Assembly (NCBI GenBank): GCA_017848115.1
Contig: JAGAKZ010000030.1
Coordinates: forward strand, 62,001-126,000
Reading direction: 5' to 3'
DNA: 64,000 nucleotides
Source of the DNA: Oscillospiraceae bacterium
GTDB taxonomy: Bacteria > Bacillota > Clostridia > Oscillospirales > Ruminococcaceae
The translations under genes and the position numbers were made by a program. A model generated the notes under the pieces. That model had not been told where the DNA came from. It saw only the letters and a list, made by a program, of their open reading frames with translations, and searched no databases. Positions 1-64,000 of the stretch are shown piece by piece. The first letter of the stretch is position 1. Each line of letters begins with the position of its first letter.

Positions 1-1850
1 ATGTAACTCTGGTCGATACTCCCGGGTTGAACGGAATAAAATCAGGACTTGCCGATCTTACCAGACAGCAGATAGAAAGATCGAGTGCGAGCATATTTAT
101 GTTCAATGCAAGACGTCCCGGTTCAAAGACTGATTTTGAGGCACTTTCTATGCTCAGAAAAAAGGTAGACAGTATTTTTCTTGTTCTGAACGCTGTTGAT
201 CTTGTTGATGAGTCAAACGGTGAATCTGTAGAATCTATTATTCAGACTCTTGAAGATGAGTATAGAAAAGATTTCCCCGATGATAAAAAACTGACTAAAT
301 TTCATCCGGTTTCAGCTAAAATGGCACTTGTCGGAAGAAGTCCCAAAAAGATCGAGTTTGTAGGTCGTACTGATTTTACAGCTGAAGAGAAGGAAAGATA
401 TATTAAAGAATCAGGTATGCCTGAGTTTGAAGATTATTTGTTTAAGTATCTGACCAAGGGGCCGAAAGGGCGACAGATTCTTTTAGCGCCTGCTGTTCAG
501 CTCAACGAACAGCTCGAATGTGTGGGTGATGCGCTTGAAAACGAGCAGAGAATTCTCAGCGGAAGTACGGATGTTGCACGACTTGATGAAATCTGCAGTG
601 AGCTTGAAAAAACAGTTCAGAGTCTGGAAGAACGCATGGAGAAGGATAAAAACAGGATATCCTCTGAAATAAAAGATATAGAAAAAACTTTCAAAGAAGA
701 ACTTGAAGCCGAATCAGGATATTTTTCAAATCATTATATTGATAAGATAAATAACTTTATCGACATAGATGAAATTATGCCTGATAATATATGCAAGGCT
801 ATCAGCAAATCATTAAACAATATTGTTTCAGACGCTTTTAAAAATTACAGCAGACAGTTCGAAGAAATGATCATTGATTACAACAAAGAAATTAATGATG
901 AGCTGGCAGATATGATAAATATGGAGGACTTTAAGTTACCGCAGTTAAAGCAGATAGAGCTGACCAGCTTTGAATCAGGTGTTGAAGAGTATGAAAGACA
1001 ACTTGCTTTGATGAGGGAAGAAAGCAATAAGCTTGAGAGTGAAATGGAAAAAGCCGAAGAGCAGAGTATTCAGGCAAGAAAACTTGCTCAGGACCGAAGA
1101 AGGATAGAGCGAAAAATAGAAAGTTATGAAGAAGAGATGCGTTCCTATAAAAAAGAAGCTATGTTGAGTATGCCAAATCTTGTGAAAAAAACGGAGTCTT
1201 ATGTCGAAAGAGTTGATCGTGATGGATTTTTGGGCAAATTCGCTGATTTTGTCGTTGGCAGACAAGCTGTAACAATGACAAGAGATATTATTGATTCAAC
1301 TGCACGAGATGCATATAAAAAGCAAATGGACGAAAATTTGTCTGACTATAACAGAGAGATAAGTTCACTTCAGTCTCAGGCAGACAGATACAGGGGAACC
1401 GATCCTGAACTGGCTGAAAAAATCGAGCGTGATCTACAGAGAAAATTCAAAGAAAAACGTCAGGCAGAACTTGAATATCAGAAAGAATTTGCTGAAAAGA
1501 TCAAAGAAACATGTGCCAGACAGCTCAGAGTTCAAAAGGAAGAAGTAATTGAATATATTCATGAAACAGTACGTGAAATAGTAAAGGAAGCCGAAAATTA
1601 TTTTAAAGCAGGACGTAAAGCACGTACAGATGTTGTTATAACTCTTTTGACACGTTCACTGAAAAAACAGATAGATGAAAAATGTGAAGAAATTAAAACA
1701 CTGAAAAAACAGGCAGTTATGCAGGAAAATGAACGTGAAGAGAGAATTGCACAGATAGGCACTTTGACAAAGACACTGGGTGGGTTGAGAATACAGGCGC
1801 TTGATCTTAAAGATGAACTTGAAGCAATTGAGGAATATATCATAGAATAA
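1..1850 (+). CDS. dynamin-like GTPase, 5' truncated by window edge
   Basis: The reading frame is open from base 3, so the gene starts before the window and any internal TTG start near base 27 is not real. Bases 15-26 encode DTPG, the G3 motif of dynamin-type GTPases, and LVLNAVD about 55 residues later fits the G4 position. The P-loop would lie upstream of the window. The rest is a long, highly charged helical region with coiled-coil character, interrupted by a more hydrophobic stretch (FLGKFADFVVGRQAV, bases about 1228-1275) that could be a membrane-binding paddle. It is followed 17 bases later by a second dynamin-like gene, matching the tandem pairing of bacterial dynamin-like proteins, which often work as heterodimers on membranes. 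GTPase identity is well supported; the cellular role (fusion, fission, stress or phage defence) is not shown by the sequence. Confidence 0.85.
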   Translation, partial: VTLVDTPGLNGIKSGLADLTRQQIERSSASIFMFNARRPGSKTDFEALSMLRKKVDSIFLVLNAVDLVDESNGESVESIIQTLEDEYRKDFPDDKKLTKFHPVSAKMALVGRSPKKIEFVGRTDFTAEEKERYIKESGMPEFEDYLFKYLTKGPKGRQILLAPAVQLNEQLECVGDALENEQRILSGSTDVARLDEICSELEKTVQSLEERMEKDKNRISSEIKDIEKTFKEELEAESGYFSNHYIDKINNFIDIDEIMPDNICKAISKSLNNIVSDAFKNYSRQFEEMIIDYNKEINDELADMINMEDFKLPQLKQIELTSFESGVEEYERQLALMREESNKLESEMEKAEEQSIQARKLAQDRRRIERKIESYEEEMRSYKKEAMLSMPNLVKKTESYVERVDRDGFLGKFADFVVGRQAVTMTRDIIDSTARDAYKKQMDENLSDYNREISSLQSQADRYRGTDPELAEKIERDLQRKFKEKRQAELEYQKEFAEKIKETCARQLRVQKEEVIEYIHETVREIVKEAENYFKAGRKARTDVVITLLTRSLKKQIDEKCEEIKTLKKQAVMQENEREERIAQIGTLTKTLGGLRIQALDLKDELEAIEEYIIE

Positions 1851-1867
1851 GCGGTGGTGAAAAATAT

Positions 1868-4219
1868 ATGAACAAAAACCTTGAAGAACTTATAGAAATA
1901 AGTGACTATCTTGGAGATATTGATTCTTCAGCGTTACTTCACACCATGAGTCAGACGCTTCTGGCAGGAAATTATGTACTTACAGTTATGGGGCAGTTTT
2001 CAGCAGGCAAATCAACGCTTATCAATAACTTGCTTGGAAGAAAAGTATTGCCTGTAAACAAGACAGAAACCACGGCGGTAATTACGTATATAAAGTATGG
2101 CAGTGAAGACTATGCCGAGCTCATATATTCCGATGGCAGAACAGAACGCTGCGAGATCAAAGATACAATGGATATAAATCAGAGTGCTGTTGATATCGAT
2201 ATGCCCGAATCGATCAATATCTATATCAATGATGAATGGCTTAAAAACGGCATAGTTATCGCAGATACGCCGGGTGTGAATACTGTTCTTAAGGAACATA
2301 CTGAAAAAACATCGAGGCTTTTTCAGACTTCAAGCAGAATATTATATGTTGTTGCAGGTTCAATGAGCCTTTTTGACAAAGAGTTTCTGAAGACTTTGCA
2401 GTACAACGGACTAAAAACTATTATAGTGCGTACATATATGGATACGATCTATAATGATGAAGAAAATCCGGTTGATGTGGTTTCAGAAGAAACAGAAAAG
2501 TTTAATGAATATACCTCCGACCCTGTTTTCTTTATTTCCTCAAAGGAAGAAAGCAGTTATTATCAGAATATTTCCGTCTTAAGAAACTATATCTTTAAAA
2601 ATATTTCAAGTCAGGCCATACAACAGCTTGAACAGGAAATAAGCGACAGAGCGGAATATATATCGGGACGTTTTCTTCCTCTTATAGAACAGCGTCAGAA
2701 AGTAATAACATCAATGCTTGAAAAAAACGATGAAGAATATGAAAGACAACGTGAAGAAATCGAAAAGAGCACAGAAAAAATCAGAAAAACTTTTAACAGA
2801 AATCGTGAAAAGCTGGAAAACAGGTATGCTTCTTTAAAAGTTCAGGCAGAGGAAAGTTTAAAATCAAAAGCAAAAACAGAACTCAGAAGTATGACAGACT
2901 ATATAAAAAGTCTTGATTTTACAGCTGTTTTGGGTGTTCATGAAGATATAGAAAGCAAACTTCACAAAAGCTGTTTACGCCTTCGTTCTTCATATGTTTC
3001 TGAGTATGACCGTATAATAAAAGAAAACACCGAAGAACTTATAAGTGAGCTTGACGGTGACAAACTGTCAGTATACCTTGATGTAAATTTGCCTGAAAAT
3101 ATGGATCAGGCAAGTGATGTGGCTGATGAAATAAAAAGTAAAATAGAAGCTCTGGCAGAACTTGAGGAAACGTTGACTGAAGAAATCGAAGAAAGTAAAG
3201 GCCGTATCGCTGACAGTGCGGAGAAGAAAAGGCAGATCGAAGCTGAAAACGAAATGATAAATAACGCTGTCGGCACGCTCAGATGCGAACTTGCAGAATA
3301 CGGAGACTATGTTGAACGTTACCGTATAAAAAAAGGAAGTCATGAATGTGAACGAAAAATGCATAATATAGGTCTTGTTGCAGACTTCGCTTCAATTCTT
3401 ATTCCGGGAGAAGCCTGGGTAAAACTTGGCGGAAAGCTCTTGTCGGGAACGAAAGTTGTCAAAAACATAGATACAGCTGCTGATGTTATAAGAGGCATAC
3501 ATATGATAAGAAAAGACGGAATTTCTGAAAGAAATCAAAATTTATTGCCATATGATGAATCTGACGGAAGTACTGAAAATCGTGCATTGCTACAGCAAAA
3601 ACTTGATTCTCAGGAGAGGAAGACAGGTATCCTTGATTTACTTAGTCTTGAGTATTATTTTTCAAAAATAGGTAAAAAGTTTGACACACCTGACACGATC
3701 GTTGTAGATGAAGAACATAAACAGCGATATGAGTCAGGGCGTCAGGAGATCTTAAATAAAATAAATCTTGAGGCAAGGAAGGCTGCGGATAACCGTATTA
3801 TTATAGGAAAGATAGAGGACCAGAAAGAACAGGAAGAGATATTTATAAAAGAACAGAACAAACGCAAACAGAAAATTGAAAAAGAAATATCTGAACTGTA
3901 TTCTGAGAGTGAGAAAGCCAAAAATAACAGGATAAATGAAATAAGTGCATCATATTACATATCAGCGACAGAGGACTATATCACCGAATTCTGTTCTCAT
4001 ATATTAAAAACTGTTATGCCGGTCATAGATGAAAAGATCCTGTCATATATTGAAACTTACGGACTTGAAGCTGAAAATGAGATCTCAAAGCAGAAAACTG
4101 CACTTGAAAATCTCAGACAGGAGTTTTCGGGCTGTGAAACTGAAAAACTAAATGCTGAACTTGAACGTTGTAACTCATATATAGCCGTTATTAACAGGGG
4201 TGATAAATGCTATGTATAA
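1868..4219 (+). CDS. dynamin family GTPase
   Basis: A 783-residue protein with a complete N-terminal GTPase domain: G1 P-loop GQFSAGKST (residues 42-50), a Thr-rich switch I (TETTAVITY), G3 DTPG (133-136) and a G4-like TYMD. The P-loop FSAGKST is characteristic of bacterial dynamin-like proteins. About 500 residues of charged helical stalk follow, with a hydrophobic segment near residues 500-530 (VADFASILIPGEAWVKLGG) that may insert into membrane. The start ATG at 1868 sits behind the purine-rich GCGGTGGTGAAAAAT. It is the second gene of a tight operon, 17 bases after the first dynamin-like gene and overlapping the third. In characterised bacterial pairs the two proteins co-assemble on membranes; a similar partnership here is inferred. 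Confidence 0.9.
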   Translation: MNKNLEELIEISDYLGDIDSSALLHTMSQTLLAGNYVLTVMGQFSAGKSTLINNLLGRKVLPVNKTETTAVITYIKYGSEDYAELIYSDGRTERCEIKDTMDINQSAVDIDMPESINIYINDEWLKNGIVIADTPGVNTVLKEHTEKTSRLFQTSSRILYVVAGSMSLFDKEFLKTLQYNGLKTIIVRTYMDTIYNDEENPVDVVSEETEKFNEYTSDPVFFISSKEESSYYQNISVLRNYIFKNISSQAIQQLEQEISDRAEYISGRFLPLIEQRQKVITSMLEKNDEEYERQREEIEKSTEKIRKTFNRNREKLENRYASLKVQAEESLKSKAKTELRSMTDYIKSLDFTAVLGVHEDIESKLHKSCLRLRSSYVSEYDRIIKENTEELISELDGDKLSVYLDVNLPENMDQASDVADEIKSKIEALAELEETLTEEIEESKGRIADSAEKKRQIEAENEMINNAVGTLRCELAEYGDYVERYRIKKGSHECERKMHNIGLVADFASILIPGEAWVKLGGKLLSGTKVVKNIDTAADVIRGIHMIRKDGISERNQNLLPYDESDGSTENRALLQQKLDSQERKTGILDLLSLEYYFSKIGKKFDTPDTIVVDEEHKQRYESGRQEILNKINLEARKAADNRIIIGKIEDQKEQEEIFIKEQNKRKQKIEKEISELYSESEKAKNNRINEISASYYISATEDYITEFCSHILKTVMPVIDEKILSYIETYGLEAENEISKQKTALENLRQEFSGCETEKLNAELERCNSYIAVINRGDKCYV

Positions 4220-5306
4220 TGAAAAAGTTATGATTATCGGGGAGTTTAGCTCCCTGATATCATTTCTGTCAACATTTCTTACAGAAAATTACAAGGAAGA
4301 ACTTGCGAGGGTGTGCCCAAGACATTCTTCTGAAAATGGTAAGGAAGATAATTTTTTTCAGGTTTATTATTCTGATATTTTTAAAGTGAATAGCTGCGGT
4401 AATAAAGTTGAAATATATACACCTTTTATTCCATGCGGAATTATGATGGAGTGTGTAAGTTTTGAAGCACAATGGCAGGAAAAAGAATGCAGTGTTGTTT
4501 TGTTCCTTTTTTCTTTTAAGTTTCAGAAATATCTTAGTGTACTTAAAAAAATTTCTAAGAAAGTTTCTTTTACAGATACACCTCTGAGGTTTAAAGCGAT
4601 TGCTTTTGATGATACCAGTATCAATACAGGTGCTACAGATCTGTCAGATGACAGGTCAGAGTTTGAAGCAATGGTGGAGTCTGTCGAAGCAGAACTTGCG
4701 AAACATAGGCTTTTAAATACTGTAGAAATTGTCGGATACAGAGACAGAAATGATATATACGGCTTATTTTCGGGTGGGGATTATACGCTTTTATTTTCAG
4801 ATGATTGTTTAGATAAGGAATTTGAAAACATATGTATAAATATAAGCGATTTTAAAGATTATTGTTATCCGGGAGTCATGGGTGATGTAGATGAATTATG
4901 GAACCAGGATGTTCAGAAAGAAATTACGGATTATTCAGTTGTAAAAAATTCAAGTGATTTAATAAAAAGTTTTATAAATGGTTTTTTTAAAACTGAAGCC
5001 TGGAATGTCCTTGTAAGAGGTTTACAATCAGAGTATCAGAATTATTTTGGAAAAATAGCTTTCTGGGATCTTGAAAAAGATATGAATGATGTTTTTTCAA
5101 TAATTTATAAAAAATCATACGATTTTTTATATGATGGCAGTCCTAAGATCGGGGTCAAAGGTAAATCGGAAATTGACTATATAAAGATGCAGTCTAAGGA
5201 AAAATATGATTTTTATTTCAGAAATAAAGTAGAGAGTTTGTTAAGAGAGCAGATGCCATTTTTCTTTGTTGAAGAGCTAAAGAAAAAAGCCAGAATGTTT
5301 ATTTGA
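4212..5306 (+). CDS. unrecognised protein of dynamin operon, possible pseudo-GTPase
   Basis: No family recognised. The frame opens with a GTG at 4200 that overlaps the end of the upstream GTPase, but the ATG at 4212 is better placed behind AGGGGTG. The N-terminus VMIIGEFSSLISFL lines up with the P-loop region of the neighbouring GTPase (TVMGQFSAGKSTLI), with Gly-Lys-Ser/Thr replaced. YTPFIPC then falls roughly where DTPG would be, followed by a hydrophobic strand, VVLFLFSF. I infer a GTPase-like fold that has lost nucleotide binding, acting as a structural partner of the two active-looking GTPases; this needs structural comparison. The C-terminal half is helical and charged. It overlaps its neighbours at both ends, indicating translational coupling. 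Confidence 0.6.
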   Translation: MYNEKVMIIGEFSSLISFLSTFLTENYKEELARVCPRHSSENGKEDNFFQVYYSDIFKVNSCGNKVEIYTPFIPCGIMMECVSFEAQWQEKECSVVLFLFSFKFQKYLSVLKKISKKVSFTDTPLRFKAIAFDDTSINTGATDLSDDRSEFEAMVESVEAELAKHRLLNTVEIVGYRDRNDIYGLFSGGDYTLLFSDDCLDKEFENICINISDFKDYCYPGVMGDVDELWNQDVQKEITDYSVVKNSSDLIKSFINGFFKTEAWNVLVRGLQSEYQNYFGKIAFWDLEKDMNDVFSIIYKKSYDFLYDGSPKIGVKGKSEIDYIKMQSKEKYDFYFRNKVESLLREQMPFFFVEELKKKARMFI

Positions 5307-5329
5307 CAAGACAGAGGGTGAGAGTGAAT

Positions 5330-6682
5330 ATGGAAAACTTGCATGATACAGAATCAATTTTAAAAAAGTTTAAAGACGAATTATTAATAGCTGTAAAGAT
5401 AACCATATCTGAAGAAAACAGAAAACGTGACGAAAAGTTGGATATGATAACCAGACAACTGATTGAAGGATATAACAGCTCTTCAGATAATGTGAGGTCT
5501 GCAATTATTCAGGTTGGAAGCAGAATGGAAAACTTAAACTCTAAGACTGTTTCCGTGCCAAATGTCATTGCAAATCAGGAAATAGCAGACAGTAATATGG
5601 TAAAGTTGCTGTCAACCTTTGAAAAAGCAATGTGTGATGCAGCAAGGGTTCTGGCAAAAAATAATGAAGAAACACTCGGAAAGTATACCGGAATGATATA
5701 TGACCAGTTTTCAGGTATTGCCGGAAAAATGAACGACAAATTTGCTCAGTCCTTTGATAACGGAATGGATAAGCTTTCATATAACATAAACGGCTTTATA
5801 GAAAATCTTGTTGAGAAAAACAAGGTATCGTTGCAGGATGTTCAAAGTGAAAATAATCTGGAACTTCAGAAATTATCTGATTCGCTTTACAGGCTTACAA
5901 ATGAAAATGAAAAGCTTAAAGAATATACACAAAATACTCTTGGAACATTATCGGATAATATGAATGGTCTTATCTCTGTAAGCGAAAAATTTGACAGTAC
6001 ATTACACAGTTATATCGATGCCGGTGTATCGGGCATGGAAAATGTGATGGAGAGACAGATAAGCCGGATGATAGAGAAAAATGTTATGCATGAAAAGAAT
6101 AATGCCGATGAGTTCAGAAAATCTATGGAAGATTATCGTGAGAAATTTATAAAAGCAAATGCTGAGGCTATAGCACAGGTACAGAGCGATATGCTCAGAC
6201 GTATGGAAGAAACTCAGCGACAGCTCGCTTTATTATCTGAAACAATGAAAAACTGCATGGATTTTATAAAGAATCACGAAGAAAAATCAGTTATGCTTAA
6301 TAACGAACTCAGAGAAACTGTAACAACTCATTCAAAGGAAATGCTTGATAAGACCAAAAATGCTATGGATAATTTTGACTGTTCTATCGGAGAAATAAAA
6401 ACTCTGATTGAGGATGATATAAGTGATATGATCAATAAAAATTCTGAGATGATAAACGATACAGTAAGCGGAGCGTTGGACAGATATAATAAAGAGTTCA
6501 GAGAACTGCGTACGAAGATAAGTGATGCACTCGGTACAATAGAAGCTCTTTCAGAACAGATCACCGTAAACAGTAATAATTATCAGGCTACCTTGAAACA
6601 GGTAACAGATTCTCAGAGACAATCACAGGAACTTTCAAAGAAAGATGTCGAACTTCTGGAAAGGATGTTGAGTAAAATATGA
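5330..6682 (+). CDS. long coiled-coil protein of dynamin operon
   Basis: About 450 residues, almost entirely predicted helix, rich in Glu, Lys, Asn, Ser and Met with heptad-like spacing and almost no proline. There is no signal peptide, transmembrane segment or catalytic motif. A TTG at 5303 opens the frame, but ATG 5330 follows CAGAGGGTGAG at normal spacing and is the likely start. The pattern resembles long tether or scaffold proteins (ZorA-tail or chemoreceptor-like helices) rather than an enzyme. It lies directly after the possible pseudo-GTPase and overlaps the next gene by ATGA, so it is probably made in step with the GTPases. A role as adaptor or membrane-complex scaffold is inference. 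Confidence 0.7.
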   Translation: MENLHDTESILKKFKDELLIAVKITISEENRKRDEKLDMITRQLIEGYNSSSDNVRSAIIQVGSRMENLNSKTVSVPNVIANQEIADSNMVKLLSTFEKAMCDAARVLAKNNEETLGKYTGMIYDQFSGIAGKMNDKFAQSFDNGMDKLSYNINGFIENLVEKNKVSLQDVQSENNLELQKLSDSLYRLTNENEKLKEYTQNTLGTLSDNMNGLISVSEKFDSTLHSYIDAGVSGMENVMERQISRMIEKNVMHEKNNADEFRKSMEDYREKFIKANAEAIAQVQSDMLRRMEETQRQLALLSETMKNCMDFIKNHEEKSVMLNNELRETVTTHSKEMLDKTKNAMDNFDCSIGEIKTLIEDDISDMINKNSEMINDTVSGALDRYNKEFRELRTKISDALGTIEALSEQITVNSNNYQATLKQVTDSQRQSQELSKKDVELLERMLSKI

Positions 6683-6978
6683 GCTTTGAGGAACAAGCTG
6701 TATTGATGCAAAACAGTTATTATAAATGCAGGCAAAGATATTACAGAAAAGAGTTCAGATGGTTACTTATGGCACTTTCAAAAAAGAATCCTGATTACTA
6801 TAACAAGATGAGAGCGTATATATTAGTAATAATGGAAATTGCCGAAAACGCTCTTTTGCGCGGAGAATTAAAGAGAGGACTTCAGTATATTATCTGTTTT
6901 AAAGTAGTTATAAGTAAACTTGAGAAACGTATGCATGAAGAGTGTCTTATGTACTGGAAGGATATTTATTTAAATTAA
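6679..6978 (+). CDS. small helical protein, last gene of dynamin operon
   Basis: A 99-residue basic, helical protein with no recognised family. Its ATG overlaps the TGA of the coiled-coil gene (ATGA), a translational-coupling arrangement that supports it as real. The sequence is rich in Tyr, Arg, Lys and Leu (MQNSYYKCRQRYYRKEFRW near the N-terminus) and has no membrane segment. A strong terminator follows, so this gene closes the operon. Its function is unknown; a small accessory subunit of the dynamin complex is the simplest guess. Confidence 0.65.
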   Translation: MSFEEQAVLMQNSYYKCRQRYYRKEFRWLLMALSKKNPDYYNKMRAYILVIMEIAENALLRGELKRGLQYIICFKVVISKLEKRMHEECLMYWKDIYLN

Positions 6979-6982
6979 AACG

Positions 6983-7025
6983 AAAAAAGGTCACTGCAGA
7001 GTAAAAACTCACGGTGACCTTTTTT
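6983..7025 (+). terminator. rho-independent terminator of dynamin operon
   Basis: GGTCAC (6989-6994) pairs with GTGACC (7014-7019); flanking A6 and T6 extend the stem and supply the U tract. It ends the operon that starts before the window. Confidence 0.9.
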
Positions 7026-7142
7026 GGTAAGTAACATTAATTTGTGAACTTTTTATGAATATTATAAAAATTTAAGAAATTCTTTAAGATTTGATTTTAA
7101 AATAAAGATACGATCGTAAAATAACAAAACAGGAGGAAAAAA

Positions 7143-8102
7143 ATGAGTGAATTTATTATTGATGTAAAAAATCTTGATAAGCAGTATATGAAACAAAAAG
7201 CTGTAAGTGATGCAACCTTTCAGATAAAAGAAGGTATGATAACAGGTCTTATCGGACCTAACGGAGCAGGCAAGACAACTATAATGAAAATGCTCGGAGG
7301 ACTTGTACTACCTACAAAAGGAAGTATAAAAATATACGGCGCAAATGATGAAAACGGTCTTGCACACGCAAGAAGCCGTATGAGCTTTATGATAGAAACT
7401 CCTTATGCAAAAGAGAAACTTACAGCAAGAGAAAATCTTGAAAAACAGCGTTTGCAAAAAGGTATTCCCGATAAAAAACGTATTGATGAAGTGCTTGAGA
7501 TGGTAGGTCTGTCCGATACAGGAAAAAAGTCAGTCAAAAATTTTTCTCTTGGTATGCGTCAGCGTCTCGGCATTGCAAATGCACTTATGACCAAACCTGA
7601 GATAATGGTGCTTGATGAACCTGTAAACGGACTTGACCCTGAGGGAATAGTTGAAATACGTGAGTTGCTTTTAAAACTTAACAGAGAGGAGCATATCACT
7701 ATTCTTATTTCGTCACACATACTAAGTGAACTTTCTCTTTTGTGTACGGATTATCTCTTTATAAATCACGGTAAAATACTTCAGGCTATTTCAGCTGAGG
7801 AGTTAAAAAAGCAGTGTCATGAGTATTATCACATAAATACCGACAACAATTCTCTGGCTACTGCGATCTTGCAGGAGAAACTCGGTGTTACGGAAATCGA
7901 GGTTGAAAGGGACGGCAGTATAAGACTTTACGAACAGCTTGACAATATATATAAAGTTTCAAAAACACTTTTTGAAAACGGAGTTGTTCCGCTTAAACTG
8001 AATATGAACGAGGCAAATCTTGAACAATATTATATAAATATGGTAGGTGAGGAAAATGGGAAACATAATAAAGGCGATGAATTATCAGATAAAAAACGAT
8101 AA
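7143..8102 (+). CDS. ABC transporter ATP-binding protein (BcrA/LanF type)
   Basis: A 319-residue ATPase subunit of an ABC-2 type exporter. Visible motifs are Walker A GPNGAGKTT (residues 38-46), the signature FSLGMRQ (134-140), Walker B IMVLDEP (154-160) and the H-loop SSHIL. The ~90-residue C-terminal extension is typical of bacitracin/lantibiotic-immunity-type ATPases. It starts with ATG after a strong AGGAGG. A 10-bp palindrome TACGATCGTA (7109-7118) lies in the leader just before the ribosome site. Two permease genes follow, the first overlapping this gene, and then an S41 peptidase. The likely role is export or self-protection against a peptide or lipid-targeting compound; the substrate cannot be read from sequence. 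Confidence 0.92.
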   Translation: MSEFIIDVKNLDKQYMKQKAVSDATFQIKEGMITGLIGPNGAGKTTIMKMLGGLVLPTKGSIKIYGANDENGLAHARSRMSFMIETPYAKEKLTARENLEKQRLQKGIPDKKRIDEVLEMVGLSDTGKKSVKNFSLGMRQRLGIANALMTKPEIMVLDEPVNGLDPEGIVEIRELLLKLNREEHITILISSHILSELSLLCTDYLFINHGKILQAISAEELKKQCHEYYHINTDNNSLATAILQEKLGVTEIEVERDGSIRLYEQLDNIYKVSKTLFENGVVPLKLNMNEANLEQYYINMVGEENGKHNKGDELSDKKR

Positions 8103-8832
8103 GGTTACATATTTTGGCGTGTTGCTTTCAGTGTTTCTTTCGTGTTCAAATCTTGTAGGTTGTGATTTGTCAGAAGTTACGGGGGGCAGTTTTATCAGTA
8201 TGGCAGGAGATATGACAGCACTGCTTCCGATGTTTGTGATACTTATTCTAAGTGTGAGGATATGTGGCTGGGACTATACCGACAAAACTATCAACTATGA
8301 GATTTTGGCAGGACATCATCGGAGAGATGTTTATTTTGCACGGGCAGTTTTGGCGATAGTCTGGAGTGTGCTGATTTGCCTTGTTGGTATGCTTGTTCCT
8401 GTATTTATTTTCACTGCCATAAACGGCTGGGGCGATACAATGGAGTTTAAAGGAATGATGCTGAGGTTTGCTTTGTCGTTTTTTCCTATGCTAAGAATAA
8501 CAAGTCAGTATATTTTACTTGTTTTTCTTACGAGAAATGTCTATATCTCATGGGGGGCAGGATATATGGCAACGATGTTTTCCATGATGATAAATATGAT
8601 GATAAAGGAATTTTTATCATTTGAGTTTACCTGGCATTTTTCATCTTCAAATCTTATGAAAATTTTTACTTTCAATCAGAGTTTAGGTTATGTAAATAAT
8701 GAAGATGTTGTTATCTGTCAGACATCTCTTGAGTCGTCATTTGTAGCAGGTACGATTGTTGCATCTCTTGTGATAAGCCTGATTTGTATTGGTTTTGGTT
8801 ATATTTTCTTTAAAAAGAGTGATATCAGTTGA
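8056..8832 (+). CDS. ABC-2 type permease, first of pair
   Basis: About 258 residues with roughly six hydrophobic segments and no nucleotide-binding motif, as in LanE/LanG-like permeases. The frame extends to a GTG at 8047, but the ATG at 8056 follows GGTGAGG and is preferred. It overlaps the ATPase gene by about 47 bases. It shares a clear block with the next permease (DKTINYEILAGHHRRDVYFAR against DKTSNYEIMTGHRRIEVYFGR), so the two are paralogues and probably form a heterodimeric channel. Confidence 0.85.
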   Translation: MGNIIKAMNYQIKNDKVTYFGVLLSVFLSCSNLVGCDLSEVTGGSFISMAGDMTALLPMFVILILSVRICGWDYTDKTINYEILAGHHRRDVYFARAVLAIVWSVLICLVGMLVPVFIFTAINGWGDTMEFKGMMLRFALSFFPMLRITSQYILLVFLTRNVYISWGAGYMATMFSMMINMMIKEFLSFEFTWHFSSSNLMKIFTFNQSLGYVNNEDVVICQTSLESSFVAGTIVASLVISLICIGFGYIFFKKSDIS

Positions 8833-8853
8833 TAAACAGGAGGTAGAGACAAG

Positions 8854-9633
8854 ATGAAAGATATAGTAAGATCACAACTGTATCAGTTACGAAAAGAACG
8901 AATGATATGGCTTGTTTTTATAGGAGTTTTACTTATTCCTTTTATTGGTATACTAGCTGAAGGGGTAATAAATTGCGAGGGGGACTATCCGACGCAGACA
9001 TACCTTTCAGATATGAGTATTATCAGCATTTCCGGTTCGTTGATGTTTGTTTTTTCATTTACGGGGTTTGTGTGTTGCGGTGATTTTGGTGACAAAACTT
9101 CAAACTATGAGATCATGACGGGGCACAGGCGTATAGAAGTTTATTTTGGAAGAGTTATACCTTGTCTTGCAGTAGGTGTGATTTGTTTTATTATAATTAT
9201 TTCTGCACCGATTATCGTAAATACTGCAATGCATGGCTGGGGAAACCAACTTGATATGGGACAGACAATTTTACGTTATACGCTTCTTATTTTTCCGATA
9301 ATAAGAATATTCTGCACAGCTATATTTATTTCTTTTGTTGTTAAAAATGCATATATTGTGATGGCTGTAGGCTATGGAGCTTTTATGCTCAGTGGAATAG
9401 GAGCAGTCTTTTTTAAAGAGGGAAAGAGTCTGTTTCTTGGTTTGACAAATATAAATATGCTCTGTATGTTTGACAGCTGGTCTACTTACGGTCTGGAAGG
9501 CAATGAAAATTATATATATGATGCCTCACTTTCAGCAGGGCAGATCTCAGGAACGATAATTGTATCTCTTGTTGTAAGTGTTATATTTCTGTACCTTGGA
9601 TATGTATTTTTCCATACAGATGATCTTAACTGA
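8854..9633 (+). CDS. ABC-2 type permease, second of pair
   Basis: A 259-residue integral membrane protein with six hydrophobic segments, paralogous to the preceding permease: the block DKTSNYEIMTGHRR near residue 87, then AMHGWG against AINGWG, and a common C-terminal helix ending in LGYVFF. A ribosome site AGGAGG lies 14 bases upstream of the ATG, and the gene begins 21 bases after the first permease. Together with the ATPase this makes a three-component exporter of the LanFEG/BcrAB kind. The substrate is unknown. Confidence 0.85.
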   Translation: MKDIVRSQLYQLRKERMIWLVFIGVLLIPFIGILAEGVINCEGDYPTQTYLSDMSIISISGSLMFVFSFTGFVCCGDFGDKTSNYEIMTGHRRIEVYFGRVIPCLAVGVICFIIIISAPIIVNTAMHGWGNQLDMGQTILRYTLLIFPIIRIFCTAIFISFVVKNAYIVMAVGYGAFMLSGIGAVFFKEGKSLFLGLTNINMLCMFDSWSTYGLEGNENYIYDASLSAGQISGTIIVSLVVSVIFLYLGYVFFHTDDLN

Positions 9634-9649
9634 GAAATGAGGGTGAAAA

Positions 9650-11284
9650 ATGAAGTTAGTTGATATATTGCTTATTGTTATAAGTTTTGCGTGTTCTGTC
9701 GGTCTTTATTTTCTTGCTGGTTACGCTGTAAAGGCTATAAGCAGTCAGTGGCGTATCCTATATATAATGCCAATGGTAATAAGTCTTGGATTTATTGTGT
9801 GCAGTGGTTTTGAAATTTCACTTATGCCTGCATATATCGGTTCTTTGATCCTGATTGCAGGATTTTTAAATGAAAAAGAAAAAAATCGTAAGTTTTCATC
9901 AATATTTTCAGCAGTTCTCGTAGCTGTAGCCCTTCCAATATGTCTTCTTAACAAGGGTTATCGTACAGTGAACTATGTTAAAGACTTTAAAAATGGTTTT
10001 GACTGTATGAAAGAACACTATGTTCTGGCAGAACACAAGGGTATTGACTGGGACGGGCTTTATGATGAGTATCTTCCGATGTTTAAAGAGGCAGATAAGG
10101 AAAATGACAAAATCGCAAACTATATAGCCTGGCAGAAATTCTGTGCAGAATTTCATGACGGTCATGTTGGTTTTGCTGCATCTGATACAGAGCTTAAAGA
10201 AGTGGCAGACCGCATTTACGGTAACGACTACGGACTTTCGCTGGTAACTCTTGATAACGGAAAAAATGTTGCGGTAAATGTTGATGAGAGGCTTTCAGAA
10301 TACGGAATAAAAACAGGTACAGTCATTACAAAATGGGACAGTGCAGACCCTCTTGAAGTTGCACGGAAGTCTGAAAGTTTTAAGACAGCAAGCTTTGCTG
10401 ACAGTGAAAACGAAGCATTTTATCTTGCACTTTATGCGGCAGGTGTCGGCGGAGATACTGTGACAGTTTCATACATTGATGAAAACGGTAACGAAAAAGA
10501 GGCAACATTAAAGAAACTCGGAAACTACAGCGAACGTGTACAGAAAACCATTGAAATTTTAGACGGTGGTGTAGAAACAGGGCATCTTATGTGGGCAGAT
10601 ATTGACGAAAAAACAGCTTGTCTGCGTATAAAAATGATGAACTTTGATTCGGAGTCTGATAACACAGGTGATTTTTCAAAAATGAAAAACGGTATTATTG
10701 AAAAGCTCGATGAATATCGTGCAAAAGGCGTAGAAAATATTGTCCTTGATATGCGTAACAATTCGGGCGGTTCAAGTGATGTTGTAAAAGTTCTCGCAGA
10801 AATTTTTGCACCTGAGGGTGAGTACTATTATGCTACCGACGGTAAATGGAGCAATGAGAAAGGGGTATATCTCACAGACGCTAAAACAGGAAAATTTGTA
10901 GAAGGAAAGAAGAATTTTTACAAGGGTGAAAATCTCTGGGGAGACGGAAATGTCATCATTATTGTAAATGCAGGCAGTGTAAGCGCCGCAGATCATCTTA
11001 CAAGGATAATGTGCGACTTTGAAAATGTGACAGTTATCGGTTTTACAGGCCCTAACGGTTCAGCACAGGGAATAGGTGGTATTAAGCTTGAAAGCGGATG
11101 GCTTATTTTTTCAAACGCACTGTTACTTGATGAAAACGGTGATGTTTTTATTGATTTGGGAGTGGATTATAAGAGCAGAAATAAGATAGATGTAAAAGTT
11201 CCTCTTGATGAAAAAGCGATAGAATCACTGTTTACAGATGGTGAGGATTATCTTATGAAAAAAGCACTGGAGATATGTAAATAA
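9650..11284 (+). CDS. membrane-anchored S41 family peptidase
   Basis: A 544-residue protein with about four N-terminal transmembrane segments (residues 1-110) and a large extracytoplasmic domain. The C-terminal half carries the S41 (C-terminal processing/tricorn type) core: VLDMRNNSGGS, the structural NxxG region, followed by VNAGSVSAADHL, where the nucleophile Ser is expected. An intermediate region (residues ~200-300) resembles a degenerate PDZ domain. The ATG follows GAGGGTGAAAA, 16 bases after the permease gene, and a terminator follows. The operon context suggests it cleaves peptides or proteins at the membrane surface in connection with the exporter. A general CtpA-like housekeeping role is less likely because of the unusual N-terminal membrane block. 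Confidence 0.8.
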   Translation: MKLVDILLIVISFACSVGLYFLAGYAVKAISSQWRILYIMPMVISLGFIVCSGFEISLMPAYIGSLILIAGFLNEKEKNRKFSSIFSAVLVAVALPICLLNKGYRTVNYVKDFKNGFDCMKEHYVLAEHKGIDWDGLYDEYLPMFKEADKENDKIANYIAWQKFCAEFHDGHVGFAASDTELKEVADRIYGNDYGLSLVTLDNGKNVAVNVDERLSEYGIKTGTVITKWDSADPLEVARKSESFKTASFADSENEAFYLALYAAGVGGDTVTVSYIDENGNEKEATLKKLGNYSERVQKTIEILDGGVETGHLMWADIDEKTACLRIKMMNFDSESDNTGDFSKMKNGIIEKLDEYRAKGVENIVLDMRNNSGGSSDVVKVLAEIFAPEGEYYYATDGKWSNEKGVYLTDAKTGKFVEGKKNFYKGENLWGDGNVIIIVNAGSVSAADHLTRIMCDFENVTVIGFTGPNGSAQGIGGIKLESGWLIFSNALLLDENGDVFIDLGVDYKSRNKIDVKVPLDEKAIESLFTDGEDYLMKKALEICK

Positions 11285-11290
11285 TCAAAA

Positions 11291-11323
11291 AAATGCTGTA
11301 CAGTTATTCGCTGTACAGCATTT
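11291..11323. terminator. bidirectional terminator between S41 peptidase gene and secF
   Basis: A perfect 13-bp stem, AAATGCTGTACAG (11291-11303) with CTGTACAGCATTT (11311-11323) and a 7-base loop, A-rich on the left and T-rich on the right. It lies between convergent genes and can serve both strands. Confidence 0.88.
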
Positions 11324-11339
11324 AAATTTTGTTTTATTA

Positions 11340-12299
11340 TTATTTGCCTTCTGATTTCTTTTCAGAACGTGACTGCCATGATACCCAGAGGCATGGAGCA
11401 AGGCAGAGTGAAGAATATGTTCCGACGATCATACCGATACAAATCGGGATAGAGAAGCTGAGTATTGAAGTAACTCCGCTTACAGCGGCAACTATTGAAA
11501 TGATGATCATTGTTACAACAGTTGTTATTGTTGTTCTGAAAGAACGTGACATTGACTGTGTTGTACTGTAGTTTACGAGTTTTTCTAACTTTTCAACAGG
11601 CATAAGTGTTCTGTTTTCTCTGATACGGTCGTAAACAACGATAGTGTTGTTTATTGAGCAACCGAGGATAGTGAGAACAACGGCTACGAAGTTTGAGTTT
11701 ATTTCAAAGCCCATAGCTACAAATGCACCGTATGTTATTACTACATCGTGGAGAAGAGCGATAACTGCACATATACCTGAAGACCAGCCACTTATTCTCT
11801 TGAATCGTAAAGCGATATATATGATAAGGATAAGTGCTGAGAATGCAACAGCTACGATACATTTTATAAAGAAGTCTATACCTGAGGAAGCTGAAACGTC
11901 AGTAGAGTCAAGAAGTTCTATTTCATTTTCAGCGTATATTGTTTCAAATTCTGTTGTGAGAGCAGTCTGCTTTTCAGCTGTAAGTCCGTCATTTGATACA
12001 AGTGAGATAGCAAGTCTTTTTCTGTCACTCTGGAAGATATCGCCCTGCTGGATGTTTACTGATGTTCCTAAGATCTCTTCAACCTTTGTTTTGGCTTCAT
12101 CAGAATTTATTTCTCCGATAAATGAATATGTTATCATTGTACCGCCCTTGAATTCAATGGCGATTTTTACACCGAAGAAAGATACGAGAATGGAAAGTGC
12201 TATAAGTACAATAGAGATTGTGTAAAATACTTTTCTTTTTCCTGTGAAATCATAGCTTTTCTTTTCGTTTTTCTTTTCATCAACTACTTTTGTACTCAT
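11340..12299 (-). CDS. secF: protein translocase subunit SecF
   Basis: A 319-residue RND-type membrane protein of the Sec translocase that helps drive export after SecA, using proton motive force. Visible features are an N-terminal transmembrane segment, the motif FKGGTMITY in the first periplasmic loop, a C-terminal five-helix block with VVLTILGCSINNTIVVYDRIREN, and SGVTSILSFSIPICIGMIVGTYSS. The ATG follows GGAGGTGTTGAAAA on the minus strand and overlaps the end of secD by four bases. secD and secF are separate genes here rather than fused. It ends at a bidirectional terminator. Confidence 0.96.
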   Translation of the reverse strand: MSTKVVDEKKNEKKSYDFTGKRKVFYTISIVLIALSILVSFFGVKIAIEFKGGTMITYSFIGEINSDEAKTKVEEILGTSVNIQQGDIFQSDRKRLAISLVSNDGLTAEKQTALTTEFETIYAENEIELLDSTDVSASSGIDFFIKCIVAVAFSALILIIYIALRFKRISGWSSGICAVIALLHDVVITYGAFVAMGFEINSNFVAVVLTILGCSINNTIVVYDRIRENRTLMPVEKLEKLVNYSTTQSMSRSFRTTITTVVTMIIISIVAAVSGVTSILSFSIPICIGMIVGTYSSLCLAPCLWVSWQSRSEKKSEGK

Positions 12300-13705
12300 T
12301 TTTCAACACCTCCGTAAAGTTTTCTGTTTTTAAATGCCTTGAACTTGGAGAGTGAACCAAGCATGAGTTTTGAAGCGAATACGCCCATAACGAAGTTAAG
12401 TATAGCACCAACCATAAGAGTGAAACCGAATGAGTAGATAGTACCTTCTGTTGTAGTACCGAACCATTTGAAGATGAAGCTTAACATCTTAGCAAACAGG
12501 CTGTCCGGAACGCCGAATGCACCCATGAGAATGATAGCTATAAGTATAACTGTAAGGTTTCCGTCAAAGATAGCGGAGAATGCACGGCTGTAACCTGCTT
12601 CAAGAGAAGTATTGAGTTTCTTGCCTGCACGAAGTTCTTCCTTGATACGTTCGCCTGTGATGATATTTGCGTCAACACCCATACCGATAGAGAGGATAAT
12701 ACCTGCGATACCCGGAATAGTGAGAGTTGAGCTGTTCATAAAGCTGAAGTAACCGGAAACACAAGCGAGAGTAGCTGATATCTGTCCGATGATACCGATA
12801 ACTGCAACAAATCCCGGAAGTCTGTAAAGAATTATCATATATACTGCAATAAATCCAAGTGCGATAAGTCCGCCGAGAATCATTGCTTCAAGAGCACCTG
12901 TACCAAGTGTAGGAGAGATCGTGGAGAAGCTTGATGTTGTGAGTGAGAACGGGAGAGCGCCTGCGTTTATCTTGTCAGCGAGCGCCTTTGCGTCTTCTAC
13001 AGTTTCAAAGCTTCCTGAGATAACAGCGTTTCCGTCAGTAATATGGGCACTTACTGTAGGAGCTGAGATCATAGTGTTATCCATCCAGATCGAGATAGTG
13101 CCGTTTTCAGAGTAAAGTCTTGCAGTTGCGTCAGAGAACTTTTGTGTACCTGATTCGTTGAGAGTAAGTGCAACTACGTTTTCATACTGTCCGAGTGAGT
13201 TAGGCTGCATCATGCCTCTTGCTTCTTTTACGTCTTCACCGTTAAGGATGATCTCGCCTGTCGGGATAGTTTCACCGTTTTCATCTGTTGTAGAACCTGA
13301 ACCGTCTCTGAATGTAAGCATAGCTGTACCACCGAGTTCCTTTACGGCAGCTTCAGGGTCAAAGCTTGATTCTGATGATTTCCACGGGAAACGAACGATA
13401 ACACGGTCATGATTCGGGTCTGTATAAACATTGCTGTCTGTAATACCGAGAGAAGCAAGTCTTACTTTCATAACTTCCTTTACGGAGTCGAGCTGTTCGT
13501 CTGTGGCATCTACTCCGTCAGCAGGTGTGAATGTTACGTCAACACCACCCTGAATGTCTATTCCGAGTCGTATATCTTTTACGCTTTTGATATATGTCTT
13601 TGATATATCGCCGTACTGATGCTTGATACCGAAAAGTGCGGTGTATGAGAAAGCCATAATAATCAAAAAGACGATAAAGAAAACGGGTTTTTTAATTTTT
13701 TTCAC
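12296..13705 (-). CDS. secD: protein translocase subunit SecD
   Basis: A 469-residue SecD. The N-terminal region carries DIRLGIDIQGGVDVTF, the hallmark LGLDLxGG region, followed by periplasmic P1 domains and a C-terminal membrane block with GIAGIILSIGMGVDANII, TGERIKEEL and RAFSAIFDGNLTV. The start is GTG at 13705 (minus strand), seven bases after a strong GGAGGT. It is translationally coupled to secF. The upstream gene purB lies on the same strand 91 bases away, so read-through from purB is possible. Confidence 0.96.
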   Translation of the reverse strand: MKKIKKPVFFIVFLIIMAFSYTALFGIKHQYGDISKTYIKSVKDIRLGIDIQGGVDVTFTPADGVDATDEQLDSVKEVMKVRLASLGITDSNVYTDPNHDRVIVRFPWKSSESSFDPEAAVKELGGTAMLTFRDGSGSTTDENGETIPTGEIILNGEDVKEARGMMQPNSLGQYENVVALTLNESGTQKFSDATARLYSENGTISIWMDNTMISAPTVSAHITDGNAVISGSFETVEDAKALADKINAGALPFSLTTSSFSTISPTLGTGALEAMILGGLIALGFIAVYMIILYRLPGFVAVIGIIGQISATLACVSGYFSFMNSSTLTIPGIAGIILSIGMGVDANIITGERIKEELRAGKKLNTSLEAGYSRAFSAIFDGNLTVILIAIILMGAFGVPDSLFAKMLSFIFKWFGTTTEGTIYSFGFTLMVGAILNFVMGVFASKLMLGSLSKFKAFKNRKLYGGVEK

Positions 13706-13796
13706 GTTTTTACCTCCAAGTGATTAATATTTAAAAAGATAGATATCTGATCAGTCCCGATATGTATAACGTACCGGAAACTGTATTCCGGGTTAA

Positions 13797-15227
13797 TTAT
13801 ACATTCATTTCAGCAGTTTCGCCGAGTTTGTCCTTGTTTGCGTCAAGAACAGGCTGTACGCATTCGGCAATAAACTCTGTAACCTGCTGAGCGCTTCTGC
13901 CTGTGAAGCTTTCAGGTTTAAGAATCTGATCGAGTTCTTCTTTGGAGATCATAAACATTTCGTCATTTAAGATCATATCGCAAAGATCGTTTTCAAGACC
14001 TTCTTCTTTTACGTGTTTTCCGGCAATCATTGAGTACTCACGTATTTTTTCGTGGAGTGCCTGACGGTCACCGCCTTTTTTAACTGCATTCATCATGATG
14101 TTTTCAGTTGCCATAAACGGAAGTTCATTCATGATTCTGCGACGTATCATCTTAGGATAAACTACAAGACCGCTTGTAACATTTATCATTATATTGAGTA
14201 TAGCGTCAACGGCAAGGAAGCCTTCTGCTACGGAAACTCGTCTGTTTGCTGAGTCGTCAAGTGTTCTTTCAAACCACTGTGTACCTGATGTGAAGGCAGG
14301 GTTTAAGCTGTCTATCATGAGATAACGTGCGAGCGCTGTTATTCTTTCGCATCTCATAGGGTTTCTCTTGTAAGCCATTGCAGAAGAGCCTATCTGACCT
14401 TTTTCAAATGGTTCTTCCATCTCTTTGAAACTCTGGAGTATTCTCATGTCATATGAAAATTTACTTGCTGACTGTGCGATACCGCTGAGTGTGCTGAGTA
14501 TCTGAGCGTCGATTTTTCTTGAATAAGTCTGACCCGATACAGGAACAACTCCGTCAAATCCCATTTCTTTGGCGATCATAGCTTCAAGTTCCTTAACTTT
14601 CTGACTGTCGCCTTCGAAAAGCTCAACAAATGATGCCTGAGTTCCTGTTGTACCCTTTGAGCCGAGAAGTTTAAGGTTTGCAATTCGGTATTCGATCTCT
14701 TCGAGGTCCATGAGAAGTTCATTTATCCAGAGAGTAGCACGTTTACCTACTGTTGTGAGCTGTGCAGGCTGTAAATGTGTATATGCAAGAGCCGGCATAT
14801 CCTTGTATTCGTCAGCAAACTTTGAAAGCTGGTAGATAACAGTAACAAGTTTCTTATATACTATCTGAAGTGCATCACGCATGATGATGATATCAGTATT
14901 GTCACCTACGTAGCAGGAAGTTGCGCCAAGGTGGATTATACCCTTTGCATCGGGACAGGCTACGCCGTATGCATATACATGTGACATTACATCGTGACGG
15001 CATTCTTTTTCACGCTGTCTTGCAACTTCATAGTCGATATTTTCGACATTTTCTTCAAGTTGTTTTACCTGCTGTTCGGTAACAGGAAGTCCGAGTTTCA
15101 TTTCTGCTCTTGCAAGTGCGACCCAAAGTTTTCTCCACGTTGTAAATTTCTTATCCGCAGAGAAGACAAATTGCATTTCTTTACTTGCATATCTGGTGCA
15201 AAACGGACTTTCGTAGCTATTTGTCAT
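13797..15227 (-). CDS. purB: adenylosuccinate lyase
   Basis: A 476-residue member of the fumarase/aspartase superfamily that splits adenylosuccinate to AMP and fumarate and also splits SAICAR in purine synthesis. Diagnostic blocks are HDVMSHVYAYG, HLGATSCYVGDN (substrate-binding TS), YTHLQPAQLTTVGKRA with the catalytic His, and the signature GSSAMAYKRNP (about residues 280-290) carrying the mobile catalytic loop Ser. SGQTYSRKID precedes the signature. The length is normal for the long clostridial PurB type. The ATG follows AAAGGAG. It stands alone rather than in a purine operon and has its own promoter. Confidence 0.96.
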   Translation of the reverse strand: MTNSYESPFCTRYASKEMQFVFSADKKFTTWRKLWVALARAEMKLGLPVTEQQVKQLEENVENIDYEVARQREKECRHDVMSHVYAYGVACPDAKGIIHLGATSCYVGDNTDIIIMRDALQIVYKKLVTVIYQLSKFADEYKDMPALAYTHLQPAQLTTVGKRATLWINELLMDLEEIEYRIANLKLLGSKGTTGTQASFVELFEGDSQKVKELEAMIAKEMGFDGVVPVSGQTYSRKIDAQILSTLSGIAQSASKFSYDMRILQSFKEMEEPFEKGQIGSSAMAYKRNPMRCERITALARYLMIDSLNPAFTSGTQWFERTLDDSANRRVSVAEGFLAVDAILNIMINVTSGLVVYPKMIRRRIMNELPFMATENIMMNAVKKGGDRQALHEKIREYSMIAGKHVKEEGLENDLCDMILNDEMFMISKEELDQILKPESFTGRSAQQVTEFIAECVQPVLDANKDKLGETAEMNV

Positions 15228-15278
15228 TAGAAAAACTCCTTTATTTTTAATAAATTATATTTTCGCATTAATACTCTA

Positions 15279-15307
15279 ATTTTAGCATATTTCTTTGATT
15301 TAATCAA
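15279..15307 (-). promoter_or_regulatory. purB promoter
   Basis: On the minus strand TTGATT (15302-15307), a 17-base spacer and TAAAAT (15279-15284) give a good vegetative sigma-A match about 50 bases before the purB start. Confidence 0.6.
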
Positions 15308-15335
15308 GGTGTTTGTGCATATTTGTTTTACCAAA

Positions 15336-16319
15336 TTATTTGGTCTGTTTTTTAACAGATGCTTCGCCTGAGTTTATCGTTTCTGTTGTGCCGTCGGTGT
15401 ACTGTACAGTAAGCCCTGCATTGTCGTCGATTGACAGAGCTACAGCGTCAGTAGCGACACCGTTTCTGAGAACGGACACGTCTTTTCCGAGTATCCATGA
15501 ACGCTCACGATACAGAGAAAGAAAACTTCTGTCGTACAGAGAAGGAAGATTTTCAAAGAAAATATCAAGAAATTCTGCTATGACAAGTGAACGGGGGAGA
15601 ACTATTTTTGTTTCATCTTCAAGTGATGAGGCTATTGAAAGAAGGTCATCCTCAAAAGAATTTTTTACAGAGCCGACGTTTATGCCTATACCTACTATTA
15701 TATATGAAAATTTGCACGTTTCACAATTTATTGATGCTTCTGTAAGTATTCCGCATATTTTTTTGTCACATAGCATTATATCGTTTACCCATTTTATCTG
15801 CGTATTGCATTCATACAGGTTGTCTATAGCCTGCGAGGCAGTAACGGCAGTATATGACGTAAGAAGCTGTGCGGCATCTATCGGAAAATCCGGACGCAGT
15901 ATCAGACTCATATATATGCCTGAATTTTTCGGAGAACAAAATGTTCTGCCCATACGGCCCTTTCCTGCTGACTGTTCATTTGCTATTACAACAGTCCTGT
16001 CCTTTGCTCCTTCTTCGGCAAGCTTTTTTGCATATACATTTGTGGAGTCCGTTGTATCGAGAATGATTATATTTTCTTTTACATTTTCGGTGTTCATGGA
16101 GTTTATTATGTCTTCTGCAGTTATAGTATCGGCTTTTTGCAGAAGTCTGTAGCCCTTGTTTGTGACTGCTTCTATTTTAAAACCTTCATTTTCAAGTTGT
16201 TTTATTGCTTTCCATACCGCATTTCGTGATATTCCGAGATTTCGCCCTATTCTTCCGCCTGAAATGTAGTCGTTTTTTGACTTTATAAGCTCATTTAAAA
16301 TTTTATCTTTAGTAGTCAT
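15336..16319 (-). CDS. birA: bifunctional biotin-protein ligase and biotin repressor BirA
   Basis: A 327-residue enzyme that attaches biotin to carboxyl carrier proteins via biotinyl-5'-AMP and can repress biotin genes. Residues 18-40 (YISGGRIGRNLGISRNAVWK) form the N-terminal winged helix-turn-helix, so this is the two-function type. The catalytic domain has DSTN (91-94), GKGRMGRTF (119-127), the biotinyl-AMP loop, and KWVNDIM. A short C-terminal SH3-like domain follows. The ATG follows AACGGTGAAATA. It is monocistronic, with its own promoter. Confidence 0.95.
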   Translation of the reverse strand: MTTKDKILNELIKSKNDYISGGRIGRNLGISRNAVWKAIKQLENEGFKIEAVTNKGYRLLQKADTITAEDIINSMNTENVKENIIILDTTDSTNVYAKKLAEEGAKDRTVVIANEQSAGKGRMGRTFCSPKNSGIYMSLILRPDFPIDAAQLLTSYTAVTASQAIDNLYECNTQIKWVNDIMLCDKKICGILTEASINCETCKFSYIIVGIGINVGSVKNSFEDDLLSIASSLEDETKIVLPRSLVIAEFLDIFFENLPSLYDRSFLSLYRERSWILGKDVSVLRNGVATDAVALSIDDNAGLTVQYTDGTTETINSGEASVKKQTK

Positions 16320-16357
16320 TATTTCACCGTTTCTTTTTTATTATGTAGTCATTTTTA

Positions 16358-16387
16358 AGTATAACACAGATATAATGAAATTGTAAA
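16358..16387 (-). promoter_or_regulatory. birA promoter
   Basis: Minus-strand TTTACA (16382-16387), an 18-base spacer and TATACT (16358-16363) lie about 40 bases upstream of the birA ATG. Confidence 0.5.
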
Positions 16388-16552
16388 TATTTTTGTTGAC
16401 GATAAAAAATATCAGTGAGTTTTTCACGAATTATTCAGTTATTTGGTGAAATGTTAACATTGATTTTGGGGTTTTATCAGAAAAAAACGGCTGTAAAAAA
16501 AGTGTTTAAAGGATATATTTAGTGTTTTGTTACACATTTCGGTATTACAGAT

Positions 16553-16581
16553 TTGACAGATGAAATTTATGGTGCTATAAT
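16553..16581 (+). promoter_or_regulatory. strong sigma-A promoter of the HipA/KptA unit
   Basis: Consensus TTGACA (16553-16558), a 17-base spacer and TATAAT (16576-16581). The rest of the gap from 16320 to here holds the birA promoter and AT-rich sequence in which I see nothing else. Confidence 0.8.
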
Positions 16582-16627
16582 TAGTACTCGTGCAAAATAA
16601 TAAGCAATAATTAAAGAAAGGTATGTT

Positions 16628-16756
16628 ATGAACATGAAGAAATTTTTAAATTACATATTGATGGATATATGTACAACACTAATTAATACGATTATTCTGA
16701 AACAGGAGAGCATATATACACCAAAGATACCATATCAACTTTCGGAGAATAGATAA
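16628..16756 (+). CDS. 42-residue ORF upstream of HipA-like gene
   Basis: A short frame starting ATG-AAC-ATG behind AAAGAAAGG, about 45 bases downstream of a consensus promoter. The product is a basic 42-residue peptide with an amphipathic N-terminal half (MKKFLNYILMDICTTLINTI) and a polar tail. It lies in the transcript leader of the HipA-like kinase. It does not look like a HipB-type DNA-binding antitoxin. It may be a real small protein, a leader peptide or a relic; coding evidence is limited to the ribosome site and its position. Confidence 0.35.
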   Translation: MNMKKFLNYILMDICTTLINTIILKQESIYTPKIPYQLSENR

Positions 16757-16838
16757 CCGCTAAAAATCATACACTTCTTGATTCACATCAGCAAATGCGA
16801 TATAATTGTTATATCAGACTGAAAGGAGCGTGTTTGCT

Positions 16839-18083
16839 GTGGAATATACATTGATGCATCAGAATATATCTGTTGCACACATTGAAATTGATGAAGAAAC
16901 CGGAAGTATCTCTAAGATAATAGAGATATATTATCAGGAGCATATGCCTGTTGGAACAGTTTGTACTATACATAATGAAATCAAGATACAGCGTGCAGCT
17001 TTGAATCATTGGTGGACAGGGCGTTCTATTCCTGCAAGCCGTAATGGTATACGTAAAGCATTAGAAGAAATAGATATGTATGACACAACACTTCTGCTCA
17101 CCAGATGTCTGGGATTGAGTCTTTCAGATCATTACTGGATAAAACCTTTTGGTAGTAATATGAAATGGGAAGATGTGAACTTTTTTACCAACAGTTTTTC
17201 CGAAGACATTGGTAATGTGCTTTTTGGTGCGCCCAAAAAGGAAGTAGGGTTTGATTATAGCTCACCTGATAATACATCAGACGGCGATCTTAGAAAACGC
17301 TGGAAAATAATAAACGGTAAGCGATGCCTTGTAAAAGAAGGTACTAACCCTTATTGTCAGCAACCTTTTAATGAAGTTATAGCCGTAAAAATCATGGAAC
17401 GACTTGGTATTGTGAATGTACCATATACAATAATGTGGGAAAACAGCCAGCCTTACAGCGTGTGCGAAGATTTTGTCACGCCGGAAACGGAACTTGTCAG
17501 TGCATGGCGTATGGTGCAGCTAAGACCTAAAGCAAATCATGAAAATGTGTATATGCATTTTGTAAATATTTGTGTTGAATCGGGTGTACCTGATATAATT
17601 GCATCACTTGACAGAATGATAGTGCTTGATTATATTATTGCAAATGAAGACAGACACATGAATAATTTTGGCTTGCTGCGCAATGCACAGACGCTTGAAT
17701 GGATAGGGTTTGCGCCGATTTTTGACAGTGGAACATCTCTTGGATATAATACTGCTACGCAAAATCTTTTGGTCTATGAACCAATATGCAAGCCTTTTAA
17801 GAAAAGCCACTACGAACAGTTAAGTCTTGTGTCCGATTACAGTTGGATCGATTTTGCAAGCCTTGATGGCATTGAAGATGAAATACATGAACTTCTTCTG
17901 GGGGAAAATGTAGAAAAATACATTGACGAACAAAGACGTAATGCAATAATAACAGGCATTTCAGAACGAATCGAAAACTTGAAAAAGATCGCCAAAACAC
18001 ATTTGCAGAAAAATTTCAATAGTTTAGAAAATGATGTTTTGGAAGATATCGCTACAGAATACAGCGGAGAAACGGAGCTTTAA
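16839..18083 (+). CDS. HipA-fold kinase domain protein
   Basis: About 414 residues. The C-terminal two thirds has the HipA Ser/Thr kinase core: KEGTNPYCQQPFNEVIAVKI (nucleotide-contact region), the catalytic loop NEDRHMNNFG (residues 269-278, with Asp271 and His273) and the metal-binding region PIFDSGT (Asp296). The N-terminal ~120 residues are a family-specific segment containing SLSDHYWIKP. A TTG at 16806 opens the frame, but GTG at 16839 lies 10 bases after GAAAGGAG and is preferred. There is no HipB-like helix-turn-helix gene next to it. kptA starts one base after its stop codon, so kinase and RNA 2'-phosphotransferase are co-expressed. The target is unknown; classical HipA phosphorylates glutamyl-tRNA synthetase. 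Confidence 0.8.
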   Translation: MEYTLMHQNISVAHIEIDEETGSISKIIEIYYQEHMPVGTVCTIHNEIKIQRAALNHWWTGRSIPASRNGIRKALEEIDMYDTTLLLTRCLGLSLSDHYWIKPFGSNMKWEDVNFFTNSFSEDIGNVLFGAPKKEVGFDYSSPDNTSDGDLRKRWKIINGKRCLVKEGTNPYCQQPFNEVIAVKIMERLGIVNVPYTIMWENSQPYSVCEDFVTPETELVSAWRMVQLRPKANHENVYMHFVNICVESGVPDIIASLDRMIVLDYIIANEDRHMNNFGLLRNAQTLEWIGFAPIFDSGTSLGYNTATQNLLVYEPICKPFKKSHYEQLSLVSDYSWIDFASLDGIEDEIHELLLGENVEKYIDEQRRNAIITGISERIENLKKIAKTHLQKNFNSLENDVLEDIATEYSGETEL

Positions 18084-18084
18084 A

Positions 18085-18618
18085 ATGAAAAAAACGAGTA
18101 TATTTATCAGCCTTATTCTTCGCCATAAGCCCGAAGTCATCGGAATTACCCTTGACGCTAAGGGTTGGGCGGATGTAAATGAACTTATTGATGGAATAAA
18201 TGCTACAGGAAATTATCGTATTGATATGCAGATGCTTGAGGAAATAGTGCGCACAGATAACAAACAGCGTTATAGTTTCAGTGAGGACAAAACAAAAATC
18301 AGGGCAAATCAGGGACATTCCGTTCAGGTCGATGTTGAACTTAAAGAAAAACAGCCTCCCGAATTTTTATACCATGGAACAGGTGAAAAATATGTGGAGT
18401 CTATTTCAAAAGACGGACTTATCCCAAAATCCCGTCTGTATGTGCATCTGTCAAAGGATATCAGAACAGCTGAAAATGTGGGTAGCAGACACGGCAAACC
18501 ATATATTTTCAAGGTGCACTCAGGAGAGATGTTCAGGTGCGGACACAAGTTCTGGATTTCAGAAAACGGTGTATGGCTTGTTAAAGCTGTACCCACAGAA
18601 TATCTTGAAAAAGCATAG
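18085..18618 (+). CDS. kptA: RNA 2'-phosphotransferase KptA/Tpt1
   Basis: A 177-residue KptA family enzyme, which uses NAD+ to remove an internal RNA 2'-phosphate, forming ADP-ribose 1'',2''-cyclic phosphate. Conserved elements are LRHKP (residues 12-16), YHGT (96-99), the HLSKD strand and GSRHGKP (133-139), covering the Arg-His-Arg/His catalytic surface. The frame extends upstream to 18031, but the ATG at 18085 matches the family N-terminus (KxxSxxLSxxLRHxP) and follows CGGAG. Bacteria lack the yeast-type tRNA splicing that would make its usual substrate, so the bacterial role is uncertain; some homologues cap or ADP-ribosylate nucleic-acid ends. Here it directly follows the HipA-like kinase gene. 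Confidence 0.92.
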   Translation: MKKTSIFISLILRHKPEVIGITLDAKGWADVNELIDGINATGNYRIDMQMLEEIVRTDNKQRYSFSEDKTKIRANQGHSVQVDVELKEKQPPEFLYHGTGEKYVESISKDGLIPKSRLYVHLSKDIRTAENVGSRHGKPYIFKVHSGEMFRCGHKFWISENGVWLVKAVPTEYLEKA

Positions 18619-18626
18619 TAAATGTA

Positions 18627-18655
18627 AGTCGATTGCATGAGCAGTCGGCTTTTTC
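18627..18655 (+). terminator. rho-independent terminator after kptA
   Basis: A 10-bp stem AGTCGATTGC (18627-18636) with GCAGTCGGCT (18641-18650), including two G-U pairs and a 4-base loop, followed by TTTTCTTTT. Confidence 0.8.
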
Positions 18656-18681
18656 TTTTGCTTTGGTTATATAAAATTATC

Positions 18682-18710
18682 TTTACATAAGGAACTTTAT
18701 AGTGTATAAT
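18682..18710 (+). promoter_or_regulatory. sigma-A promoter
   Basis: TTTACA (18682-18687), a 17-base spacer and TATAAT (18705-18710), about 60 bases before the next gene. Confidence 0.7.
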
Positions 18711-18771
18711 TAGTGAAGAAAAAATATAATACTGTAAGTGTTTACAGAAAACAATCAGGAGGAATAAAAAA

Positions 18772-19788
18772 ATGGGCAGACATGGTGGCGGTTCAAGAGG
18801 TGGCGGACGTTCGGGAGGAGGACGTTCAAGAGGTGGCTCAAGAGGCAGTGGCACAAGAACGTCAAGCAGACCTTTTCGTGGCTCGGTAGATCGTTCGTAC
18901 TATGACAGACGAGGAAGATATCACGTATGTCACACAAATGACAGGAGCTTTGGCAAGAAAAGGGGTGGCGGAGTCATAGCACCGTTGATTTTTATAACAT
19001 TTCATATGATTTTTATGTTGTGGGGATTTTGTGCGGAGTCCGGTGGTCTTATTGTCGGAACTAAAGTGAGCGGAAACCGTCAGCGTATATTTATAGAAGA
19101 CCGACAAGAACTTCTTAATAATCAGGAAGAAGCAGAAATAATAGAACTTTTTGAAGACGTATACGAAAAAACAGGAATGCCTGTTACTCTGTATACAGAC
19201 GATCTGTTATGGAGACAGAGATATGACAGTCTGGAAGTATATTCTGAAGAATTGTACTATAGTATAGGTATTGAAGAAGATGCGATGATTATACTGTTTA
19301 CACAGGATAATGTTAACGGTTTTGATGACTGGGACTATGATATGTATTGCGGAGATGATACTTTAAAGTGTTTTCCTGACAGAGAATTTGACAAGCTTCT
19401 TGATAATTTCCATAATGGTATGGCAAGGCAGGACCTTACTCAGGCTTTAAAATACGCCTGGGGTTCGATAATGGATGACCTAGGAAAGAAGAGACTTAAC
19501 CTTCCGCTCGGTGAGATCTTACCCATACTTGCGTTTTATTCTATTTTTTACATAGTTCTTATCGCAGACCTTAAAAAGCGAAATGACGCTTACAGATACT
19601 TTAAAGAAAATCCGCAGGAACTCGAAAGAGGCACATATCCGCCGGTAAGCAACGTCATAAATACAGGAGTCTCCTATCTTACAGACTGTCCGTGTTGTGG
19701 TGCACCAAACGACAAACAACTCAGAAACTGCGAATATTGCGGAAGACTGATGGTAAATAATGATTTATCATCAAATATGAGGTGCTGA
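18772..19788 (+). CDS. membrane protein with Gly/Arg-rich N-terminus and C-terminal zinc ribbon
   Basis: A 338-residue protein not assigned to a known family. Residues 1-40 are a low-complexity Gly-Arg-Ser tract with several RGG-like units. A transmembrane helix follows near residues 65-85, then an extracytoplasmic domain (~110-240; ELLNNQEEAEIIELFEDVYEKT, then VTLYTDDL) whose layout recalls TPM-domain proteins. A second helix lies near 245-262, and a cytoplasmic tail ends in CPCCGAPN...CEYCG, a rubredoxin-type zinc ribbon. The ATG follows AGGAGG and a good promoter. The RGG tract suggests contact with RNA or acidic polymers, but that is speculative. Confidence 0.75.
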   Translation: MGRHGGGSRGGGRSGGGRSRGGSRGSGTRTSSRPFRGSVDRSYYDRRGRYHVCHTNDRSFGKKRGGGVIAPLIFITFHMIFMLWGFCAESGGLIVGTKVSGNRQRIFIEDRQELLNNQEEAEIIELFEDVYEKTGMPVTLYTDDLLWRQRYDSLEVYSEELYYSIGIEEDAMIILFTQDNVNGFDDWDYDMYCGDDTLKCFPDREFDKLLDNFHNGMARQDLTQALKYAWGSIMDDLGKKRLNLPLGEILPILAFYSIFYIVLIADLKKRNDAYRYFKENPQELERGTYPPVSNVINTGVSYLTDCPCCGAPNDKQLRNCEYCGRLMVNNDLSSNMRC

Positions 19789-19841
19789 AACATTATTCAC
19801 GGCATCAGATTTACGATGTGTAATTTTTTTGTCAAAAACCA

Positions 19842-19870
19842 TTGACAGAATAGTGTGGATATGATATCAT
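19842..19870 (+). promoter_or_regulatory. sigma-A promoter
   Basis: Consensus TTGACA (19842-19847), a 17-base spacer and TATCAT (19865-19870), 55 bases before the next start codon. Confidence 0.75.
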
Positions 19871-19925
19871 TTAATTTATATTTTATATATAGATAGAAAT
19901 TATTGTGTTTTGGAGGACAAACATT

Positions 19926-20567
19926 ATGGAGAGATTGACAGAACAAATTTATTCAAACGCAGGACCTTTTGCTGAGGCAAAAGATATTGAGCTTTCGCCT
20001 ATTAGTCCGGAGCTTTACCAACTGGTTAAGCCGGAATACAAGTCTGTATTGAGGAGAATTTTCGGTCCCATGTTAATTATTACTGTGCCTATACTTGCAG
20101 GTATCGGGTATTTTGAGGTAAGCCTTTCATATATGTTTCGTGCATTGATAAAGGAGATATCTGCATTTGACAGTAATATGCAGTCTGAAAAAATGATGTT
20201 TATAGCAATTTTGGTTATATTAGCACTGGTCATGATTGGTATCGGTGTACTGGGACTGAAGATAGTTGGTTATTTGACGATTGGTCAGATTATAAGTATA
20301 AAACGTTCATGTATTGAACCTGTAATAGTCACCGGATGTAAGGAAGTACAAACTTCTGGTAAGGGACGTTTGTATGAGAACATTTATTATCTGCCTTTTA
20401 AGTGTGTGTATTGTATAAATATAGAGAATCACTCATATGAAGTTGGTTACAAAAGAATTATGGTGAAACAAAAACCTAAATCAAAATCTTATTATGTGAC
20501 AGATGCAGATTTCTTATTTAGCGATACAACTGTTTTTGAACAAATGTGGAATGATATATTATATTAG
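19926..20567 (+). CDS. unrecognised two-helix membrane protein
   Basis: A 213-residue protein of unknown family. Two hydrophobic segments (IFGPMLIITVPILAGIGYF and FIAILVILALVMIGIGVLGL) frame a short loop, followed by a soluble ~100-residue C-terminal domain with several Cys and basic residues. An upstream TTG at 19905 is in frame, but the ATG at 19926 has GGAGG seven bases ahead and is preferred. It has its own consensus promoter and terminator, so it is monocistronic. No function can be proposed from sequence alone. Confidence 0.7.
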   Translation: MERLTEQIYSNAGPFAEAKDIELSPISPELYQLVKPEYKSVLRRIFGPMLIITVPILAGIGYFEVSLSYMFRALIKEISAFDSNMQSEKMMFIAILVILALVMIGIGVLGLKIVGYLTIGQIISIKRSCIEPVIVTGCKEVQTSGKGRLYENIYYLPFKCVYCINIENHSYEVGYKRIMVKQKPKSKSYYVTDADFLFSDTTVFEQMWNDILY

Positions 20568-20597
20568 TGAGTTTGTGGGATAATGTAAATACATAGG

Positions 20598-20640
20598 ATG
20601 CGACTCTCCGTAATGACGGTGGGTTGCATTTCGTTTTTTT
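20598..20640 (+). terminator. rho-independent terminator
   Basis: ATGCGACTCTCCGT pairs with ACGGTGGGTTGCAT (one mismatch, two G-U pairs) around a 4-base loop, then TTCGTTTTTTT. Confidence 0.8.
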
Positions 20641-20700
20641 ACATGGATGATATTATGATTAATTTTTAAAAACAAAAATAAAATTTTTTTGGAAAATATA

Positions 20701-20729
20701 TTGAAATAAATAATGATACATAGTATAAT
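20701..20729 (+). promoter_or_regulatory. promoter of the GGDEF gene
   Basis: TTGAAA (20701-20706), a 17-base spacer and TATAAT (20724-20729), 60 bases before the ATG. Confidence 0.7.
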
Positions 20730-20789
20730 TAATTCATATACAATTATGGCATAGGTGGATTTTTATATTTATTAACAGGGGGTTTTTTT

Positions 20790-22454
20790 ATGGAGATAGA
20801 CGAAAAGAGACTTGCGTTTGGCCTTGCAGGAATGCTGGACAATATGTGGCTCATAGACCTTGATGGTGACAGGATAGACATAATTCTGGACAAATCAAAG
20901 CCTCAGTTGCAGGGACAAAGTATGTCGTATCGTGATTTTTATTTAGGGTATGTGAAGCTTTCGGGAAATATGGACAGGGTATATGACTGGTATGATACAT
21001 TTTCTCCCGAATCGCTCAGAGAGTTTGCAAAACTCGGCACTCATCAGTCGGAAATATATGATTCAATTTATTTTGAAGCTATGTGGTATCATATAAGTAT
21101 TTCTCCGATAGGCTTTAAAGACCGTAAAAATGTATTTATGGTCACAGGCCGTGATATAAGTGCGGAAAAACATGACACTATCATTTCAAATGCAGTTGAA
21201 AAATCATACGACTATATAGTACATCTCGATTTGTTTAAAAATTCATTTGTTATGTACAGAGGAAATCCTGATGATGACGCAATTATGCCACCTGAATCAG
21301 GAGATAACTATGATGATGAAATAATGCGTTATAACAAGGGCTATATCGCAGATTATGACCTCGAACGTGTAAATATGAAATTTATGCGTCAGAATATACT
21401 TAATGAACTTGATGAAAAAGAGTCCTTTGAGTTTTTCTGCGACTGTCTGGAAGCAGGCAAAACAAGGACAAAAGTTATACGAATATCATATCTTGACAGG
21501 GAAAACGGCATAGTTCTTGTGATGGGAACAGATATTACCCGTGACAGAGAAGAACGTAAACACGCCCTTAGTATAGCTCTTTCAAGAATAACTACCATAC
21601 ACGAGTTCTACTATTATCTGAAAGAAAATCGTTGCGAACTTCCTCAGAGAACTATGAGAAAATACAACTGTAAAAAGGTTTATACCGATATGCCTCATAG
21701 TTTTATGAAAGATTTTGTTTATGAGGAAGACTGGGACAATTTTGAGGAAATGTATAATCAGATAAGAAATCATGAACGTAAAACCGCAAAATGTGTTTTC
21801 AGAAACAAAAAAGGCGATGTATGGGTAAAGCAGACCTTGTCGGTTGTTCCTGCCGACGGAAAACAGAGTAATGTTGTTGTGGGTATACTTGAAGATATCA
21901 CAGAACAGAAAAAGATGGAGTTCCGTGCCGAGAGAGACCAGCTTACAGGACTTTACAACAAAGTATCCGCTCTTTCAAATATTCAGAACATCATGAAACG
22001 CTATAAAAATCAGACTCATGTTATGTTTGTTTTTGACCTTGATAACTTCAAGCAGATAAATGACTTGTACGGTCATAGTGCAGGCGATGACGTTCTTGTC
22101 GAAATGTCAACACTTCTCAGGAGTTATTTCAGAAGTGACGATATAGTTGCGAGATTTGGCGGAGATGAATTTATAGTGTTTGTTCCTTGTGTCAAGGATA
22201 AAAGAGTTGTGCTTGCCAAAGCCGACCTGATAATAGAAGCTGTCCGTGATGAAATAGGCGCACGTTACAATATGGCACAGATAACAACCAGCATAGGAAT
22301 AGCATATGCTGATATGGGTGCCACAGTAAGCGGAATATTTGAACAGGCGGATAAAGCACTTTATGAAGCAAAACAAAGCGGCAAAGACAGATGCTGTATA
22401 GCTAATCAACACTCTCGTCTGAAACAGTCTGTTCGTGAGACAGTGAAGATATAA
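20790..22454 (+). CDS. PAS-GGDEF diguanylate cyclase
   Basis: A 554-residue soluble protein predicted to make cyclic di-GMP from two GTP. The C-terminal domain has RDQLTGLYNK, DLDNFKQINDLYGHSAGDDVL and an intact GGDEF signature (residues 457-461). RSDD five residues before GGDEF fits the allosteric inhibitory site (RxxD), so product inhibition is likely. The N-terminal ~370 residues contain two or three PAS-like sensor segments, each ending in a GRDIS/GTDITRD/EDITEQ linker. There are no membrane helices, so it senses an internal cue. The ATG follows AACAGGGGG. Its 3' end overlaps the convergent XRE gene by about 53 bases, allowing mutual antisense interference. A tad pilus operon lies nearby. 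Confidence 0.92.
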   Translation: MEIDEKRLAFGLAGMLDNMWLIDLDGDRIDIILDKSKPQLQGQSMSYRDFYLGYVKLSGNMDRVYDWYDTFSPESLREFAKLGTHQSEIYDSIYFEAMWYHISISPIGFKDRKNVFMVTGRDISAEKHDTIISNAVEKSYDYIVHLDLFKNSFVMYRGNPDDDAIMPPESGDNYDDEIMRYNKGYIADYDLERVNMKFMRQNILNELDEKESFEFFCDCLEAGKTRTKVIRISYLDRENGIVLVMGTDITRDREERKHALSIALSRITTIHEFYYYLKENRCELPQRTMRKYNCKKVYTDMPHSFMKDFVYEEDWDNFEEMYNQIRNHERKTAKCVFRNKKGDVWVKQTLSVVPADGKQSNVVVGILEDITEQKKMEFRAERDQLTGLYNKVSALSNIQNIMKRYKNQTHVMFVFDLDNFKQINDLYGHSAGDDVLVEMSTLLRSYFRSDDIVARFGGDEFIVFVPCVKDKRVVLAKADLIIEAVRDEIGARYNMAQITTSIGIAYADMGATVSGIFEQADKALYEAKQSGKDRCCIANQHSRLKQSVRETVKI

Positions 22455-23415
22455 AATTTTCAAAAATATTTCGCAAGCTTTGTTCGTGTATTATTATACG
22501 ATAAAATATACTGTTTTTTTCAAATATCATAGAAATGTATTCAGAGTTTTTTTCAATAAAAAGATTTTTGTTTATTTTGAATATGACGTCTGTTTCTTCG
22601 GGAGCGGATGTTATTTTTTTGTATATAAGTTCATATGAGCTTTTAGAGATTCTTGAAGCAAGTTCACGATAAAGTGATAATATTTCAGATTCGGTATGGA
22701 GTATACCATGCTTTAAATCATTTGTAAATGTGAATGCATATCGTGATGTCAAAATAAGATTAGGCATAAGCGACAATGAATCCTGTCGCACTGATTTGTG
22801 CGTATAATTTATAAGGGGGCTGTAATTTTCACAAAATATTATAAGAGGTATTATATTTGCAAAACTGTTAAGATTATTTCCGTACAGTTCATAGTTACTG
22901 TCAAATGAAAGAATCTGTGTTATTCGGATGTCAGGGCGATTCACACTTATTGAAGTAAGCTCATGGGATATAAATTTTTCATGGGGCGGAGCGGATACAA
23001 AAACATTTGTCGTATCTGCATCTTCTAAAATTCGTTTAATCGTTGTCTGTACGGAAAGGTTATCATTTACTGTACATGAAAACAGCGACTCTGATTTTGT
23101 GCAGTATTCAAATATATCCGGTTCTGGAAGTTTTGAAAAATAGTTTATTATTTTTTCAGTGTTCAGATTCTGCAGATAGGCTTCCTTTCCCATGGTTGTA
23201 ATTTTATAGGCTTTGACAAGTTCTGCTTTTTCATCAACTGAAAGCATGAGACCTTTTGATATACCTTCTACTATTTTTATATCAGCAGGTGTCCTTGTTC
23301 CTGAAATATACTTGTGCAGAAGGGTTCTGTCTATTTGTGTGTGTGCTGCCAGAGCAGATATGTTTACCTTTCTTTCTTTTATAAAAAAAGAAAGTTGTTT
23401 TGAAAAATCACTCAA
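22402..23415 (-). CDS. XRE-type helix-turn-helix regulator
   Basis: A 337-residue protein. Residues 1-75 form a Cro/CI-like helix-turn-helix (NISALAAHTQIDRTLLHKYI, then SGTRTPAD). The rest is a ~260-residue domain of no recognised family with no membrane segment, possibly a ligand-sensing part. The start is an uncommon TTG at 23415 (minus strand), nine bases after GAGGTG. It is transcribed away from the tad operon across a shared 330-base region that holds a palindrome and direct repeats, so it is a candidate regulator of that operon or of itself. Its 3' end overlaps the GGDEF gene on the other strand. Confidence 0.75.
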   Translation of the reverse strand: MSDFSKQLSFFIKERKVNISALAAHTQIDRTLLHKYISGTRTPADIKIVEGISKGLMLSVDEKAELVKAYKITTMGKEAYLQNLNTEKIINYFSKLPEPDIFEYCTKSESLFSCTVNDNLSVQTTIKRILEDADTTNVFVSAPPHEKFISHELTSISVNRPDIRITQILSFDSNYELYGNNLNSFANIIPLIIFCENYSPLINYTHKSVRQDSLSLMPNLILTSRYAFTFTNDLKHGILHTESEILSLYRELASRISKSSYELIYKKITSAPEETDVIFKINKNLFIEKNSEYISMIFEKNSIFYRIIIHEQSLRNIFENFISSLSHEQTVSDESVD

Positions 23416-23540
23416 ATTTTTTTCACCTCAGTTAGTAGTTATATTTGTACATTTATTATTTTACCATAAATTTCTTTTAATGTTTGTTGCAATTTGTCGA
23501 TTAAATACAAAAAATAAATCCATTAAAAGTAAAAAAACAA

Positions 23541-23607
23541 CCTTTTGGGGAATTTAAATTCCTTTTAGGGCGAAACTATTGTAATATATCATTTTAGATG
23601 TTATTAT
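23541..23607 (+). promoter_or_regulatory. tad operon promoter with tandem 20-bp-period repeat element
   Basis: Direct repeats CCTTTTGGGG (23541-23550) and CCTTTTAGGG (23561-23570) start 20 bp apart and flank AATTTAAATT, so GGAATTTAAATTCC (23549-23562) is also a perfect palindrome. Then come CGAAACTA (8 bp), the -35 TTGTAA (23579-23584), a 17-bp spacer and the -10 TATTAT (23602-23607). The same architecture precedes both Rpn-type genes (36854-36920 and 53061-53128, minus strand). Confidence 0.7.
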
Positions 23608-23714
23608 ATTAGTGTCGCAAAAGAAAATGTATATCATAAAAATATGTGTCACAATAGTCGTCACATATTTACAAACTGCTTTCGGTGTTGTAAAATTGAA
23701 TTGTAAAAAATTGA

Positions 23715-23749
23715 AAGGAGACTTCGCGGAGCGAAGAATAAATGTTATG
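23715..23749 (+). promoter_or_regulatory. ribosome site separated from start by a hairpin
   Basis: AAGGAG (23715-23720) is 26 bases from the ATG at 23747, too far for normal initiation. In between, CTTCGC (23722-23727) and GCGAAG (23731-23736) form a hairpin with a 3-base loop; if folded, the effective spacing drops to about 11 bases. A weaker internal GGAG at 23728 is the alternative. Confidence 0.5.
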
Positions 23750-24832
23750 ATAAAAATCAAGCTTGGAATAGTAGATCACGACAGAGTGTATCTTGACAGA
23801 ATATCAAAATACTTTAATAACAACTACAAAAATCAGGTTGAGGTTTACTCATTTACAGATGAATCAACAGTAACGGAAGCAGTAAGACAAAATAAGATAA
23901 ATGTTCTGATGGCAGCTCAGGATATAGAGATAAGAACAGACAGGCTTGCAGATTTTTGCATGTTTGCATATTTTGTTGATTCAAAGATGATAGATACATA
24001 CAGCGATTATCATGCGATATGTAAATTTCAGAGAGCTGATCTTATCTATAAACAGATATTGGGGCTTTATTCTGAAAAGCTTGCTGATAAGGTGAAGTAT
24101 AAAAACTCAGGAGCGAGAAAATCCGAAATAAGCTTGTTTGTTTCAGGATTTGATGGTGCAGGAGCAACAACTTCAGCTGCAGCATATGCAAGATATCTTG
24201 CGGCAAAGGGACGAAAGACATTATTTTTGAATCTCAAACAGTTTGGAAATATTGAAAATATTTTCGAGGCATCAGGAAAAGGTTCATTTACAGATGCGAT
24301 TTTTGCAATAAAGAGTCGTAAAGTGAATATGACGCTTAAACTTGAAAGTATTGTCAAGCAGAGTGATGATGGTGTTTATTTTTATGACAGATGTCGTGAT
24401 GTTCTTGATTATACTGAGATAAATCTCGACGAACTTGAAACATTGCTTGATGAAATGAGCGGAAGTTTTGGATACCATAACATAGTGGTTGTAACAGACT
24501 TTTATTTTTGTGACAGCCTTATATACCTTATGGAACAGGCAAAGGAAGTAATTATAGTTTGCGATAACAGAAAAACTTCTCAGGTTCAGCTTGAAAGAAG
24601 AACGTCAGCTATAAAGAGTCTTGATAACAGAAAAAATCTGAATGTTTCTGATAAAGTGCGACTTATTTTTAACAAAACTATAAATGCTAGTATATTCCGG
24701 ACAGATTTTCCGGTGATAGGTATACAGCCTGAACTGGAGATGTATGATGATAAGGAAATCGTTAAAGAAATGGCGTTTTCGGGAATATTTGATAAGATGA
24801 ATAGCGTCAGAAAACAGGGGACTATAGCATGA
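23747..24832 (+). CDS. tadZ: TadZ/CpaE-like pilus localisation ATPase
   Basis: About 361 residues: an N-terminal response-regulator-like domain (IKLGIVDHDRVYLDRI, residues 3-18) followed by a ParA/MinD-like domain. The nucleotide loop reads FDGAGATTSA (about residues 135-144), a deviant Walker A without the usual final Lys, as in TadZ/CpaE proteins. VVVTDFYF fits Walker B. TadZ marks the site where the Flp pilus machine assembles. The frame continues upstream to 23612, but the N-terminal domain begins at 23747. It is the first gene of the tad operon and overlaps tadA by ATGA. Confidence 0.85.
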   Translation: MIKIKLGIVDHDRVYLDRISKYFNNNYKNQVEVYSFTDESTVTEAVRQNKINVLMAAQDIEIRTDRLADFCMFAYFVDSKMIDTYSDYHAICKFQRADLIYKQILGLYSEKLADKVKYKNSGARKSEISLFVSGFDGAGATTSAAAYARYLAAKGRKTLFLNLKQFGNIENIFEASGKGSFTDAIFAIKSRKVNMTLKLESIVKQSDDGVYFYDRCRDVLDYTEINLDELETLLDEMSGSFGYHNIVVVTDFYFCDSLIYLMEQAKEVIIVCDNRKTSQVQLERRTSAIKSLDNRKNLNVSDKVRLIFNKTINASIFRTDFPVIGIQPELEMYDDKEIVKEMAFSGIFDKMNSVRKQGTIA

Positions 24833-26082
24833 CAGCGTCAGAAATAAGAAACAGTCGCAAAGAAAGTATGACGGCTGAGATGAAAGCTTACGTCATGGAA
24901 AATTTCAATCTGAGTGAAATGTCTGATGATGAGCTTTATAACAGAATAGAACAGGAAATAATACAAAGAACAAGTGACACTTTTTTGTCAATAGACGATA
25001 AGGTGGATATAATAGAGAGTATATTCAGTTCGATAAGAGGACTTGGACTTCTCGACATTATAATGAGAGATGACAGCATAACTGAGGTAATGATAAACGG
25101 GTATGATAACATATATGTGGAGAAAAACGGACGAGTAAAAAGGCTTAATAATAAATTTGAAAGCCCGCAGAGACTAGAGGATATAATACAGAGGATAGTT
25201 TCTGCTACAGGACGTGAAGTAAATCAGGCAAATCCTATAGTGGATACACGACTTGCCGATGGTTCTCGAGTAAATGTAGTTTTGCCGCCGATTTCACTGA
25301 GTGGGCCGGCAGTAACTATAAGAAAGTTTTCCAAAAAGCCGATGACGATAGAACAACTTATAAAATACGGTTCTATAACTCCTGATATAGCACACAAACT
25401 GGAGTTATTGGTAAAGGCGAGATACAATATATTTATAAGTGGCGGTACAGGGTCAGGAAAAACTACGTTCCTCAATGCTCTTTCAAATTTTATTCCTCAT
25501 GATGAACGAATAATTACTATAGAAGACTCGGCAGAATTACAGATAGAAAATGTAGAAAATCTTGTAAGTCTTGAAACCAGAAATGCCAATACGTCCGGTG
25601 TAGGACAGATTTCCATGAGAGATCTTATAAAATCATCGCTTCGAATGCGTCCCGAACGAATAATAGTCGGGGAAGTACGTGGAGCAGAGGCCCTCGATAT
25701 GCTTCAGGCAATGAATACCGGACATGATGGTTCTCTTTCAACAGGACACGCAAACTCGGCTTCGGATATGATGAGCCGACTTGAAACAATGGTTCTTACC
25801 GGTGCAGACGGTTTACCGCTTGCAGCGGTAAGGCAACAGATCGCGTCAGCTGTTGATGTTGTAATTCATCTTTCAAGACTTCGAGATCATTCAAGAAAAG
25901 TTACAGAGATAACAGAAGTAAGAGGCGTAACAAACGGAGAAATAGTATTAAATCCTATTTTCAAGTTTGAAGAAACAGAGGAAAGTACTGTTGAAACAGT
26001 ACGAGGCGAATTAAGGAGAACAGAAAACAAATTTTATTATGACGAAAAATTACTTAGAAGTGGAATTGATGAGGTAATATAG
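24829..26082 (+). CDS. tadA: TadA/CpaF secretion ATPase
   Basis: A 417-residue hexameric motor ATPase of the Tad type IV-like pilus system, powering pilin assembly. Motifs are ITEVMINGYDNIYVEKNGR in the N-terminal domain, Walker A GGTGSGKTT (residues 205-213), the Asp box ITIEDSAELQ, RPERIIVGEVRGAEA (Walker B region) and the His box TGHDGSLSTGHANS. It overlaps tadZ and precedes tadB by 10 bases. A full set of motifs indicates an active enzyme. Confidence 0.96.
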   Translation: MTASEIRNSRKESMTAEMKAYVMENFNLSEMSDDELYNRIEQEIIQRTSDTFLSIDDKVDIIESIFSSIRGLGLLDIIMRDDSITEVMINGYDNIYVEKNGRVKRLNNKFESPQRLEDIIQRIVSATGREVNQANPIVDTRLADGSRVNVVLPPISLSGPAVTIRKFSKKPMTIEQLIKYGSITPDIAHKLELLVKARYNIFISGGTGSGKTTFLNALSNFIPHDERIITIEDSAELQIENVENLVSLETRNANTSGVGQISMRDLIKSSLRMRPERIIVGEVRGAEALDMLQAMNTGHDGSLSTGHANSASDMMSRLETMVLTGADGLPLAAVRQQIASAVDVVIHLSRLRDHSRKVTEITEVRGVTNGEIVLNPIFKFEETEESTVETVRGELRRTENKFYYDEKLLRSGIDEVI

Positions 26083-26092
26083 GAAAATACAT

Positions 26093-26875
26093 ATGAAGAA
26101 AAAAAACATAGTAAAACATAACAAAGGAATTCTGGGAACAGGAACAGATTATGCATATTACAGTATGACAGTAAAGGAAAAGGTAATGGTTAGTGTAGCA
26201 AGTATTCTTGCAGGAACGCTTGCTTTTGGATTGTTCTTTAAAATTTCCCTGTTTGCGGTGATATTTGGTGTGATTGTTGCTGTTGTAATGCAAAAGCCGG
26301 GGACGGAGTTTTTCCGGAAAAAGCGGGATGAGAAGCTTCTTATTCAGTTTCGTGACTTTCTGGAATCACTGTCAGCCTCCCTTTCAGCTGGTCAGAATAT
26401 TTCCATGGCAATAAAATCAGCCGGAAATGATATGGTACAGCAGTATGGTGAAAATTCTATAATGGCGCAGGAAGTTGCGATAATAAATACCGGTATGGAA
26501 AATAACTACACCGCTGAAAATATGTTTATGGACTTTGCACAGAGAAGCAGACAGAAGGATATTATGAGTTTTGCTGAAACATTTCAGATATGCAACCGTA
26601 CAGGTGGTAATATGAAAAATATAATAGGCGCTACTTACAGAATCCTGAGTGACAAGATGGCGATTGAGGCTGAGATACAGGTAACAGCATCAAAAGGAAA
26701 AAATGATCTTCTTATAATGACTTGTATGCCATTTATTATAATGCCGATGATGAAATCGTTTGGAGGGGAAATGGCTGCCAATAATGCAACAAATGTAATA
26801 ATAAAAGTTATAGGCGCTGTACTTATTGCGGTTTCTTACATAATCGGAAGAAAAATAACGGAAATAAAGGTATAA
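26093..26875 (+). CDS. tadB: TadB-like type II secretion F domain protein
   Basis: A 260-residue inner-membrane platform protein with paired N-terminal hydrophobic segments (residues 35-65), a cytoplasmic T2SSF domain (FRDFLESLSASLSAGQNISMA, then TFQICNRTGGNMKNII) and a C-terminal helix. With TadC it forms the platform on which the TadA motor acts. The ATG at 26093 lies 10 bases after tadA. Confidence 0.9.
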   Translation: MKKKNIVKHNKGILGTGTDYAYYSMTVKEKVMVSVASILAGTLAFGLFFKISLFAVIFGVIVAVVMQKPGTEFFRKKRDEKLLIQFRDFLESLSASLSAGQNISMAIKSAGNDMVQQYGENSIMAQEVAIINTGMENNYTAENMFMDFAQRSRQKDIMSFAETFQICNRTGGNMKNIIGATYRILSDKMAIEAEIQVTASKGKNDLLIMTCMPFIIMPMMKSFGGEMAANNATNVIIKVIGAVLIAVSYIIGRKITEIKV

Positions 26876-26893
26876 GGAAAGGAGATATTTTTT

Positions 26894-27760
26894 ATGGACA
26901 GTACTGCTAAAATAATTATGGCAGCAGTAGGAACCGTCGCCGCTCTTTTTTGGACAATGCTTTTTATGCGTAATAGCACAAAGTATACAGATGTCATTAA
27001 GACAACAGCAGCTAAGGAATATCCCCTGAGTTCGACTTTCTTTATCGGATTTGCGATTATGAAAATGTTGAAGATTAATGTCAGAGGCGAAAAATATGCA
27101 TTGAAAAGAAGCAGAGCTGCAGAGCTTTACGGAGCAAAATACGCAGAGTTTTATACATATCTGATAACAGGGGCACAGATAACATACGCAGTCACAATAT
27201 TTCCGATAATAATATTGCTTGCATCAGCAGCAGGAAGTGTGGAATTCGGAGCTCTTGGAGCAGTAGTATCAATACTTATGTTGTTTTATATAGATGAAGA
27301 TATCAAGAAAAAGGTAAGCGAAAGACATGATGAACTTTTGTGTGAGCTTCCGGACGTTATATCAAGACTTACAGTTCTTGTTAATGCGGGTATGGTATTC
27401 AGAGAAGCATGGAATAAAATAGCCATATCATCTGATTCACTGCTTTGTAAAGAGATGCAGAAGACTTATGATGATATTCATAACGGAATGCCGGAATCTG
27501 ACGCTTTTAATGCATTTGCAGACAGATGTCGTACAAAGGAGATAAGAAAGTTTGTCAGTACATTAAATCAGAATCTTCAGAAAGGAAGTACAGAGCTTGT
27601 ATATTCTCTTCAGAACGCAGCCAATGAGCAGTGGGAGGAAAAGAAGAATATGGTCAAAAGGAAAGGAAACGCTGTCGAACAGAAACTGTTATTGCCGATG
27701 ATACTAATATTTATCGCAATAATAATAATGGTTATAGTTCCGGTGTTTACTAATATATAA
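26894..27760 (+). CDS. tadC: TadC-like type II secretion F domain protein
   Basis: A 288-residue platform protein, partner of TadB. It has an N-terminal helix, a hydrophobic pair around residues 95-135, a T2SSF domain (LPDVISRLTVLVNAGMVFREAW, with FVSTLNQNLQKGS following) and a C-terminal helix, LILIFIAIIIMVIVPV. The ATG follows AAAGGAGAT. This fits the standard tadABC order. Confidence 0.9.
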   Translation: MDSTAKIIMAAVGTVAALFWTMLFMRNSTKYTDVIKTTAAKEYPLSSTFFIGFAIMKMLKINVRGEKYALKRSRAAELYGAKYAEFYTYLITGAQITYAVTIFPIIILLASAAGSVEFGALGAVVSILMLFYIDEDIKKKVSERHDELLCELPDVISRLTVLVNAGMVFREAWNKIAISSDSLLCKEMQKTYDDIHNGMPESDAFNAFADRCRTKEIRKFVSTLNQNLQKGSTELVYSLQNAANEQWEEKKNMVKRKGNAVEQKLLLPMILIFIAIIIMVIVPVFTNI

Positions 27761-27786
27761 AAAATAATAAATAGGAGAGTAAAAAA

Positions 27787-28014
27787 ATGAAAAATTTAAT
27801 CGCAAAAACAGCAGCAAAAGCAACAATTAAAATGGCTCAGGCAAAGGCAAAGATGATGAACGCACTCAAGGATGAAAGAGGCGAAGTAAACCTTATCGCT
27901 ATACTTCTCATAATAGTAGTTGTTGTAGGTCTTGTAATCATATTCCGTGAAAGTATCACTACTTTGATAAATAACATCTTTAAGAATATCAACAAAGAAG
28001 TTGAAAAAGTGTAA
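27787..28014 (+). CDS. flp: Flp-type pilin
   Basis: A 75-residue prepilin and the likely major subunit of the Tad pilus. A basic 32-residue leader ends in DERG; cleavage after Gly32 would release a mature peptide starting EVNLIAILL with one long hydrophobic helix (residues 35-53) and a short polar tail. The mature +5 position is Ile rather than the conserved Glu of canonical Flp pilins, the Glu being at +1 instead, which is unusual. The leader is unusually long and Ala/Lys-rich. It has a good ribosome site AGGAGAG and lies directly between the platform genes and the pseudopilins. Confidence 0.85.
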   Translation: MKNLIAKTAAKATIKMAQAKAKMMNALKDERGEVNLIAILLIIVVVVGLVIIFRESITTLINNIFKNINKEVEKV

Positions 28015-28019
28015 GTGAT

Positions 28020-28691
28020 ATGGTGAAGTTCTTCAAAGAGGAGAAGGGAGCGGCTTTGCTTGTAGAAGCCGCTTTCGTATATCCTGTAGTAATTATAGTA
28101 GTAGTGTTTATGTTATACATGGGGATGTATATGTACGAATCGGCGGTGATTCATGATATGGCGGCAACAACGTCTATGATGGCATCAAAATCAATATCAT
28201 TTCCGGGATATGATGAATTAGGCGGTTCGTATGTTTCGGGAGTAGGCAGTGAAGGTGAGATAACTGTAGGTACTGTAAAAAAGGCGTATGAAGATATGTC
28301 ACCTTACAGATACATAGTAAAGGGGAAAGTAAATAATTTATTTAACGAAGGCCTTATAGCTCAAACTGAAAATATTCTTCTTAAAGAGGAGGATATAAAG
28401 TGTAATATTGATGTAAAGCGTCACCTTCTTAGCAGACGCATAACCGTAAAGCTTGAGAAACAGGTTTCCATGCCTCAGTTTTTTGATATTATAGGTATAG
28501 CAGATTCTTATAAAATAACAGCTACGGAAACATCAATAACATCTGATCCTGCAGAATTTGTAAGGAATACGGATATAACTGCGAATGCCATGGGATATCT
28601 TGCAGATAAACTTAAACTGGGAGAAAAACTTTCTGCGTTAAGAGAGAAAATAAATGGTGTTCTGGACAGTCTTGGAATAAACGGAGATTAA
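28020..28691 (+). CDS. tadE: TadE-like pseudopilin
   Basis: A 223-residue minor pilin. The N-terminus EEKGAALLVEAAFVYPVV has the prepilin-like Gly followed by a Glu-containing hydrophobic helix typical of TadE. The remaining ~180 residues form an extracytoplasmic domain of no recognised fold. The ATG is six bases after the Flp pilin stop. TadE/TadF pseudopilins prime or regulate pilus assembly. Confidence 0.85.
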   Translation: MVKFFKEEKGAALLVEAAFVYPVVIIVVVFMLYMGMYMYESAVIHDMAATTSMMASKSISFPGYDELGGSYVSGVGSEGEITVGTVKKAYEDMSPYRYIVKGKVNNLFNEGLIAQTENILLKEEDIKCNIDVKRHLLSRRITVKLEKQVSMPQFFDIIGIADSYKITATETSITSDPAEFVRNTDITANAMGYLADKLKLGEKLSALREKINGVLDSLGINGD

Positions 28692-28696
28692 GGAAA

Positions 28697-29866
28697 ATGA
28701 AAAAAATAAAAACATTTAAAGGCTCAGTGACGGTTGAAGCATCACTGGCTTTGCCTATATTTTTACTTGGATTTGTTCTTATACTGTCATTGGTTCGTAT
28801 AATTCGTGTTGAAAGCATGATACAGCACAGCGTGAACAGAATGGCAATAGAATTGTCAGAGTACTGTTATGCTGCTGATAAGCTTTCGCTTACAGATGCA
28901 ATAGTCAAATCAAATATGACAGTAGGAGAAGCAGTAGAGAATATAGCCGGTATGACAGGGCTTATGAGTGATGAAACCAGTGAGGACTCTGAAGGAATGG
29001 CGGTCATAACCGAGCTTACAGATTTTCTGCTTGGAGATACGGCTGACATGGCGATAAGCGGTCCGATTGTAGAAGGTATTTGTCACATGCTTATGCCAAA
29101 ATATATAGCTGAAAATAAAACGAAGGCTGATAAATATCTTGAGGAATTAAGCGGAATAACTATATCTGATATAGATTTTCGTTATTCGACTTTGCTCAAA
29201 GATGGCAAATCAGTAAAACTTACGGCTATTTATAACCTGAAACTCAATACTTTCGGATTTTTTGAAGATGATATGAAGTTTACAATGCAGAATAATGCAA
29301 GCACAGCAGCATGGCTCGGCAATATGACGAAAAAAGAAACCGAAGAGGAAGAGTCAGAGGCTGAAGAAGAGGAAGAAAATGAACCTACCAAGTGGAAACT
29401 TCTGAATTTTGAGAGAGGCAAGGCGTGGGTAGCACAGATAAAATCAGAAAATGCCGATAAAGCAACAGCTGCCGGAAAAGGTATTCATCTTTATGATGAA
29501 AAAGAGGGCGTGTTCACAACTATCCGTACTGTAAATGTATTTTCACAAACTTATTCATCATATGATTCGTCACTTAGCGGTGCGGCTGCTTTTAAACTTA
29601 ACGAAAAGGAGTTCCGTGGCGTTTTGAGAGGATATGCAAAGGAAGTTCTTAAAGACACCAGTAATGTAGGCGGAGATATAAAGATGGAGGATGGAACTGT
29701 AAAGACTATACTTACTAAAAATAGAAAGTCAGCACTTATAGTTGTCATTCCGGAAGAGGCAAAGGAAAACGAAGAACTGTACAATTCAATTTTGGAAATC
29801 GGAAAGAGCATTTCGGATGAACACAAGGTGAAAATAGACTTTGTATTCAGCGAAAAAGCACTTTGA
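28697..29866 (+). CDS. TadE/TadF-like pseudopilin, large
   Basis: A 389-residue protein. FKGSVTVEASLALPIF is a classic pseudopilin N-terminus with Gly at the cleavage site and Glu at +5. It is much longer than the usual TadF (about 150-200 residues). It contains an acidic linker (ETEEEESEAEEEEEN) followed by a ~150-residue C-terminal domain with VVIPEEAKENEEL. The ATG follows TTAAGGAAA, five bases after tadE. The large exposed domain could be a pilus-tip or adhesion element; that is inferred from size and position only. Confidence 0.8.
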   Translation: MKKIKTFKGSVTVEASLALPIFLLGFVLILSLVRIIRVESMIQHSVNRMAIELSEYCYAADKLSLTDAIVKSNMTVGEAVENIAGMTGLMSDETSEDSEGMAVITELTDFLLGDTADMAISGPIVEGICHMLMPKYIAENKTKADKYLEELSGITISDIDFRYSTLLKDGKSVKLTAIYNLKLNTFGFFEDDMKFTMQNNASTAAWLGNMTKKETEEEESEAEEEEENEPTKWKLLNFERGKAWVAQIKSENADKATAAGKGIHLYDEKEGVFTTIRTVNVFSQTYSSYDSSLSGAAAFKLNEKEFRGVLRGYAKEVLKDTSNVGGDIKMEDGTVKTILTKNRKSALIVVIPEEAKENEELYNSILEIGKSISDEHKVKIDFVFSEKAL

Positions 29867-29890
29867 TATATAGAGAAAGGCATTAATATT

Positions 29891-30526
29891 ATGGCTATTT
29901 TGATGGGAATTCTGACAGCTGTAATTTCAGCATTTATTTTTATAAAACTAAAAAATGTAAAAGAAGGAGATAAAAAAGCAGAAACTCAGGGTAAGTGGTT
30001 TTTTTGTTCATTGGCAGTATATCTTCTGTTTGATATAGTAGCAGCATTGATTATGAAAAATCATGATATCAGTATGCTGTCATCATTCAGTACACTTATC
30101 CTTATAAATGCAATGTTTCTCCTTGCAGTAATTGATTTTAATCACAAAATTATACCTAATAAATATGTCCTCGGAATGATTGTTATACGATTTCTGCTTA
30201 TAATATTTGATGGCGTTTTAAGTAAAAATTTTGTAGAGATAATGTTAAAATCACTTATAGGTATGCTCATAGGATTTATAGTGCTTGGACTTACAGCACT
30301 TGTATCAGGTAAAAATCTTGGTGCAGGTGATGTTAAGATGTATGCGGTTATAGGTTTTTTTACGGGAGGAGCAGAAGTGCTCGATGTTCTGATATATTCG
30401 TCAGTCATTTGTGCAGTAACCGGTTTATTACTCGTTGCGTTGAAAAAGTGTAATATGAAGTCACTTGTTCCTATGGCGCCATTTGCGTTTGTAGGCACGG
30501 TTCTGTATGTATTTTTAGGATTATAA
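29891..30526 (+). CDS. tadV: TadV/CpaA prepilin peptidase
   Basis: A 211-residue A24-family aspartic protease with six or so membrane helices. The catalytic Asp residues are in VIDFNHKIIPNKY and in the GxGD-type motif GAGDVKMYAVIG. It removes the leaders of the Flp pilin and pseudopilins. It is a short form without the N-methylation domain. It lies 24 bases after the large pseudopilin gene in the same operon. Confidence 0.92.
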   Translation: MAILMGILTAVISAFIFIKLKNVKEGDKKAETQGKWFFCSLAVYLLFDIVAALIMKNHDISMLSSFSTLILINAMFLLAVIDFNHKIIPNKYVLGMIVIRFLLIIFDGVLSKNFVEIMLKSLIGMLIGFIVLGLTALVSGKNLGAGDVKMYAVIGFFTGGAEVLDVLIYSSVICAVTGLLLVALKKCNMKSLVPMAPFAFVGTVLYVFLGL

Positions 30527-30536
30527 GGAGTATGAA

Positions 30537-31739
30537 ATGAAGAAGGAAAACCGTAAAAAAAAGAGCAATAAAAATGAAAAATATGGCGTTCTTGTAATTA
30601 TGATTGTAATGATAGCGGTTGGCTGGAGTGGCATGTTAGGTAGTTCTGATAAAGAAGATCTGGATTATTATGTTTCAAGAGCCGAAGAACATGAAGGCAA
30701 GGGTGCGTATATTACTGCAGTAGAATGTTATCTTAAAGCATTGGAATTAACGCCTGGAAATTATGAGTATATGCTCAAGGTAGCTGAAAATTATAAGAAT
30801 TGTGATGATAGAAATGGATTTTTCGATTATTGCGATAGGGCTATAGGTGTTGATCCTGAAAATAACAGAGCTTACATCATGAAAGCTCAATATTATATTG
30901 AGGATGAATCATATGCAAAGGCTATAGGTGTACTCACAAATGCACCTGTCACAGACGAGGAAATGAAAGAGATGCTTATGGACGCATCATATCGTTATAG
31001 GACATATGTAAAAAGCTTTGAAGATACATATGGTTTTTATGGGCAATATGCAGCAGTAATGAGCGATGAAGGTAAATGGGGAGTTATTGACAGTGAAGGT
31101 GATATGAAAATATCTGCAAAGTACGATGCTGTTGGTGGATATAACAGGCATGATGATGTTGTTCCGGTCTGCAGAGATGGTGAGTGGTACTTTGCCGATA
31201 TTAACGGAAATAAAAAATACGTTCCAAATAACAATTATACCTTTTTAGGAACATATCGTGACGGCTATGCACCGGTTTGTCTGGATTCCAAGTATGGTTA
31301 TATCGATCTTATGTATAAAGAATATAAGATGGAATACGACTTTGCAAGTTCTTTTGCATACGGTGTAGCGGCGGTATGTAAAGATGGAAAATGGGCACTT
31401 ATAAATAATTCTTTCGAAAATATTACTGATTTTGAATATGATAGTATAGAAGTTAATGAGTATGGTACTTGTGAATTTGGTGAAGTTATAACGGCGGTTA
31501 AGGATGGACAAACAGTGTATCTTGATCTTGAAGGAAACGTAACGGAAAAAACAGATGTATATTTTTCCGGTGTGACAGTTACTGAAAAAGATGGGCTTTT
31601 TGGTTTTGCCACACAGGAAAAACAGGTTATTGATGAAATCTTTGAAGAAGCAACTCCGTTTTCCGATTATGGTTCAGCTATGGTGAAAACAGAAAGAGGC
31701 TGGCAGGTTATAAGATTTTACAAGTATATGGAATACTAA
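30537..31739 (+). CDS. TPR and WG-repeat protein at end of tad operon
   Basis: A 400-residue protein with one N-terminal transmembrane helix (residues 17-34), two or three TPR-like units (YYVSRAEEHEGKGAYITAVE, then NYEYMLKVAENYKN) and five or more WG repeats (KWGVIDSEGD, EWYFADINGN, KYGYIDLMYK, KWALINNSF, LFGFATQEK). WG repeats form beta-propeller-like binding surfaces. It starts 10 bases after tadV behind AAGGAG, so it is co-transcribed. The TPR part may replace the missing TadD-type assembly factor; the WG part may bind the wall or pilus. Its stop overlaps the convergent DUF4363 gene. Confidence 0.8.
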   Translation: MKKENRKKKSNKNEKYGVLVIMIVMIAVGWSGMLGSSDKEDLDYYVSRAEEHEGKGAYITAVECYLKALELTPGNYEYMLKVAENYKNCDDRNGFFDYCDRAIGVDPENNRAYIMKAQYYIEDESYAKAIGVLTNAPVTDEEMKEMLMDASYRYRTYVKSFEDTYGFYGQYAAVMSDEGKWGVIDSEGDMKISAKYDAVGGYNRHDDVVPVCRDGEWYFADINGNKKYVPNNNYTFLGTYRDGYAPVCLDSKYGYIDLMYKEYKMEYDFASSFAYGVAAVCKDGKWALINNSFENITDFEYDSIEVNEYGTCEFGEVITAVKDGQTVYLDLEGNVTEKTDVYFSGVTVTEKDGLFGFATQEKQVIDEIFEEATPFSDYGSAMVKTERGWQVIRFYKYMEY

Positions 31740-32113
31740 AAAATATTGTACACATAAGGCATATCACGAGAGTATATTCTCTTAAGCCGTTTTTTTAAAA
31801 ATTCGGTTTCTGCGATGATTTCATCACTGTCAGATCTGATAAGTGGAGTTATTTTTGCTGAGCTGTCAGTGATTTCGTCGAGTGTTGTGTTGTTTACAAA
31901 AAATGATAATTTTTTTGCACTTGAGATCCATTGGGATGATAAAAGTTCTGATTTTTCTATTGCTTCAGAAAATTCATCTTTTCCTATGTGGGTCTCTATT
32001 TCTGTTATAAGAATGTCAAATCTTTCATATTCATGTTTCATCATTGATAGTGATGAGATACTAATAATGATGATAGATATTATTATAGCAAAACTTATAT
32101 ATACACGACTCAT
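31736..32113 (-). CDS. DUF4363 family protein
   Basis: A 125-residue protein with an N-terminal signal anchor (ISFAIIISIIIISISSL) and a helical extracytoplasmic domain. Features match DUF4363: a SSQWISSAKKLSFFVNN segment, then DEIIAETEFLKKRL and a C-terminal NIF. It follows a YetF-like gene by six bases, a pairing I recall from other Clostridia. The biochemical function is unknown. Confidence 0.75.
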   Translation of the reverse strand: MSRVYISFAIIISIIIISISSLSMMKHEYERFDILITEIETHIGKDEFSEAIEKSELLSSQWISSAKKLSFFVNNTTLDEITDSSAKITPLIRSDSDEIIAETEFLKKRLKRIYSRDMPYVYNIF

Positions 32114-32119
32114 ATCGGA

Positions 32120-32797
32120 TCAACACCCCTTTTGCTTTTTTATTATATTGTAGTTTCCAAATCTATCAGAAGTCATCAGAAATATATCCTGCGTTCTTGT
32201 TTTGTTTTCTTTTAGAATCTTTTCGAGCTTTTTTACAGTTATTCCGGCGGCATACTGACCTTTGGGAAGTAGTTTGCCGTCATTTATTATTATATACGGC
32301 GGATCACAGTTATGCATTATACCATTAATGTCATTTTGGGTGACATTGCGGTATGGTGCTTTTTGATATGCAGAGATTTTGCCATTGGTTTCAACTATTG
32401 CAAACTGAACTTCGGAGATGTCAAAGATATTTATTTCACGGAGCGCTTCGAGTACATCATCAATAGACATTCTCAGTGCTTTTAATTTTTTTTGATCAAG
32501 AGTGCCGTTTTTTATTATTATCTGTGGTGTTCCGGAAACAAGATTTCTGAAAGTCTGATATCTGAGTGTAATTATTGACATGATTACTTCAACAGATATA
32601 AGAAAAAGTATAGGAACGATTCCCGTTGTAAGAGGTGCATCAGTGTTTTCAAGGGAGATAGTAGCAATGTTTGATATAAGAATAGTTATAACAAGTTCTG
32701 TTGGTTGCATCTGACCTATTTGTCTTTTACCCATAAATCTTACAGAAAAGATTACAACAATGTATAAAATAAAAGTTCGTATTACCATAATAGTCAT
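32120..32797 (-). CDS. YetF/DUF421 family membrane protein
   Basis: A 225-residue protein with three N-terminal helices and the DUF421 signature RFMGKRQIGQMQPTELVITI (residues 20-39), followed by the cytoplasmic domain with GTPQIIIKNGTLDQKKLKAL. YetF-type proteins occur in spore-formers, and some are tied to spore or lipid functions. The first gene of a two-gene unit with DUF4363, it is divergent from the ger operon across a 106-base gap. Confidence 0.88.
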   Translation of the reverse strand: MTIMVIRTFILYIVVIFSVRFMGKRQIGQMQPTELVITILISNIATISLENTDAPLTTGIVPILFLISVEVIMSIITLRYQTFRNLVSGTPQIIIKNGTLDQKKLKALRMSIDDVLEALREINIFDISEVQFAIVETNGKISAYQKAPYRNVTQNDINGIMHNCDPPYIIINDGKLLPKGQYAAGITVKKLEKILKENKTRTQDIFLMTSDRFGNYNIIKKQKGC

Positions 32798-32903
32798 ATA
32801 TCACACTTCCTTCTTTTTTTATTATATCTTTATTTTGCTGTATTATTTATGCATAAAAAGATAATACTATATTCAGATAAAAAAATATCCGGAAGTGATT
32901 AAA

Positions 32904-34379
32904 ATGGAAATGTATATTACTCTTGATTATCAGGATGAAAAACTTGATTTTTCATTAAAAGATAAAATAAAAAGATTTAAGGAAATAACTTCAGGTTCGT
33001 CAGATCTCATGATAAATGAAGTGGAGATATGCGGTGTAAAAACAGCACTGCTCAGTTGTGAGGGTATGATGTCAACTCAGGTGGTTACAAGGCTTGTACT
33101 TGTACCTCTTACGGAACTTAATCTTAATACAGAGCAGAAAATCGATGCAACGGGTCTTTTTGACCATATAGACAATCATATGTTGCTTTCTGTGGACAGA
33201 CCAAAGGCAGATAACTACGGAGATGCTATGCGTCTTATAAATTCGGGATTTGCTGTTCTTATTGCTGACGGAAATACTCAGGCGCTGGGATTCGGAGTAC
33301 AGGGGTACGGAATAAGAGGAATCTCCGAACCTACATCAGAACAGAATATAATGGGCTCTCATGACGCCTTTACAGAGACCATACGTATAAATATGTCACT
33401 TATACGACGCAGGCTTAAAACGCCTTTTCTCAAACAGGAACTTATGGTAATGGGGAGTAAAAGTCATACGGATATATGTCTGGTGTACATGACTGATCGT
33501 GTATCCAAAAATCTCATTAACCGTATTAAAAAGTCGCTTGGAAAGGCAGAACTTGAAACTGTGCTTTCGAGCGGATATATAAGGCCTTTTCTGGAAAGCA
33601 GAAAAAAGGGTATATTTACTTCGGTAGGAGTTACAGAAAGACCTGATGTGCTGTGTGCTAAACTTCTTGAAGGCCGTGTCGGCATAATAGTGGACGGTAC
33701 GCCGTTTGTTACGGTGATACCAAAGCTTTTTGTGGAAAACTTTCAGACTATGGATGACTACAACTGCAAGCCGTACTATGCTACGTTTATACGCTGGATA
33801 AAGTATCTGGCTTTTTTTGTTTCTCTGCTTCTTCCGGGGGTATATGTTGCAATAGCTATACATCATCCCGAATTTTTTAACAGATCACTGCTTCTTATGC
33901 TTATTGAAGCAGAACAGGAAGCGCCTCTCTCGCTTATAACCGAATCGGTCATAGTATTGCTTATGTATGAGATAATACGTGAGGCAGGTATACGGTTGCC
34001 TCAGGCTGTCGGAGGAGCGGTAAGTATAGTTTCAGGACTTATCATAGGTGACTCGGCTGTGAAATCAGGGCTTATCAGTACACCGATGCTTACGGTCATA
34101 GCGATATCTGTTGTGAGTGGTTTTGTTATACCGTCACTGGATCATACGATCACGGTGTTCAGATTTTTATTTCTGATATCGGGTGGTTTGTTCGGGCTTT
34201 ACGGGATAAGTATTCTGGGAGCGGTAATGATTTTCAATATATGTTCTACGGAAAGCTACGGTGTTCCTGTTACAGGTCCCGTATCGCCTTTCAGAATGTC
34301 TGCTATGCGTGATGTGATGACAAGGGTAAGTTTCAGAAAAATGCAAAAAGGCAATTTTACAATAGAGAAAATAAAATAA
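32904..34379 (+). CDS. GerA family spore germination protein (A subunit)
   Basis: A 491-residue germinant-receptor A subunit: an N-terminal soluble domain (to about residue 290) with VDGTPFVTVIP, then about five C-terminal helices with EAEQEAPLSLITESVIVLLM, EIIREAGIRLPQAVGGAVSI and the tail YGVPVTGPVSPF. GerA-type receptors sit in the spore inner membrane and open on nutrient binding. The frame opens with GTG at 32895, but ATG 32904 after CCGGAAGTGAT is the better start. A TGTATT-N17-TAATACTA sequence at 32839-32869 vaguely resembles a forespore sigma-G promoter; I rate that weak. Confidence 0.95.
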   Translation: MEMYITLDYQDEKLDFSLKDKIKRFKEITSGSSDLMINEVEICGVKTALLSCEGMMSTQVVTRLVLVPLTELNLNTEQKIDATGLFDHIDNHMLLSVDRPKADNYGDAMRLINSGFAVLIADGNTQALGFGVQGYGIRGISEPTSEQNIMGSHDAFTETIRINMSLIRRRLKTPFLKQELMVMGSKSHTDICLVYMTDRVSKNLINRIKKSLGKAELETVLSSGYIRPFLESRKKGIFTSVGVTERPDVLCAKLLEGRVGIIVDGTPFVTVIPKLFVENFQTMDDYNCKPYYATFIRWIKYLAFFVSLLLPGVYVAIAIHHPEFFNRSLLLMLIEAEQEAPLSLITESVIVLLMYEIIREAGIRLPQAVGGAVSIVSGLIIGDSAVKSGLISTPMLTVIAISVVSGFVIPSLDHTITVFRFLFLISGGLFGLYGISILGAVMIFNICSTESYGVPVTGPVSPFRMSAMRDVMTRVSFRKMQKGNFTIEKIK

Positions 34380-34392
34380 CGGGAGGCTGTGT

Positions 34393-35385
34393 ATGAAGAT
34401 TTCTTATGGACAGTTATGGGCAGTTCTTTTTCTGAGCAATGCCTTTACTGTTATATGTTCTGCCGTATCATATTCGGTTGCGCAGATGACAGGAACACTT
34501 ATATCTGTTTTGGTACAGTTTGTACTGGCTGTGCCTGTGATATGTTTTTTAAAGAAGAAAAAGTACAAAGCAAATTTTCGCTTGCCGGCGTCAATGTTGT
34601 TTTCAGTATATTTTATATTTGCAGGAATGATATCATTTTCAAGAATGTTCAGTATTCTCAGATATGAAAATTCGGGTCTGACGTCTTTTGGAAATACTAT
34701 GATAGTTATATTGCTTGCAGTGTCTGTACTTTACTGTTGCAGGCTCGGAATACATTCGGCAGGCAGAAGTGCGGTGATAGTTGCAGGACTTTTTATTTTC
34801 TTTGTCGCAGTGCTTTTTGCTACTTCTTACAGTCAGGCGGAATTTTCAAATATTACATCAAAGTATGATGAAAACAGTGTATGGTATTATGTGATAAATG
34901 ATATTTCAAATTCGGTTGAACTTCCTGCACTGCTTATTTTACCTTGTTTTGCTGAGAAAAATCAGTACAAGTCGATAATGCTTTATTTTCTTACAAAACT
35001 TATTCTGGTTGAAATGATCTCATTTCTGGGAGTGATAGTGCTTGGAAGAGCGTCACTTATTTCTGATAGTCCGTTTTTTGAAATATGTTCATTTTCGCAA
35101 CCTCTGAGCGTACAGCGTTCAGATGCATTATTTATCGGGATAAACACGCTTATCTGTATAGTAAACATAACCGTTGACGCTGTTGCTGTTTCGGTATTTG
35201 CCGGAAAATATATAAAGTATTCAGAGTTTTCGGGTGTAGTTCTCATGCTGTCGGGAGGTATATGGTTTCATATGCATGAGATTTATTCGGCAGGGTATTT
35301 GTCGGTCATTGTTATGCTGATACTTGTGTATATTTCGGTATTTTACAGATATATGAGAAAATCAGAACGAGGTGTATCGGCATGA
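34393..35385 (+). CDS. GerB family spore germination permease (B subunit)
   Basis: A 330-residue protein with ten hydrophobic segments, a member of the amino-acid/polyamine-type transporter superfamily as used in germinant receptors. The N-terminal MKISYGQLWAVLFLSNAF and mid-protein SNSVELPALLILPCFAEK match the GerB pattern. It starts 13 bases after the A-subunit gene and overlaps gerC by ATGA. It is predicted to bind the germinant in the receptor complex. Confidence 0.92.
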   Translation: MKISYGQLWAVLFLSNAFTVICSAVSYSVAQMTGTLISVLVQFVLAVPVICFLKKKKYKANFRLPASMLFSVYFIFAGMISFSRMFSILRYENSGLTSFGNTMIVILLAVSVLYCCRLGIHSAGRSAVIVAGLFIFFVAVLFATSYSQAEFSNITSKYDENSVWYYVINDISNSVELPALLILPCFAEKNQYKSIMLYFLTKLILVEMISFLGVIVLGRASLISDSPFFEICSFSQPLSVQRSDALFIGINTLICIVNITVDAVAVSVFAGKYIKYSEFSGVVLMLSGGIWFHMHEIYSAGYLSVIVMLILVYISVFYRYMRKSERGVSA

Positions 35386-35843
35386 GGAAAATAATATTTT
35401 CATTGATGTTTCTTTTATTTATTTTTACAGGCTGTACTGAAAATCTGGAAGTGCGTGACAGAGCATTTATTCAGGGAATAGCCGTAGAATACACGGAAAA
35501 CGGATATAAAATATGTATGAGGCCATTTGAATCCGAAGAAACATATATCGGTGAGGGCACTACATTCAAAGAAGCTGTCAGGTCGGCAGAGCTTAAATCA
35601 GGTAATGATTTTTTTACCGGTCATACTGAACTGATCGTGATTTATGAATATGAGGCATTTTCAATATGTTCCGAACTAATAAACGAAGAAATATCAGCCG
35701 GTTGTCTTGTTGTATACAGCGATAGCCCTGTAAAATATGTTGAGGAAAACGATACTGAGAAAATAATGGATATAGTGAGTATTTCTATGAAAAATAAAGA
35801 AAGTATGAAAATAACACTTTGTGATGTGCTTAATAAAAAATAA
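35382..35843 (+). CDS. GerC-like lipoprotein, N-terminal domain only
   Basis: A 153-residue lipoprotein: signal peptide MRKIIFSLMFLLFIFTGC with Cys18 as the lipid site, then LEVRDRAFIQGIAVEY and a GHTELIVIYE strand, matching domain 1 of Ger(x)C. The normal length is about 350-400 residues; the second and third domains are absent. The frame ends cleanly at TAA two bases before a strong terminator, with no sign of the missing part downstream, so this is either a genuine short form or a deletion that joined domain 1 to the terminator. An Rpn-type gene lies immediately beyond. Confidence 0.85.
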   Translation: MRKIIFSLMFLLFIFTGCTENLEVRDRAFIQGIAVEYTENGYKICMRPFESEETYIGEGTTFKEAVRSAELKSGNDFFTGHTELIVIYEYEAFSICSELINEEISAGCLVVYSDSPVKYVEENDTEKIMDIVSISMKNKESMKITLCDVLNKK

Positions 35844-35845
35844 CA

Positions 35846-35886
35846 AAACACCGCCGGAAGTTTCAAGGTTACTTTCGGCGGTGTTT
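35846..35886. terminator. bidirectional terminator between ger operon and Rpn-type gene 1
   Basis: AAACACCGCCGGAAGT (35846-35861) pairs with ACTTTCGGCGGTGTTT (35871-35886) with one G-U pair and a 9-base loop, flanked by A and T runs. Confidence 0.9.
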
Positions 35887-35899
35887 GAATTTGTAATGG

Positions 35900-36781
35900 T
35901 CAATTATCTGTTATTTCTTTAATCTGTTCATCAGACATTCCCATTTCACGCATTTTCTTGATGAGTTTTTCTGATTTTTCAATAGCGGATTGTTTTTGAG
36001 TTTCTAAAACCTGTTTTTCACTTTCTAAAATTTGTTTTTCTTTTTTCATTTTTTCCTCGGTTTCTTTCAACTGCAAAGTCAAATCGGCATTAATATCTGC
36101 AGCATATTTTTTAGCAAAATTTCTTACAGCGTCGCTCATAGCGTTCACTCCTTCTTCAGTATGTTTGATTTGTTTTATTCTGTCAGATAATGCACCGAAG
36201 TGCGAGATGTTCATATCCGTGTTTTTAAAGTATTCCATAAGTGGTGTTATGGGTCTGTTGGTTTTTACGGCTGTATTCAGATAAATTTCATGTATGCCAT
36301 TTGGTACTTCCTTATCATATCCATTGACTGTACGTTTTATCGAATAGTAATTATCATTTAATTTAAAAATATCAAAAGCAGTGATATATATGAGATAGAT
36401 ATCAGGAAGATTTTTGTATTTTACACCCTTTTCAAGATATGAAATATCGATATTTGACTGATAATATCGTATGCGTTTAGGGTGATAATCGTTATTTGGT
36501 TTCTGTACTTCAATGTTGTATATTTTACTTTTGCTGTCTTCAGCCAGTACATCAAGAGTAACTGAATGTGTATTAAGATTTCTTATGGAATATTGTGTTT
36601 TTACGTTCATAACTTTGAGATCGTAAATTCCTGTGATTTCCCTTAATATGTACTCACAAGCAGATTTATCTTTCATTACTTCAGAAAAAAAGCCGTCATC
36701 CATGAGGTTGAAGTCTTTGACAATAGCTTGTTTCTGTTCAAAAGTACCGATGAGGTCTTCATATTTTATTTCTTTTGTCAT
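35900..36781 (-). CDS. Rpn/PD-(D/E)XK nuclease transposase family protein, copy 1
   Basis: A 293-residue protein of the Rpn/PDDEXK-type transposase family abundant in Ruminococcus-like genomes. The nuclease core is in the first ~190 residues: GTFEQKQAIVKDFNLMDDGF, then the active-site strand pair LDVLAEDSKSKIYNIEVQ (Asp, then Glu-x-Gln), and RIRYYQSNIDISYLEKG. The tail from about residue 235 is Lys/Glu-rich coiled coil ending in an amphipathic motif (REMGMSDEQIKEI). It closely resembles the gene at 52134-52988. Related E. coli Rpn proteins are nucleases that promote recombination. Its ATG follows AAGGAG, and its promoter carries the tandem-repeat element shared with the tad operon. Confidence 0.88.
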   Translation of the reverse strand: MTKEIKYEDLIGTFEQKQAIVKDFNLMDDGFFSEVMKDKSACEYILREITGIYDLKVMNVKTQYSIRNLNTHSVTLDVLAEDSKSKIYNIEVQKPNNDYHPKRIRYYQSNIDISYLEKGVKYKNLPDIYLIYITAFDIFKLNDNYYSIKRTVNGYDKEVPNGIHEIYLNTAVKTNRPITPLMEYFKNTDMNISHFGALSDRIKQIKHTEEGVNAMSDAVRNFAKKYAADINADLTLQLKETEEKMKKEKQILESEKQVLETQKQSAIEKSEKLIKKMREMGMSDEQIKEITDN

Positions 36782-36853
36782 CTGTTTTCTCCTTAAATTA
36801 TACCATAAATATTTTTATGTCACAAGGTTTATGAAGTGTTTTTTATAATAGAG

Positions 36854-36920
36854 ATTATAACATTTTTTTGTAATCGGCACAATAGATTTTCCCTAAGAAG
36901 TAATTTTTATCCCTAAAACG
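36854..36920 (-). promoter_or_regulatory. Rpn-type gene 1 promoter with tandem 20-bp-period repeat element
   Basis: Read on the minus strand: CGTTTTAGGG (36911-36920), a 10-bp AT spacer, CTTCTTAGGG (36891-36900), AAAATCTA (8 bp), -35 TTGTGC (36877-36882), a 17-bp spacer and -10 TATAAT (36854-36859). The layout matches those at 23541-23607 and 53061-53128. The rest of the gap from 36782 to 37127 is AT-rich with nothing else I can identify. Confidence 0.7.
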
Positions 36921-37127
36921 CATTAAATTTCAAATATATTCCATACATATTTGCTTTGTACGTAAATTAGAAATTTAAAGCGAACAATTTGAAATATCAC
37001 AAATCAGCATTTTTGTGCAGATATATCTAAAATGAGCTAAAGTATACTATATATTTGTGTAGAAATTTTTATTGTATTATGGTATAATATATACATCTCT
37101 AATTTTATAAAGGGTGAAAAAATTTTT

Positions 37128-38255
37128 ATGGTATACTTTGATAATGCGGCCACAACTAAACCGGATAAAGCGGTTACTCTTGCGGTTTGTGATTGTATGG
37201 AAAATGAATTTGGAAATCCGTCGTCACTGCATATGCTTGGTGTAAAGGCGCAGGCGGTTATGGATAATGCGAGAAAAAATATAGCATCGGCTCTTATGAC
37301 AACACCTGAAACCATATACTTTACATCAGGTGCTACAGAGAGCAGTAATCTTGCGATAAAGGGAGCAGCAGGGGCATACGGACGCAGAAAGAAACGTCTT
37401 GTTACTACAACAGTGGAGCATTCCTCTGTTAAGGAGATATTTGACAGCCTTGAGAAAGAAGGCTATGAAGTGATACGTATATCTCCGGGAAGTGACGGCG
37501 AGTTTTCTGTTGATGATTTTACCGAAGCTGTTGATGAAAATACTTGCCTTATAAGCGTTATGCTTGTAAATAACGAAACAGGTTCGATTCTTCCGGTAAA
37601 GAAGATATTTTCAATGGCGAAGATGAAAAACAGTGAGATAATAACTCATTGCGATGCAGTTCAGGCGTTTATGAAAATACCTGTAAAGCCGGCTGATCTG
37701 AAAGCAGACCTTATTTCGATGAGTGCCCATAAAATATATGGACCTAAGGGGATCGGCGCTCTGTATGTGAAAAAGGGAGTACGACTTTTAAAACAAAATC
37801 TCGGAGGCAAGCAGGAAAATAATCTTCGTGGCGGAACAGAAGCCACTCCGTTAATAGCAGGTTTCGGAAAAACAGTTGAGATGCTGTCGGGAAATGTAAA
37901 CGAAAGATTTGCTCATTTTGAAAAATTAAGAAAATACAGTGTAGAAAAATTAAGCGGAATTGACGGAATATTTATTAATTCTCATGAAAATTCCGTTCCA
38001 TATATACTCAATATATCTGTAAAGGGTATACGTTCGGAAATATTACTGCATTTTCTTGAAGAAAAAGAAATATATGTTTCAAGTGGTTCAGCATGTTCAA
38101 AAGGTGCAAAAAGCGGTGTGCTTGCACAGTTTGGAATAGACCCTAAACTCGAAGACAGTGCTTTGCGTATAAGCTTTAATCATGAAAATACCAAAGAAGA
38201 AATAGACTTGTTTGTAAATGCACTGCTTGAAGCACAGAAAAGATTAAAAAGGTAA
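37128..38255 (+). CDS. cysteine desulfurase (NifS/IscS type, ThiI partner)
   Basis: A 375-residue PLP enzyme that converts Cys to Ala and passes persulfide sulfur to a partner. Conserved blocks are YFDNAATTKP at the N-terminus, EHSSVKE (His stacking on PLP), MSAHKIYGPKG with the Schiff-base Lys202, and SSGSACSKG with the catalytic Cys323. thiI follows 12 bases downstream, so the sulfur is probably destined for tRNA 4-thiouridine and possibly thiamine, as with NifZ-ThiI pairs. The ATG follows AAAGGGTGAAAAAA. Confidence 0.94.
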   Translation: MVYFDNAATTKPDKAVTLAVCDCMENEFGNPSSLHMLGVKAQAVMDNARKNIASALMTTPETIYFTSGATESSNLAIKGAAGAYGRRKKRLVTTTVEHSSVKEIFDSLEKEGYEVIRISPGSDGEFSVDDFTEAVDENTCLISVMLVNNETGSILPVKKIFSMAKMKNSEIITHCDAVQAFMKIPVKPADLKADLISMSAHKIYGPKGIGALYVKKGVRLLKQNLGGKQENNLRGGTEATPLIAGFGKTVEMLSGNVNERFAHFEKLRKYSVEKLSGIDGIFINSHENSVPYILNISVKGIRSEILLHFLEEKEIYVSSGSACSKGAKSGVLAQFGIDPKLEDSALRISFNHENTKEEIDLFVNALLEAQKRLKR

Positions 38256-38267
38256 AGAGGAATAAGT

Positions 38268-39440
38268 ATGAAAGAAATTATTTTAGCCAAATACGGGGAA
38301 ATTGCCCTTAAAGGACTTAACAAAAATACATTTGAAGACTTGCTTATAAAAAATATAAAGCGTCGTCTCAAACCACTCGGAAATTTTGATTATGTAAGAC
38401 AGCAGTCAACGATATACATTCAGTCAGCAGATGAAAATGCCGATCTTGATATGGTTATGGACAAGCTTGCAACTGTATTTGGTGTAGCTGCCATATGTAA
38501 AGCTGCAGTTTTAGAAAAAGATTTTGAAAAGATATGCAGTGGTGCATACGAATATCTTGAAGACACTCTTACATATGCAAGAACATTCAAAGTGGAAGCC
38601 AAGAGAGCTGATAAGCGTTTTCCGATGAAATCGCCTGAAATATGCATGGAACTCGGAGGAAGACTTCTTGAAAAGTTCCCGCACCTTAAAGTTGATGTAA
38701 AAAATCCTGAAATAACAGTTACTGTAGAAATACGTGATACAAATGCATATGTACATGCAGTAAAAATCCAGGGCGCAGGCGGTCTTCCCGTAGGAAGCAG
38801 CGGAAAGGCTATGCTTCTTGTATCGGGCGGTATAGACAGTCCTGTAGCAGGATATATGATGGCAAAGAGAGGCATACATATTTCAGCAGTTCATTTTGTA
38901 AGTCCTCCGTATACATCTGAACGTGCAAGAATAAAGGTTGAACAGCTTTGTGAGAAGCTTACAGGTTATTGCGGAAATATAGCATTTTTCTGTGTCCCTT
39001 TTACAGAAATACAGGAAGCTATAAAGGATAATTGTCCTGAAGAATATTTTACTATAATAATGCGTCGTCTTATGATGGAAATAGCGCAGAAACTTGCAGC
39101 TAAAGATGACTGCCTTGCACTTATCACAGGTGAAAGCGTTGGTCAGGTAGCAAGTCAGACACTTAAAGCGATAGCATGTACAGATGCAGTCTGCCGTATG
39201 CCTGTTTTCCGTCCTCTTATAGGAATGGACAAGACTGAGATAGTTGCTATTTCAAGGAAAATAGACACGTTTGATATATCAATACAGCCATATGAAGATT
39301 GTTGTACTGTTTTTACGCCAAAACATCCTAAAACTAAACCAAGTGTCGAGGAAATAGAGAATGCGCAAAATGCATTTGATTTTTCCGAAATGATAAAAAA
39401 AGCGATAGAAGAAACAGAGATGAAACTAATAAAATTATAA
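38268..39440 (+). CDS. thiI: tRNA sulfurtransferase ThiI
   Basis: A 390-residue enzyme that makes 4-thiouridine at position 8 of tRNA. It begins with the ferredoxin-like NFLD plus THUMP region (EIILAKYGEIALKGLNK, residues 2-18) followed by the PP-loop ATP pyrophosphatase domain with LVSGGIDSPVAGYMM (SGGIDSP about 185-191). MRRLMMEIAQ and TGESVGQVASQT follow. The C-terminal rhodanese domain of E. coli ThiI is absent, as usual in Firmicutes, where a cysteine desulfurase delivers sulfur directly. It is co-transcribed with that enzyme here. Confidence 0.96.
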   Translation: MKEIILAKYGEIALKGLNKNTFEDLLIKNIKRRLKPLGNFDYVRQQSTIYIQSADENADLDMVMDKLATVFGVAAICKAAVLEKDFEKICSGAYEYLEDTLTYARTFKVEAKRADKRFPMKSPEICMELGGRLLEKFPHLKVDVKNPEITVTVEIRDTNAYVHAVKIQGAGGLPVGSSGKAMLLVSGGIDSPVAGYMMAKRGIHISAVHFVSPPYTSERARIKVEQLCEKLTGYCGNIAFFCVPFTEIQEAIKDNCPEEYFTIIMRRLMMEIAQKLAAKDDCLALITGESVGQVASQTLKAIACTDAVCRMPVFRPLIGMDKTEIVAISRKIDTFDISIQPYEDCCTVFTPKHPKTKPSVEEIENAQNAFDFSEMIKKAIEETEMKLIKL

Positions 39441-39564
39441 TCCATTTAATAAATTGTTCATTATTTCATAAAATATCGTTAAAGTATTTTTGTGAAAAAC
39501 GCAATAAAAAACATATGGTTTAAAGGTGAAAAGATATAAAATGATAAAGATGTTGCTTGAAAAC

Positions 39565-39594
39565 TTGACAAAAGAGTTACAATGGTGGTAGAAT
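39565..39594 (+). promoter_or_regulatory. promoter of the sortase B cluster
   Basis: TTGACA (39565-39570), an 18-base spacer and TAGAAT (39589-39594), 80 bases before the first sortase ATG. Confidence 0.65.
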
Positions 39595-39673
39595 TGTTAA
39601 TGTTAAGTAACAATTCAGTTATGTAATAAAAATATAGTCAGGATTTTTGAGCAGCTTTTAGGAGAGATTTATT

Positions 39674-40711
39674 ATGGGTAAGTCAGCTGCCGGTAAAGCC
39701 AGGAAGAAGTTTTCTTATTTTGATGTGCTGAAAAATTTGTTCCCCTGGAAGGGAGATCCGGTAAGAGAAGTAATAAGGAAGATTATTTTTCTTATTGCAG
39801 TCATAGTGTTTGGTGTGTGTGCATTTCTGGTTTTTGATTATTTTTATGAAAATTATAAAAATAATCAGATGAACAAGGAAATTCAGAAAAATGTGCCAAG
39901 CCTTTCTGAGCTTGCGGATCTGATAGACAATGATGTGACAAATAAGGTAAGTTCGACCGAAATGCTTTCTTATATGGAAGATCTGATAGCGCAGATAGGA
40001 AATGATGATATCGTAGGATATATACAGATCCCTGATAAAAACGGTGATTGTAGTGATACAAAGGTAAATTATCCTATTGTTCAGAGTAGCAATGAAGCAG
40101 ACAGAGATTATTATCTTGATCATAATATCTACAAACAGGAAGTCAAAGCAGGTTCAATATATCTTGATTATAACTGTAGGCTTGATGCTTTGGAACGTTC
40201 GGATAATCTGGTGGTTTACGGACATGAGATGAAAGATGGAAGTATGTTCGGAAACCTTTCTGAGTACGATCATAACTATTCTTTTTACGAAAATCATCCT
40301 TGTATTGAACTTTCTTCAAGGTATGAAGTTTCTACGTACAAAATATTCGGTTTTTTCTATGCTGACGGCGGGCGTGGTGAGTGTGATTTTTATTATACTC
40401 AGACAACCGAATTTGAAGATGAGAAGACTTTTTATGATTATGTAAATCAGATAAAGAGACGTTCTCTTGTTCTTAACGAAGTTGATGTGAAGTACGGAGA
40501 TGAACTTCTGATACTTTCTACGTGTTCAACAGATTATTATACAGATGCACGTTTTGTAGTTGCCGCAAGAAAACTAAGAGACGGCGAAGACAAATACTCC
40601 GGTACGGAGAATAATTCAAGAAACCCTAATCCTCTCATGCCACTTGAGTGGTATAAGGCAAGAGGAGAAAAAAATACTTATGTTGATGACGGTTTTGTAC
40701 CGTATGGTTAA
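39674..40711 (+). CDS. class B sortase, first of pair
   Basis: A 345-residue membrane-anchored transpeptidase. A basic N-terminus with PWKGDPVREV precedes the transmembrane helix (residues ~37-58). The catalytic domain has VVYGHEMKDGSMF (catalytic His184), LSTCST (Cys284) and DARFVVAAR (Arg293). The GHxMxxGxMF pattern is typical of class B sortases. It lies 40 bases before a second class B sortase. Class B enzymes attach NPxTN-like proteins to the wall or build pili in some clostridia; no clear substrate is encoded beside it. Confidence 0.93.
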   Translation: MGKSAAGKARKKFSYFDVLKNLFPWKGDPVREVIRKIIFLIAVIVFGVCAFLVFDYFYENYKNNQMNKEIQKNVPSLSELADLIDNDVTNKVSSTEMLSYMEDLIAQIGNDDIVGYIQIPDKNGDCSDTKVNYPIVQSSNEADRDYYLDHNIYKQEVKAGSIYLDYNCRLDALERSDNLVVYGHEMKDGSMFGNLSEYDHNYSFYENHPCIELSSRYEVSTYKIFGFFYADGGRGECDFYYTQTTEFEDEKTFYDYVNQIKRRSLVLNEVDVKYGDELLILSTCSTDYYTDARFVVAARKLRDGEDKYSGTENNSRNPNPLMPLEWYKARGEKNTYVDDGFVPYG

Positions 40712-40751
40712 ATAGGCTTAATCGGGGATTGGCGAGGAGAAATTATTTGTT

Positions 40752-41606
40752 ATGGGAAAGAAAAAAGTTATAATAGCGATTGTTGCAGTTGTTTTGATTT
40801 TTGCGATAGTTGCATTAGTTTATATATTGACCTCAGACGGAGATGAAAAGAGGGTTGAGGTGATACCGGAGACTACTACTGCAGTTGTGACCGAGGCGCC
40901 TGTTACTACGGTGGCAACAACCGAAGAAACAACACCGGTTACTACTTTTCCTCCTTTTGTGAATGGTTTGAGTCTGAAAGCTCAGGAGGCTAAAAAGTCA
41001 AATCCGGATACTGTAGGATGGATACGTCTTAGCAATACAGTTATAGATTATCCGCTTGTCAGAACAAATGATAATGAATACTATGTATCCACAAACTTTG
41101 ACAGAAATGCTGATCCTGCAGGTTGGGTCTTTGTGGATTACAGATGTGATTTCGGACCGGATTATTACTCAGATAACCTTCTCACTTACGGTCATAACAT
41201 GGCCGATGGCTCTATGTTCAGTGATTTGAAAAAATATCAGCGTGATGAGTCATTTTATGAGGCAAACCCAATTATTGAAGTCAGCTCGCTTTATGCTGAC
41301 TATCAGTACAAAGTTTTTGCGTTTATGCTTTGCAATGGCGTCAAGGGTTCGGATTTTGAGTTCTGGAATTATATTAACTTTGCTCCCGGAACAGATGCAT
41401 GGTCACTTGATGAATACCTTGCGAAGATTAACGATAAATCACTTATAACTACCAACGTTGATGTTAAGGAAGGAGATAAATTTCTCCTGATGTCTACATG
41501 CAACACAGGTGATACTACCGATTCTACACGTTTTGTTGTCCTGGCAAGAATGGTCAGACCCGGAGAAGATGCGTATGAAGGCACTACCGGAAGTTCCAGA
41601 CGATAA
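40752..41606 (+). CDS. class B sortase, second of pair
   Basis: A 284-residue sortase. After an N-terminal helix (residues ~5-25) comes a Thr/Pro/Val-rich linker (residues ~37-70, with repeated TTT and VTEAP) that would span the wall, then the catalytic domain: LLTYGHNMADGSMF (His148), STCNTG (Cys250) and TRFVVLAR (Arg260). A similar Thr/Pro linker occurs in the SpoIID-domain protein encoded next, suggesting joint surface placement. It shares the GH-M-DGSMF signature with the first sortase but otherwise diverges, so the two may have different substrates. Confidence 0.93.
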   Translation: MGKKKVIIAIVAVVLIFAIVALVYILTSDGDEKRVEVIPETTTAVVTEAPVTTVATTEETTPVTTFPPFVNGLSLKAQEAKKSNPDTVGWIRLSNTVIDYPLVRTNDNEYYVSTNFDRNADPAGWVFVDYRCDFGPDYYSDNLLTYGHNMADGSMFSDLKKYQRDESFYEANPIIEVSSLYADYQYKVFAFMLCNGVKGSDFEFWNYINFAPGTDAWSLDEYLAKINDKSLITTNVDVKEGDKFLLMSTCNTGDTTDSTRFVVLARMVRPGEDAYEGTTGSSRR

Positions 41607-41685
41607 GGTGTAGAAAAAGAAGTATTTCAATAAGTGAAAATTTAAAAATAAAGCTCTTAAAAGAAGAGTTTGGATGGAGTCTTTT

Positions 41686-42993
41686 ATGAAAGAACAATTA
41701 CCGCTAAAGCGTATATTTGCAGGATTTGCAGCATGCGTTGTAACTGCGGTTACAGTGAATGTGGCAGGTTCAGTAAATGAAATGGCACTTAAGAAGCAGG
41801 CGAACTCCTACGTTGTAAAAAGCGAATCGGTTTCTGCTTTCCGCAATGGTGCTTATGCCCCGGTTAGAGCGCTCAATCATGAAGAAAACAACGAAAATAT
41901 ACAAACTTTAAATTTAGAAAAAGATGTGACAACGTTTGTATCGGTTTCTTCTCAAACAACGACGACGGTTAATACCGAGCCTCTTGAAAATGAAGAAAAT
42001 GAGGAATATGAAGTTACAGACTGGTGGAAAGCAGAACTTTCCGATTATAGCGAAACACTTCAGCAGCAGGATCTTGTTCCTATTGAAACAACGACTCCTG
42101 CAGTAACAGAAGCTCCGGTTGAGGAAACTCAGCCACAGACAGAGCCGACAAGTACAGAGCCTGTTGTACTTACTCCTGCTCCTGTAGAAGATACTGCTCC
42201 GTCAGCAAAACCGGTTGAATTACCCGGTGATTTGCAGCCCGGTACATTTTATCTTACAAGCTATGGTTACGGTCACGGTGTAGGTCTCAGCCAGAACGGT
42301 GCGAATTTTTATGCCACATATTCAGATTATGATTATCTGCAGATATTACAGCACTATTATCCCGGAACAACAGTTATGTATACACCGGGTGCAGAGTCAG
42401 AAACAATATCTGTAAGAGGATATACAGGTGGTGTGGTTGACATCGTTTCTATGGTGTGTAACGCCGAAATAGGTTCATCTTTTGATGTTGAGGCTATAAA
42501 AGCGCAGGCAATAGCAGCATACACGTACATAAAATATTCCGGTGGTTCTACAAACGGAATGGCGATAAAACCGGGTGCCGATCAGAAGATAATAGACGCA
42601 GTAAAGTCTGTGCTTGGTCAGGCAGTATATTATAATGGTTCATTTGCACTTACACAGTTTTATGCATCAAGTGGTGGAGCGACAGCTTCATGCAAGGATA
42701 TATTCTATGAGGATATCCCATATCTCAGATCTGTTCCTTGTGCATATGATGATGTATATGATCCTAACTACGGATATCTTGTGACACTAAGCGTTGATTC
42801 ACTCAGAAATAAAATACAAAATGCATATGGGATCACACTCTCCTCTGATTACAGTTCATGGATTCAGCTTGTTGAAGGTGACGGAGGATATATAGCAGAT
42901 GTAATTATTGATGGTAAGAAAACTGTTGATGGTTATTCATTTGCGAGAACATTAGGTTTAAAATCAGGTAAGTTTACTGTGGTTTATACCTGA
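41686..42993 (+). CDS. SpoIID/LytB-domain surface protein with permuted domain order
   Basis: About 435 residues: signal anchor (residues ~8-30), a long Thr/Glu/Pro linker (~70-175) and a SpoIID-type domain. In SpoIID and LytB the block with the catalytic Glu (EMP-SFP-EALKAQAVAARTY) comes first and GHGVGMSQ-GA...ILxHYYPGT comes last. Here GHGVGLSQNGA (196-206) and ILQHYYPGT come first, and AEIGSSFDVEAIKAQAIAAYTY (Glu261) follows, so the domain appears circularly permuted. SpoIID is a lytic transglycosylase on denuded peptidoglycan; activity here is inferred from the retained Glu. ATG 41686 after ATGGAGT is preferred over 41674. It follows two class B sortases. Confidence 0.8.
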   Translation: MKEQLPLKRIFAGFAACVVTAVTVNVAGSVNEMALKKQANSYVVKSESVSAFRNGAYAPVRALNHEENNENIQTLNLEKDVTTFVSVSSQTTTTVNTEPLENEENEEYEVTDWWKAELSDYSETLQQQDLVPIETTTPAVTEAPVEETQPQTEPTSTEPVVLTPAPVEDTAPSAKPVELPGDLQPGTFYLTSYGYGHGVGLSQNGANFYATYSDYDYLQILQHYYPGTTVMYTPGAESETISVRGYTGGVVDIVSMVCNAEIGSSFDVEAIKAQAIAAYTYIKYSGGSTNGMAIKPGADQKIIDAVKSVLGQAVYYNGSFALTQFYASSGGATASCKDIFYEDIPYLRSVPCAYDDVYDPNYGYLVTLSVDSLRNKIQNAYGITLSSDYSSWIQLVEGDGGYIADVIIDGKKTVDGYSFARTLGLKSGKFTVVYT

Positions 42994-43009
42994 TAAAAAT
43001 AGTTGATTT

Positions 43010-43057
43010 AAAGCTTTTCTGAAATATCATGAATGTTAATTTCAGAAAAGCTTTTTC
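43010..43057 (+). terminator. rho-independent terminator after SpoIID-domain gene
   Basis: A 16-bp stem AAAGCTTTTCTGAAAT (43010-43025) with ATTTCAGAAAAGCTTT (43039-43054), then TTC and TTT. Confidence 0.85.
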
Positions 43058-43079
43058 TTTATAAAAAGGGGGTATATTT

Positions 43080-44381
43080 ATGAATATGTATGAAATTATT
43101 TCAAAAACCAAAAGAGGCATTGAACTCACAGCTGAAGAAATCAAGTTAATGGTAGACGGCTATGTTAAAAAGGAAATACCGGATTACCAGATGTCTGCTT
43201 GGCTTATGGCTGTTTGTTTCAAATCTCTCACTCAAAAGGAAACACTTGCTCTGACTGAGGCGATGAGAGATTCGGGAGACCTTGTAGATTTAACCGGAAT
43301 ATCCACTGTGACAGTTGACAAACACAGTACAGGTGGTGTAGGTGACAAGACAAGTCTTATTATAGGACCGGTTGTCGCTGCGTGTGGTGTAAGCGTTCCT
43401 AAGATGTCGGGAAAAGGACTTGGCCATACAGGTGGCACTATAGATAAGCTGGAAAGTATACCCGGATGTAAAACACAGATCCCGTTTGAACAGTTTATAG
43501 ATCATATAAATAAAACAGGTTTTTCTATAGTTTCGCAGAGTGGAAATCTTGTCCCGGCAGATAAGCTTCTATATGCTTTACGTGATGTAACAGCGACGGT
43601 CGATAGTATACCTCTCATATGTTCAAGTATAATGAGCAAAAAACTTGCAATGGGTGCTGATTGTATATTGCTTGATGTCAAGATGGGCAGTGGTGCATTT
43701 ATGAAAAATACAGAAGATGCATGCAGTCTTGCAGAACTTATGGTTTCGGTAGGTAAAAATGCAGGTAAAAAATGTATGGCTGTTGTAACAGATATGGATA
43801 TACCGCTTGGAAAGGCAATAGGAAATACTCTTGAAGTAATAGAAGCAACAGAAATTTTAAAAGGTAATGATAAGGGCAGACTTTATGAACTGTGCATGGA
43901 ATTGTCGGCATATATGCTTGTACTCGCTGGGAAAGGAACAAAAGATGAGTGCAGAAAACTTGCCCAAGAAGCGATCGTTTCAGGAAAGGCGCTTGAAGTT
44001 TTCAAACGTTCTGTAATGCAACAGGGCGGCGATACAGCTTTTATTGATGATTATGGTATGATTGATAAAGCGACTCTAAGACGTGAAGTGTACAGCTTGT
44101 CAGACGGATATATAGTGAAGATGGACAGTGAAGTTATAGGTAGAGCATCACTTGCACTCGGCGCAGGCAGAGTGACCAAAGAGAGTAGCATAGACTATAC
44201 AGCAGGAATAATGCTTGAAAAAGAGTATGGGGATTATGTAAAGAAGGGTGAAAAGCTTATGACTCTTATTACTTCGTCAGATTGTGACATTGAAGATATT
44301 GCAGGAAAATTGATTGAAACAATCGAAATATCAGAAAACAAGCCGCAAGAAAGGCCGGTAATCATAAAAACTGTAGGATGA
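43080..44381 (+). CDS. pdp: pyrimidine-nucleoside phosphorylase
   Basis: A 433-residue enzyme of the thymidine/pyrimidine nucleoside phosphorylase family, which splits uridine, thymidine or deoxyuridine with phosphate. The family signature is SGKGLGHTGGTIDKLESIPG; VTVDKHSTGGVGDKTS binds phosphate, and KKLAMGADCILLDVKMGSGAFM follows. The C-terminal PYNP domain is present. Full length resembles Bacillus Pdp; the exact substrate range cannot be told from DeoA. The ATG has AAAAAGGGGG upstream. It stands alone between terminators. Confidence 0.94.
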   Translation: MNMYEIISKTKRGIELTAEEIKLMVDGYVKKEIPDYQMSAWLMAVCFKSLTQKETLALTEAMRDSGDLVDLTGISTVTVDKHSTGGVGDKTSLIIGPVVAACGVSVPKMSGKGLGHTGGTIDKLESIPGCKTQIPFEQFIDHINKTGFSIVSQSGNLVPADKLLYALRDVTATVDSIPLICSSIMSKKLAMGADCILLDVKMGSGAFMKNTEDACSLAELMVSVGKNAGKKCMAVVTDMDIPLGKAIGNTLEVIEATEILKGNDKGRLYELCMELSAYMLVLAGKGTKDECRKLAQEAIVSGKALEVFKRSVMQQGGDTAFIDDYGMIDKATLRREVYSLSDGYIVKMDSEVIGRASLALGAGRVTKESSIDYTAGIMLEKEYGDYVKKGEKLMTLITSSDCDIEDIAGKLIETIEISENKPQERPVIIKTVG

Positions 44382-44462
44382 TTTTTGGGATGATTTGTTT
44401 TTATGTCGATAAATGTTTGTCATAATATCTGAAAAATATTATAAATTATGTTCTTAAATATA

Positions 44463-44491
44463 TTGACAAAACATAAAAAAAACGATAAAAT
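44463..44491 (+). promoter_or_regulatory. promoter of the zinc-ribbon protein gene
   Basis: TTGACA (44463-44468), a 17-base spacer and TAAAAT (44486-44491). Confidence 0.65.
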
Positions 44492-44642
44492 TAAATATAC
44501 AGACACAAAAAAATAATGCACCTATGCCCAGAAAGGTGATAAGTTTTTTATGGCTGTACAATTTTCAAATGTGTGGAAAATTATCACAACAGTATTTATC
44601 GTGATATTCTCGATAAATGAAGGAAATCAGGAGGATTATAAA

Positions 44643-45086
44643 ATGGGTTTTTTGGACAAAGTAGGTAGATTTGCAGAAAAAGCAGGAGAAAATATGGCTA
44701 AAGCAGCAACAGGCGTTGCAGATAAGTCAAAGACACTTGCGGAGAAAACAAAATTAAAAAGTCAGATAAACAATGAAAAATCTTCAATAAATAAGGCATA
44801 TGCCGAACTCGGTAAAAAATACTATGAGCTTTCAGGAATAAATCCTGCACCTGAGTATATGGAATTTGTAAGTCAGATAAAAGCATCAATGGTACATATT
44901 GAAGAACTTGAACAGCAGATCGCAGCTCTTGAAATAGAAAGCACATGTCCTAAGTGTGGTGCTGCTATGAGAAGAGATCAGCAGTTCTGTCAGGCATGCG
45001 GTTCAAGAACAGAAAACTTTGTAGACGTTCCTGCTTCAGCTGTTGAAGTAGTTCCGGAAGTGGAACGTGCAGCAGAAAATCAGTAA
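44643..45086 (+). CDS. helical protein with C-terminal zinc ribbon
   Basis: A 147-residue protein: a helical, Lys/Glu/Ala-rich N-terminal region (FLDKVGRFAEKAGENMAKAA), a coiled-coil segment (residues ~35-95) and a double-CxxC zinc ribbon, CPKCGAAMRRDQQFCQACG. An in-frame ATG at 44550 also has a possible ribosome site (AAAGGTGAT) and would add a hydrophobic 31-residue start, but the ATG at 44643 follows a full AGGAGG and begins the family-like MGFLDKVG. Small proteins of this build are common and uncharacterised in Clostridia. Confidence 0.75.
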   Translation: MGFLDKVGRFAEKAGENMAKAATGVADKSKTLAEKTKLKSQINNEKSSINKAYAELGKKYYELSGINPAPEYMEFVSQIKASMVHIEELEQQIAALEIESTCPKCGAAMRRDQQFCQACGSRTENFVDVPASAVEVVPEVERAAENQ

Positions 45087-45100
45087 CACTTAATAAATAA

Positions 45101-45137
45101 TAAAAAGCTGTCATCTTTTTTGAGTGACAGCTTTTTA
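45101..45137 (+). terminator. rho-independent terminator
   Basis: AAAAAGCTGTCA (45102-45113) pairs perfectly with TGACAGCTTTTT (45125-45136) around an 11-base loop. Confidence 0.9.
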
Positions 45138-45148
45138 TTATTTAAATC

Positions 45149-45175
45149 ACAAACTCTCTTTTTATGCATAGTATA
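45149..45175 (+). promoter_or_regulatory. candidate mother-cell (sigma-E/sigma-K) promoter of cotJ
   Basis: CATAGTATA (45167-45175) fits the CATAnnnTA -10 of sigma-E/K promoters, with AC 16 bases upstream as in sigma-K -35 elements. No good sigma-A match is nearby, and cotJ is a mother-cell sporulation operon in Bacillus. Confidence 0.4.
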
Positions 45176-45181
45176 TATATG

Positions 45182-45201
45182 GATACCGGTTTTACGGTAT
45201 C
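45182..45201 (+). promoter_or_regulatory. inverted repeat in cotJ leader
   Basis: GATACCG (45182-45188) and CGGTATC (45195-45201) form a perfect 7-bp inverted repeat with a 6-base loop, between the candidate promoter and the ribosome site AAAGGGGGAG. It could be an operator or an mRNA hairpin. Confidence 0.45.
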
Positions 45202-45225
45202 GCAATAAATAAAGGGGGAGTAAAT

Positions 45226-45459
45226 ATGGACTACAGCTATTTTGACGTTATAAAAAGTCGCAGACAGCCACCTATGGCAAATCATATGATGAGTAACATG
45301 GAAACATCAGGACGTTTTCCGTCAGCTACACCTCTGGCGATGGCGTATGTACCATTTCAGACATGGGAGGAACCTTTTGATGCGTCTGATGCATTACAAG
45401 CAGGTACGTTGTTTCCACAGCTTGATCTGCCGTTTATGGAGGAGGGATATGCAAGATGA
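45226..45459 (+). CDS. cotJA: spore coat associated protein CotJA
   Basis: A 77-residue protein with the CotJA core LAMAYVPFQTWEEPFDASDALQ followed by AGTLFPQLDLPF near the C-terminus. CotJA, CotJB and CotJC form a complex in the inner coat of spores. It begins behind AAAGGGGGAG and overlaps cotJB by ATGA. The Pro-rich N-terminal 40 residues are more variable, as is normal for the family. Confidence 0.92.
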   Translation: MDYSYFDVIKSRRQPPMANHMMSNMETSGRFPSATPLAMAYVPFQTWEEPFDASDALQAGTLFPQLDLPFMEEGYAR

Positions 45460-45710
45460 GTGAGAGTACAATGTTACTTGATACAATAAGGAAATATGGT
45501 TTTGCTCTTACTGAGTTGAATCTTTATCTTGATACGCACCCAAAATGTACAAATGCCCTTTCATACTTCAATAAGTATAAAGAACTGTACAAAAAAGCGT
45601 GTGACGAGTATACTTCAAAATATGGACCGCTCACTATAGATGATGCAGGCGCAAATGATTGCTGGTGCTGGACTTCGGGACCATGGCCATGGGAAAGGGA
45701 GGCGAACTGA
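45456..45710 (+). CDS. cotJB: spore coat protein CotJB
   Basis: An 84-residue coat peptide with the CotJB layout: LLDTIRKYGFALTELNLYLD, a THP motif, a YNKYKEL-like YFNKYKELYKKA, then YGPLTIDDAG and a Trp-rich C-terminus CWCWTSGPWPWE. It is translationally coupled to cotJA and is followed by cotJC one base after its stop. Confidence 0.92.
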   Translation: MSESTMLLDTIRKYGFALTELNLYLDTHPKCTNALSYFNKYKELYKKACDEYTSKYGPLTIDDAGANDCWCWTSGPWPWEREAN

Positions 45711-45711
45711 T

Positions 45712-46335
45712 ATGTGGAAATATGAGAAAAGATTACAATACCCTGTAAAGATAAAAACTCCGAATGCAAAGCTTGCACAGGTTATCTGCAGTCAGCTCGG
45801 CGGTCCTGACGGCGAACTTGCTGCTTCACTCCGCTATATGAGTCAGCGTTATACTGCACCAAATGACGCGATAAAAGGGATTTTGACGGACATTTCCACT
45901 GAGGAACTTTCACATGTCGAAATGATCTCAGCGATAATTTATCAGCTTACAAAAGATCTTAGTATGGACGAGATAAAGAAGAGTGGTTTTGATAAGTATT
46001 TTGTTGACCATACACTCGGCATTTATCCTGCATCTGCGGCAGGTGTACCGTTTACAGCGGCATATTTTCAGTCAAAAGGCGATCCGATAACAGATCTTAC
46101 CGAAGATATGGCAGCGGAACAGAAGGCACGAACAACGTATGATAATATTCTTCGCCTTGCCGATGACCCTGATGTCAAAGACGCAATAAGATTTTTAAGA
46201 CAACGTGAAATAGTGCATTTCCAGCGTTTCGGCGAAGCACTTCGCATGGTTCAGGATAGTCTTGATTCTAAAAATTTTTATGCGTGCAATCCGTCATTTA
46301 ATAAAAAGTGCGGTAACAGAAAGTTTATGCAGTAA
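45712..46335 (+). CDS. cotJC: CotJC, manganese catalase-like spore coat protein
   Basis: A 207-residue ferritin-like protein of the Mn-catalase family. MWKYEKRLQYPVKIKTPNAK is the CotJC N-terminus; Glu/His ligands of the di-metal site are in GPDGELAASLRYMSQRY, TEELSHVEMIS, MAAEQKART and REIVHFQRFGEA. It may protect the spore from peroxide. The true start is ATG 45712 behind GGGAGG; an upstream in-frame extension into cotJB is not real. Confidence 0.94.
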   Translation: MWKYEKRLQYPVKIKTPNAKLAQVICSQLGGPDGELAASLRYMSQRYTAPNDAIKGILTDISTEELSHVEMISAIIYQLTKDLSMDEIKKSGFDKYFVDHTLGIYPASAAGVPFTAAYFQSKGDPITDLTEDMAAEQKARTTYDNILRLADDPDVKDAIRFLRQREIVHFQRFGEALRMVQDSLDSKNFYACNPSFNKKCGNRKFMQ

Positions 46336-46344
46336 AATTTATAA

Positions 46345-46385
46345 TCCCCGTCTTCCTTGTTTAAAAGGCGGGGGTCAATTTTTTT
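46345..46385 (+). terminator. rho-independent terminator after cotJC
   Basis: CCCCGTCTT pairs with AAGGCGGGG (one G-U), followed by TCAATTTTTTT. Confidence 0.85.
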
Positions 46386-46479
46386 AGTGTATTATTGTTT
46401 ATAATATCATTGATTTGATGTGTTTTTTTATAGCAGGGTTTTGTTTATATATTGATTTACGGGTTTTGTTATACAGTTG

Positions 46480-47775
46480 TCAGATACAAAACGTTGCATA
46501 AAGAGGAATTACCTTTTTATTATCTTCAAATGCAAAGTTTTTTGCAGATATCTTAATGGCATAAGCAGGCTTATAAGTGTCCATGTATACTCTAAGGCTT
46601 TTGGATTTAGTGTTATCGGCTGATTTTACTTCAACCGGAATAAGCTGACCTTTACGTTGAATTATAAAATCAATTTCAGCGCCACGTTCTGATTCCCAAT
46701 AATAAGTTTTATAGCCGTTGACAGTAAGCTGTATATTGACATAGTTTTCAGTCATGCCACCTTTAAAGTCATTAAGTTCTTCTACCATATAGAGAATATC
46801 ATTTGCAGCCAAATCTTTTTTTGCGCAAAGCAAGCCCGTATCTGATACGTAAATTTTGAAAGCATCTATATCACGGTAGTTTTCCAAAGGTTTTTTTATT
46901 TGTTCTGCCTTGTAGATTTGCGATACTATACCGGACAGGCAGAGCCATTCTATAGCATTTTCAAATTCGGAAGCACGTCCGCCTTTTTTTATAAGCTTAT
47001 ATTGAAAACGAGTATTTTTCTTTGAGAGTTGAACGGTAATATTATCATAAGTCAGTCTGGTTTTTTTGATTTCGTTTAAGTTGTTGTATTTACTCATGTC
47101 ATTGAGATAACTTGTGAGGATAGTATCTTGTGTATGACGGACGAGGATATGATCTTTTGTTTGAGCAAACAGCATTACACATTCGGGCATACCACCTACG
47201 ACAAGGTATTGACGGTAAAGTTGTGTTGCTATGTCGTGCAAAGCTGACGGCATGGGACTGTCAGTTTCAAAACATTTTCTGATTTGCTCTACAAGAGTAT
47301 TATGACCCAATGCAAGCATAAATTCTTCCATATCCATAGGATACATGGTTTTTATATCCACTTTGCCTACAGGAAATGAAAATGTAGTTCTGTTGACTGC
47401 CACTCCGAGAAGACTGCCTGCCACAATAATATGATAGTCCGGAGCATCTTCACAAAAATATTTAAGTGATGTCAAAGCTCTTTCACAAAGCTGTACTTCG
47501 TCAAATATTATCAAAGTTTTTTCTCTTATGATGGTCTGCCCTGCGATATGAGATAAAATTGGTATCAGATAATCAGGGCTTATGTTTTCCTTGAATGTTT
47601 CATTAAGCTTAGGGTTGGTTTCAAAATTGAAGTAAGCTACATTTTCATAGGCTTTACGTCCAAATTCCAGTACAGAGTAAGTTTTGCCGACCTGTCTTGC
47701 CCCTTGTAAAATGAGAGGTTTGCGGTGTTCGCTTGCTTTCCATGCTTCTAAGTAGCTCATAATTTTTCTATACAT
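46480..47775 (-). CDS. AAA ATPase with DUF4143 domain, copy 1
   Basis: A 431-residue AAA_14/DUF4143 protein. Walker A GARQVGKTY (about residues 25-33), Walker B LIIFDEVQLCE and sensor IVAGSLLG form the N-terminal ATPase. The C-terminal DUF4143 half includes VGGMPECVM and ends with a nuclease-like SERGAEIDFIIQ...LIPVEVKSA (PD-(D/E)XK-like Glu-x-Lys). The family is very common in anaerobes, with no settled function; links to mobile DNA and nucleic-acid metabolism have been proposed. The ATG follows CCGGAGGA. It is head-to-head with a second member of the family. Confidence 0.88.
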   Translation of the reverse strand: MYRKIMSYLEAWKASEHRKPLILQGARQVGKTYSVLEFGRKAYENVAYFNFETNPKLNETFKENISPDYLIPILSHIAGQTIIREKTLIIFDEVQLCERALTSLKYFCEDAPDYHIIVAGSLLGVAVNRTTFSFPVGKVDIKTMYPMDMEEFMLALGHNTLVEQIRKCFETDSPMPSALHDIATQLYRQYLVVGGMPECVMLFAQTKDHILVRHTQDTILTSYLNDMSKYNNLNEIKKTRLTYDNITVQLSKKNTRFQYKLIKKGGRASEFENAIEWLCLSGIVSQIYKAEQIKKPLENYRDIDAFKIYVSDTGLLCAKKDLAANDILYMVEELNDFKGGMTENYVNIQLTVNGYKTYYWESERGAEIDFIIQRKGQLIPVEVKSADNTKSKSLRVYMDTYKPAYAIKISAKNFAFEDNKKVIPLYATFCI

Positions 47776-47979
47776 AGTCGTCCTCCGGTTAAGATGATGA
47801 ATATATTATAACAGATATTCGTGTAAAAATCAACGAGTTTTATCAGAATAATCACACTAAATAACATGAATATTTTTTAAAACTTTGCATAATTGTGCGT
47901 GAAATATTAAAGAAAATTTTTTAGCGTAAATATTAAAAAAGTCTGAAAATAAAAAGTTTTTATCAATCTCGCTAAAAAC

Positions 47980-48008
47980 TTGACAAGGCAATATAAAAAC
48001 TATATAAT
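47980..48008 (+). promoter_or_regulatory. promoter of AAA/DUF4143 gene 2
   Basis: TTGACA (47980-47985), a 17-base spacer and TATAAT (48003-48008). The remaining gap 47776-47979 is AT-rich with no other feature seen. Confidence 0.8.
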
Positions 48009-48059
48009 TATAGTGAACGTAAAAATAAATTTGTTTTCAATATATATGACGGTGATTTT

Positions 48060-49361
48060 ATGAAAAAAAAGACTTTGATAGCACGTGATTTTTATCTTAA
48101 CAGGCTTATAGATTTTAAAGATACAGATATGATAAAAGTTATTACCGGAATAAGACGTTGCGGTAAATCAATTCTGATGGGACTTATGCAGGAGTATCTT
48201 TTAAATAACGGTGTATCTGAAAAACAGATTATATCTATAAATTTTGAGTCTATGGTGTATTCGGATATGGACGTAAAGACATTATATGAGTATGTCTGTA
48301 AAAATGTTGTGTCAGATAAAAAAATATATCTCTTTTTTGATGAAGTTCAGCTTGTGAAAGATTGGCAGAAGGCGATAAATTCATTCAGAGTTGATATTGA
48401 TTGTGATATATATATTACAGGTTCAAATGCATATTTGCTTTCATCTGAATTGTCTACCTATCTTTCAGGCAGATATATTGAAATCAAAGTTTTGCCACTC
48501 TCCTTCAGAGAATTTATAGATTTTCACGGATACAGATTAAAAGAAAAAATACTTTCAGACAAAAGCAGTAAGAAGATTATTTATGATGCGGAAAATGATC
48601 CTGTTGATGCAAGAGATATTTTTGATTTGTATGTAAAATATGGCGGTATGCCGTCTATTGCTGATGTTGGTCTTGATGTTGAAAAAGTATCAGCTGTTCT
48701 TGATGGTATATATTCCGCTGTTATTGTCAGAGATATACTTGAGCGTAAAAAACATGATAACATACGTCAGATAAATGATGCTGTTCTTTTGCGGAAAATC
48801 ATGATGTTTCTTGCAGATAACATAGGAAACAATACTTCTTCAAATTCTATAAAAAATACTCTTATAAATGAAAAATTAATTGATAACAGACCTGCAGTAC
48901 AAACTGTAAGTGCTTATGTGAATGCTCTTACTGAGGCATTTGTATTTTATGAAATACAGCGTTTTGATATCAAAGGCAGAGAATATCTTAAAACTCTTGG
49001 TAAGTACTATATCGTGGATATAGGGTTGCGTAACTATCTTCTTGGAAATCGTGGAGATGACAGTGGTCATATTCTTGAAAATATTATTTATTTTGAACTG
49101 TTAAGACGAGGCTATGAGGTGTCAGTAGGAAAAATCAACAATAAGGAGATCGATTTTATTGCTGTTAAAACTAATGAAAAGAAATACATTCAGGTTACTG
49201 AAACTATGGTATCAGAGGAAACAAGACAACGTGAACTGGCGCCTTTGACAATGGTTGATGATAATTATGAAAAGTTTATTATTACGATGGATAAACCTAT
49301 TGTAACAGATATTGACGGTATCAGAATAATAAACGCTCTTGACTGGCTTCTTAACGAATAA
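48060..49361 (+). CDS. AAA ATPase with DUF4143 domain, copy 2
   Basis: A 433-residue relative of the divergent neighbour from a different subgroup: Walker A GIRRCGKSI, Walker B YLFFDEVQLVKDWQ, sensor YITGSNAYLLSSELSTYLSG and FREFIDFHG. The C-terminal half has YGGMPSIADVG, then KYYIVDIGLRNYLLG and a nuclease-like HILENIIYFELLRRGYEV...NNKEIDFIAV. The two proteins align in plan but differ in sequence, so this is not a recent duplication. The start ATG at 48060 follows GACGGTGATTTT. It has a consensus promoter and its own terminator. Confidence 0.9.
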   Translation: MKKKTLIARDFYLNRLIDFKDTDMIKVITGIRRCGKSILMGLMQEYLLNNGVSEKQIISINFESMVYSDMDVKTLYEYVCKNVVSDKKIYLFFDEVQLVKDWQKAINSFRVDIDCDIYITGSNAYLLSSELSTYLSGRYIEIKVLPLSFREFIDFHGYRLKEKILSDKSSKKIIYDAENDPVDARDIFDLYVKYGGMPSIADVGLDVEKVSAVLDGIYSAVIVRDILERKKHDNIRQINDAVLLRKIMMFLADNIGNNTSSNSIKNTLINEKLIDNRPAVQTVSAYVNALTEAFVFYEIQRFDIKGREYLKTLGKYYIVDIGLRNYLLGNRGDDSGHILENIIYFELLRRGYEVSVGKINNKEIDFIAVKTNEKKYIQVTETMVSEETRQRELAPLTMVDDNYEKFIITMDKPIVTDIDGIRIINALDWLLNE

Positions 49362-49385
49362 GATTTAAAAAAAATAAAATTTCAC

Positions 49386-49425
49386 AAAAAACCCTTACGA
49401 TTTATATAAAGCGTAGGGGTTTTTA
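49386..49425 (+). terminator. rho-independent terminator
   Basis: AAAAACCCTTACG pairs with CGTAGGGGTTTTT (one G-U pair) and ends in a T run. Confidence 0.88.
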
Positions 49426-49455
49426 ATGAATATATCTTTTATTTTCAAAACCTTA

Positions 49456-49507
49456 TTGACAAACAACGCTAAGTGTGATATCATTATTAACGGTTAGTGA
49501 ATGCTAA
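49456..49507 (+). promoter_or_regulatory. feoA promoter with TTAG-N6-CTAA candidate operator
   Basis: TTGACA (49456-49461), a 17-base spacer and TATCAT (49479-49484) form the promoter. TTAGTGAATGCTAA (49494-49507) overlaps the expected transcription start. The same TTAG-N6-CTAA pattern recurs before feoB. An iron-responsive repressor of the DtxR or Fur type is the natural candidate. Confidence 0.65.
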
Positions 49508-49547
49508 TTGTATATTCACTAAAGCAAAACAGAACGGAGAGTGTACT

Positions 49548-49760
49548 ATGAATCTGAGAAATGCGGAAGTAGGAAAAGAATATATCGTCAGGCAAATAGA
49601 AACAGATGATGAAGAACTGAATGCTTTTCTGTTTTCTCTTGGTTGCTATAGCGGTGAACCTATTACAGTGATTTCACGTCTCAGAAGCAGTTGTGTTGTT
49701 TCGATAAAAGACGGAAGATATAATATTGATAACAATCTGGCAGAAGCGATTTTAGTATGA
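49548..49760 (+). CDS. feoA: ferrous iron transport protein FeoA
   Basis: A 70-residue SH3-like FeoA domain (NLRNAEVGKEYIVRQIETDD, then LFSLGCYSGEPITVI and IDNNLAEAILV). FeoA is a cytoplasmic partner of FeoB. The frame runs upstream to 49497, but ATG 49548 follows CGGAGAG and fits the family length. It has an iron-type candidate operator in its promoter. feoB follows 109 bases later across a palindrome. Confidence 0.9.
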   Translation: MNLRNAEVGKEYIVRQIETDDEELNAFLFSLGCYSGEPITVISRLRSSCVVSIKDGRYNIDNNLAEAILV

Positions 49761-49801
49761 TTTTTTAATTAAAATTTTAATTCTGCTTTTTATTTTGAAA
49801 A

Positions 49802-49823
49802 TGCGTTAGCGTATTCTAACGCA
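49802..49823. promoter_or_regulatory. perfect palindrome between feoA and feoB
   Basis: TGCGTTAG (49802-49809), CGTATT and CTAACGCA (49816-49823): an 8-bp inverted repeat with a 6-base centre. It contains the same TTAG-N6-CTAA core as the feoA promoter site, suggesting a second regulator site. Confidence 0.6.
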
Positions 49824-49869
49824 ATGTAATATAAGTAATATTAATACATAACATAAGGAGGAAATCATT

Positions 49870-51894
49870 ATGAGAATTGCTTTAACAGGCAATCCTAACA
49901 GCGGTAAAACCACCATGTACAATGCGCTTACCGGTTGTAATGAACAAGTCGGAAACTGGGCAGGTGTTACGGTAGATAAAAAAGAACATCTGATAAAGAA
50001 GGGTTATTGTACAGGGGCAGAGGAACTTATCGCAGTTGATCTTCCGGGTGCATATTCTATGTCTCCTTTTACTTCCGAAGAAAGTATCACGAGCGCTTAT
50101 GTAAAAAACGAAAAACCGGATGTTATCATAAATATTGTTGACGCTACGAACTTAAGCCGAAGTCTTTTCTTTACGACACAGATACTTGAACTCGGCATAC
50201 CGGTCGTTGTTGCTCTTAATAAGTCAGATGTCAATAAAAAGAGACAGACTGATATTGATTCAAAGATTCTTTCAGAAAAGCTTGGCTGTCCTGTAGTAAA
50301 TACAATATCCACTTCATCGGATGGTTTAAGTGATGTTATAAAAAAAGCAGTAGAACAGTTGGGAAAATCACAGAAAGCTCCTTATGTGCAGAATGATATA
50401 GATTTTACTGATAAAAAAGCAGTTGAAGAAGCTGACAGAAAACGTTTTGCTTTTGTAAATAATATAGTTTCTTCTGTAGAAAAGCGTAAAGTTTTTACAA
50501 AGGATAAAAATATAAATGACAAGATAGATGCTATTATAACTAACAGATGGCTTGGAATACCGATTTTTGCAGTTGTTATGGGGCTTGTACTGATGATTTC
50601 ACAGTACTGGGCAGGTCCTTTTCTTGCAGATACATTTGTTGGCTGGCTCGAAGGATTTCAGGGCTGGGTAGGCGGTAAATTCAGCAATGCAAATCCTTTG
50701 CTCTATGCACTTCTTGTTGATGGTGTCATAGGTGGTGTTATTGCTGTAATCGGATTTCTTCCGCTTGTAATGGTAATGTATTTCCTTATCGCACTTCTTG
50801 AAGACTGTGGATATATGGCTCGTGTTTCTGTAGTTCTTGATCCTATCTTCAAAAAAGTAGGTCTTTCAGGTAAGTCGGTTATACCTTTTGTTATCACAAC
50901 AGGTTGTGCCGTTCCGGGAGTAATGGCGTCACGTACAATTCATAACGAACGTGAAAGAAGAGCAACTGTAATGCTCGCACCATTTATGCCGTGTGGTGCA
51001 AAACTTCCTGTAATCGCTCTTTTTTCAGGTGCGTTTTTTAAAGATGAGTGGTGGGTAAGTCCGCTTATGTATTTTTCGGGTATTGTTCTCATATTTTTGG
51101 GGGCACTTCTTGTAAATATGATAGCCGGATACAGAGCAAAAAAATCATTTTTTATCATAGAACTTCCTGAATATAAAATACCAAGTTTTAAAAGAGCACT
51201 CGGTACTATGGTCAGCAGAGGCTGGGAGTACATAGTTAAAGCAGCTACAATTATTCTCCTCTGCAATACGGCAGTTCAGATCATGCAGACATTTGACTGG
51301 AGCTTTAAAGAAGCCGAGACAGCAGATGCATCAATACTCGCATCGATAGCAGGTCCGTTTGCATATGTTCTTGTTCCTGTAGTAGGTGTTCTTTCGTGGC
51401 AACTTGCAGCAGCGGCAGTTACAGGCTTTATTGCCAAGGAAAATGTAGTAGGAACACTTGCTGTTTGCTTTGTTGGTCTTGAAAATCTTATTGATACAGA
51501 AGAACTCGCACTTATGGAAGGTGCAGGTGCAGAAGTTGCAAGTGTATTTGCAATAACAAAAGTTGCGGCACTCGCTTATCTTATGTTTAATCTTTTTACT
51601 CCTCCGTGTTTTGCGGCTATTGGTGCCATGAATGCAGAAATGAAGAGTGCCAAGTGGCTCTGGGGCGGTATAGGTCTTCAGATTGCAGTAGGCTATACAG
51701 TAGGTTATCTTGTATATCAGATAGGTACACTTATTACAGAGGGGTCTTTCGGTAAAGGATTTATTCCGGGACTTATTGCAGTTGTAGCGATGGCACTGAT
51801 AATAGTAGCAATCTGTATAAATACAAACAGGAAAATCAAAACAGAGTACGCTCTTAACGGAAACAAGGCTAAAACAGTAGGCGCTAAGAATTAA
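49870..51894 (+). CDS. feoB: ferrous iron transporter FeoB
   Basis: A 674-residue Fe(II) transporter with an N-terminal G domain: G1 GNPNSGKTT (residues 7-15), a G2-region WAGVTVDKK, G3 DLPGAYS and G4 NKSD. The membrane part has two inverted Gate repeats with conserved Cys: GFLPLVMVMYFLIALLEDCG and FVITTGCAVPGVMASR, then APFMPCGAKLP, and FTPPCFAA near the end. The length is normal for FeoB without its own SH3 domain. The ATG follows AAGGAGG. A small Cys-rich membrane protein gene follows 14 bases later. Confidence 0.97.
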   Translation: MRIALTGNPNSGKTTMYNALTGCNEQVGNWAGVTVDKKEHLIKKGYCTGAEELIAVDLPGAYSMSPFTSEESITSAYVKNEKPDVIINIVDATNLSRSLFFTTQILELGIPVVVALNKSDVNKKRQTDIDSKILSEKLGCPVVNTISTSSDGLSDVIKKAVEQLGKSQKAPYVQNDIDFTDKKAVEEADRKRFAFVNNIVSSVEKRKVFTKDKNINDKIDAIITNRWLGIPIFAVVMGLVLMISQYWAGPFLADTFVGWLEGFQGWVGGKFSNANPLLYALLVDGVIGGVIAVIGFLPLVMVMYFLIALLEDCGYMARVSVVLDPIFKKVGLSGKSVIPFVITTGCAVPGVMASRTIHNERERRATVMLAPFMPCGAKLPVIALFSGAFFKDEWWVSPLMYFSGIVLIFLGALLVNMIAGYRAKKSFFIIELPEYKIPSFKRALGTMVSRGWEYIVKAATIILLCNTAVQIMQTFDWSFKEAETADASILASIAGPFAYVLVPVVGVLSWQLAAAAVTGFIAKENVVGTLAVCFVGLENLIDTEELALMEGAGAEVASVFAITKVAALAYLMFNLFTPPCFAAIGAMNAEMKSAKWLWGGIGLQIAVGYTVGYLVYQIGTLITEGSFGKGFIPGLIAVVAMALIIVAICINTNRKIKTEYALNGNKAKTVGAKN

Positions 51895-51908
51895 CAGAGG
51901 TCATTTTT

Positions 51909-52082
51909 ATGGAAAATGTTATAATTATTGCTGTAGTAGCAGTGATAGTAGTTCTTGCTTCTTATTATGTCTATAAGGCGAAGAAAAGCGGAAAGAAATG
52001 TATAGGCTGTCCGTCAGGGTGTTCCTGTTCAAAAGACAAACAAAAATCATGTAACTGCGGTTGCAGTAACGATAACAAATAA
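51909..52082 (+). CDS. FeoB-associated Cys-rich membrane protein
   Basis: A 57-residue protein with one N-terminal membrane helix (residues 4-21), a basic stop-transfer (KAKKSGKK) and a Cys cluster CIGCPSGCSC...CNCGCS with seven Cys. It matches the small Cys-rich proteins found after feoB in Firmicutes, thought to help FeoB handle iron. It starts 14 bases after feoB with a weak ribosome site, AGAGGTC. A very strong terminator follows directly. Confidence 0.88.
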   Translation: MENVIIIAVVAVIVVLASYYVYKAKKSGKKCIGCPSGCSCSKDKQKSCNCGCSNDNK

Positions 52083-52084
52083 AG

Positions 52085-52134
52085 AAAAACTCACGCCCTT
52101 GCAGATAATGTATTCTGCAAGGGCGTGAGTTTTT
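52085..52134. terminator. bidirectional terminator between feo operon and Rpn-type gene 2
   Basis: A perfect 21-bp stem (52085-52105 with 52114-52134), A-rich on the left and T-rich on the right; it touches the stop codon of the convergent Rpn-type gene. Confidence 0.95.
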
Positions 52135-52988
52135 TATAACTGTTCACCTATGATTTCCATGATAAGTTCTTCGGACAGGCCTTTTGCTCGCATGTTCTCT
52201 ATAGTGTTTTGTCTTTGTTGTGCTAACTTTCTTTGGTTTTCTTTCTTCTGTTCTTCGAGTTGTTTCTGATTTTCTTTATTCTGCTCATCTAATTTTTTTT
52301 GTGCATATCTTTCTGCCATTTCAAGTACAGCTTCACTCATAGAATTCACTCCTTGATTTGTATTTTTAATGTTTCTTACTTTGTCGGACAGTGGACCGAA
52401 GTCGGCTCTGTCTGCGTCTGTATTTTTAAAATATTCCATAAGACGAGTGATTGGTTTATCAGTTTTAACGGCGGTATTCAGATAAATTTCATGAACACCA
52501 TTGTCTGATTCAACACCGTGCCCGTCAATAATTCTTTTGATATGGTAATAGTTATCTCCAAGCTTGAAAACATCAAATAATGTAATGTAGATAAGATAAA
52601 TATCCGGCATTTCCATATATTTTTTGCCTTTTTCAAAATAGGATATATCGATGTTTGATTGATAATATCGCATACGTCTTGGGTGATAATCATTATCCGG
52701 TTTCTGAACTTCAATGTTGTACAATTTGCTGTTGCTGTCTTCTGCGAGTACATCAAGAGTGACAGAATGTGTGCCGATGTTTCGCAGTGCATATTGGATT
52801 TTTACATCAATGACTGTCAGATCTTTGATGCCGGTGATTTCTCTCAGTACATATTCGCAGGCGGCTTTGTCTTTCATAACCTCTGAAAAGAAGTCATCAT
52901 CCATAAGGTTGAAACTGTTTACAATAGCCTGTTTCTGTTCAAAAGTACCAAGAAGATTTTCATAATCAAATTTTATTTTTGTTTTCAT
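52134..52988 (-). CDS. Rpn/PD-(D/E)XK nuclease transposase family protein, copy 2
   Basis: A 284-residue homologue of the gene at 35900-36781, with most of the first ~190 residues identical by eye: GTFEQKQAIV, FSEVMKDKAACEYVLREITG, then LDVLAEDSNSKLYNIEVQ holding the Asp and Glu-x-Gln of the nuclease centre, and YYQSNIDISYFEKG. The C-terminal tail is Gln/Lys-rich coiled coil ending in a short motif like copy 1 (RAKGLSEELIMEI). The ATG follows AAAGGAGGAAC. Both copies are intact and share a promoter architecture, so they look expressed rather than decaying. Confidence 0.88.
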   Translation of the reverse strand: MKTKIKFDYENLLGTFEQKQAIVNSFNLMDDDFFSEVMKDKAACEYVLREITGIKDLTVIDVKIQYALRNIGTHSVTLDVLAEDSNSKLYNIEVQKPDNDYHPRRMRYYQSNIDISYFEKGKKYMEMPDIYLIYITLFDVFKLGDNYYHIKRIIDGHGVESDNGVHEIYLNTAVKTDKPITRLMEYFKNTDADRADFGPLSDKVRNIKNTNQGVNSMSEAVLEMAERYAQKKLDEQNKENQKQLEEQKKENQRKLAQQRQNTIENMRAKGLSEELIMEIIGEQL

Positions 52989-53060
52989 TTGTTCCTCCTT
53001 TAGTATACCATAAATATACCATTGCTACAAGGTTTACAGTATAACTTTTTCTCTAAGGAG

Positions 53061-53128
53061 AGTATAACATATATTTTGATATGATTTCAATAGAAATGCC
53101 CTGAAAGGTAATTTTTCGCCCTAAGATG
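53061..53128 (-). promoter_or_regulatory. Rpn-type gene 2 promoter with tandem 20-bp-period repeat element
   Basis: Read on the minus strand: CATCTTAGGG (53119-53128), a 10-bp AT spacer, CCTTTCAGGG (53099-53108), CATTTCTA (8 bp), -35 TTGAAA (53085-53090), an 18-bp spacer and -10 TATACT (53061-53066). It matches the elements at 23541-23607 and 36854-36920. Confidence 0.7.
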
Positions 53129-53299
53129 CACAGAAAATAAAAAAATTTATATAAACCATTTAAAAACCGTTAACCGTATAATCTGCACAAATAAAAATAT
53201 TTTTTTGGCTAACATCAATTTTGTCACTGCAAAATATACATACGGTATATAATTTTATTGTTATTACATACGAAAATGTACTTATTACACAAAAATCTC

Positions 53300-53328
53300 T
53301 TGCAAATAAATTGAATTGGTGATATAAT
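53300..53328 (+). promoter_or_regulatory. promoter of the pilus/signal peptidase operon
   Basis: TTGCAA (53300-53305), a 17-base spacer and TATAAT (53323-53328). Between the Rpn-type promoter (53128) and here the sequence is AT-rich with no feature I can support. Confidence 0.7.
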
Positions 53329-53383
53329 AAAGATGAATAAAAAACATGAAAATTACTAAAAAAATCGTTCCGGAGTTGGTAAT

Positions 53384-53632
53384 ATGACAGAAAAACAATT
53401 AAAAAGGTTAAAGAGAACCGAGCTTCTTGAGATACTTTTTTTTATGAGAAAAGAAATAGAAACTCTGCAACAGGAAAATGCAGAGTTAAAGGAAAAGCTT
53501 GATAAATATTCGAGTGGAGGAAATATGATACTTTCGGATGCCAATATGGAAATGCTTACAAAGGCAGTTGAGTCAGCAGTAGCAAAACATCTTGGAGGTT
53601 CCGCTAAGAGAAATAACAACAAAAAGCGGTGA
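53384..53632 (+). CDS. small coiled-coil protein, first gene of pilus operon
   Basis: An 82-residue hydrophilic protein with a leucine-zipper-like helix (RTELLEILFFMRKEIETLQQ continuing to about residue 45) and a basic C-terminus. No family is assigned, though similar short proteins precede signal peptidase genes in clostridial pilus loci. The ATG follows CCGGAG, and the stop overlaps the signal peptidase frame, indicating coupling. It may be a cytoplasmic helper or regulator of pilin export; that is inference. Confidence 0.65.
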   Translation: MTEKQLKRLKRTELLEILFFMRKEIETLQQENAELKEKLDKYSSGGNMILSDANMEMLTKAVESAVAKHLGGSAKRNNNKKR

Positions 53633-53637
53633 GTAAC

Positions 53638-54225
53638 ATGATAAAAATAGATTCAATTTCAGATTTGCCAACGTCTTCACAGCTTCAGGCAGAAATAAAA
53701 CGCAGAAAATACCATAAAAATTATTTCAAAATGCTAAGAAGTACAGTTGCATCGTTGATAGTTGTTGCGGCGATAGCCGTTCTGATTTCCATGTTGTTTC
53801 TTCCTATTCTTAAAGTGACGGGCACAAGCATGACACCGACACTTGAACATGAAGAATTTATAGTTTGTAACAAGCAGGGGAGTTTTGAGAGCGGAGATGT
53901 CGTGGCATTTTATTTTAATAACAAGATACTTTTAAAGAGAGTTATAGGTACTGCCGGTGACGTGATAGACATTAAAGATGACGGTACCGTATTTGTAAAC
54001 GGAGAGGAACTATACGAACCATATCTTAATGAAAAAGCACTTGGGGAGTGCGATATAGAATTACCGTACCAGGTACCTGAAAGCCGAATATTTGTAATGG
54101 GGGATCACCGCCTTACATCAGTAGACAGCCGTACAACAGTTGTCGGATGTATAGCGGAGGAGTACATAATAGGAAAGGTTATTTTCAGGATGTGGCCCTG
54201 GGAGAAAATAGGTACGATAGAATAA
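53638..54225 (+). CDS. signal peptidase I
   Basis: A 195-residue type I signal peptidase with a single N-terminal membrane helix (residues ~35-57). The catalytic dyad is Ser64 in GTSMTPTL and Lys100 in LLKRVIG; box E is MGDHRLTSVDSR. The frame opens at GTG 53629, but ATG 53638 after GGTGA is preferred. Dedicated signal peptidases often accompany sortase-assembled pilus genes and either process pilins or assist assembly. It lies directly ahead of the giant adhesin. Confidence 0.93.
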   Translation: MIKIDSISDLPTSSQLQAEIKRRKYHKNYFKMLRSTVASLIVVAAIAVLISMLFLPILKVTGTSMTPTLEHEEFIVCNKQGSFESGDVVAFYFNNKILLKRVIGTAGDVIDIKDDGTVFVNGEELYEPYLNEKALGECDIELPYQVPESRIFVMGDHRLTSVDSRTTVVGCIAEEYIIGKVIFRMWPWEKIGTIE

Positions 54226-54259
54226 AGACAAGGTATGATTAGTGCGGGAGGTGACAGTT

Positions 54260-57200
54260 ATGAATGATGTTCAGAAGTTTGTAAATGGCATATTAAGAAA
54301 CCATAGCATGCATAAGAGATACATAGCTGTCCTTACTGCGTTATCAATGGTAGTTTCTATAGTAGTAACTTCTATTCTGGTAATGCCTGCTGACAGTAAG
54401 GCTGGAAGCCTTATTTGTGAGAAGACAGAACATATACACGATGAAAGCTGTAAAAAGCTTGTGTGCGGACTGGATGAAGTTATATATGATGAAGTTACAA
54501 CCGAGGCAGTTTCCCAGGCGATTGGACAGTTTGTACAGTTAGCACAGCTTGAAGGTGAAACAGTTGGGGATGCCAAAACGGAAGCTTCTGTTGAAGTTAC
54601 TGAAAGTTCTGAAGTAGTTGAAGGTACAGAGAGTATCATCGAAGCTACAGAAGAAACAGTTGTTTCTGAGAGTGCATCAGAGAGTGCAGGAGAAATTTCG
54701 GAAGATACAAACGAAGATACAGTTCCTCAGGTTACAGAGAGTGTACAGCATATTCATACAGATGAATGTTATATGTATGTATGCGGATTTGAAGAACATA
54801 CTCATAGTGAAGACTGTTACGAAAGTGTCGAAGTTGATCCTACACCTGATGAAGTTGATTCGTACATGATAAATCAGAATGCTTTTGATGTGTTCAATGT
54901 ATTTGGCAGACCGATGCATTTGCTTTATGAAGATGTTTCAGTAACAAGTGAGCATTCAACAGAAAATAATCCTGATTCTACTATGCAGGTAAATCCGGGT
55001 GCTATACTCGGTGTTGCTACACATTTTCATGTACTGGCAGAAGAAGCTGCGTTCCAGTCACACGTTCACGGAAATGTTGCTACAAATCATTTGATACAGT
55101 GTGGTGCGTTCGGTGTTTATCTTAATAAACTTGCCGGAAAGAGTTCTGTGAACTATATAAAGAAATTTGATCAGTATGCTCCTCTTGATAACGCTTATCA
55201 GACTAAGCTTGTGCTTGGTTCAGAGTATAGTGTTACGCAGGAGGCAAACAGATATAAGATTACTGATAAATCAGGTAATCAGTATTATATACCGGTAAGT
55301 AATTTCCCGGAAGGCGGAAGTCTTGAAACTGATATTGAAGTTAATGAAAATTATATCAACGTTACAAAGGAACTTGATAAATTTGCTGATATGTCAAGGG
55401 CGATAGCGGCTAAGGAGTCAAAAGAAACTGTTTATATTGATGATGCATCAAAAATGGGAACAGAAAATAAAGTGTATATCATCGATAATGGTTCAGAAAA
55501 TTATATACTTGATTTTACGAATATAACTGACAAGTATATTTATTATACACTTGATTTAACAAAAAATGATAGATGCAATGATCCAAACGGTCAGCCTTTG
55601 ATAAATTTCTCTACTTGTTCTAAAGTTCTTGAGATAAAGGGTATTACAGAAGATAAGTTTTTATTCCTTACGGTTGATGTAGGTGATATTGAAACTAATA
55701 GTAATATTGCTTTCAATAAATCATGGAAAGTTTACAGAGCTGATGATCAGAGTCAGGTGTATGGAACAGGTGAAGTTCCGCTTGATGACGGAAGTTGCCG
55801 TGTTATCTACAATATAGTTAATTCCACTACTTCAGACGGTGTGAAGGAATATACACCATTCGGTGAAAAGAATGGAATGCCTACAGATGCCAAGATCATA
55901 CTTGGTGAACAGAAAAATGGTACATTTCTTGTGCCGAGAGGTTATGTGAACTGTGCCGGAAATACAAACGGTACTATTATAGCATACAAATATGTTGCTA
56001 CAGGTGAAAGTCACAGAGCCGATATACAGTTTGAAGATGAAGAAGTTGATGATGTTGACTGTCCGACTACATCGGAGAATGTTACTTCATCAGGTGGCAG
56101 TAATACACAGCAGCAGAATATCAGTATTACTGTAAATAAAGTGTGGAACGATGGTAATGAAAATCATCAGAATGACAATGTAGAAATACAGTTATACAAG
56201 GCATATGAATCTAATTTGGATATTAATGATACTAGTCTTATAGGGACTAGTCTTACAGAAAGTAAGATAGTTCTTGTAAAGAAGAATGATAATACTAATA
56301 ATCAGATAACACTTAACCCAAGTAATAACTGGACAGCTAAGTTTGAAAATCTTCCTGTTAAAGATAAGATTGATGATCAGACTGAAAAGCTTATATATTA
56401 CTATATAAAAGAGGTTAATAAGGAAGGCTACACTGCAACATATTCAGCTAACGGTCTTAATACTGTTGACAGAACAGTGACTGTGAGAAATGTAAAGCTG
56501 ATGGATCTTGTTATAAAGAAACAGTGGCACAAGAGTGATGGAACACTGATAACAGCTTCAGATGTTGATGATAACAATAATAACATTTTATCTAGCATGC
56601 CTTCAGTTGAATGTACTCTTTACAAGTCAAATATTTACCTTTCAAATAATCTGCCTACAGATGCCGAAATGGTAGAAACTTTCAGCATAGGCGGGGAGGC
56701 ATGGCAGTATACAAAAGCACAACTTCCTACAGAGGAAGATGGAAAGCCATTATATTATTATGTTATGGAGAAACCGGTTGACGGTTATAACGTTTCTTAT
56801 GAAAATGTTGGATATCTGGGTAGTGAAAGTATTATAGTAAAGAATACTCAGAAAGCAAGCGGTACAATTTCTTTGACAGTAAATAAGAGATGGCTCGCTA
56901 CAGATGTAAGCGGTGTTATTGACTATACCAGTCCTGTTAAAACTGCAAATATTGAGGTAACAGTAGAGTTGCAGAAGAGTACAGATGGTGTAAATTGGTC
57001 ATATGCAGATAGTGCAAAATTTACGACATCATATACATTCACAAACTTGCGTAAGCAGGAAAATGGCACAGATATTTACTATAGAGTAAAAGAATTAAAT
57101 GTACCTTATGGTTATCAGGATCTTTACAGCAAGACAAGTGTTAAAGCTCAGGATGTTACTGATAACGGAGAGGCTACGATTACAGTTACTAATACTCTTA

Positions 57201-60200
57201 TAAAGAATAGTCTTACTATTAAGAAAAATTGGTATAACGATGATAGTAGAGGTATTAGTTCTATAATCGTTGAAGTTTATCGTAAACTTGCAGGTGCAAA
57301 TAATAATCCGCAGATTAGCGGAACCGGAGAAAGTGTACCGGAAGATGATCCGATTATACCGCCAGATGAGTATATTGAAGGTAGCCAGAATGGTACGCTT
57401 ACTAGTGATGGAAAGACTCTTGTATTTTCGGAGAGACAATTTGTTGATGGTAAGATTGAATATGATATTTCTGCTTATGAAGGGTGTACAGTAACTTCAA
57501 TCACTGTATGGAGTAGTCCGGTATCAGGAACACAAGGTTATAATGGCATGATTTCTATTGGAACACAAAATTGTAATTATTCTGGTGATGGAACAAGTAA
57601 CTGCAAATATAGTGTGCCTTTTAATAATAGCGATATAGTTATAAGCAAAACCAATAATATAACTATAATGACATTGACAGATAATGCTAATGTCAAGCAT
57701 GTGATAAATAGGGTGGAAGTACAATTTATGACGGCTTTTGGCGAGGTTATCAAAGGTCAAGCAAATTCATTTATTAGAGATAACTGGTTGTTGTTTGCTA
57801 CTGTTAATTACAATTCTGAGCTTACCATTTCAAACATAAATGATAGCTTGTCAAATACAACGTTTTCTTATGATGGACTAACAGGTACATATCCTGCGTA
57901 TAAAGTAACGATAAGTGAGAGCGATAGTAATACCAGTAAATATTATGGAAATACGTTGACTTCATTATTGGCGAGTTGTCAGGCTAATAGTGGATCATCT
58001 TGTGAGGTAGCAGTATTGTTGTTAAAAAACAACACTGTAGTTGAATGGATACACACTATGGTAAGTTCTTCTGATAGTAAATTCACTTTTAAAAATGGCG
58101 GTTGTTATATTGAAACAGGAAATACTTATGATATATATGTATTTAAGTATTCTGAAACTGAAAATTCTAATTTTAGGATAAATAATGCAACTTGCAATTT
58201 TTCAACTGGAAATACTACTACTGATGGTGAAGATGAATATACCACAGGCAACACAACCCATAACTTTACCACAAACGGTACATTAAGTTCTTTCTACAAT
58301 ATTTCCGGAGAATTATCGACCAATAAAGATACACAGTACTATAATGGCTTAACTTTGACACAGTGTTTAAAGATAAATTCTAAAGCTTCTATAAGCTTTT
58401 CAGTATCTGAAAACTATACTGGAAAACTGATATTGGTGTTTGGTGGTAGTAACGGCGAAAGTTTTTATATTGATAATACACTATACACTGTCGATGATGA
58501 TGGAGTATTAGAAATAGATAATCTTTCGACTGGCTCTCATACCATAAAACAGAATAGTGGTAATGAACCGGATCTTTTTTACATGACTTACAGTGAAACA
58601 GTTGTAGAAAATCAGAAAAAAGATGAAGTAACTTTTGAAAACAACGTTCTCACAGTTATCCCTGCTAATGCAAAAGGTGAAGATAATAAGTATTATCAAA
58701 ATAATGATAACTACTTCAAAAATGCATGGGGCTATCAGATACCAAGTGAACATCGTGGCAAGACGATAACAAATATAAAAGTTACATTTGGAAGCAATGT
58801 CAATGGAGCAGAGATTTGCATACTTACCAATAAAAATCAGGATGTAACACAGGCATATTGGGACGAGAATTATACGAACAATAATTCTAATAATAGTCCA
58901 TCATTTGAATGGAGTAATATTTCCTATACTATTCCTACCACATATTCAAATTACAGTCTATATGTAATTGAAGTTGGTGACATTAACAGCAATGGCAATA
59001 ATAGCGACAATCTTCAGGAATATACTATAACTAAACTCGAAATAACTTTTGCAAGTGAGAATATAATTTCCAGAAGCAAAGATATATACCTCAACAATAT
59101 AGCCTCAACAGAGTTTAGCGTTGATAATTCAGAACAATATCTGTTGACTAACAGTGAGTTATCTGAGTTTTCAAGTAAATTCATCAATAAGATAGAGCTT
59201 ACTTATAACAATGACTTGAGTAGCTTCCCTGATTCAAACACTCAAACTAATTTGTGGATTCAGGGTCCTAATGGTTATATCGCACCTAAATCTGATGGTA
59301 GTGGCTATTTGTACAGTGGAAAAGTTGCAACATTGGTATATGATTCAGTAGCTGTAAGTAATTTAAGTGAAATCAGAATAAAAACAGCTCAGTCACCTGA
59401 GATAAATAATATCAAAGTGATATTTACAGATGGTTCTACTTATACAGTTACTAATAAATGTTCCGGAATATATAACACAACTTCAAAAAATGATCAAATA
59501 GATGTTACTATAGCAGGAGATAATAATGATAATGCAAGCATAGTGAATTTAAATAACTCTCCTCTTTCAGATTACAAAGGAAAATATCTTGATTATATTC
59601 AGGTGTATTTGAAGAATAGTTACAATGAAGTTCCGGCGGAATCGTTAGTGAATTTATATATCCATAAAGCCGGTGATGATTATGGAGTTGTACCACAGAT
59701 AAGTAGATCACAGAATGGTAATATTACAACTTATAATTATGGTGGTGTTGCAACTCATGATGCAGTAAATTTACGTAGTGACTTTTTCAGATTAAAAACT
59801 ACGATAAACACCGAAATCCAAAAAGTCGTACTTGTTTTCAGCGATAATACAACATTCACAATGAATAACAAATCTTACGTTGCATCAACAACACCGTCAA
59901 CAAAGTTAGAAAAATCAAAAGAAGTTGAGATTAAATACGATACTGAACAATACAATCTCATAACAAAATCTGAATTGTCTGAGTATTTGAATAAAAAGAT
60001 TACAAGACTGGAAACTTTTTATGATAATGTAAAGGATATAGAGCTTAATAGCACCACATTTATTCATCTTCGTGGTACAGATGGAAATCAGAAATCTCAT
60101 GATGGAGGACAAGGTATAGATGAGAATAATAATTCCGGATATTTTAGTTACAACTCTTGGGGTTTGGATCAGTTAAATGACAATCTTCTTTACCTCAAAA

Positions 60201-61192
60201 CTACTGTAAATGAAAAAATCCATAAAATTGTCTTTACCTTTGATGATAGTTCAACTTACACTTTGATTAACACAACATATAATTTATATGCACCACCTGC
60301 AGACCCTGACGAACCAGATGAGCCAAAAATAGAGCATCTTGAGCGGGATATCACCATTAACAAGTCCTTATATGGCGATACATTACATGAAAATCGTGGT
60401 TACTGGAACGATGATAATCATGAAGGATTTGGATTCTACAATGATGAGCATAAAAATGCATATGCTGATAAATATTTTCATTCAGTACAGATATACTATC
60501 GTGATATGCTTTTAGGATTTCCGGATTATCAGAAAGATACAAAAGTGTATCTTCTTAGAAGTTCAGAAATAAACGGTAGTTGGTGTCCCGATCAAACCGG
60601 TTATGGTTTCGATGACAATATTGCAACATGGTATTATGGTAGTGAGAGCGGAGAAATAGCAAGTAATCTTGGTAATGAGTTCTTCAAAATAAAAACCTCT
60701 CGTCCCGATGAGATTTCAAAAGTAGTGATCTGCTTCACAGACGGCTCAACATACACGATGAACAACACAGCATATGTAGCATCATCAAAAGTAGAAAGCA
60801 GTGAAGATGATTACACATACAACACAGGTGAATATGTACTTATCGCAAAGATAACCCTTACAGCAGACGGCGGTTGGCGTCAAACATTAGATAACCTCCC
60901 CGCAACAGACGGTCAGGGCAATGCGTATACATATCACATAAAAGAAACAAACATATACGGAAGTGAAGCAGATAAATACAAGGTATTAAGTTACACACAT
61001 GCAAACGGTATTGTTCTTGAAAATGATTCAAACGATATCGGAGTAACAAATGCAAGAAATGATGACGAAAGCATCATCGTTCTTCCAAACACCGGAGGCA
61101 CAGGTACAAAGGGGTATTTCATAGCAGGTATAATAGTTATGATATGCAGTGCAGCCGGATACACAGTTATAAAACGTCGACTCATTCGTTGA
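54260..61192 (+). CDS. giant LPNTG-anchored pilus adhesin with Cna-B and repeat domains
   Basis: A 2310-residue surface protein, probably the pilus tip or shaft adhesin. In order: signal anchor (about residues 23-45); two Cys/His motifs (CEKTEHIHDESC; HIHTDECYMYVCGFEEHTHSEDC) around an acidic Ser/Thr/Glu linker; a choice-of-anchor-A-like domain (LGVATHFHVLAEEAAFQSHV); four Cna-B-type domains starting near TVNKVWNDGN, IKKQWHKSD, TVNKRWLATD and IKKNWYNDD; a region of beta-rich Asn/Ser/Thr modules; four ~140-residue tandem repeats; a last Cna-B-like segment; and LPNTG (from residue 2275), helix and basic tail. ATG 54260 after GGGAGGTG is preferred over GTG 54242. A backbone pilin and a class C sortase follow. 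Confidence 0.9.
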   Translation: MNDVQKFVNGILRNHSMHKRYIAVLTALSMVVSIVVTSILVMPADSKAGSLICEKTEHIHDESCKKLVCGLDEVIYDEVTTEAVSQAIGQFVQLAQLEGETVGDAKTEASVEVTESSEVVEGTESIIEATEETVVSESASESAGEISEDTNEDTVPQVTESVQHIHTDECYMYVCGFEEHTHSEDCYESVEVDPTPDEVDSYMINQNAFDVFNVFGRPMHLLYEDVSVTSEHSTENNPDSTMQVNPGAILGVATHFHVLAEEAAFQSHVHGNVATNHLIQCGAFGVYLNKLAGKSSVNYIKKFDQYAPLDNAYQTKLVLGSEYSVTQEANRYKITDKSGNQYYIPVSNFPEGGSLETDIEVNENYINVTKELDKFADMSRAIAAKESKETVYIDDASKMGTENKVYIIDNGSENYILDFTNITDKYIYYTLDLTKNDRCNDPNGQPLINFSTCSKVLEIKGITEDKFLFLTVDVGDIETNSNIAFNKSWKVYRADDQSQVYGTGEVPLDDGSCRVIYNIVNSTTSDGVKEYTPFGEKNGMPTDAKIILGEQKNGTFLVPRGYVNCAGNTNGTIIAYKYVATGESHRADIQFEDEEVDDVDCPTTSENVTSSGGSNTQQQNISITVNKVWNDGNENHQNDNVEIQLYKAYESNLDINDTSLIGTSLTESKIVLVKKNDNTNNQITLNPSNNWTAKFENLPVKDKIDDQTEKLIYYYIKEVNKEGYTATYSANGLNTVDRTVTVRNVKLMDLVIKKQWHKSDGTLITASDVDDNNNNILSSMPSVECTLYKSNIYLSNNLPTDAEMVETFSIGGEAWQYTKAQLPTEEDGKPLYYYVMEKPVDGYNVSYENVGYLGSESIIVKNTQKASGTISLTVNKRWLATDVSGVIDYTSPVKTANIEVTVELQKSTDGVNWSYADSAKFTTSYTFTNLRKQENGTDIYYRVKELNVPYGYQDLYSKTSVKAQDVTDNGEATITVTNTLIKNSLTIKKNWYNDDSRGISSIIVEVYRKLAGANNNPQISGTGESVPEDDPIIPPDEYIEGSQNGTLTSDGKTLVFSERQFVDGKIEYDISAYEGCTVTSITVWSSPVSGTQGYNGMISIGTQNCNYSGDGTSNCKYSVPFNNSDIVISKTNNITIMTLTDNANVKHVINRVEVQFMTAFGEVIKGQANSFIRDNWLLFATVNYNSELTISNINDSLSNTTFSYDGLTGTYPAYKVTISESDSNTSKYYGNTLTSLLASCQANSGSSCEVAVLLLKNNTVVEWIHTMVSSSDSKFTFKNGGCYIETGNTYDIYVFKYSETENSNFRINNATCNFSTGNTTTDGEDEYTTGNTTHNFTTNGTLSSFYNISGELSTNKDTQYYNGLTLTQCLKINSKASISFSVSENYTGKLILVFGGSNGESFYIDNTLYTVDDDGVLEIDNLSTGSHTIKQNSGNEPDLFYMTYSETVVENQKKDEVTFENNVLTVIPANAKGEDNKYYQNNDNYFKNAWGYQIPSEHRGKTITNIKVTFGSNVNGAEICILTNKNQDVTQAYWDENYTNNNSNNSPSFEWSNISYTIPTTYSNYSLYVIEVGDINSNGNNSDNLQEYTITKLEITFASENIISRSKDIYLNNIASTEFSVDNSEQYLLTNSELSEFSSKFINKIELTYNNDLSSFPDSNTQTNLWIQGPNGYIAPKSDGSGYLYSGKVATLVYDSVAVSNLSEIRIKTAQSPEINNIKVIFTDGSTYTVTNKCSGIYNTTSKNDQIDVTIAGDNNDNASIVNLNNSPLSDYKGKYLDYIQVYLKNSYNEVPAESLVNLYIHKAGDDYGVVPQISRSQNGNITTYNYGGVATHDAVNLRSDFFRLKTTINTEIQKVVLVFSDNTTFTMNNKSYVASTTPSTKLEKSKEVEIKYDTEQYNLITKSELSEYLNKKITRLETFYDNVKDIELNSTTFIHLRGTDGNQKSHDGGQGIDENNNSGYFSYNSWGLDQLNDNLLYLKTTVNEKIHKIVFTFDDSSTYTLINTTYNLYAPPADPDEPDEPKIEHLERDITINKSLYGDTLHENRGYWNDDNHEGFGFYNDEHKNAYADKYFHSVQIYYRDMLLGFPDYQKDTKVYLLRSSEINGSWCPDQTGYGFDDNIATWYYGSESGEIASNLGNEFFKIKTSRPDEISKVVICFTDGSTYTMNNTAYVASSKVESSEDDYTYNTGEYVLIAKITLTADGGWRQTLDNLPATDGQGNAYTYHIKETNIYGSEADKYKVLSYTHANGIVLENDSNDIGVTNARNDDESIIVLPNTGGTGTKGYFIAGIIVMICSAAGYTVIKRRLIR
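59073..60785 (+). repeat. four diverged ~140-residue tandem repeats in the giant adhesin
   Basis: Units begin near 59073, 59490, 59916 and 60341, 417-444 bases each. Each has a start like (S/K)K-(D/E)(I/V)-(Y/E/T)(L/I), a middle NLxIxG/HLRG strand and an end like IxKxVxxFxDxSTYTxxN. Sequence divergence shows old duplication followed by diversification, not slippage. Confidence 0.7.
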
Positions 61193-61277
61193 CGGTTATA
61201 TAAACCATTAAAAATATTATTTTTAAATGTTTTGAAGGGAATCGAAACATATGTTTACACAGAAAGGGAGTTTTATT

Positions 61278-63085
61278 ATGAAAAAATCAAGAACATTCAG
61301 AAAATCATTCGTAGCAGCCATTGCAGCATTATGTCTCACAGCACCTTTGGCAGTGATGCCGATGACGGTTTCGGCTGAGGATACGTATAGTATCACAATT
61401 ACAGCAACAGATGAGTCAACAGCACACCAATATGTTGCATATCAGATTTTCTCTGGTGATCTTTCAGTTGAAGGTACCACAAAAGTGCTTTCTGATATTG
61501 AATGGGGAAGTAATGTAAATGTGGACGATATTACCATACAAGACCTTTGTAGTGTATTAGGAGATGTTGCTTTGACGGAAAAAACTGCATCGAAGGTTGC
61601 TGAAAAACTGACAGAAAATAACTCTAAAGCATTTGCTGATTATATTGCAATTCATTTGAAAGATTCTGGTTCTCAACTTTCAGCAGATAATACTACTGAG
61701 GCTAACGATTATAAAGTTACAGGATTGAGTGCTGGTTATTATTTGGTAAAGGATGTAGCGAATCTTAATAATCAGACTGCTTCAAAAACATCATATATAC
61801 TTGAGGTTGTAAGTAATATATCGACTAATGCTAAGTCCGCTGTTCCTACAATCGTGAAGAAAGTTCAGGAAAATACAGAGTTAGAGGACGAAGATGATTA
61901 TATTAGCGGAAGTGGTAAAAAATATGACGATTACAATGACGTAGCCGATTACAACATAGGCGATGACGTTCCGTTCCTTGATGATGGTACTTTACCAAGT
62001 GATTTTGACTCTTATGATGATTATTACTATCAGATTGTTGATACACCTGGCGATAAGTTCACACCGAATATTACAGATGAGGATGGTAAACTTGTTACGA
62101 GTAAGATTACAGTAACAATTGTTAATGAGGGTGATGATGGTCAATTAGAAGAGAAAGAAGTTTGGGTAGACGGTAGCAATGTCAAGATTGAGTATGTAAA
62201 TTCTCAAACTGGTACGACTGACAATCCTGACACCATAAAAGTAACTTTTGGAAATATCAGAGAAATTTATGAAGTTAATGAATCCGGAGAAAAGGGTGAT
62301 TCAATAACAGTAGATAAAGATTCTCATGTAACAGTAGAATACACAGCTAAGCTTGACTCGGATGCTGAAATAGGTCTTCCAGGACAGGAAAGTAAGGTAA
62401 AACTTAACTTCTCAAACGACCCAAATGAATATTATGAATCAACTACTGATGGAAAACCTGATGGAATAGGTACAACACCAGAAGACAAGGTTATTGTATT
62501 TACTTATGAACTTGACGTTTTGAAACAGCTTGCTGATTCAGATGAAGCAAAGATGCAGGTGATGGCGAAGTAGGCTTTAAATTGTATCGTATGAATGGCG
62601 AAACAAAAGAGTATGCTAAAATTACTGATGGCAAGATAAGCGGTTGGACAACAACAGAAAATGAGGGAGTAGATGTTACCACCAAATATTCTAAAGTAAT
62701 TTTCTTAGGTCTTGACGATGGTACATACTGGCTTAAGGAAACAAAAACTCCTGCAGGATATAACTCTATAGAGGATTATAAGATTGTAATTAATGCTACA
62801 ACTGAGAATGGTCAGGATTGGAATGAAGTTGCTGATACAGCTCTCACAGAGGTAGATCTTAAAGATAAAAATGACGGCTATCTTGATGGGAAAGAAGACG
62901 CTGACGACAATACAGACGGAACACTTGAGATGACTATAAATAACGAAAAAGGCTCATCCCTCCCAAGCACCGGTGGCATCGGTACAACAATCTTCTACCT
63001 CGGTGGTGGCACAATGGCAGCAGTGGCAGGTGTATACCTCATCACAAAGAAGAGAATGAAGAACGAAGAAGATGACGAGATCTAA
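61278..63085 (+). pseudogene. LPSTG backbone pilin, interrupted by a single-base frameshift
   Basis: The first frame (to TAG at 62571-62573) encodes the signal peptide MKKSRTFRKSFVAAIAALCL and a fimbrial shaft domain up to FTYELDVLK. It then changes frame: bases 62547-62552 GCAAAG read on as KMQVMAK-stop, whereas one extra A gives AKDAGDGEVGFKLYR, the expected pilin sequence, continuous with a second open frame to 63085. That part has a Cna-B-type domain (YWLKETKTPAGYN, the E-box), the sorting signal LPSTG, a helix and a charged tail. So one A appears missing in an A run. It may be a sequencing error, a true mutation or phase variation. The start ATG 61278 follows AAAGGGAG. It lies between the adhesin and the class C sortase. 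Confidence 0.88.
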
Positions 63086-63138
63086 TTAACAATCCATAAA
63101 CTTTTATATAAACTCATCACAAACCCTTAATATCGTCG

Positions 63139-63158
63139 GCGGCAGCTTCGGCTGTCGC
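63139..63158 (+). promoter_or_regulatory. TTCG-tetraloop hairpin between pilin and sortase genes
   Basis: GCGGCAGC (63139-63146), TTCG, GCTGTCGC (63151-63158): an 8-bp stem with an extra-stable C(UUCG)G loop and no U tract. It sits in the 94-base gap before the sortase ribosome site AAGGAGGAGG, suggesting mRNA stabilisation or partial attenuation rather than termination. Confidence 0.6.
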
Positions 63159-63179
63159 TGGCATTAAGGAGGAGGAAAA

Positions 63180-64000
63180 ATGGCAAATAAGAAAATCGGA
63201 AAAATACTCTCAGTAATATTCACACTTATATTCTTCGCAGGTGTACTCATCATGCTCTACCCTATAGTAAGTGACTGGTGGAACAGCAGAGTTCAGAGTC
63301 AGGCGGTGGCAAGCTATAATGAAATTATAGAAAAAGTTGACACTGCGGCACTTGAAGCGATGCTAAACGAGGCACGGGATTACAACAAAAAACTTGCGCG
63401 CCTTGAACAACCTATTTTTGAATACGACCAGGTCTCTGACTATGACCGTATACTTGATATTTCGGGAACAGGAATAATCGGTTGTATTTCGATACCTGTT
63501 ATAGACGTGGAGTTTCCTATTTATCATGGAACGAGCGAAGAAGTTCTGAGTATTGCGGCAGGGCATTTTCAGGGAACATCTTTTCCGGTTGGTGGTGAGA
63601 CTACACATTCGGTTATTTCCGCACACAGAGGACTGCCGACAGCGAAATTGTTTACAGACCTCGATAAAGTTGTAGTCGGAGATACATTTACAATAACTAT
63701 TCTAAATGAAATATTTACTTACGAAGTCGAAGAAATACTCATAGTTACACCCGACAGAACAGAAGATCTTGCGATACTTCCGGGGAAGGACTATGTGACA
63801 CTTATGACTTGCACACCTTACGGAGTCAATACACACAGACTTCTTTTGAGATCAAGACGTATAGAAACTATATACCGTTCAAATGCAAAAGTCGTTTCCG
63901 ATGCTATGCAGGTAGATTCGATGACAGTATTTCCGGTAGTATGTATACCGCTTATAATGATGCTTGTTATGTACTGGGTTCTCGGTGGCGGAAAGAGTAA
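63180..64000 (+). CDS. class C (pilus) sortase, 3' end beyond window
   Basis: The frame is open from ATG 63180, behind AAGGAGGAGG, to the window end (273 codons). It has an N-terminal helix (residues ~8-30), a lid region EQPIFEYDQV, where the usual lid Asp of DP(F/W) is replaced by Gln, then the catalytic domain with ISAHRGLPTAKLF (His149), LMTCTPYGVNTHR (Cys211, Arg220) and a C-terminal helix FPVVCIPLIMMLVMYWVLGG. The two-helix topology and TCTPYGxNTHR are class C marks. It polymerises LPxTG pilins by linking the sorting signal to a pilin Lys, so the two upstream LPxTG proteins are its likely substrates. Confidence 0.94.
   Translation, partial: MANKKIGKILSVIFTLIFFAGVLIMLYPIVSDWWNSRVQSQAVASYNEIIEKVDTAALEAMLNEARDYNKKLARLEQPIFEYDQVSDYDRILDISGTGIIGCISIPVIDVEFPIYHGTSEEVLSIAAGHFQGTSFPVGGETTHSVISAHRGLPTAKLFTDLDKVVVGDTFTITILNEIFTYEVEEILIVTPDRTEDLAILPGKDYVTLMTCTPYGVNTHRLLLRSRRIETIYRSNAKVVSDAMQVDSMTVFPVVCIPLIMMLVMYWVLGGGKS

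Follow-up and report, generated by a model that had tools for sequence, protein, structure and literature searches.

The tad operon and two nuclease-family genes have a common promoter layout

The window, that is, the whole stretch of 64,000 nucleotides analysed here, comes from a bacterium whose genus is probably Ruminococcus. It contains a tad pilus operon, inferred from gene order and strand, and two genes of the PD-(D/E)XK nuclease family, designated Rpn1 and Rpn2, whose proteins are 61% identical. The genes are the following:

22402-23415, minus strand: XRE-type HTH gene, divergent from tadZ
23747-24832, plus strand: tadZ, first gene of the tad operon (Pfam TadZ-like_ARD, 122.7 bits)
24829-31739, plus strand: remainder of the tad operon (Pfam), with the seven entries that follow
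24829-26082, plus strand: tadA (Pfam)
26093-26875 and 26894-27760, plus strand: two T2SSF genes of the tadB/tadC type (Pfam)
27787-28014, plus strand: ORF for a Flp-like pilin of 75 aa (by reading)
28020-28691, plus strand: gene without family match
28697-29866, plus strand: TadE-like gene (21.8 bits, below the cut-off of 22.9)
29891-30526, plus strand: prepilin peptidase gene (Pfam)
30537-31739, plus strand: gene for a TPR/WG protein (Pfam)
35900-36781, minus strand: Rpn1 (PDDEXK_2, 42.2 bits; TIGR01784 Rpn family, 75.4 bits)
52134-52988, minus strand: Rpn2 (PDDEXK_2, 32.4 bits)

With tadZ, tadA, the tadB/C-type genes, a pilin-like ORF and the prepilin peptidase, the operon resembles other Gram-positive Tad (Flp) pilus operons; what is different here is the control box and its partner genes. 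Elsewhere in the window, an ORF of 2316 aa (54242-61192) lies downstream of a signal-peptidase gene (53629-54225), and two AAA_14/DUF4143 ATPase genes form a divergent pair (46480-47775, minus strand; 48060-49361, plus strand).

The tad operon, Rpn1 and Rpn2 are each preceded by a compound promoter. Its repeats were located by reading the letters and by matrix score:

23541-23550, plus strand: tad promoter, repeat 1, CCTTTTGGGG
23561-23570, plus strand: tad promoter, repeat 2, CCTTTTAGGG
23571-23607, plus strand: tad promoter, 8-bp linker (23571-23578), proposed -35 TTGTAA (23579-23584), N17, proposed -10 TATTAT (23602-23607)
36911-36920, minus strand: Rpn1 promoter, repeat 1, CGTTTTAGGG
36891-36900, minus strand: Rpn1 promoter, repeat 2, CTTCTTAGGG
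36854-36890, minus strand: Rpn1 promoter, linker, proposed -35 TTGTGC, N17, proposed -10 TATAAT
53119-53128, minus strand: Rpn2 promoter, repeat 1, CATCTTAGGG
53099-53108, minus strand: Rpn2 promoter, repeat 2, CCTTTCAGGG
53061-53098, minus strand: Rpn2 promoter, linker, proposed -35 TTGAAA, N18, proposed -10 TATACT

All three follow the order repeat-N10-repeat-N8-(-35)-N17/N18-(-10), with the 8-bp linkers CGAAACTA, AAAATCTA and CATTTCTA, and the sequence ATGTTAT is present within each -10 region. Re-reading of the window sequence confirmed the positions and letters of the three elements as given in the original prediction, and also the layout, the linkers and the ATGTTAT motif described there.

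The compound promoter stands out from chance

For comparison, a set of 11 genomes of the genus was used (G000 to G010), in which G000 is the genome studied here, a draft of 3.34 Mb in 108 contigs that is 81% complete, and G003 is its sister. With a scoring matrix trained on sites of G000 and its relatives from which the three window sites had been excluded, the tad, Rpn2 and Rpn1 sites reached 41.8, 39.9 and 34.6 bits, respectively, whereas the independent site that ranked next in the window stayed at 1.9 bits and the best of 12 dinucleotide shuffles, scored with the same matrix, at 9.6 bits. In the 3.34 Mb of G000, the compound pattern with at most three mismatches was matched five times and never in the reversed control, and a second pattern gave six matches versus one; the pattern is thus more frequent than expected by chance, as the original prediction implied. 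Taken without the rest of the promoter, the two repeats say little: With at most three mismatches they were found seven times in G000 versus five times in the control, seven times in G003 versus seven, and 11 times in the window versus 7.1 +/- 3.0 in shuffles. It is the combination of the repeats with the linker and the -35 region that confers specificity. One extra weak match per genome in the repeats-only scan (L047 and L048) was dropped as noise.

Over the 120 positions upstream of the box, the tad promoter shares 40 with Rpn1 and 31 with Rpn2, a likeness as would be expected from unrelated AT-rich DNA. The promoters of the paralogous genes Rpn1 and Rpn2 share 50 of these 120 positions as well as eight of the ten spacer bases, and may therefore retain some common ancestry. 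As an explanation for the similarity of all three promoters, however, common descent or chance convergence has next to no probability, since the matrix scores, the reversed controls and the shuffles speak against it, the tad and Rpn flanks are unrelated, and the box is kept across diverged species.

The box marks a probable genus-wide regulon

The six sites of G000 precede tadZ, Rpn1, Rpn2, a DUF6514-type gene (83 aa), the gene of a secreted, adhesin-like protein that has a TQCA motif, and a gene for a YgjP-like metallopeptidase. All six have counterparts in G003, which carries a seventh site upstream of a YhgA-like Transposase_31 gene (L039). The two genomes are near-identical at several of these loci, so it is mainly the tad and adhesin-like promoters that are informative on conservation between them; at the tad promoter, the repeats are largely retained while much of the flank has diverged.

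The nine other genomes gave no match to the 20-bp pattern because many of them carry the box with a period of 21 bp. Upstream of tadZ this form is found in many genomes of the genus, with ACCTCTTAGGGCGAAAC-N4-ACCTCTTAGGGCGAAACTATTG as its fullest version. The 21-bp pattern detected 31 sites in six of the 11 genomes (G001, 4; G002, 2; G005, 4; G006, 12; G008, 2; G010, 7) and none in the reversed control. Five of these sites have no readable gene, due to a contig end or the lack of a locus. For the others, the first readable gene is tadZ (5 sites), a DUF6514 gene (6), an adhesin-like gene (2), a gene for an NYN-domain protein (1), a PD-(D/E)XK/YhgA-like gene that is over the model cut-off or 40% identical to one of these (3; L112, L093, L108), a sub-cut-off Rpn-like gene or a relative of such genes (3; L113, L115, L105), or a gene for an unassigned protein (6; L103, L095, L111, L109, which is broken, L097, which is cut, and L116). 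The proposed regulon is supported but wider than in the original prediction, since it also includes DUF6514, adhesin-like and YgjP-type peptidase genes and one NYN-domain gene. Competence genes are absent from the readable first genes downstream of the boxes, and the competence or DNA-exchange programme that had been suggested is not supported.

Matches to the Rpn/PD-(D/E)XK models were above the cut-off for L112, L093 and L039 and below it for L113 and L115; L108 is 40% identical to L039, and the L111-type proteins and L116 did not match these models. Comparison of an L111-type profile with an Rpn alignment gave a probability of 1.3%, and that of the L108 pair 13.7%. The box-bearing proteins L111, L103, L095, L097 and L116, which have 318 to 343 aa where complete and no library match, are possibly further nuclease-like families. 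In G006, a broken copy of an L111-type gene (L109, near 641-1300) lies downstream of an intact-looking box. The predicted structures of two unassigned nuclease-like proteins were set aside at mean pLDDT values of 45 and 40. PADLOC returned weak matches only, and Rfam two tRNAs only, both in L002. The adhesin-like proteins were compared with models of thioester adhesins: L101 matched TED with 17.3 bits (cut-off 22) and L005 matched TQXA with 16.1 bits (cut-off 30.4), while L101 also matched SpaA with 24.4 bits (cut-off 23.1).

Rpn1 has 28 matches in the genus, of which four have the box, namely Rpn1 and Rpn2 of G000 and G003; the other 24 have none, the best score being 11.7 in 920 bp, where clear boxes score at least 14.3. 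A metagenome-assembled genome carries a 21-bp site before a protein that shares 55% identity with Rpn1 across 96 residues (L123). This gene and the members in the 21-bp genomes extend the link between the box and Rpn-type genes beyond the paralogues of the window. A promoter common to tad and Rpn-type genes, as originally proposed, is thus supported for the window genes and for some further Rpn-type genes, but for none of the 24 other Rpn1 homologues.

Beyond the genus, the 12 matches of the 20-bp pattern in 11 of 389 genomes were discarded as chance, given 19 reversed-control matches over all 396 genomes. The exact 21-bp pattern was found in 18 stretches of genome_contigs, all from metagenome-assembled genomes titled Ruminococcus, Oscillospiraceae or Eubacteriales. 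In viral_contigs, the exact pattern had no match.

The box is conserved in orthologous promoters

The original prediction implied conservation upstream of orthologous tad genes. We found tadZ in ten of the 11 genomes, and the box is present in all ten promoters; DUF6514 was found in all 11 genomes, each time with the box. In G004 (at tad), G007 and G009 the box is degenerate, and in the latter two it is mainly the second repeat that is clear. The upstream DNA inspected for two weaker DUF6514 paralogues, L213 (G003) and L214 (G000), has no box. Of the 21 tadZ and DUF6514 upstream regions, 20 were compared with 100 shuffles each, and in 19 of them all shuffles stayed below the real score; that of G009 tadZ was reached by one of 100 shuffles. 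The remaining region, G002 tadZ, is an exact match to the 21-bp pattern.

In the aligned promoters, the distance between the GGG and the -35 region is 8 bp. The -35 regions fall into two classes: TTG is found at tad and DUF6514, and in the 21-bp genomes most of the other genes have TAGACA or TTTAC. In these genomes, conservation continues past the core of 10 bp into CGAAAC downstream of repeat 2; behind repeat 1, CATTTC, ATTTTG and other sequences take the place of this stretch. A third upstream repeat with conserved bases is out of register and is not claimed.

Two spacer lengths in one regulon

The period is 20 bp at all six sites of G000 and at six of the seven of G003, whose tad site fits 20 and 21 bp equally; together, this makes 12 of 13 sites. 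The statement of the original prediction that the repeats are always 20 bp apart is therefore valid for this genome and its sister, but not for the six other genomes of the genus with 21 bp, whose 31 sites were sought with the 21-bp pattern while the 20-bp pattern detected none there. G004 also has 21 bp, and the periods in G007 and G009 are unsure. With the genomes labelled in this way, a branch of the TadZ tree that has full support sets the 21-bp rows apart on one of its sides. An adhesin-like gene lies behind telA in G000 and G003 (20 bp) as well as in G006 and G010 (21 bp); three orthologous promoters, those of tad, DUF6514 and the adhesin-like gene, therefore differ by the same base. The period of 21 bp is seen to either side of the root as drawn and would be the older state.

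A LytTR-type activator as the probable regulator

The original prediction had placed a dimeric activator next to the -35 region. The 8-bp placement supports this arrangement, and its probable class can now be named: Very probably, the box is the operator of an activator of the LytTR kind, similar to AgrA, ComE and SilA, that would serve all these promoters in one programme. SilA, a LytTR protein of Streptococcus, requires a pair of 10-bp repeats separated by an AT-rich spacer of 11 bp, and its repeat 2 is [AG]CCTTTTAAG, of which positions 2, 6 and 10 are critical (PMC2766830). If read one base earlier, all six repeats of the window have the C2, T6 and G10 of the SilA box. In Streptococcus mutans, LytTR boxes are located 4-11 bp above the -35 region with 9-bp repeats 11 or 12 bp apart, and separations of 11-13 bp are described elsewhere (PMC6193735); 20 and 21 bp are therefore both known periods. 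Judged from these sources, the boxes of SilA, HdrR/BrsR of S. mutans and AgrA are like ours in having 9-10-bp direct repeats about two turns apart, an AT-rich spacer and a place just upstream of the -35 region, and the critical SilA bases are present here. The difference lies in the targets, which are bacteriocin, competence and own-operon promoters there, but tad pilus and nuclease-type genes here.

Additional support comes from the surroundings of the LytTR genes. All 11 box-bearing genomes have such genes, 76 altogether and 2 to 12 per genome, with 11 in G000; 69 loci of about 1-3 kb each were fetched, leaving out seven of G006. We searched these for direct repeats of any letters with a 20-21-bp period above a TTG-N16-18-TA promoter. 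A first, looser run gave 97 overlapping matches versus 7.3 in shuffles. In the final search, the 69 loci (185,655 bases) contained 12 distinct boxes versus 0.33 in shuffles, and eight control periods gave three boxes versus 2.67. The other loci of the genus (204,212 bases) had one, the regulon box itself (L207), and loci from other genera (33,623 bases) also had one. Among the 12, L027 and L155 represent one orthologous place, and some may be due to chance, the promoter position having been checked for part of them. The clearest (L034 2288-2352, G000, contig C5) reads CCATTTACGA-N10-CCACTTACGA-N8-TTGAAA-N17-TACAAT and thus has the geometry of the regulon box with other letters, beside a LytTR response-regulator gene. 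It is flanked by a LytTR/kinase-type gene pair on one side and by a divergent row of lipoprotein-like and transport-type genes on the other. The orthologous LytTR gene of G001 (L186) has a 20-bp box of its own, again with other letters.

Which of the LytTR proteins might be the regulator was addressed by comparing groups in a tree that comprised 56 rows over 200 aa, with L033 dropped. The L029 group is the sole group present in ten of the 11 genomes; the draft G002 is the one in which it was not seen. Its member in G000 lacks a receiver-domain match and is encoded between an FtsK/SpoIIIE-type gene, which precedes it, and a YukD gene, in an operon that appears to be of the type-VII-secretion type; genes of this group at L227 (7457-8191, no receiver match) and L228 (9827-10591) lie in operons of this type. 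The L154 group, a GHKL-kinase/response-regulator pair, occurs in G001, G002, G005 and G008, with the kinase seen in G001 and G002, and the L027 group in G000, G003, G004, G006, G007 and G009. A short form of about 150 aa (L024 group) was rejected: It was found in only eight of the 11 genomes; of the six LytTR matches in G005, which is rated 100% complete and has the box, not one belongs to it. None of the L029, L154 and L027 loci has the regulon box; over the 69 of 76 LytTR loci the best score was 12.6, which is noise level, and the fetched regulon loci contain no LytTR gene. In LytTR systems, a box at the promoter of the regulator itself is common but not obligatory; at these 69 loci, no regulator gene with the regulon box was found.

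A different class of activator acting on the same regulon, of the AraC, OmpR or MerR/BldC type, seems unlikely to us. The conservation into CGAAAC after repeat 2 in the 21-bp genomes would suit a protein that covers about 17 bp per half-site, as AraC-type proteins do. The stretch after repeat 1, however, varies in the way a spacer would; the core agrees with the SilA box, and boxes of the same geometry cluster at LytTR genes. Direct repeats are also bound by OmpR-type regulators (PMC6222199). It is less plausible still that the box serves a repressor, or that it is split among paralogous regulators, so that the genes are not switched on together: the 2 to 12 LytTR genes per genome and the two -35 classes would allow this, but the fixed place just upstream of the -35 region is the arrangement of an activator. 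Control of the box by the XRE-type neighbour of tadZ is very improbable, and as a general regulator this protein was excluded; it adjoins tadZ divergently in all seven genomes that have it, but no homologue was found in G001, G002, G005 and G008, which carry 4, 2, 4 and 2 box sites, respectively. The XRE gene, whose product has a long C-terminal part, is probably a local regulator of tad.

Returning to the LytTR-type activator, the two LytTR domains of a dimer would each contact one of the 10-bp repeats, which lie on the same DNA face at a distance of two helical turns and 8 bp upstream of the -35 region of a sigma-A-type promoter, where the bound protein would help RNA polymerase. For the literature searched, whose coverage falls short of most subscription journals, we found no paper on this box or on a Tad/LytTR or Tad/Rpn regulon, and the terms 'tad pili' and 'lyttr' together retrieved none.

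Biological implications

The regulon would couple attachment, by way of the Tad pilus and a secreted adhesin-like protein, with some nuclease-type proteins of the Rpn/PD-(D/E)XK group and with DUF6514 proteins. For the latter, no paper was found under that name. The PD-(D/E)XK-type genes resemble those of the Rpn (YhgA-like) recombination-promoting nucleases of Escherichia coli; a regulon joining Rpn proteins with pili was not met in the part of the literature that we could search. Rpn nucleases are described as promoters of RecA-independent recombination (PMC5350276) and, in a preprint, as toxin-antitoxin systems in phage defence (PMC10327210). Because a pilus and an adhesin-like protein belong to the regulon, we favour the idea of a programme for attachment or for crowding and high cell density that would be combined with nuclease defence; the nucleases would be self-protecting or genome-editing. 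Nothing was found in favour of DNA exchange.

It is tempting to speculate further that one LytTR-type signal, perhaps a peptide or a cell-density cue, governs attachment and nuclease genes throughout the genus, and that in the clade studied here the whole regulon has shifted together from 21 to 20 bp; we regard this as conceivable, if somewhat short of an even chance. For SilA, a change of the spacer by one base is reported to abolish all activity (PMC2766830), and a concerted change would therefore need an altered regulator. If true, nature would offer here an example in which the geometry of an operator and its regulator have changed jointly at every target, and the one-base difference across the regulon would represent a natural experiment on the joint change of a regulator and its sites. 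In these bacteria, the box delimits a regulon that has a sharply defined operator and that connects Rpn-type nucleases and DUF6514 proteins with the genes for the pilus and for adhesin-like proteins.
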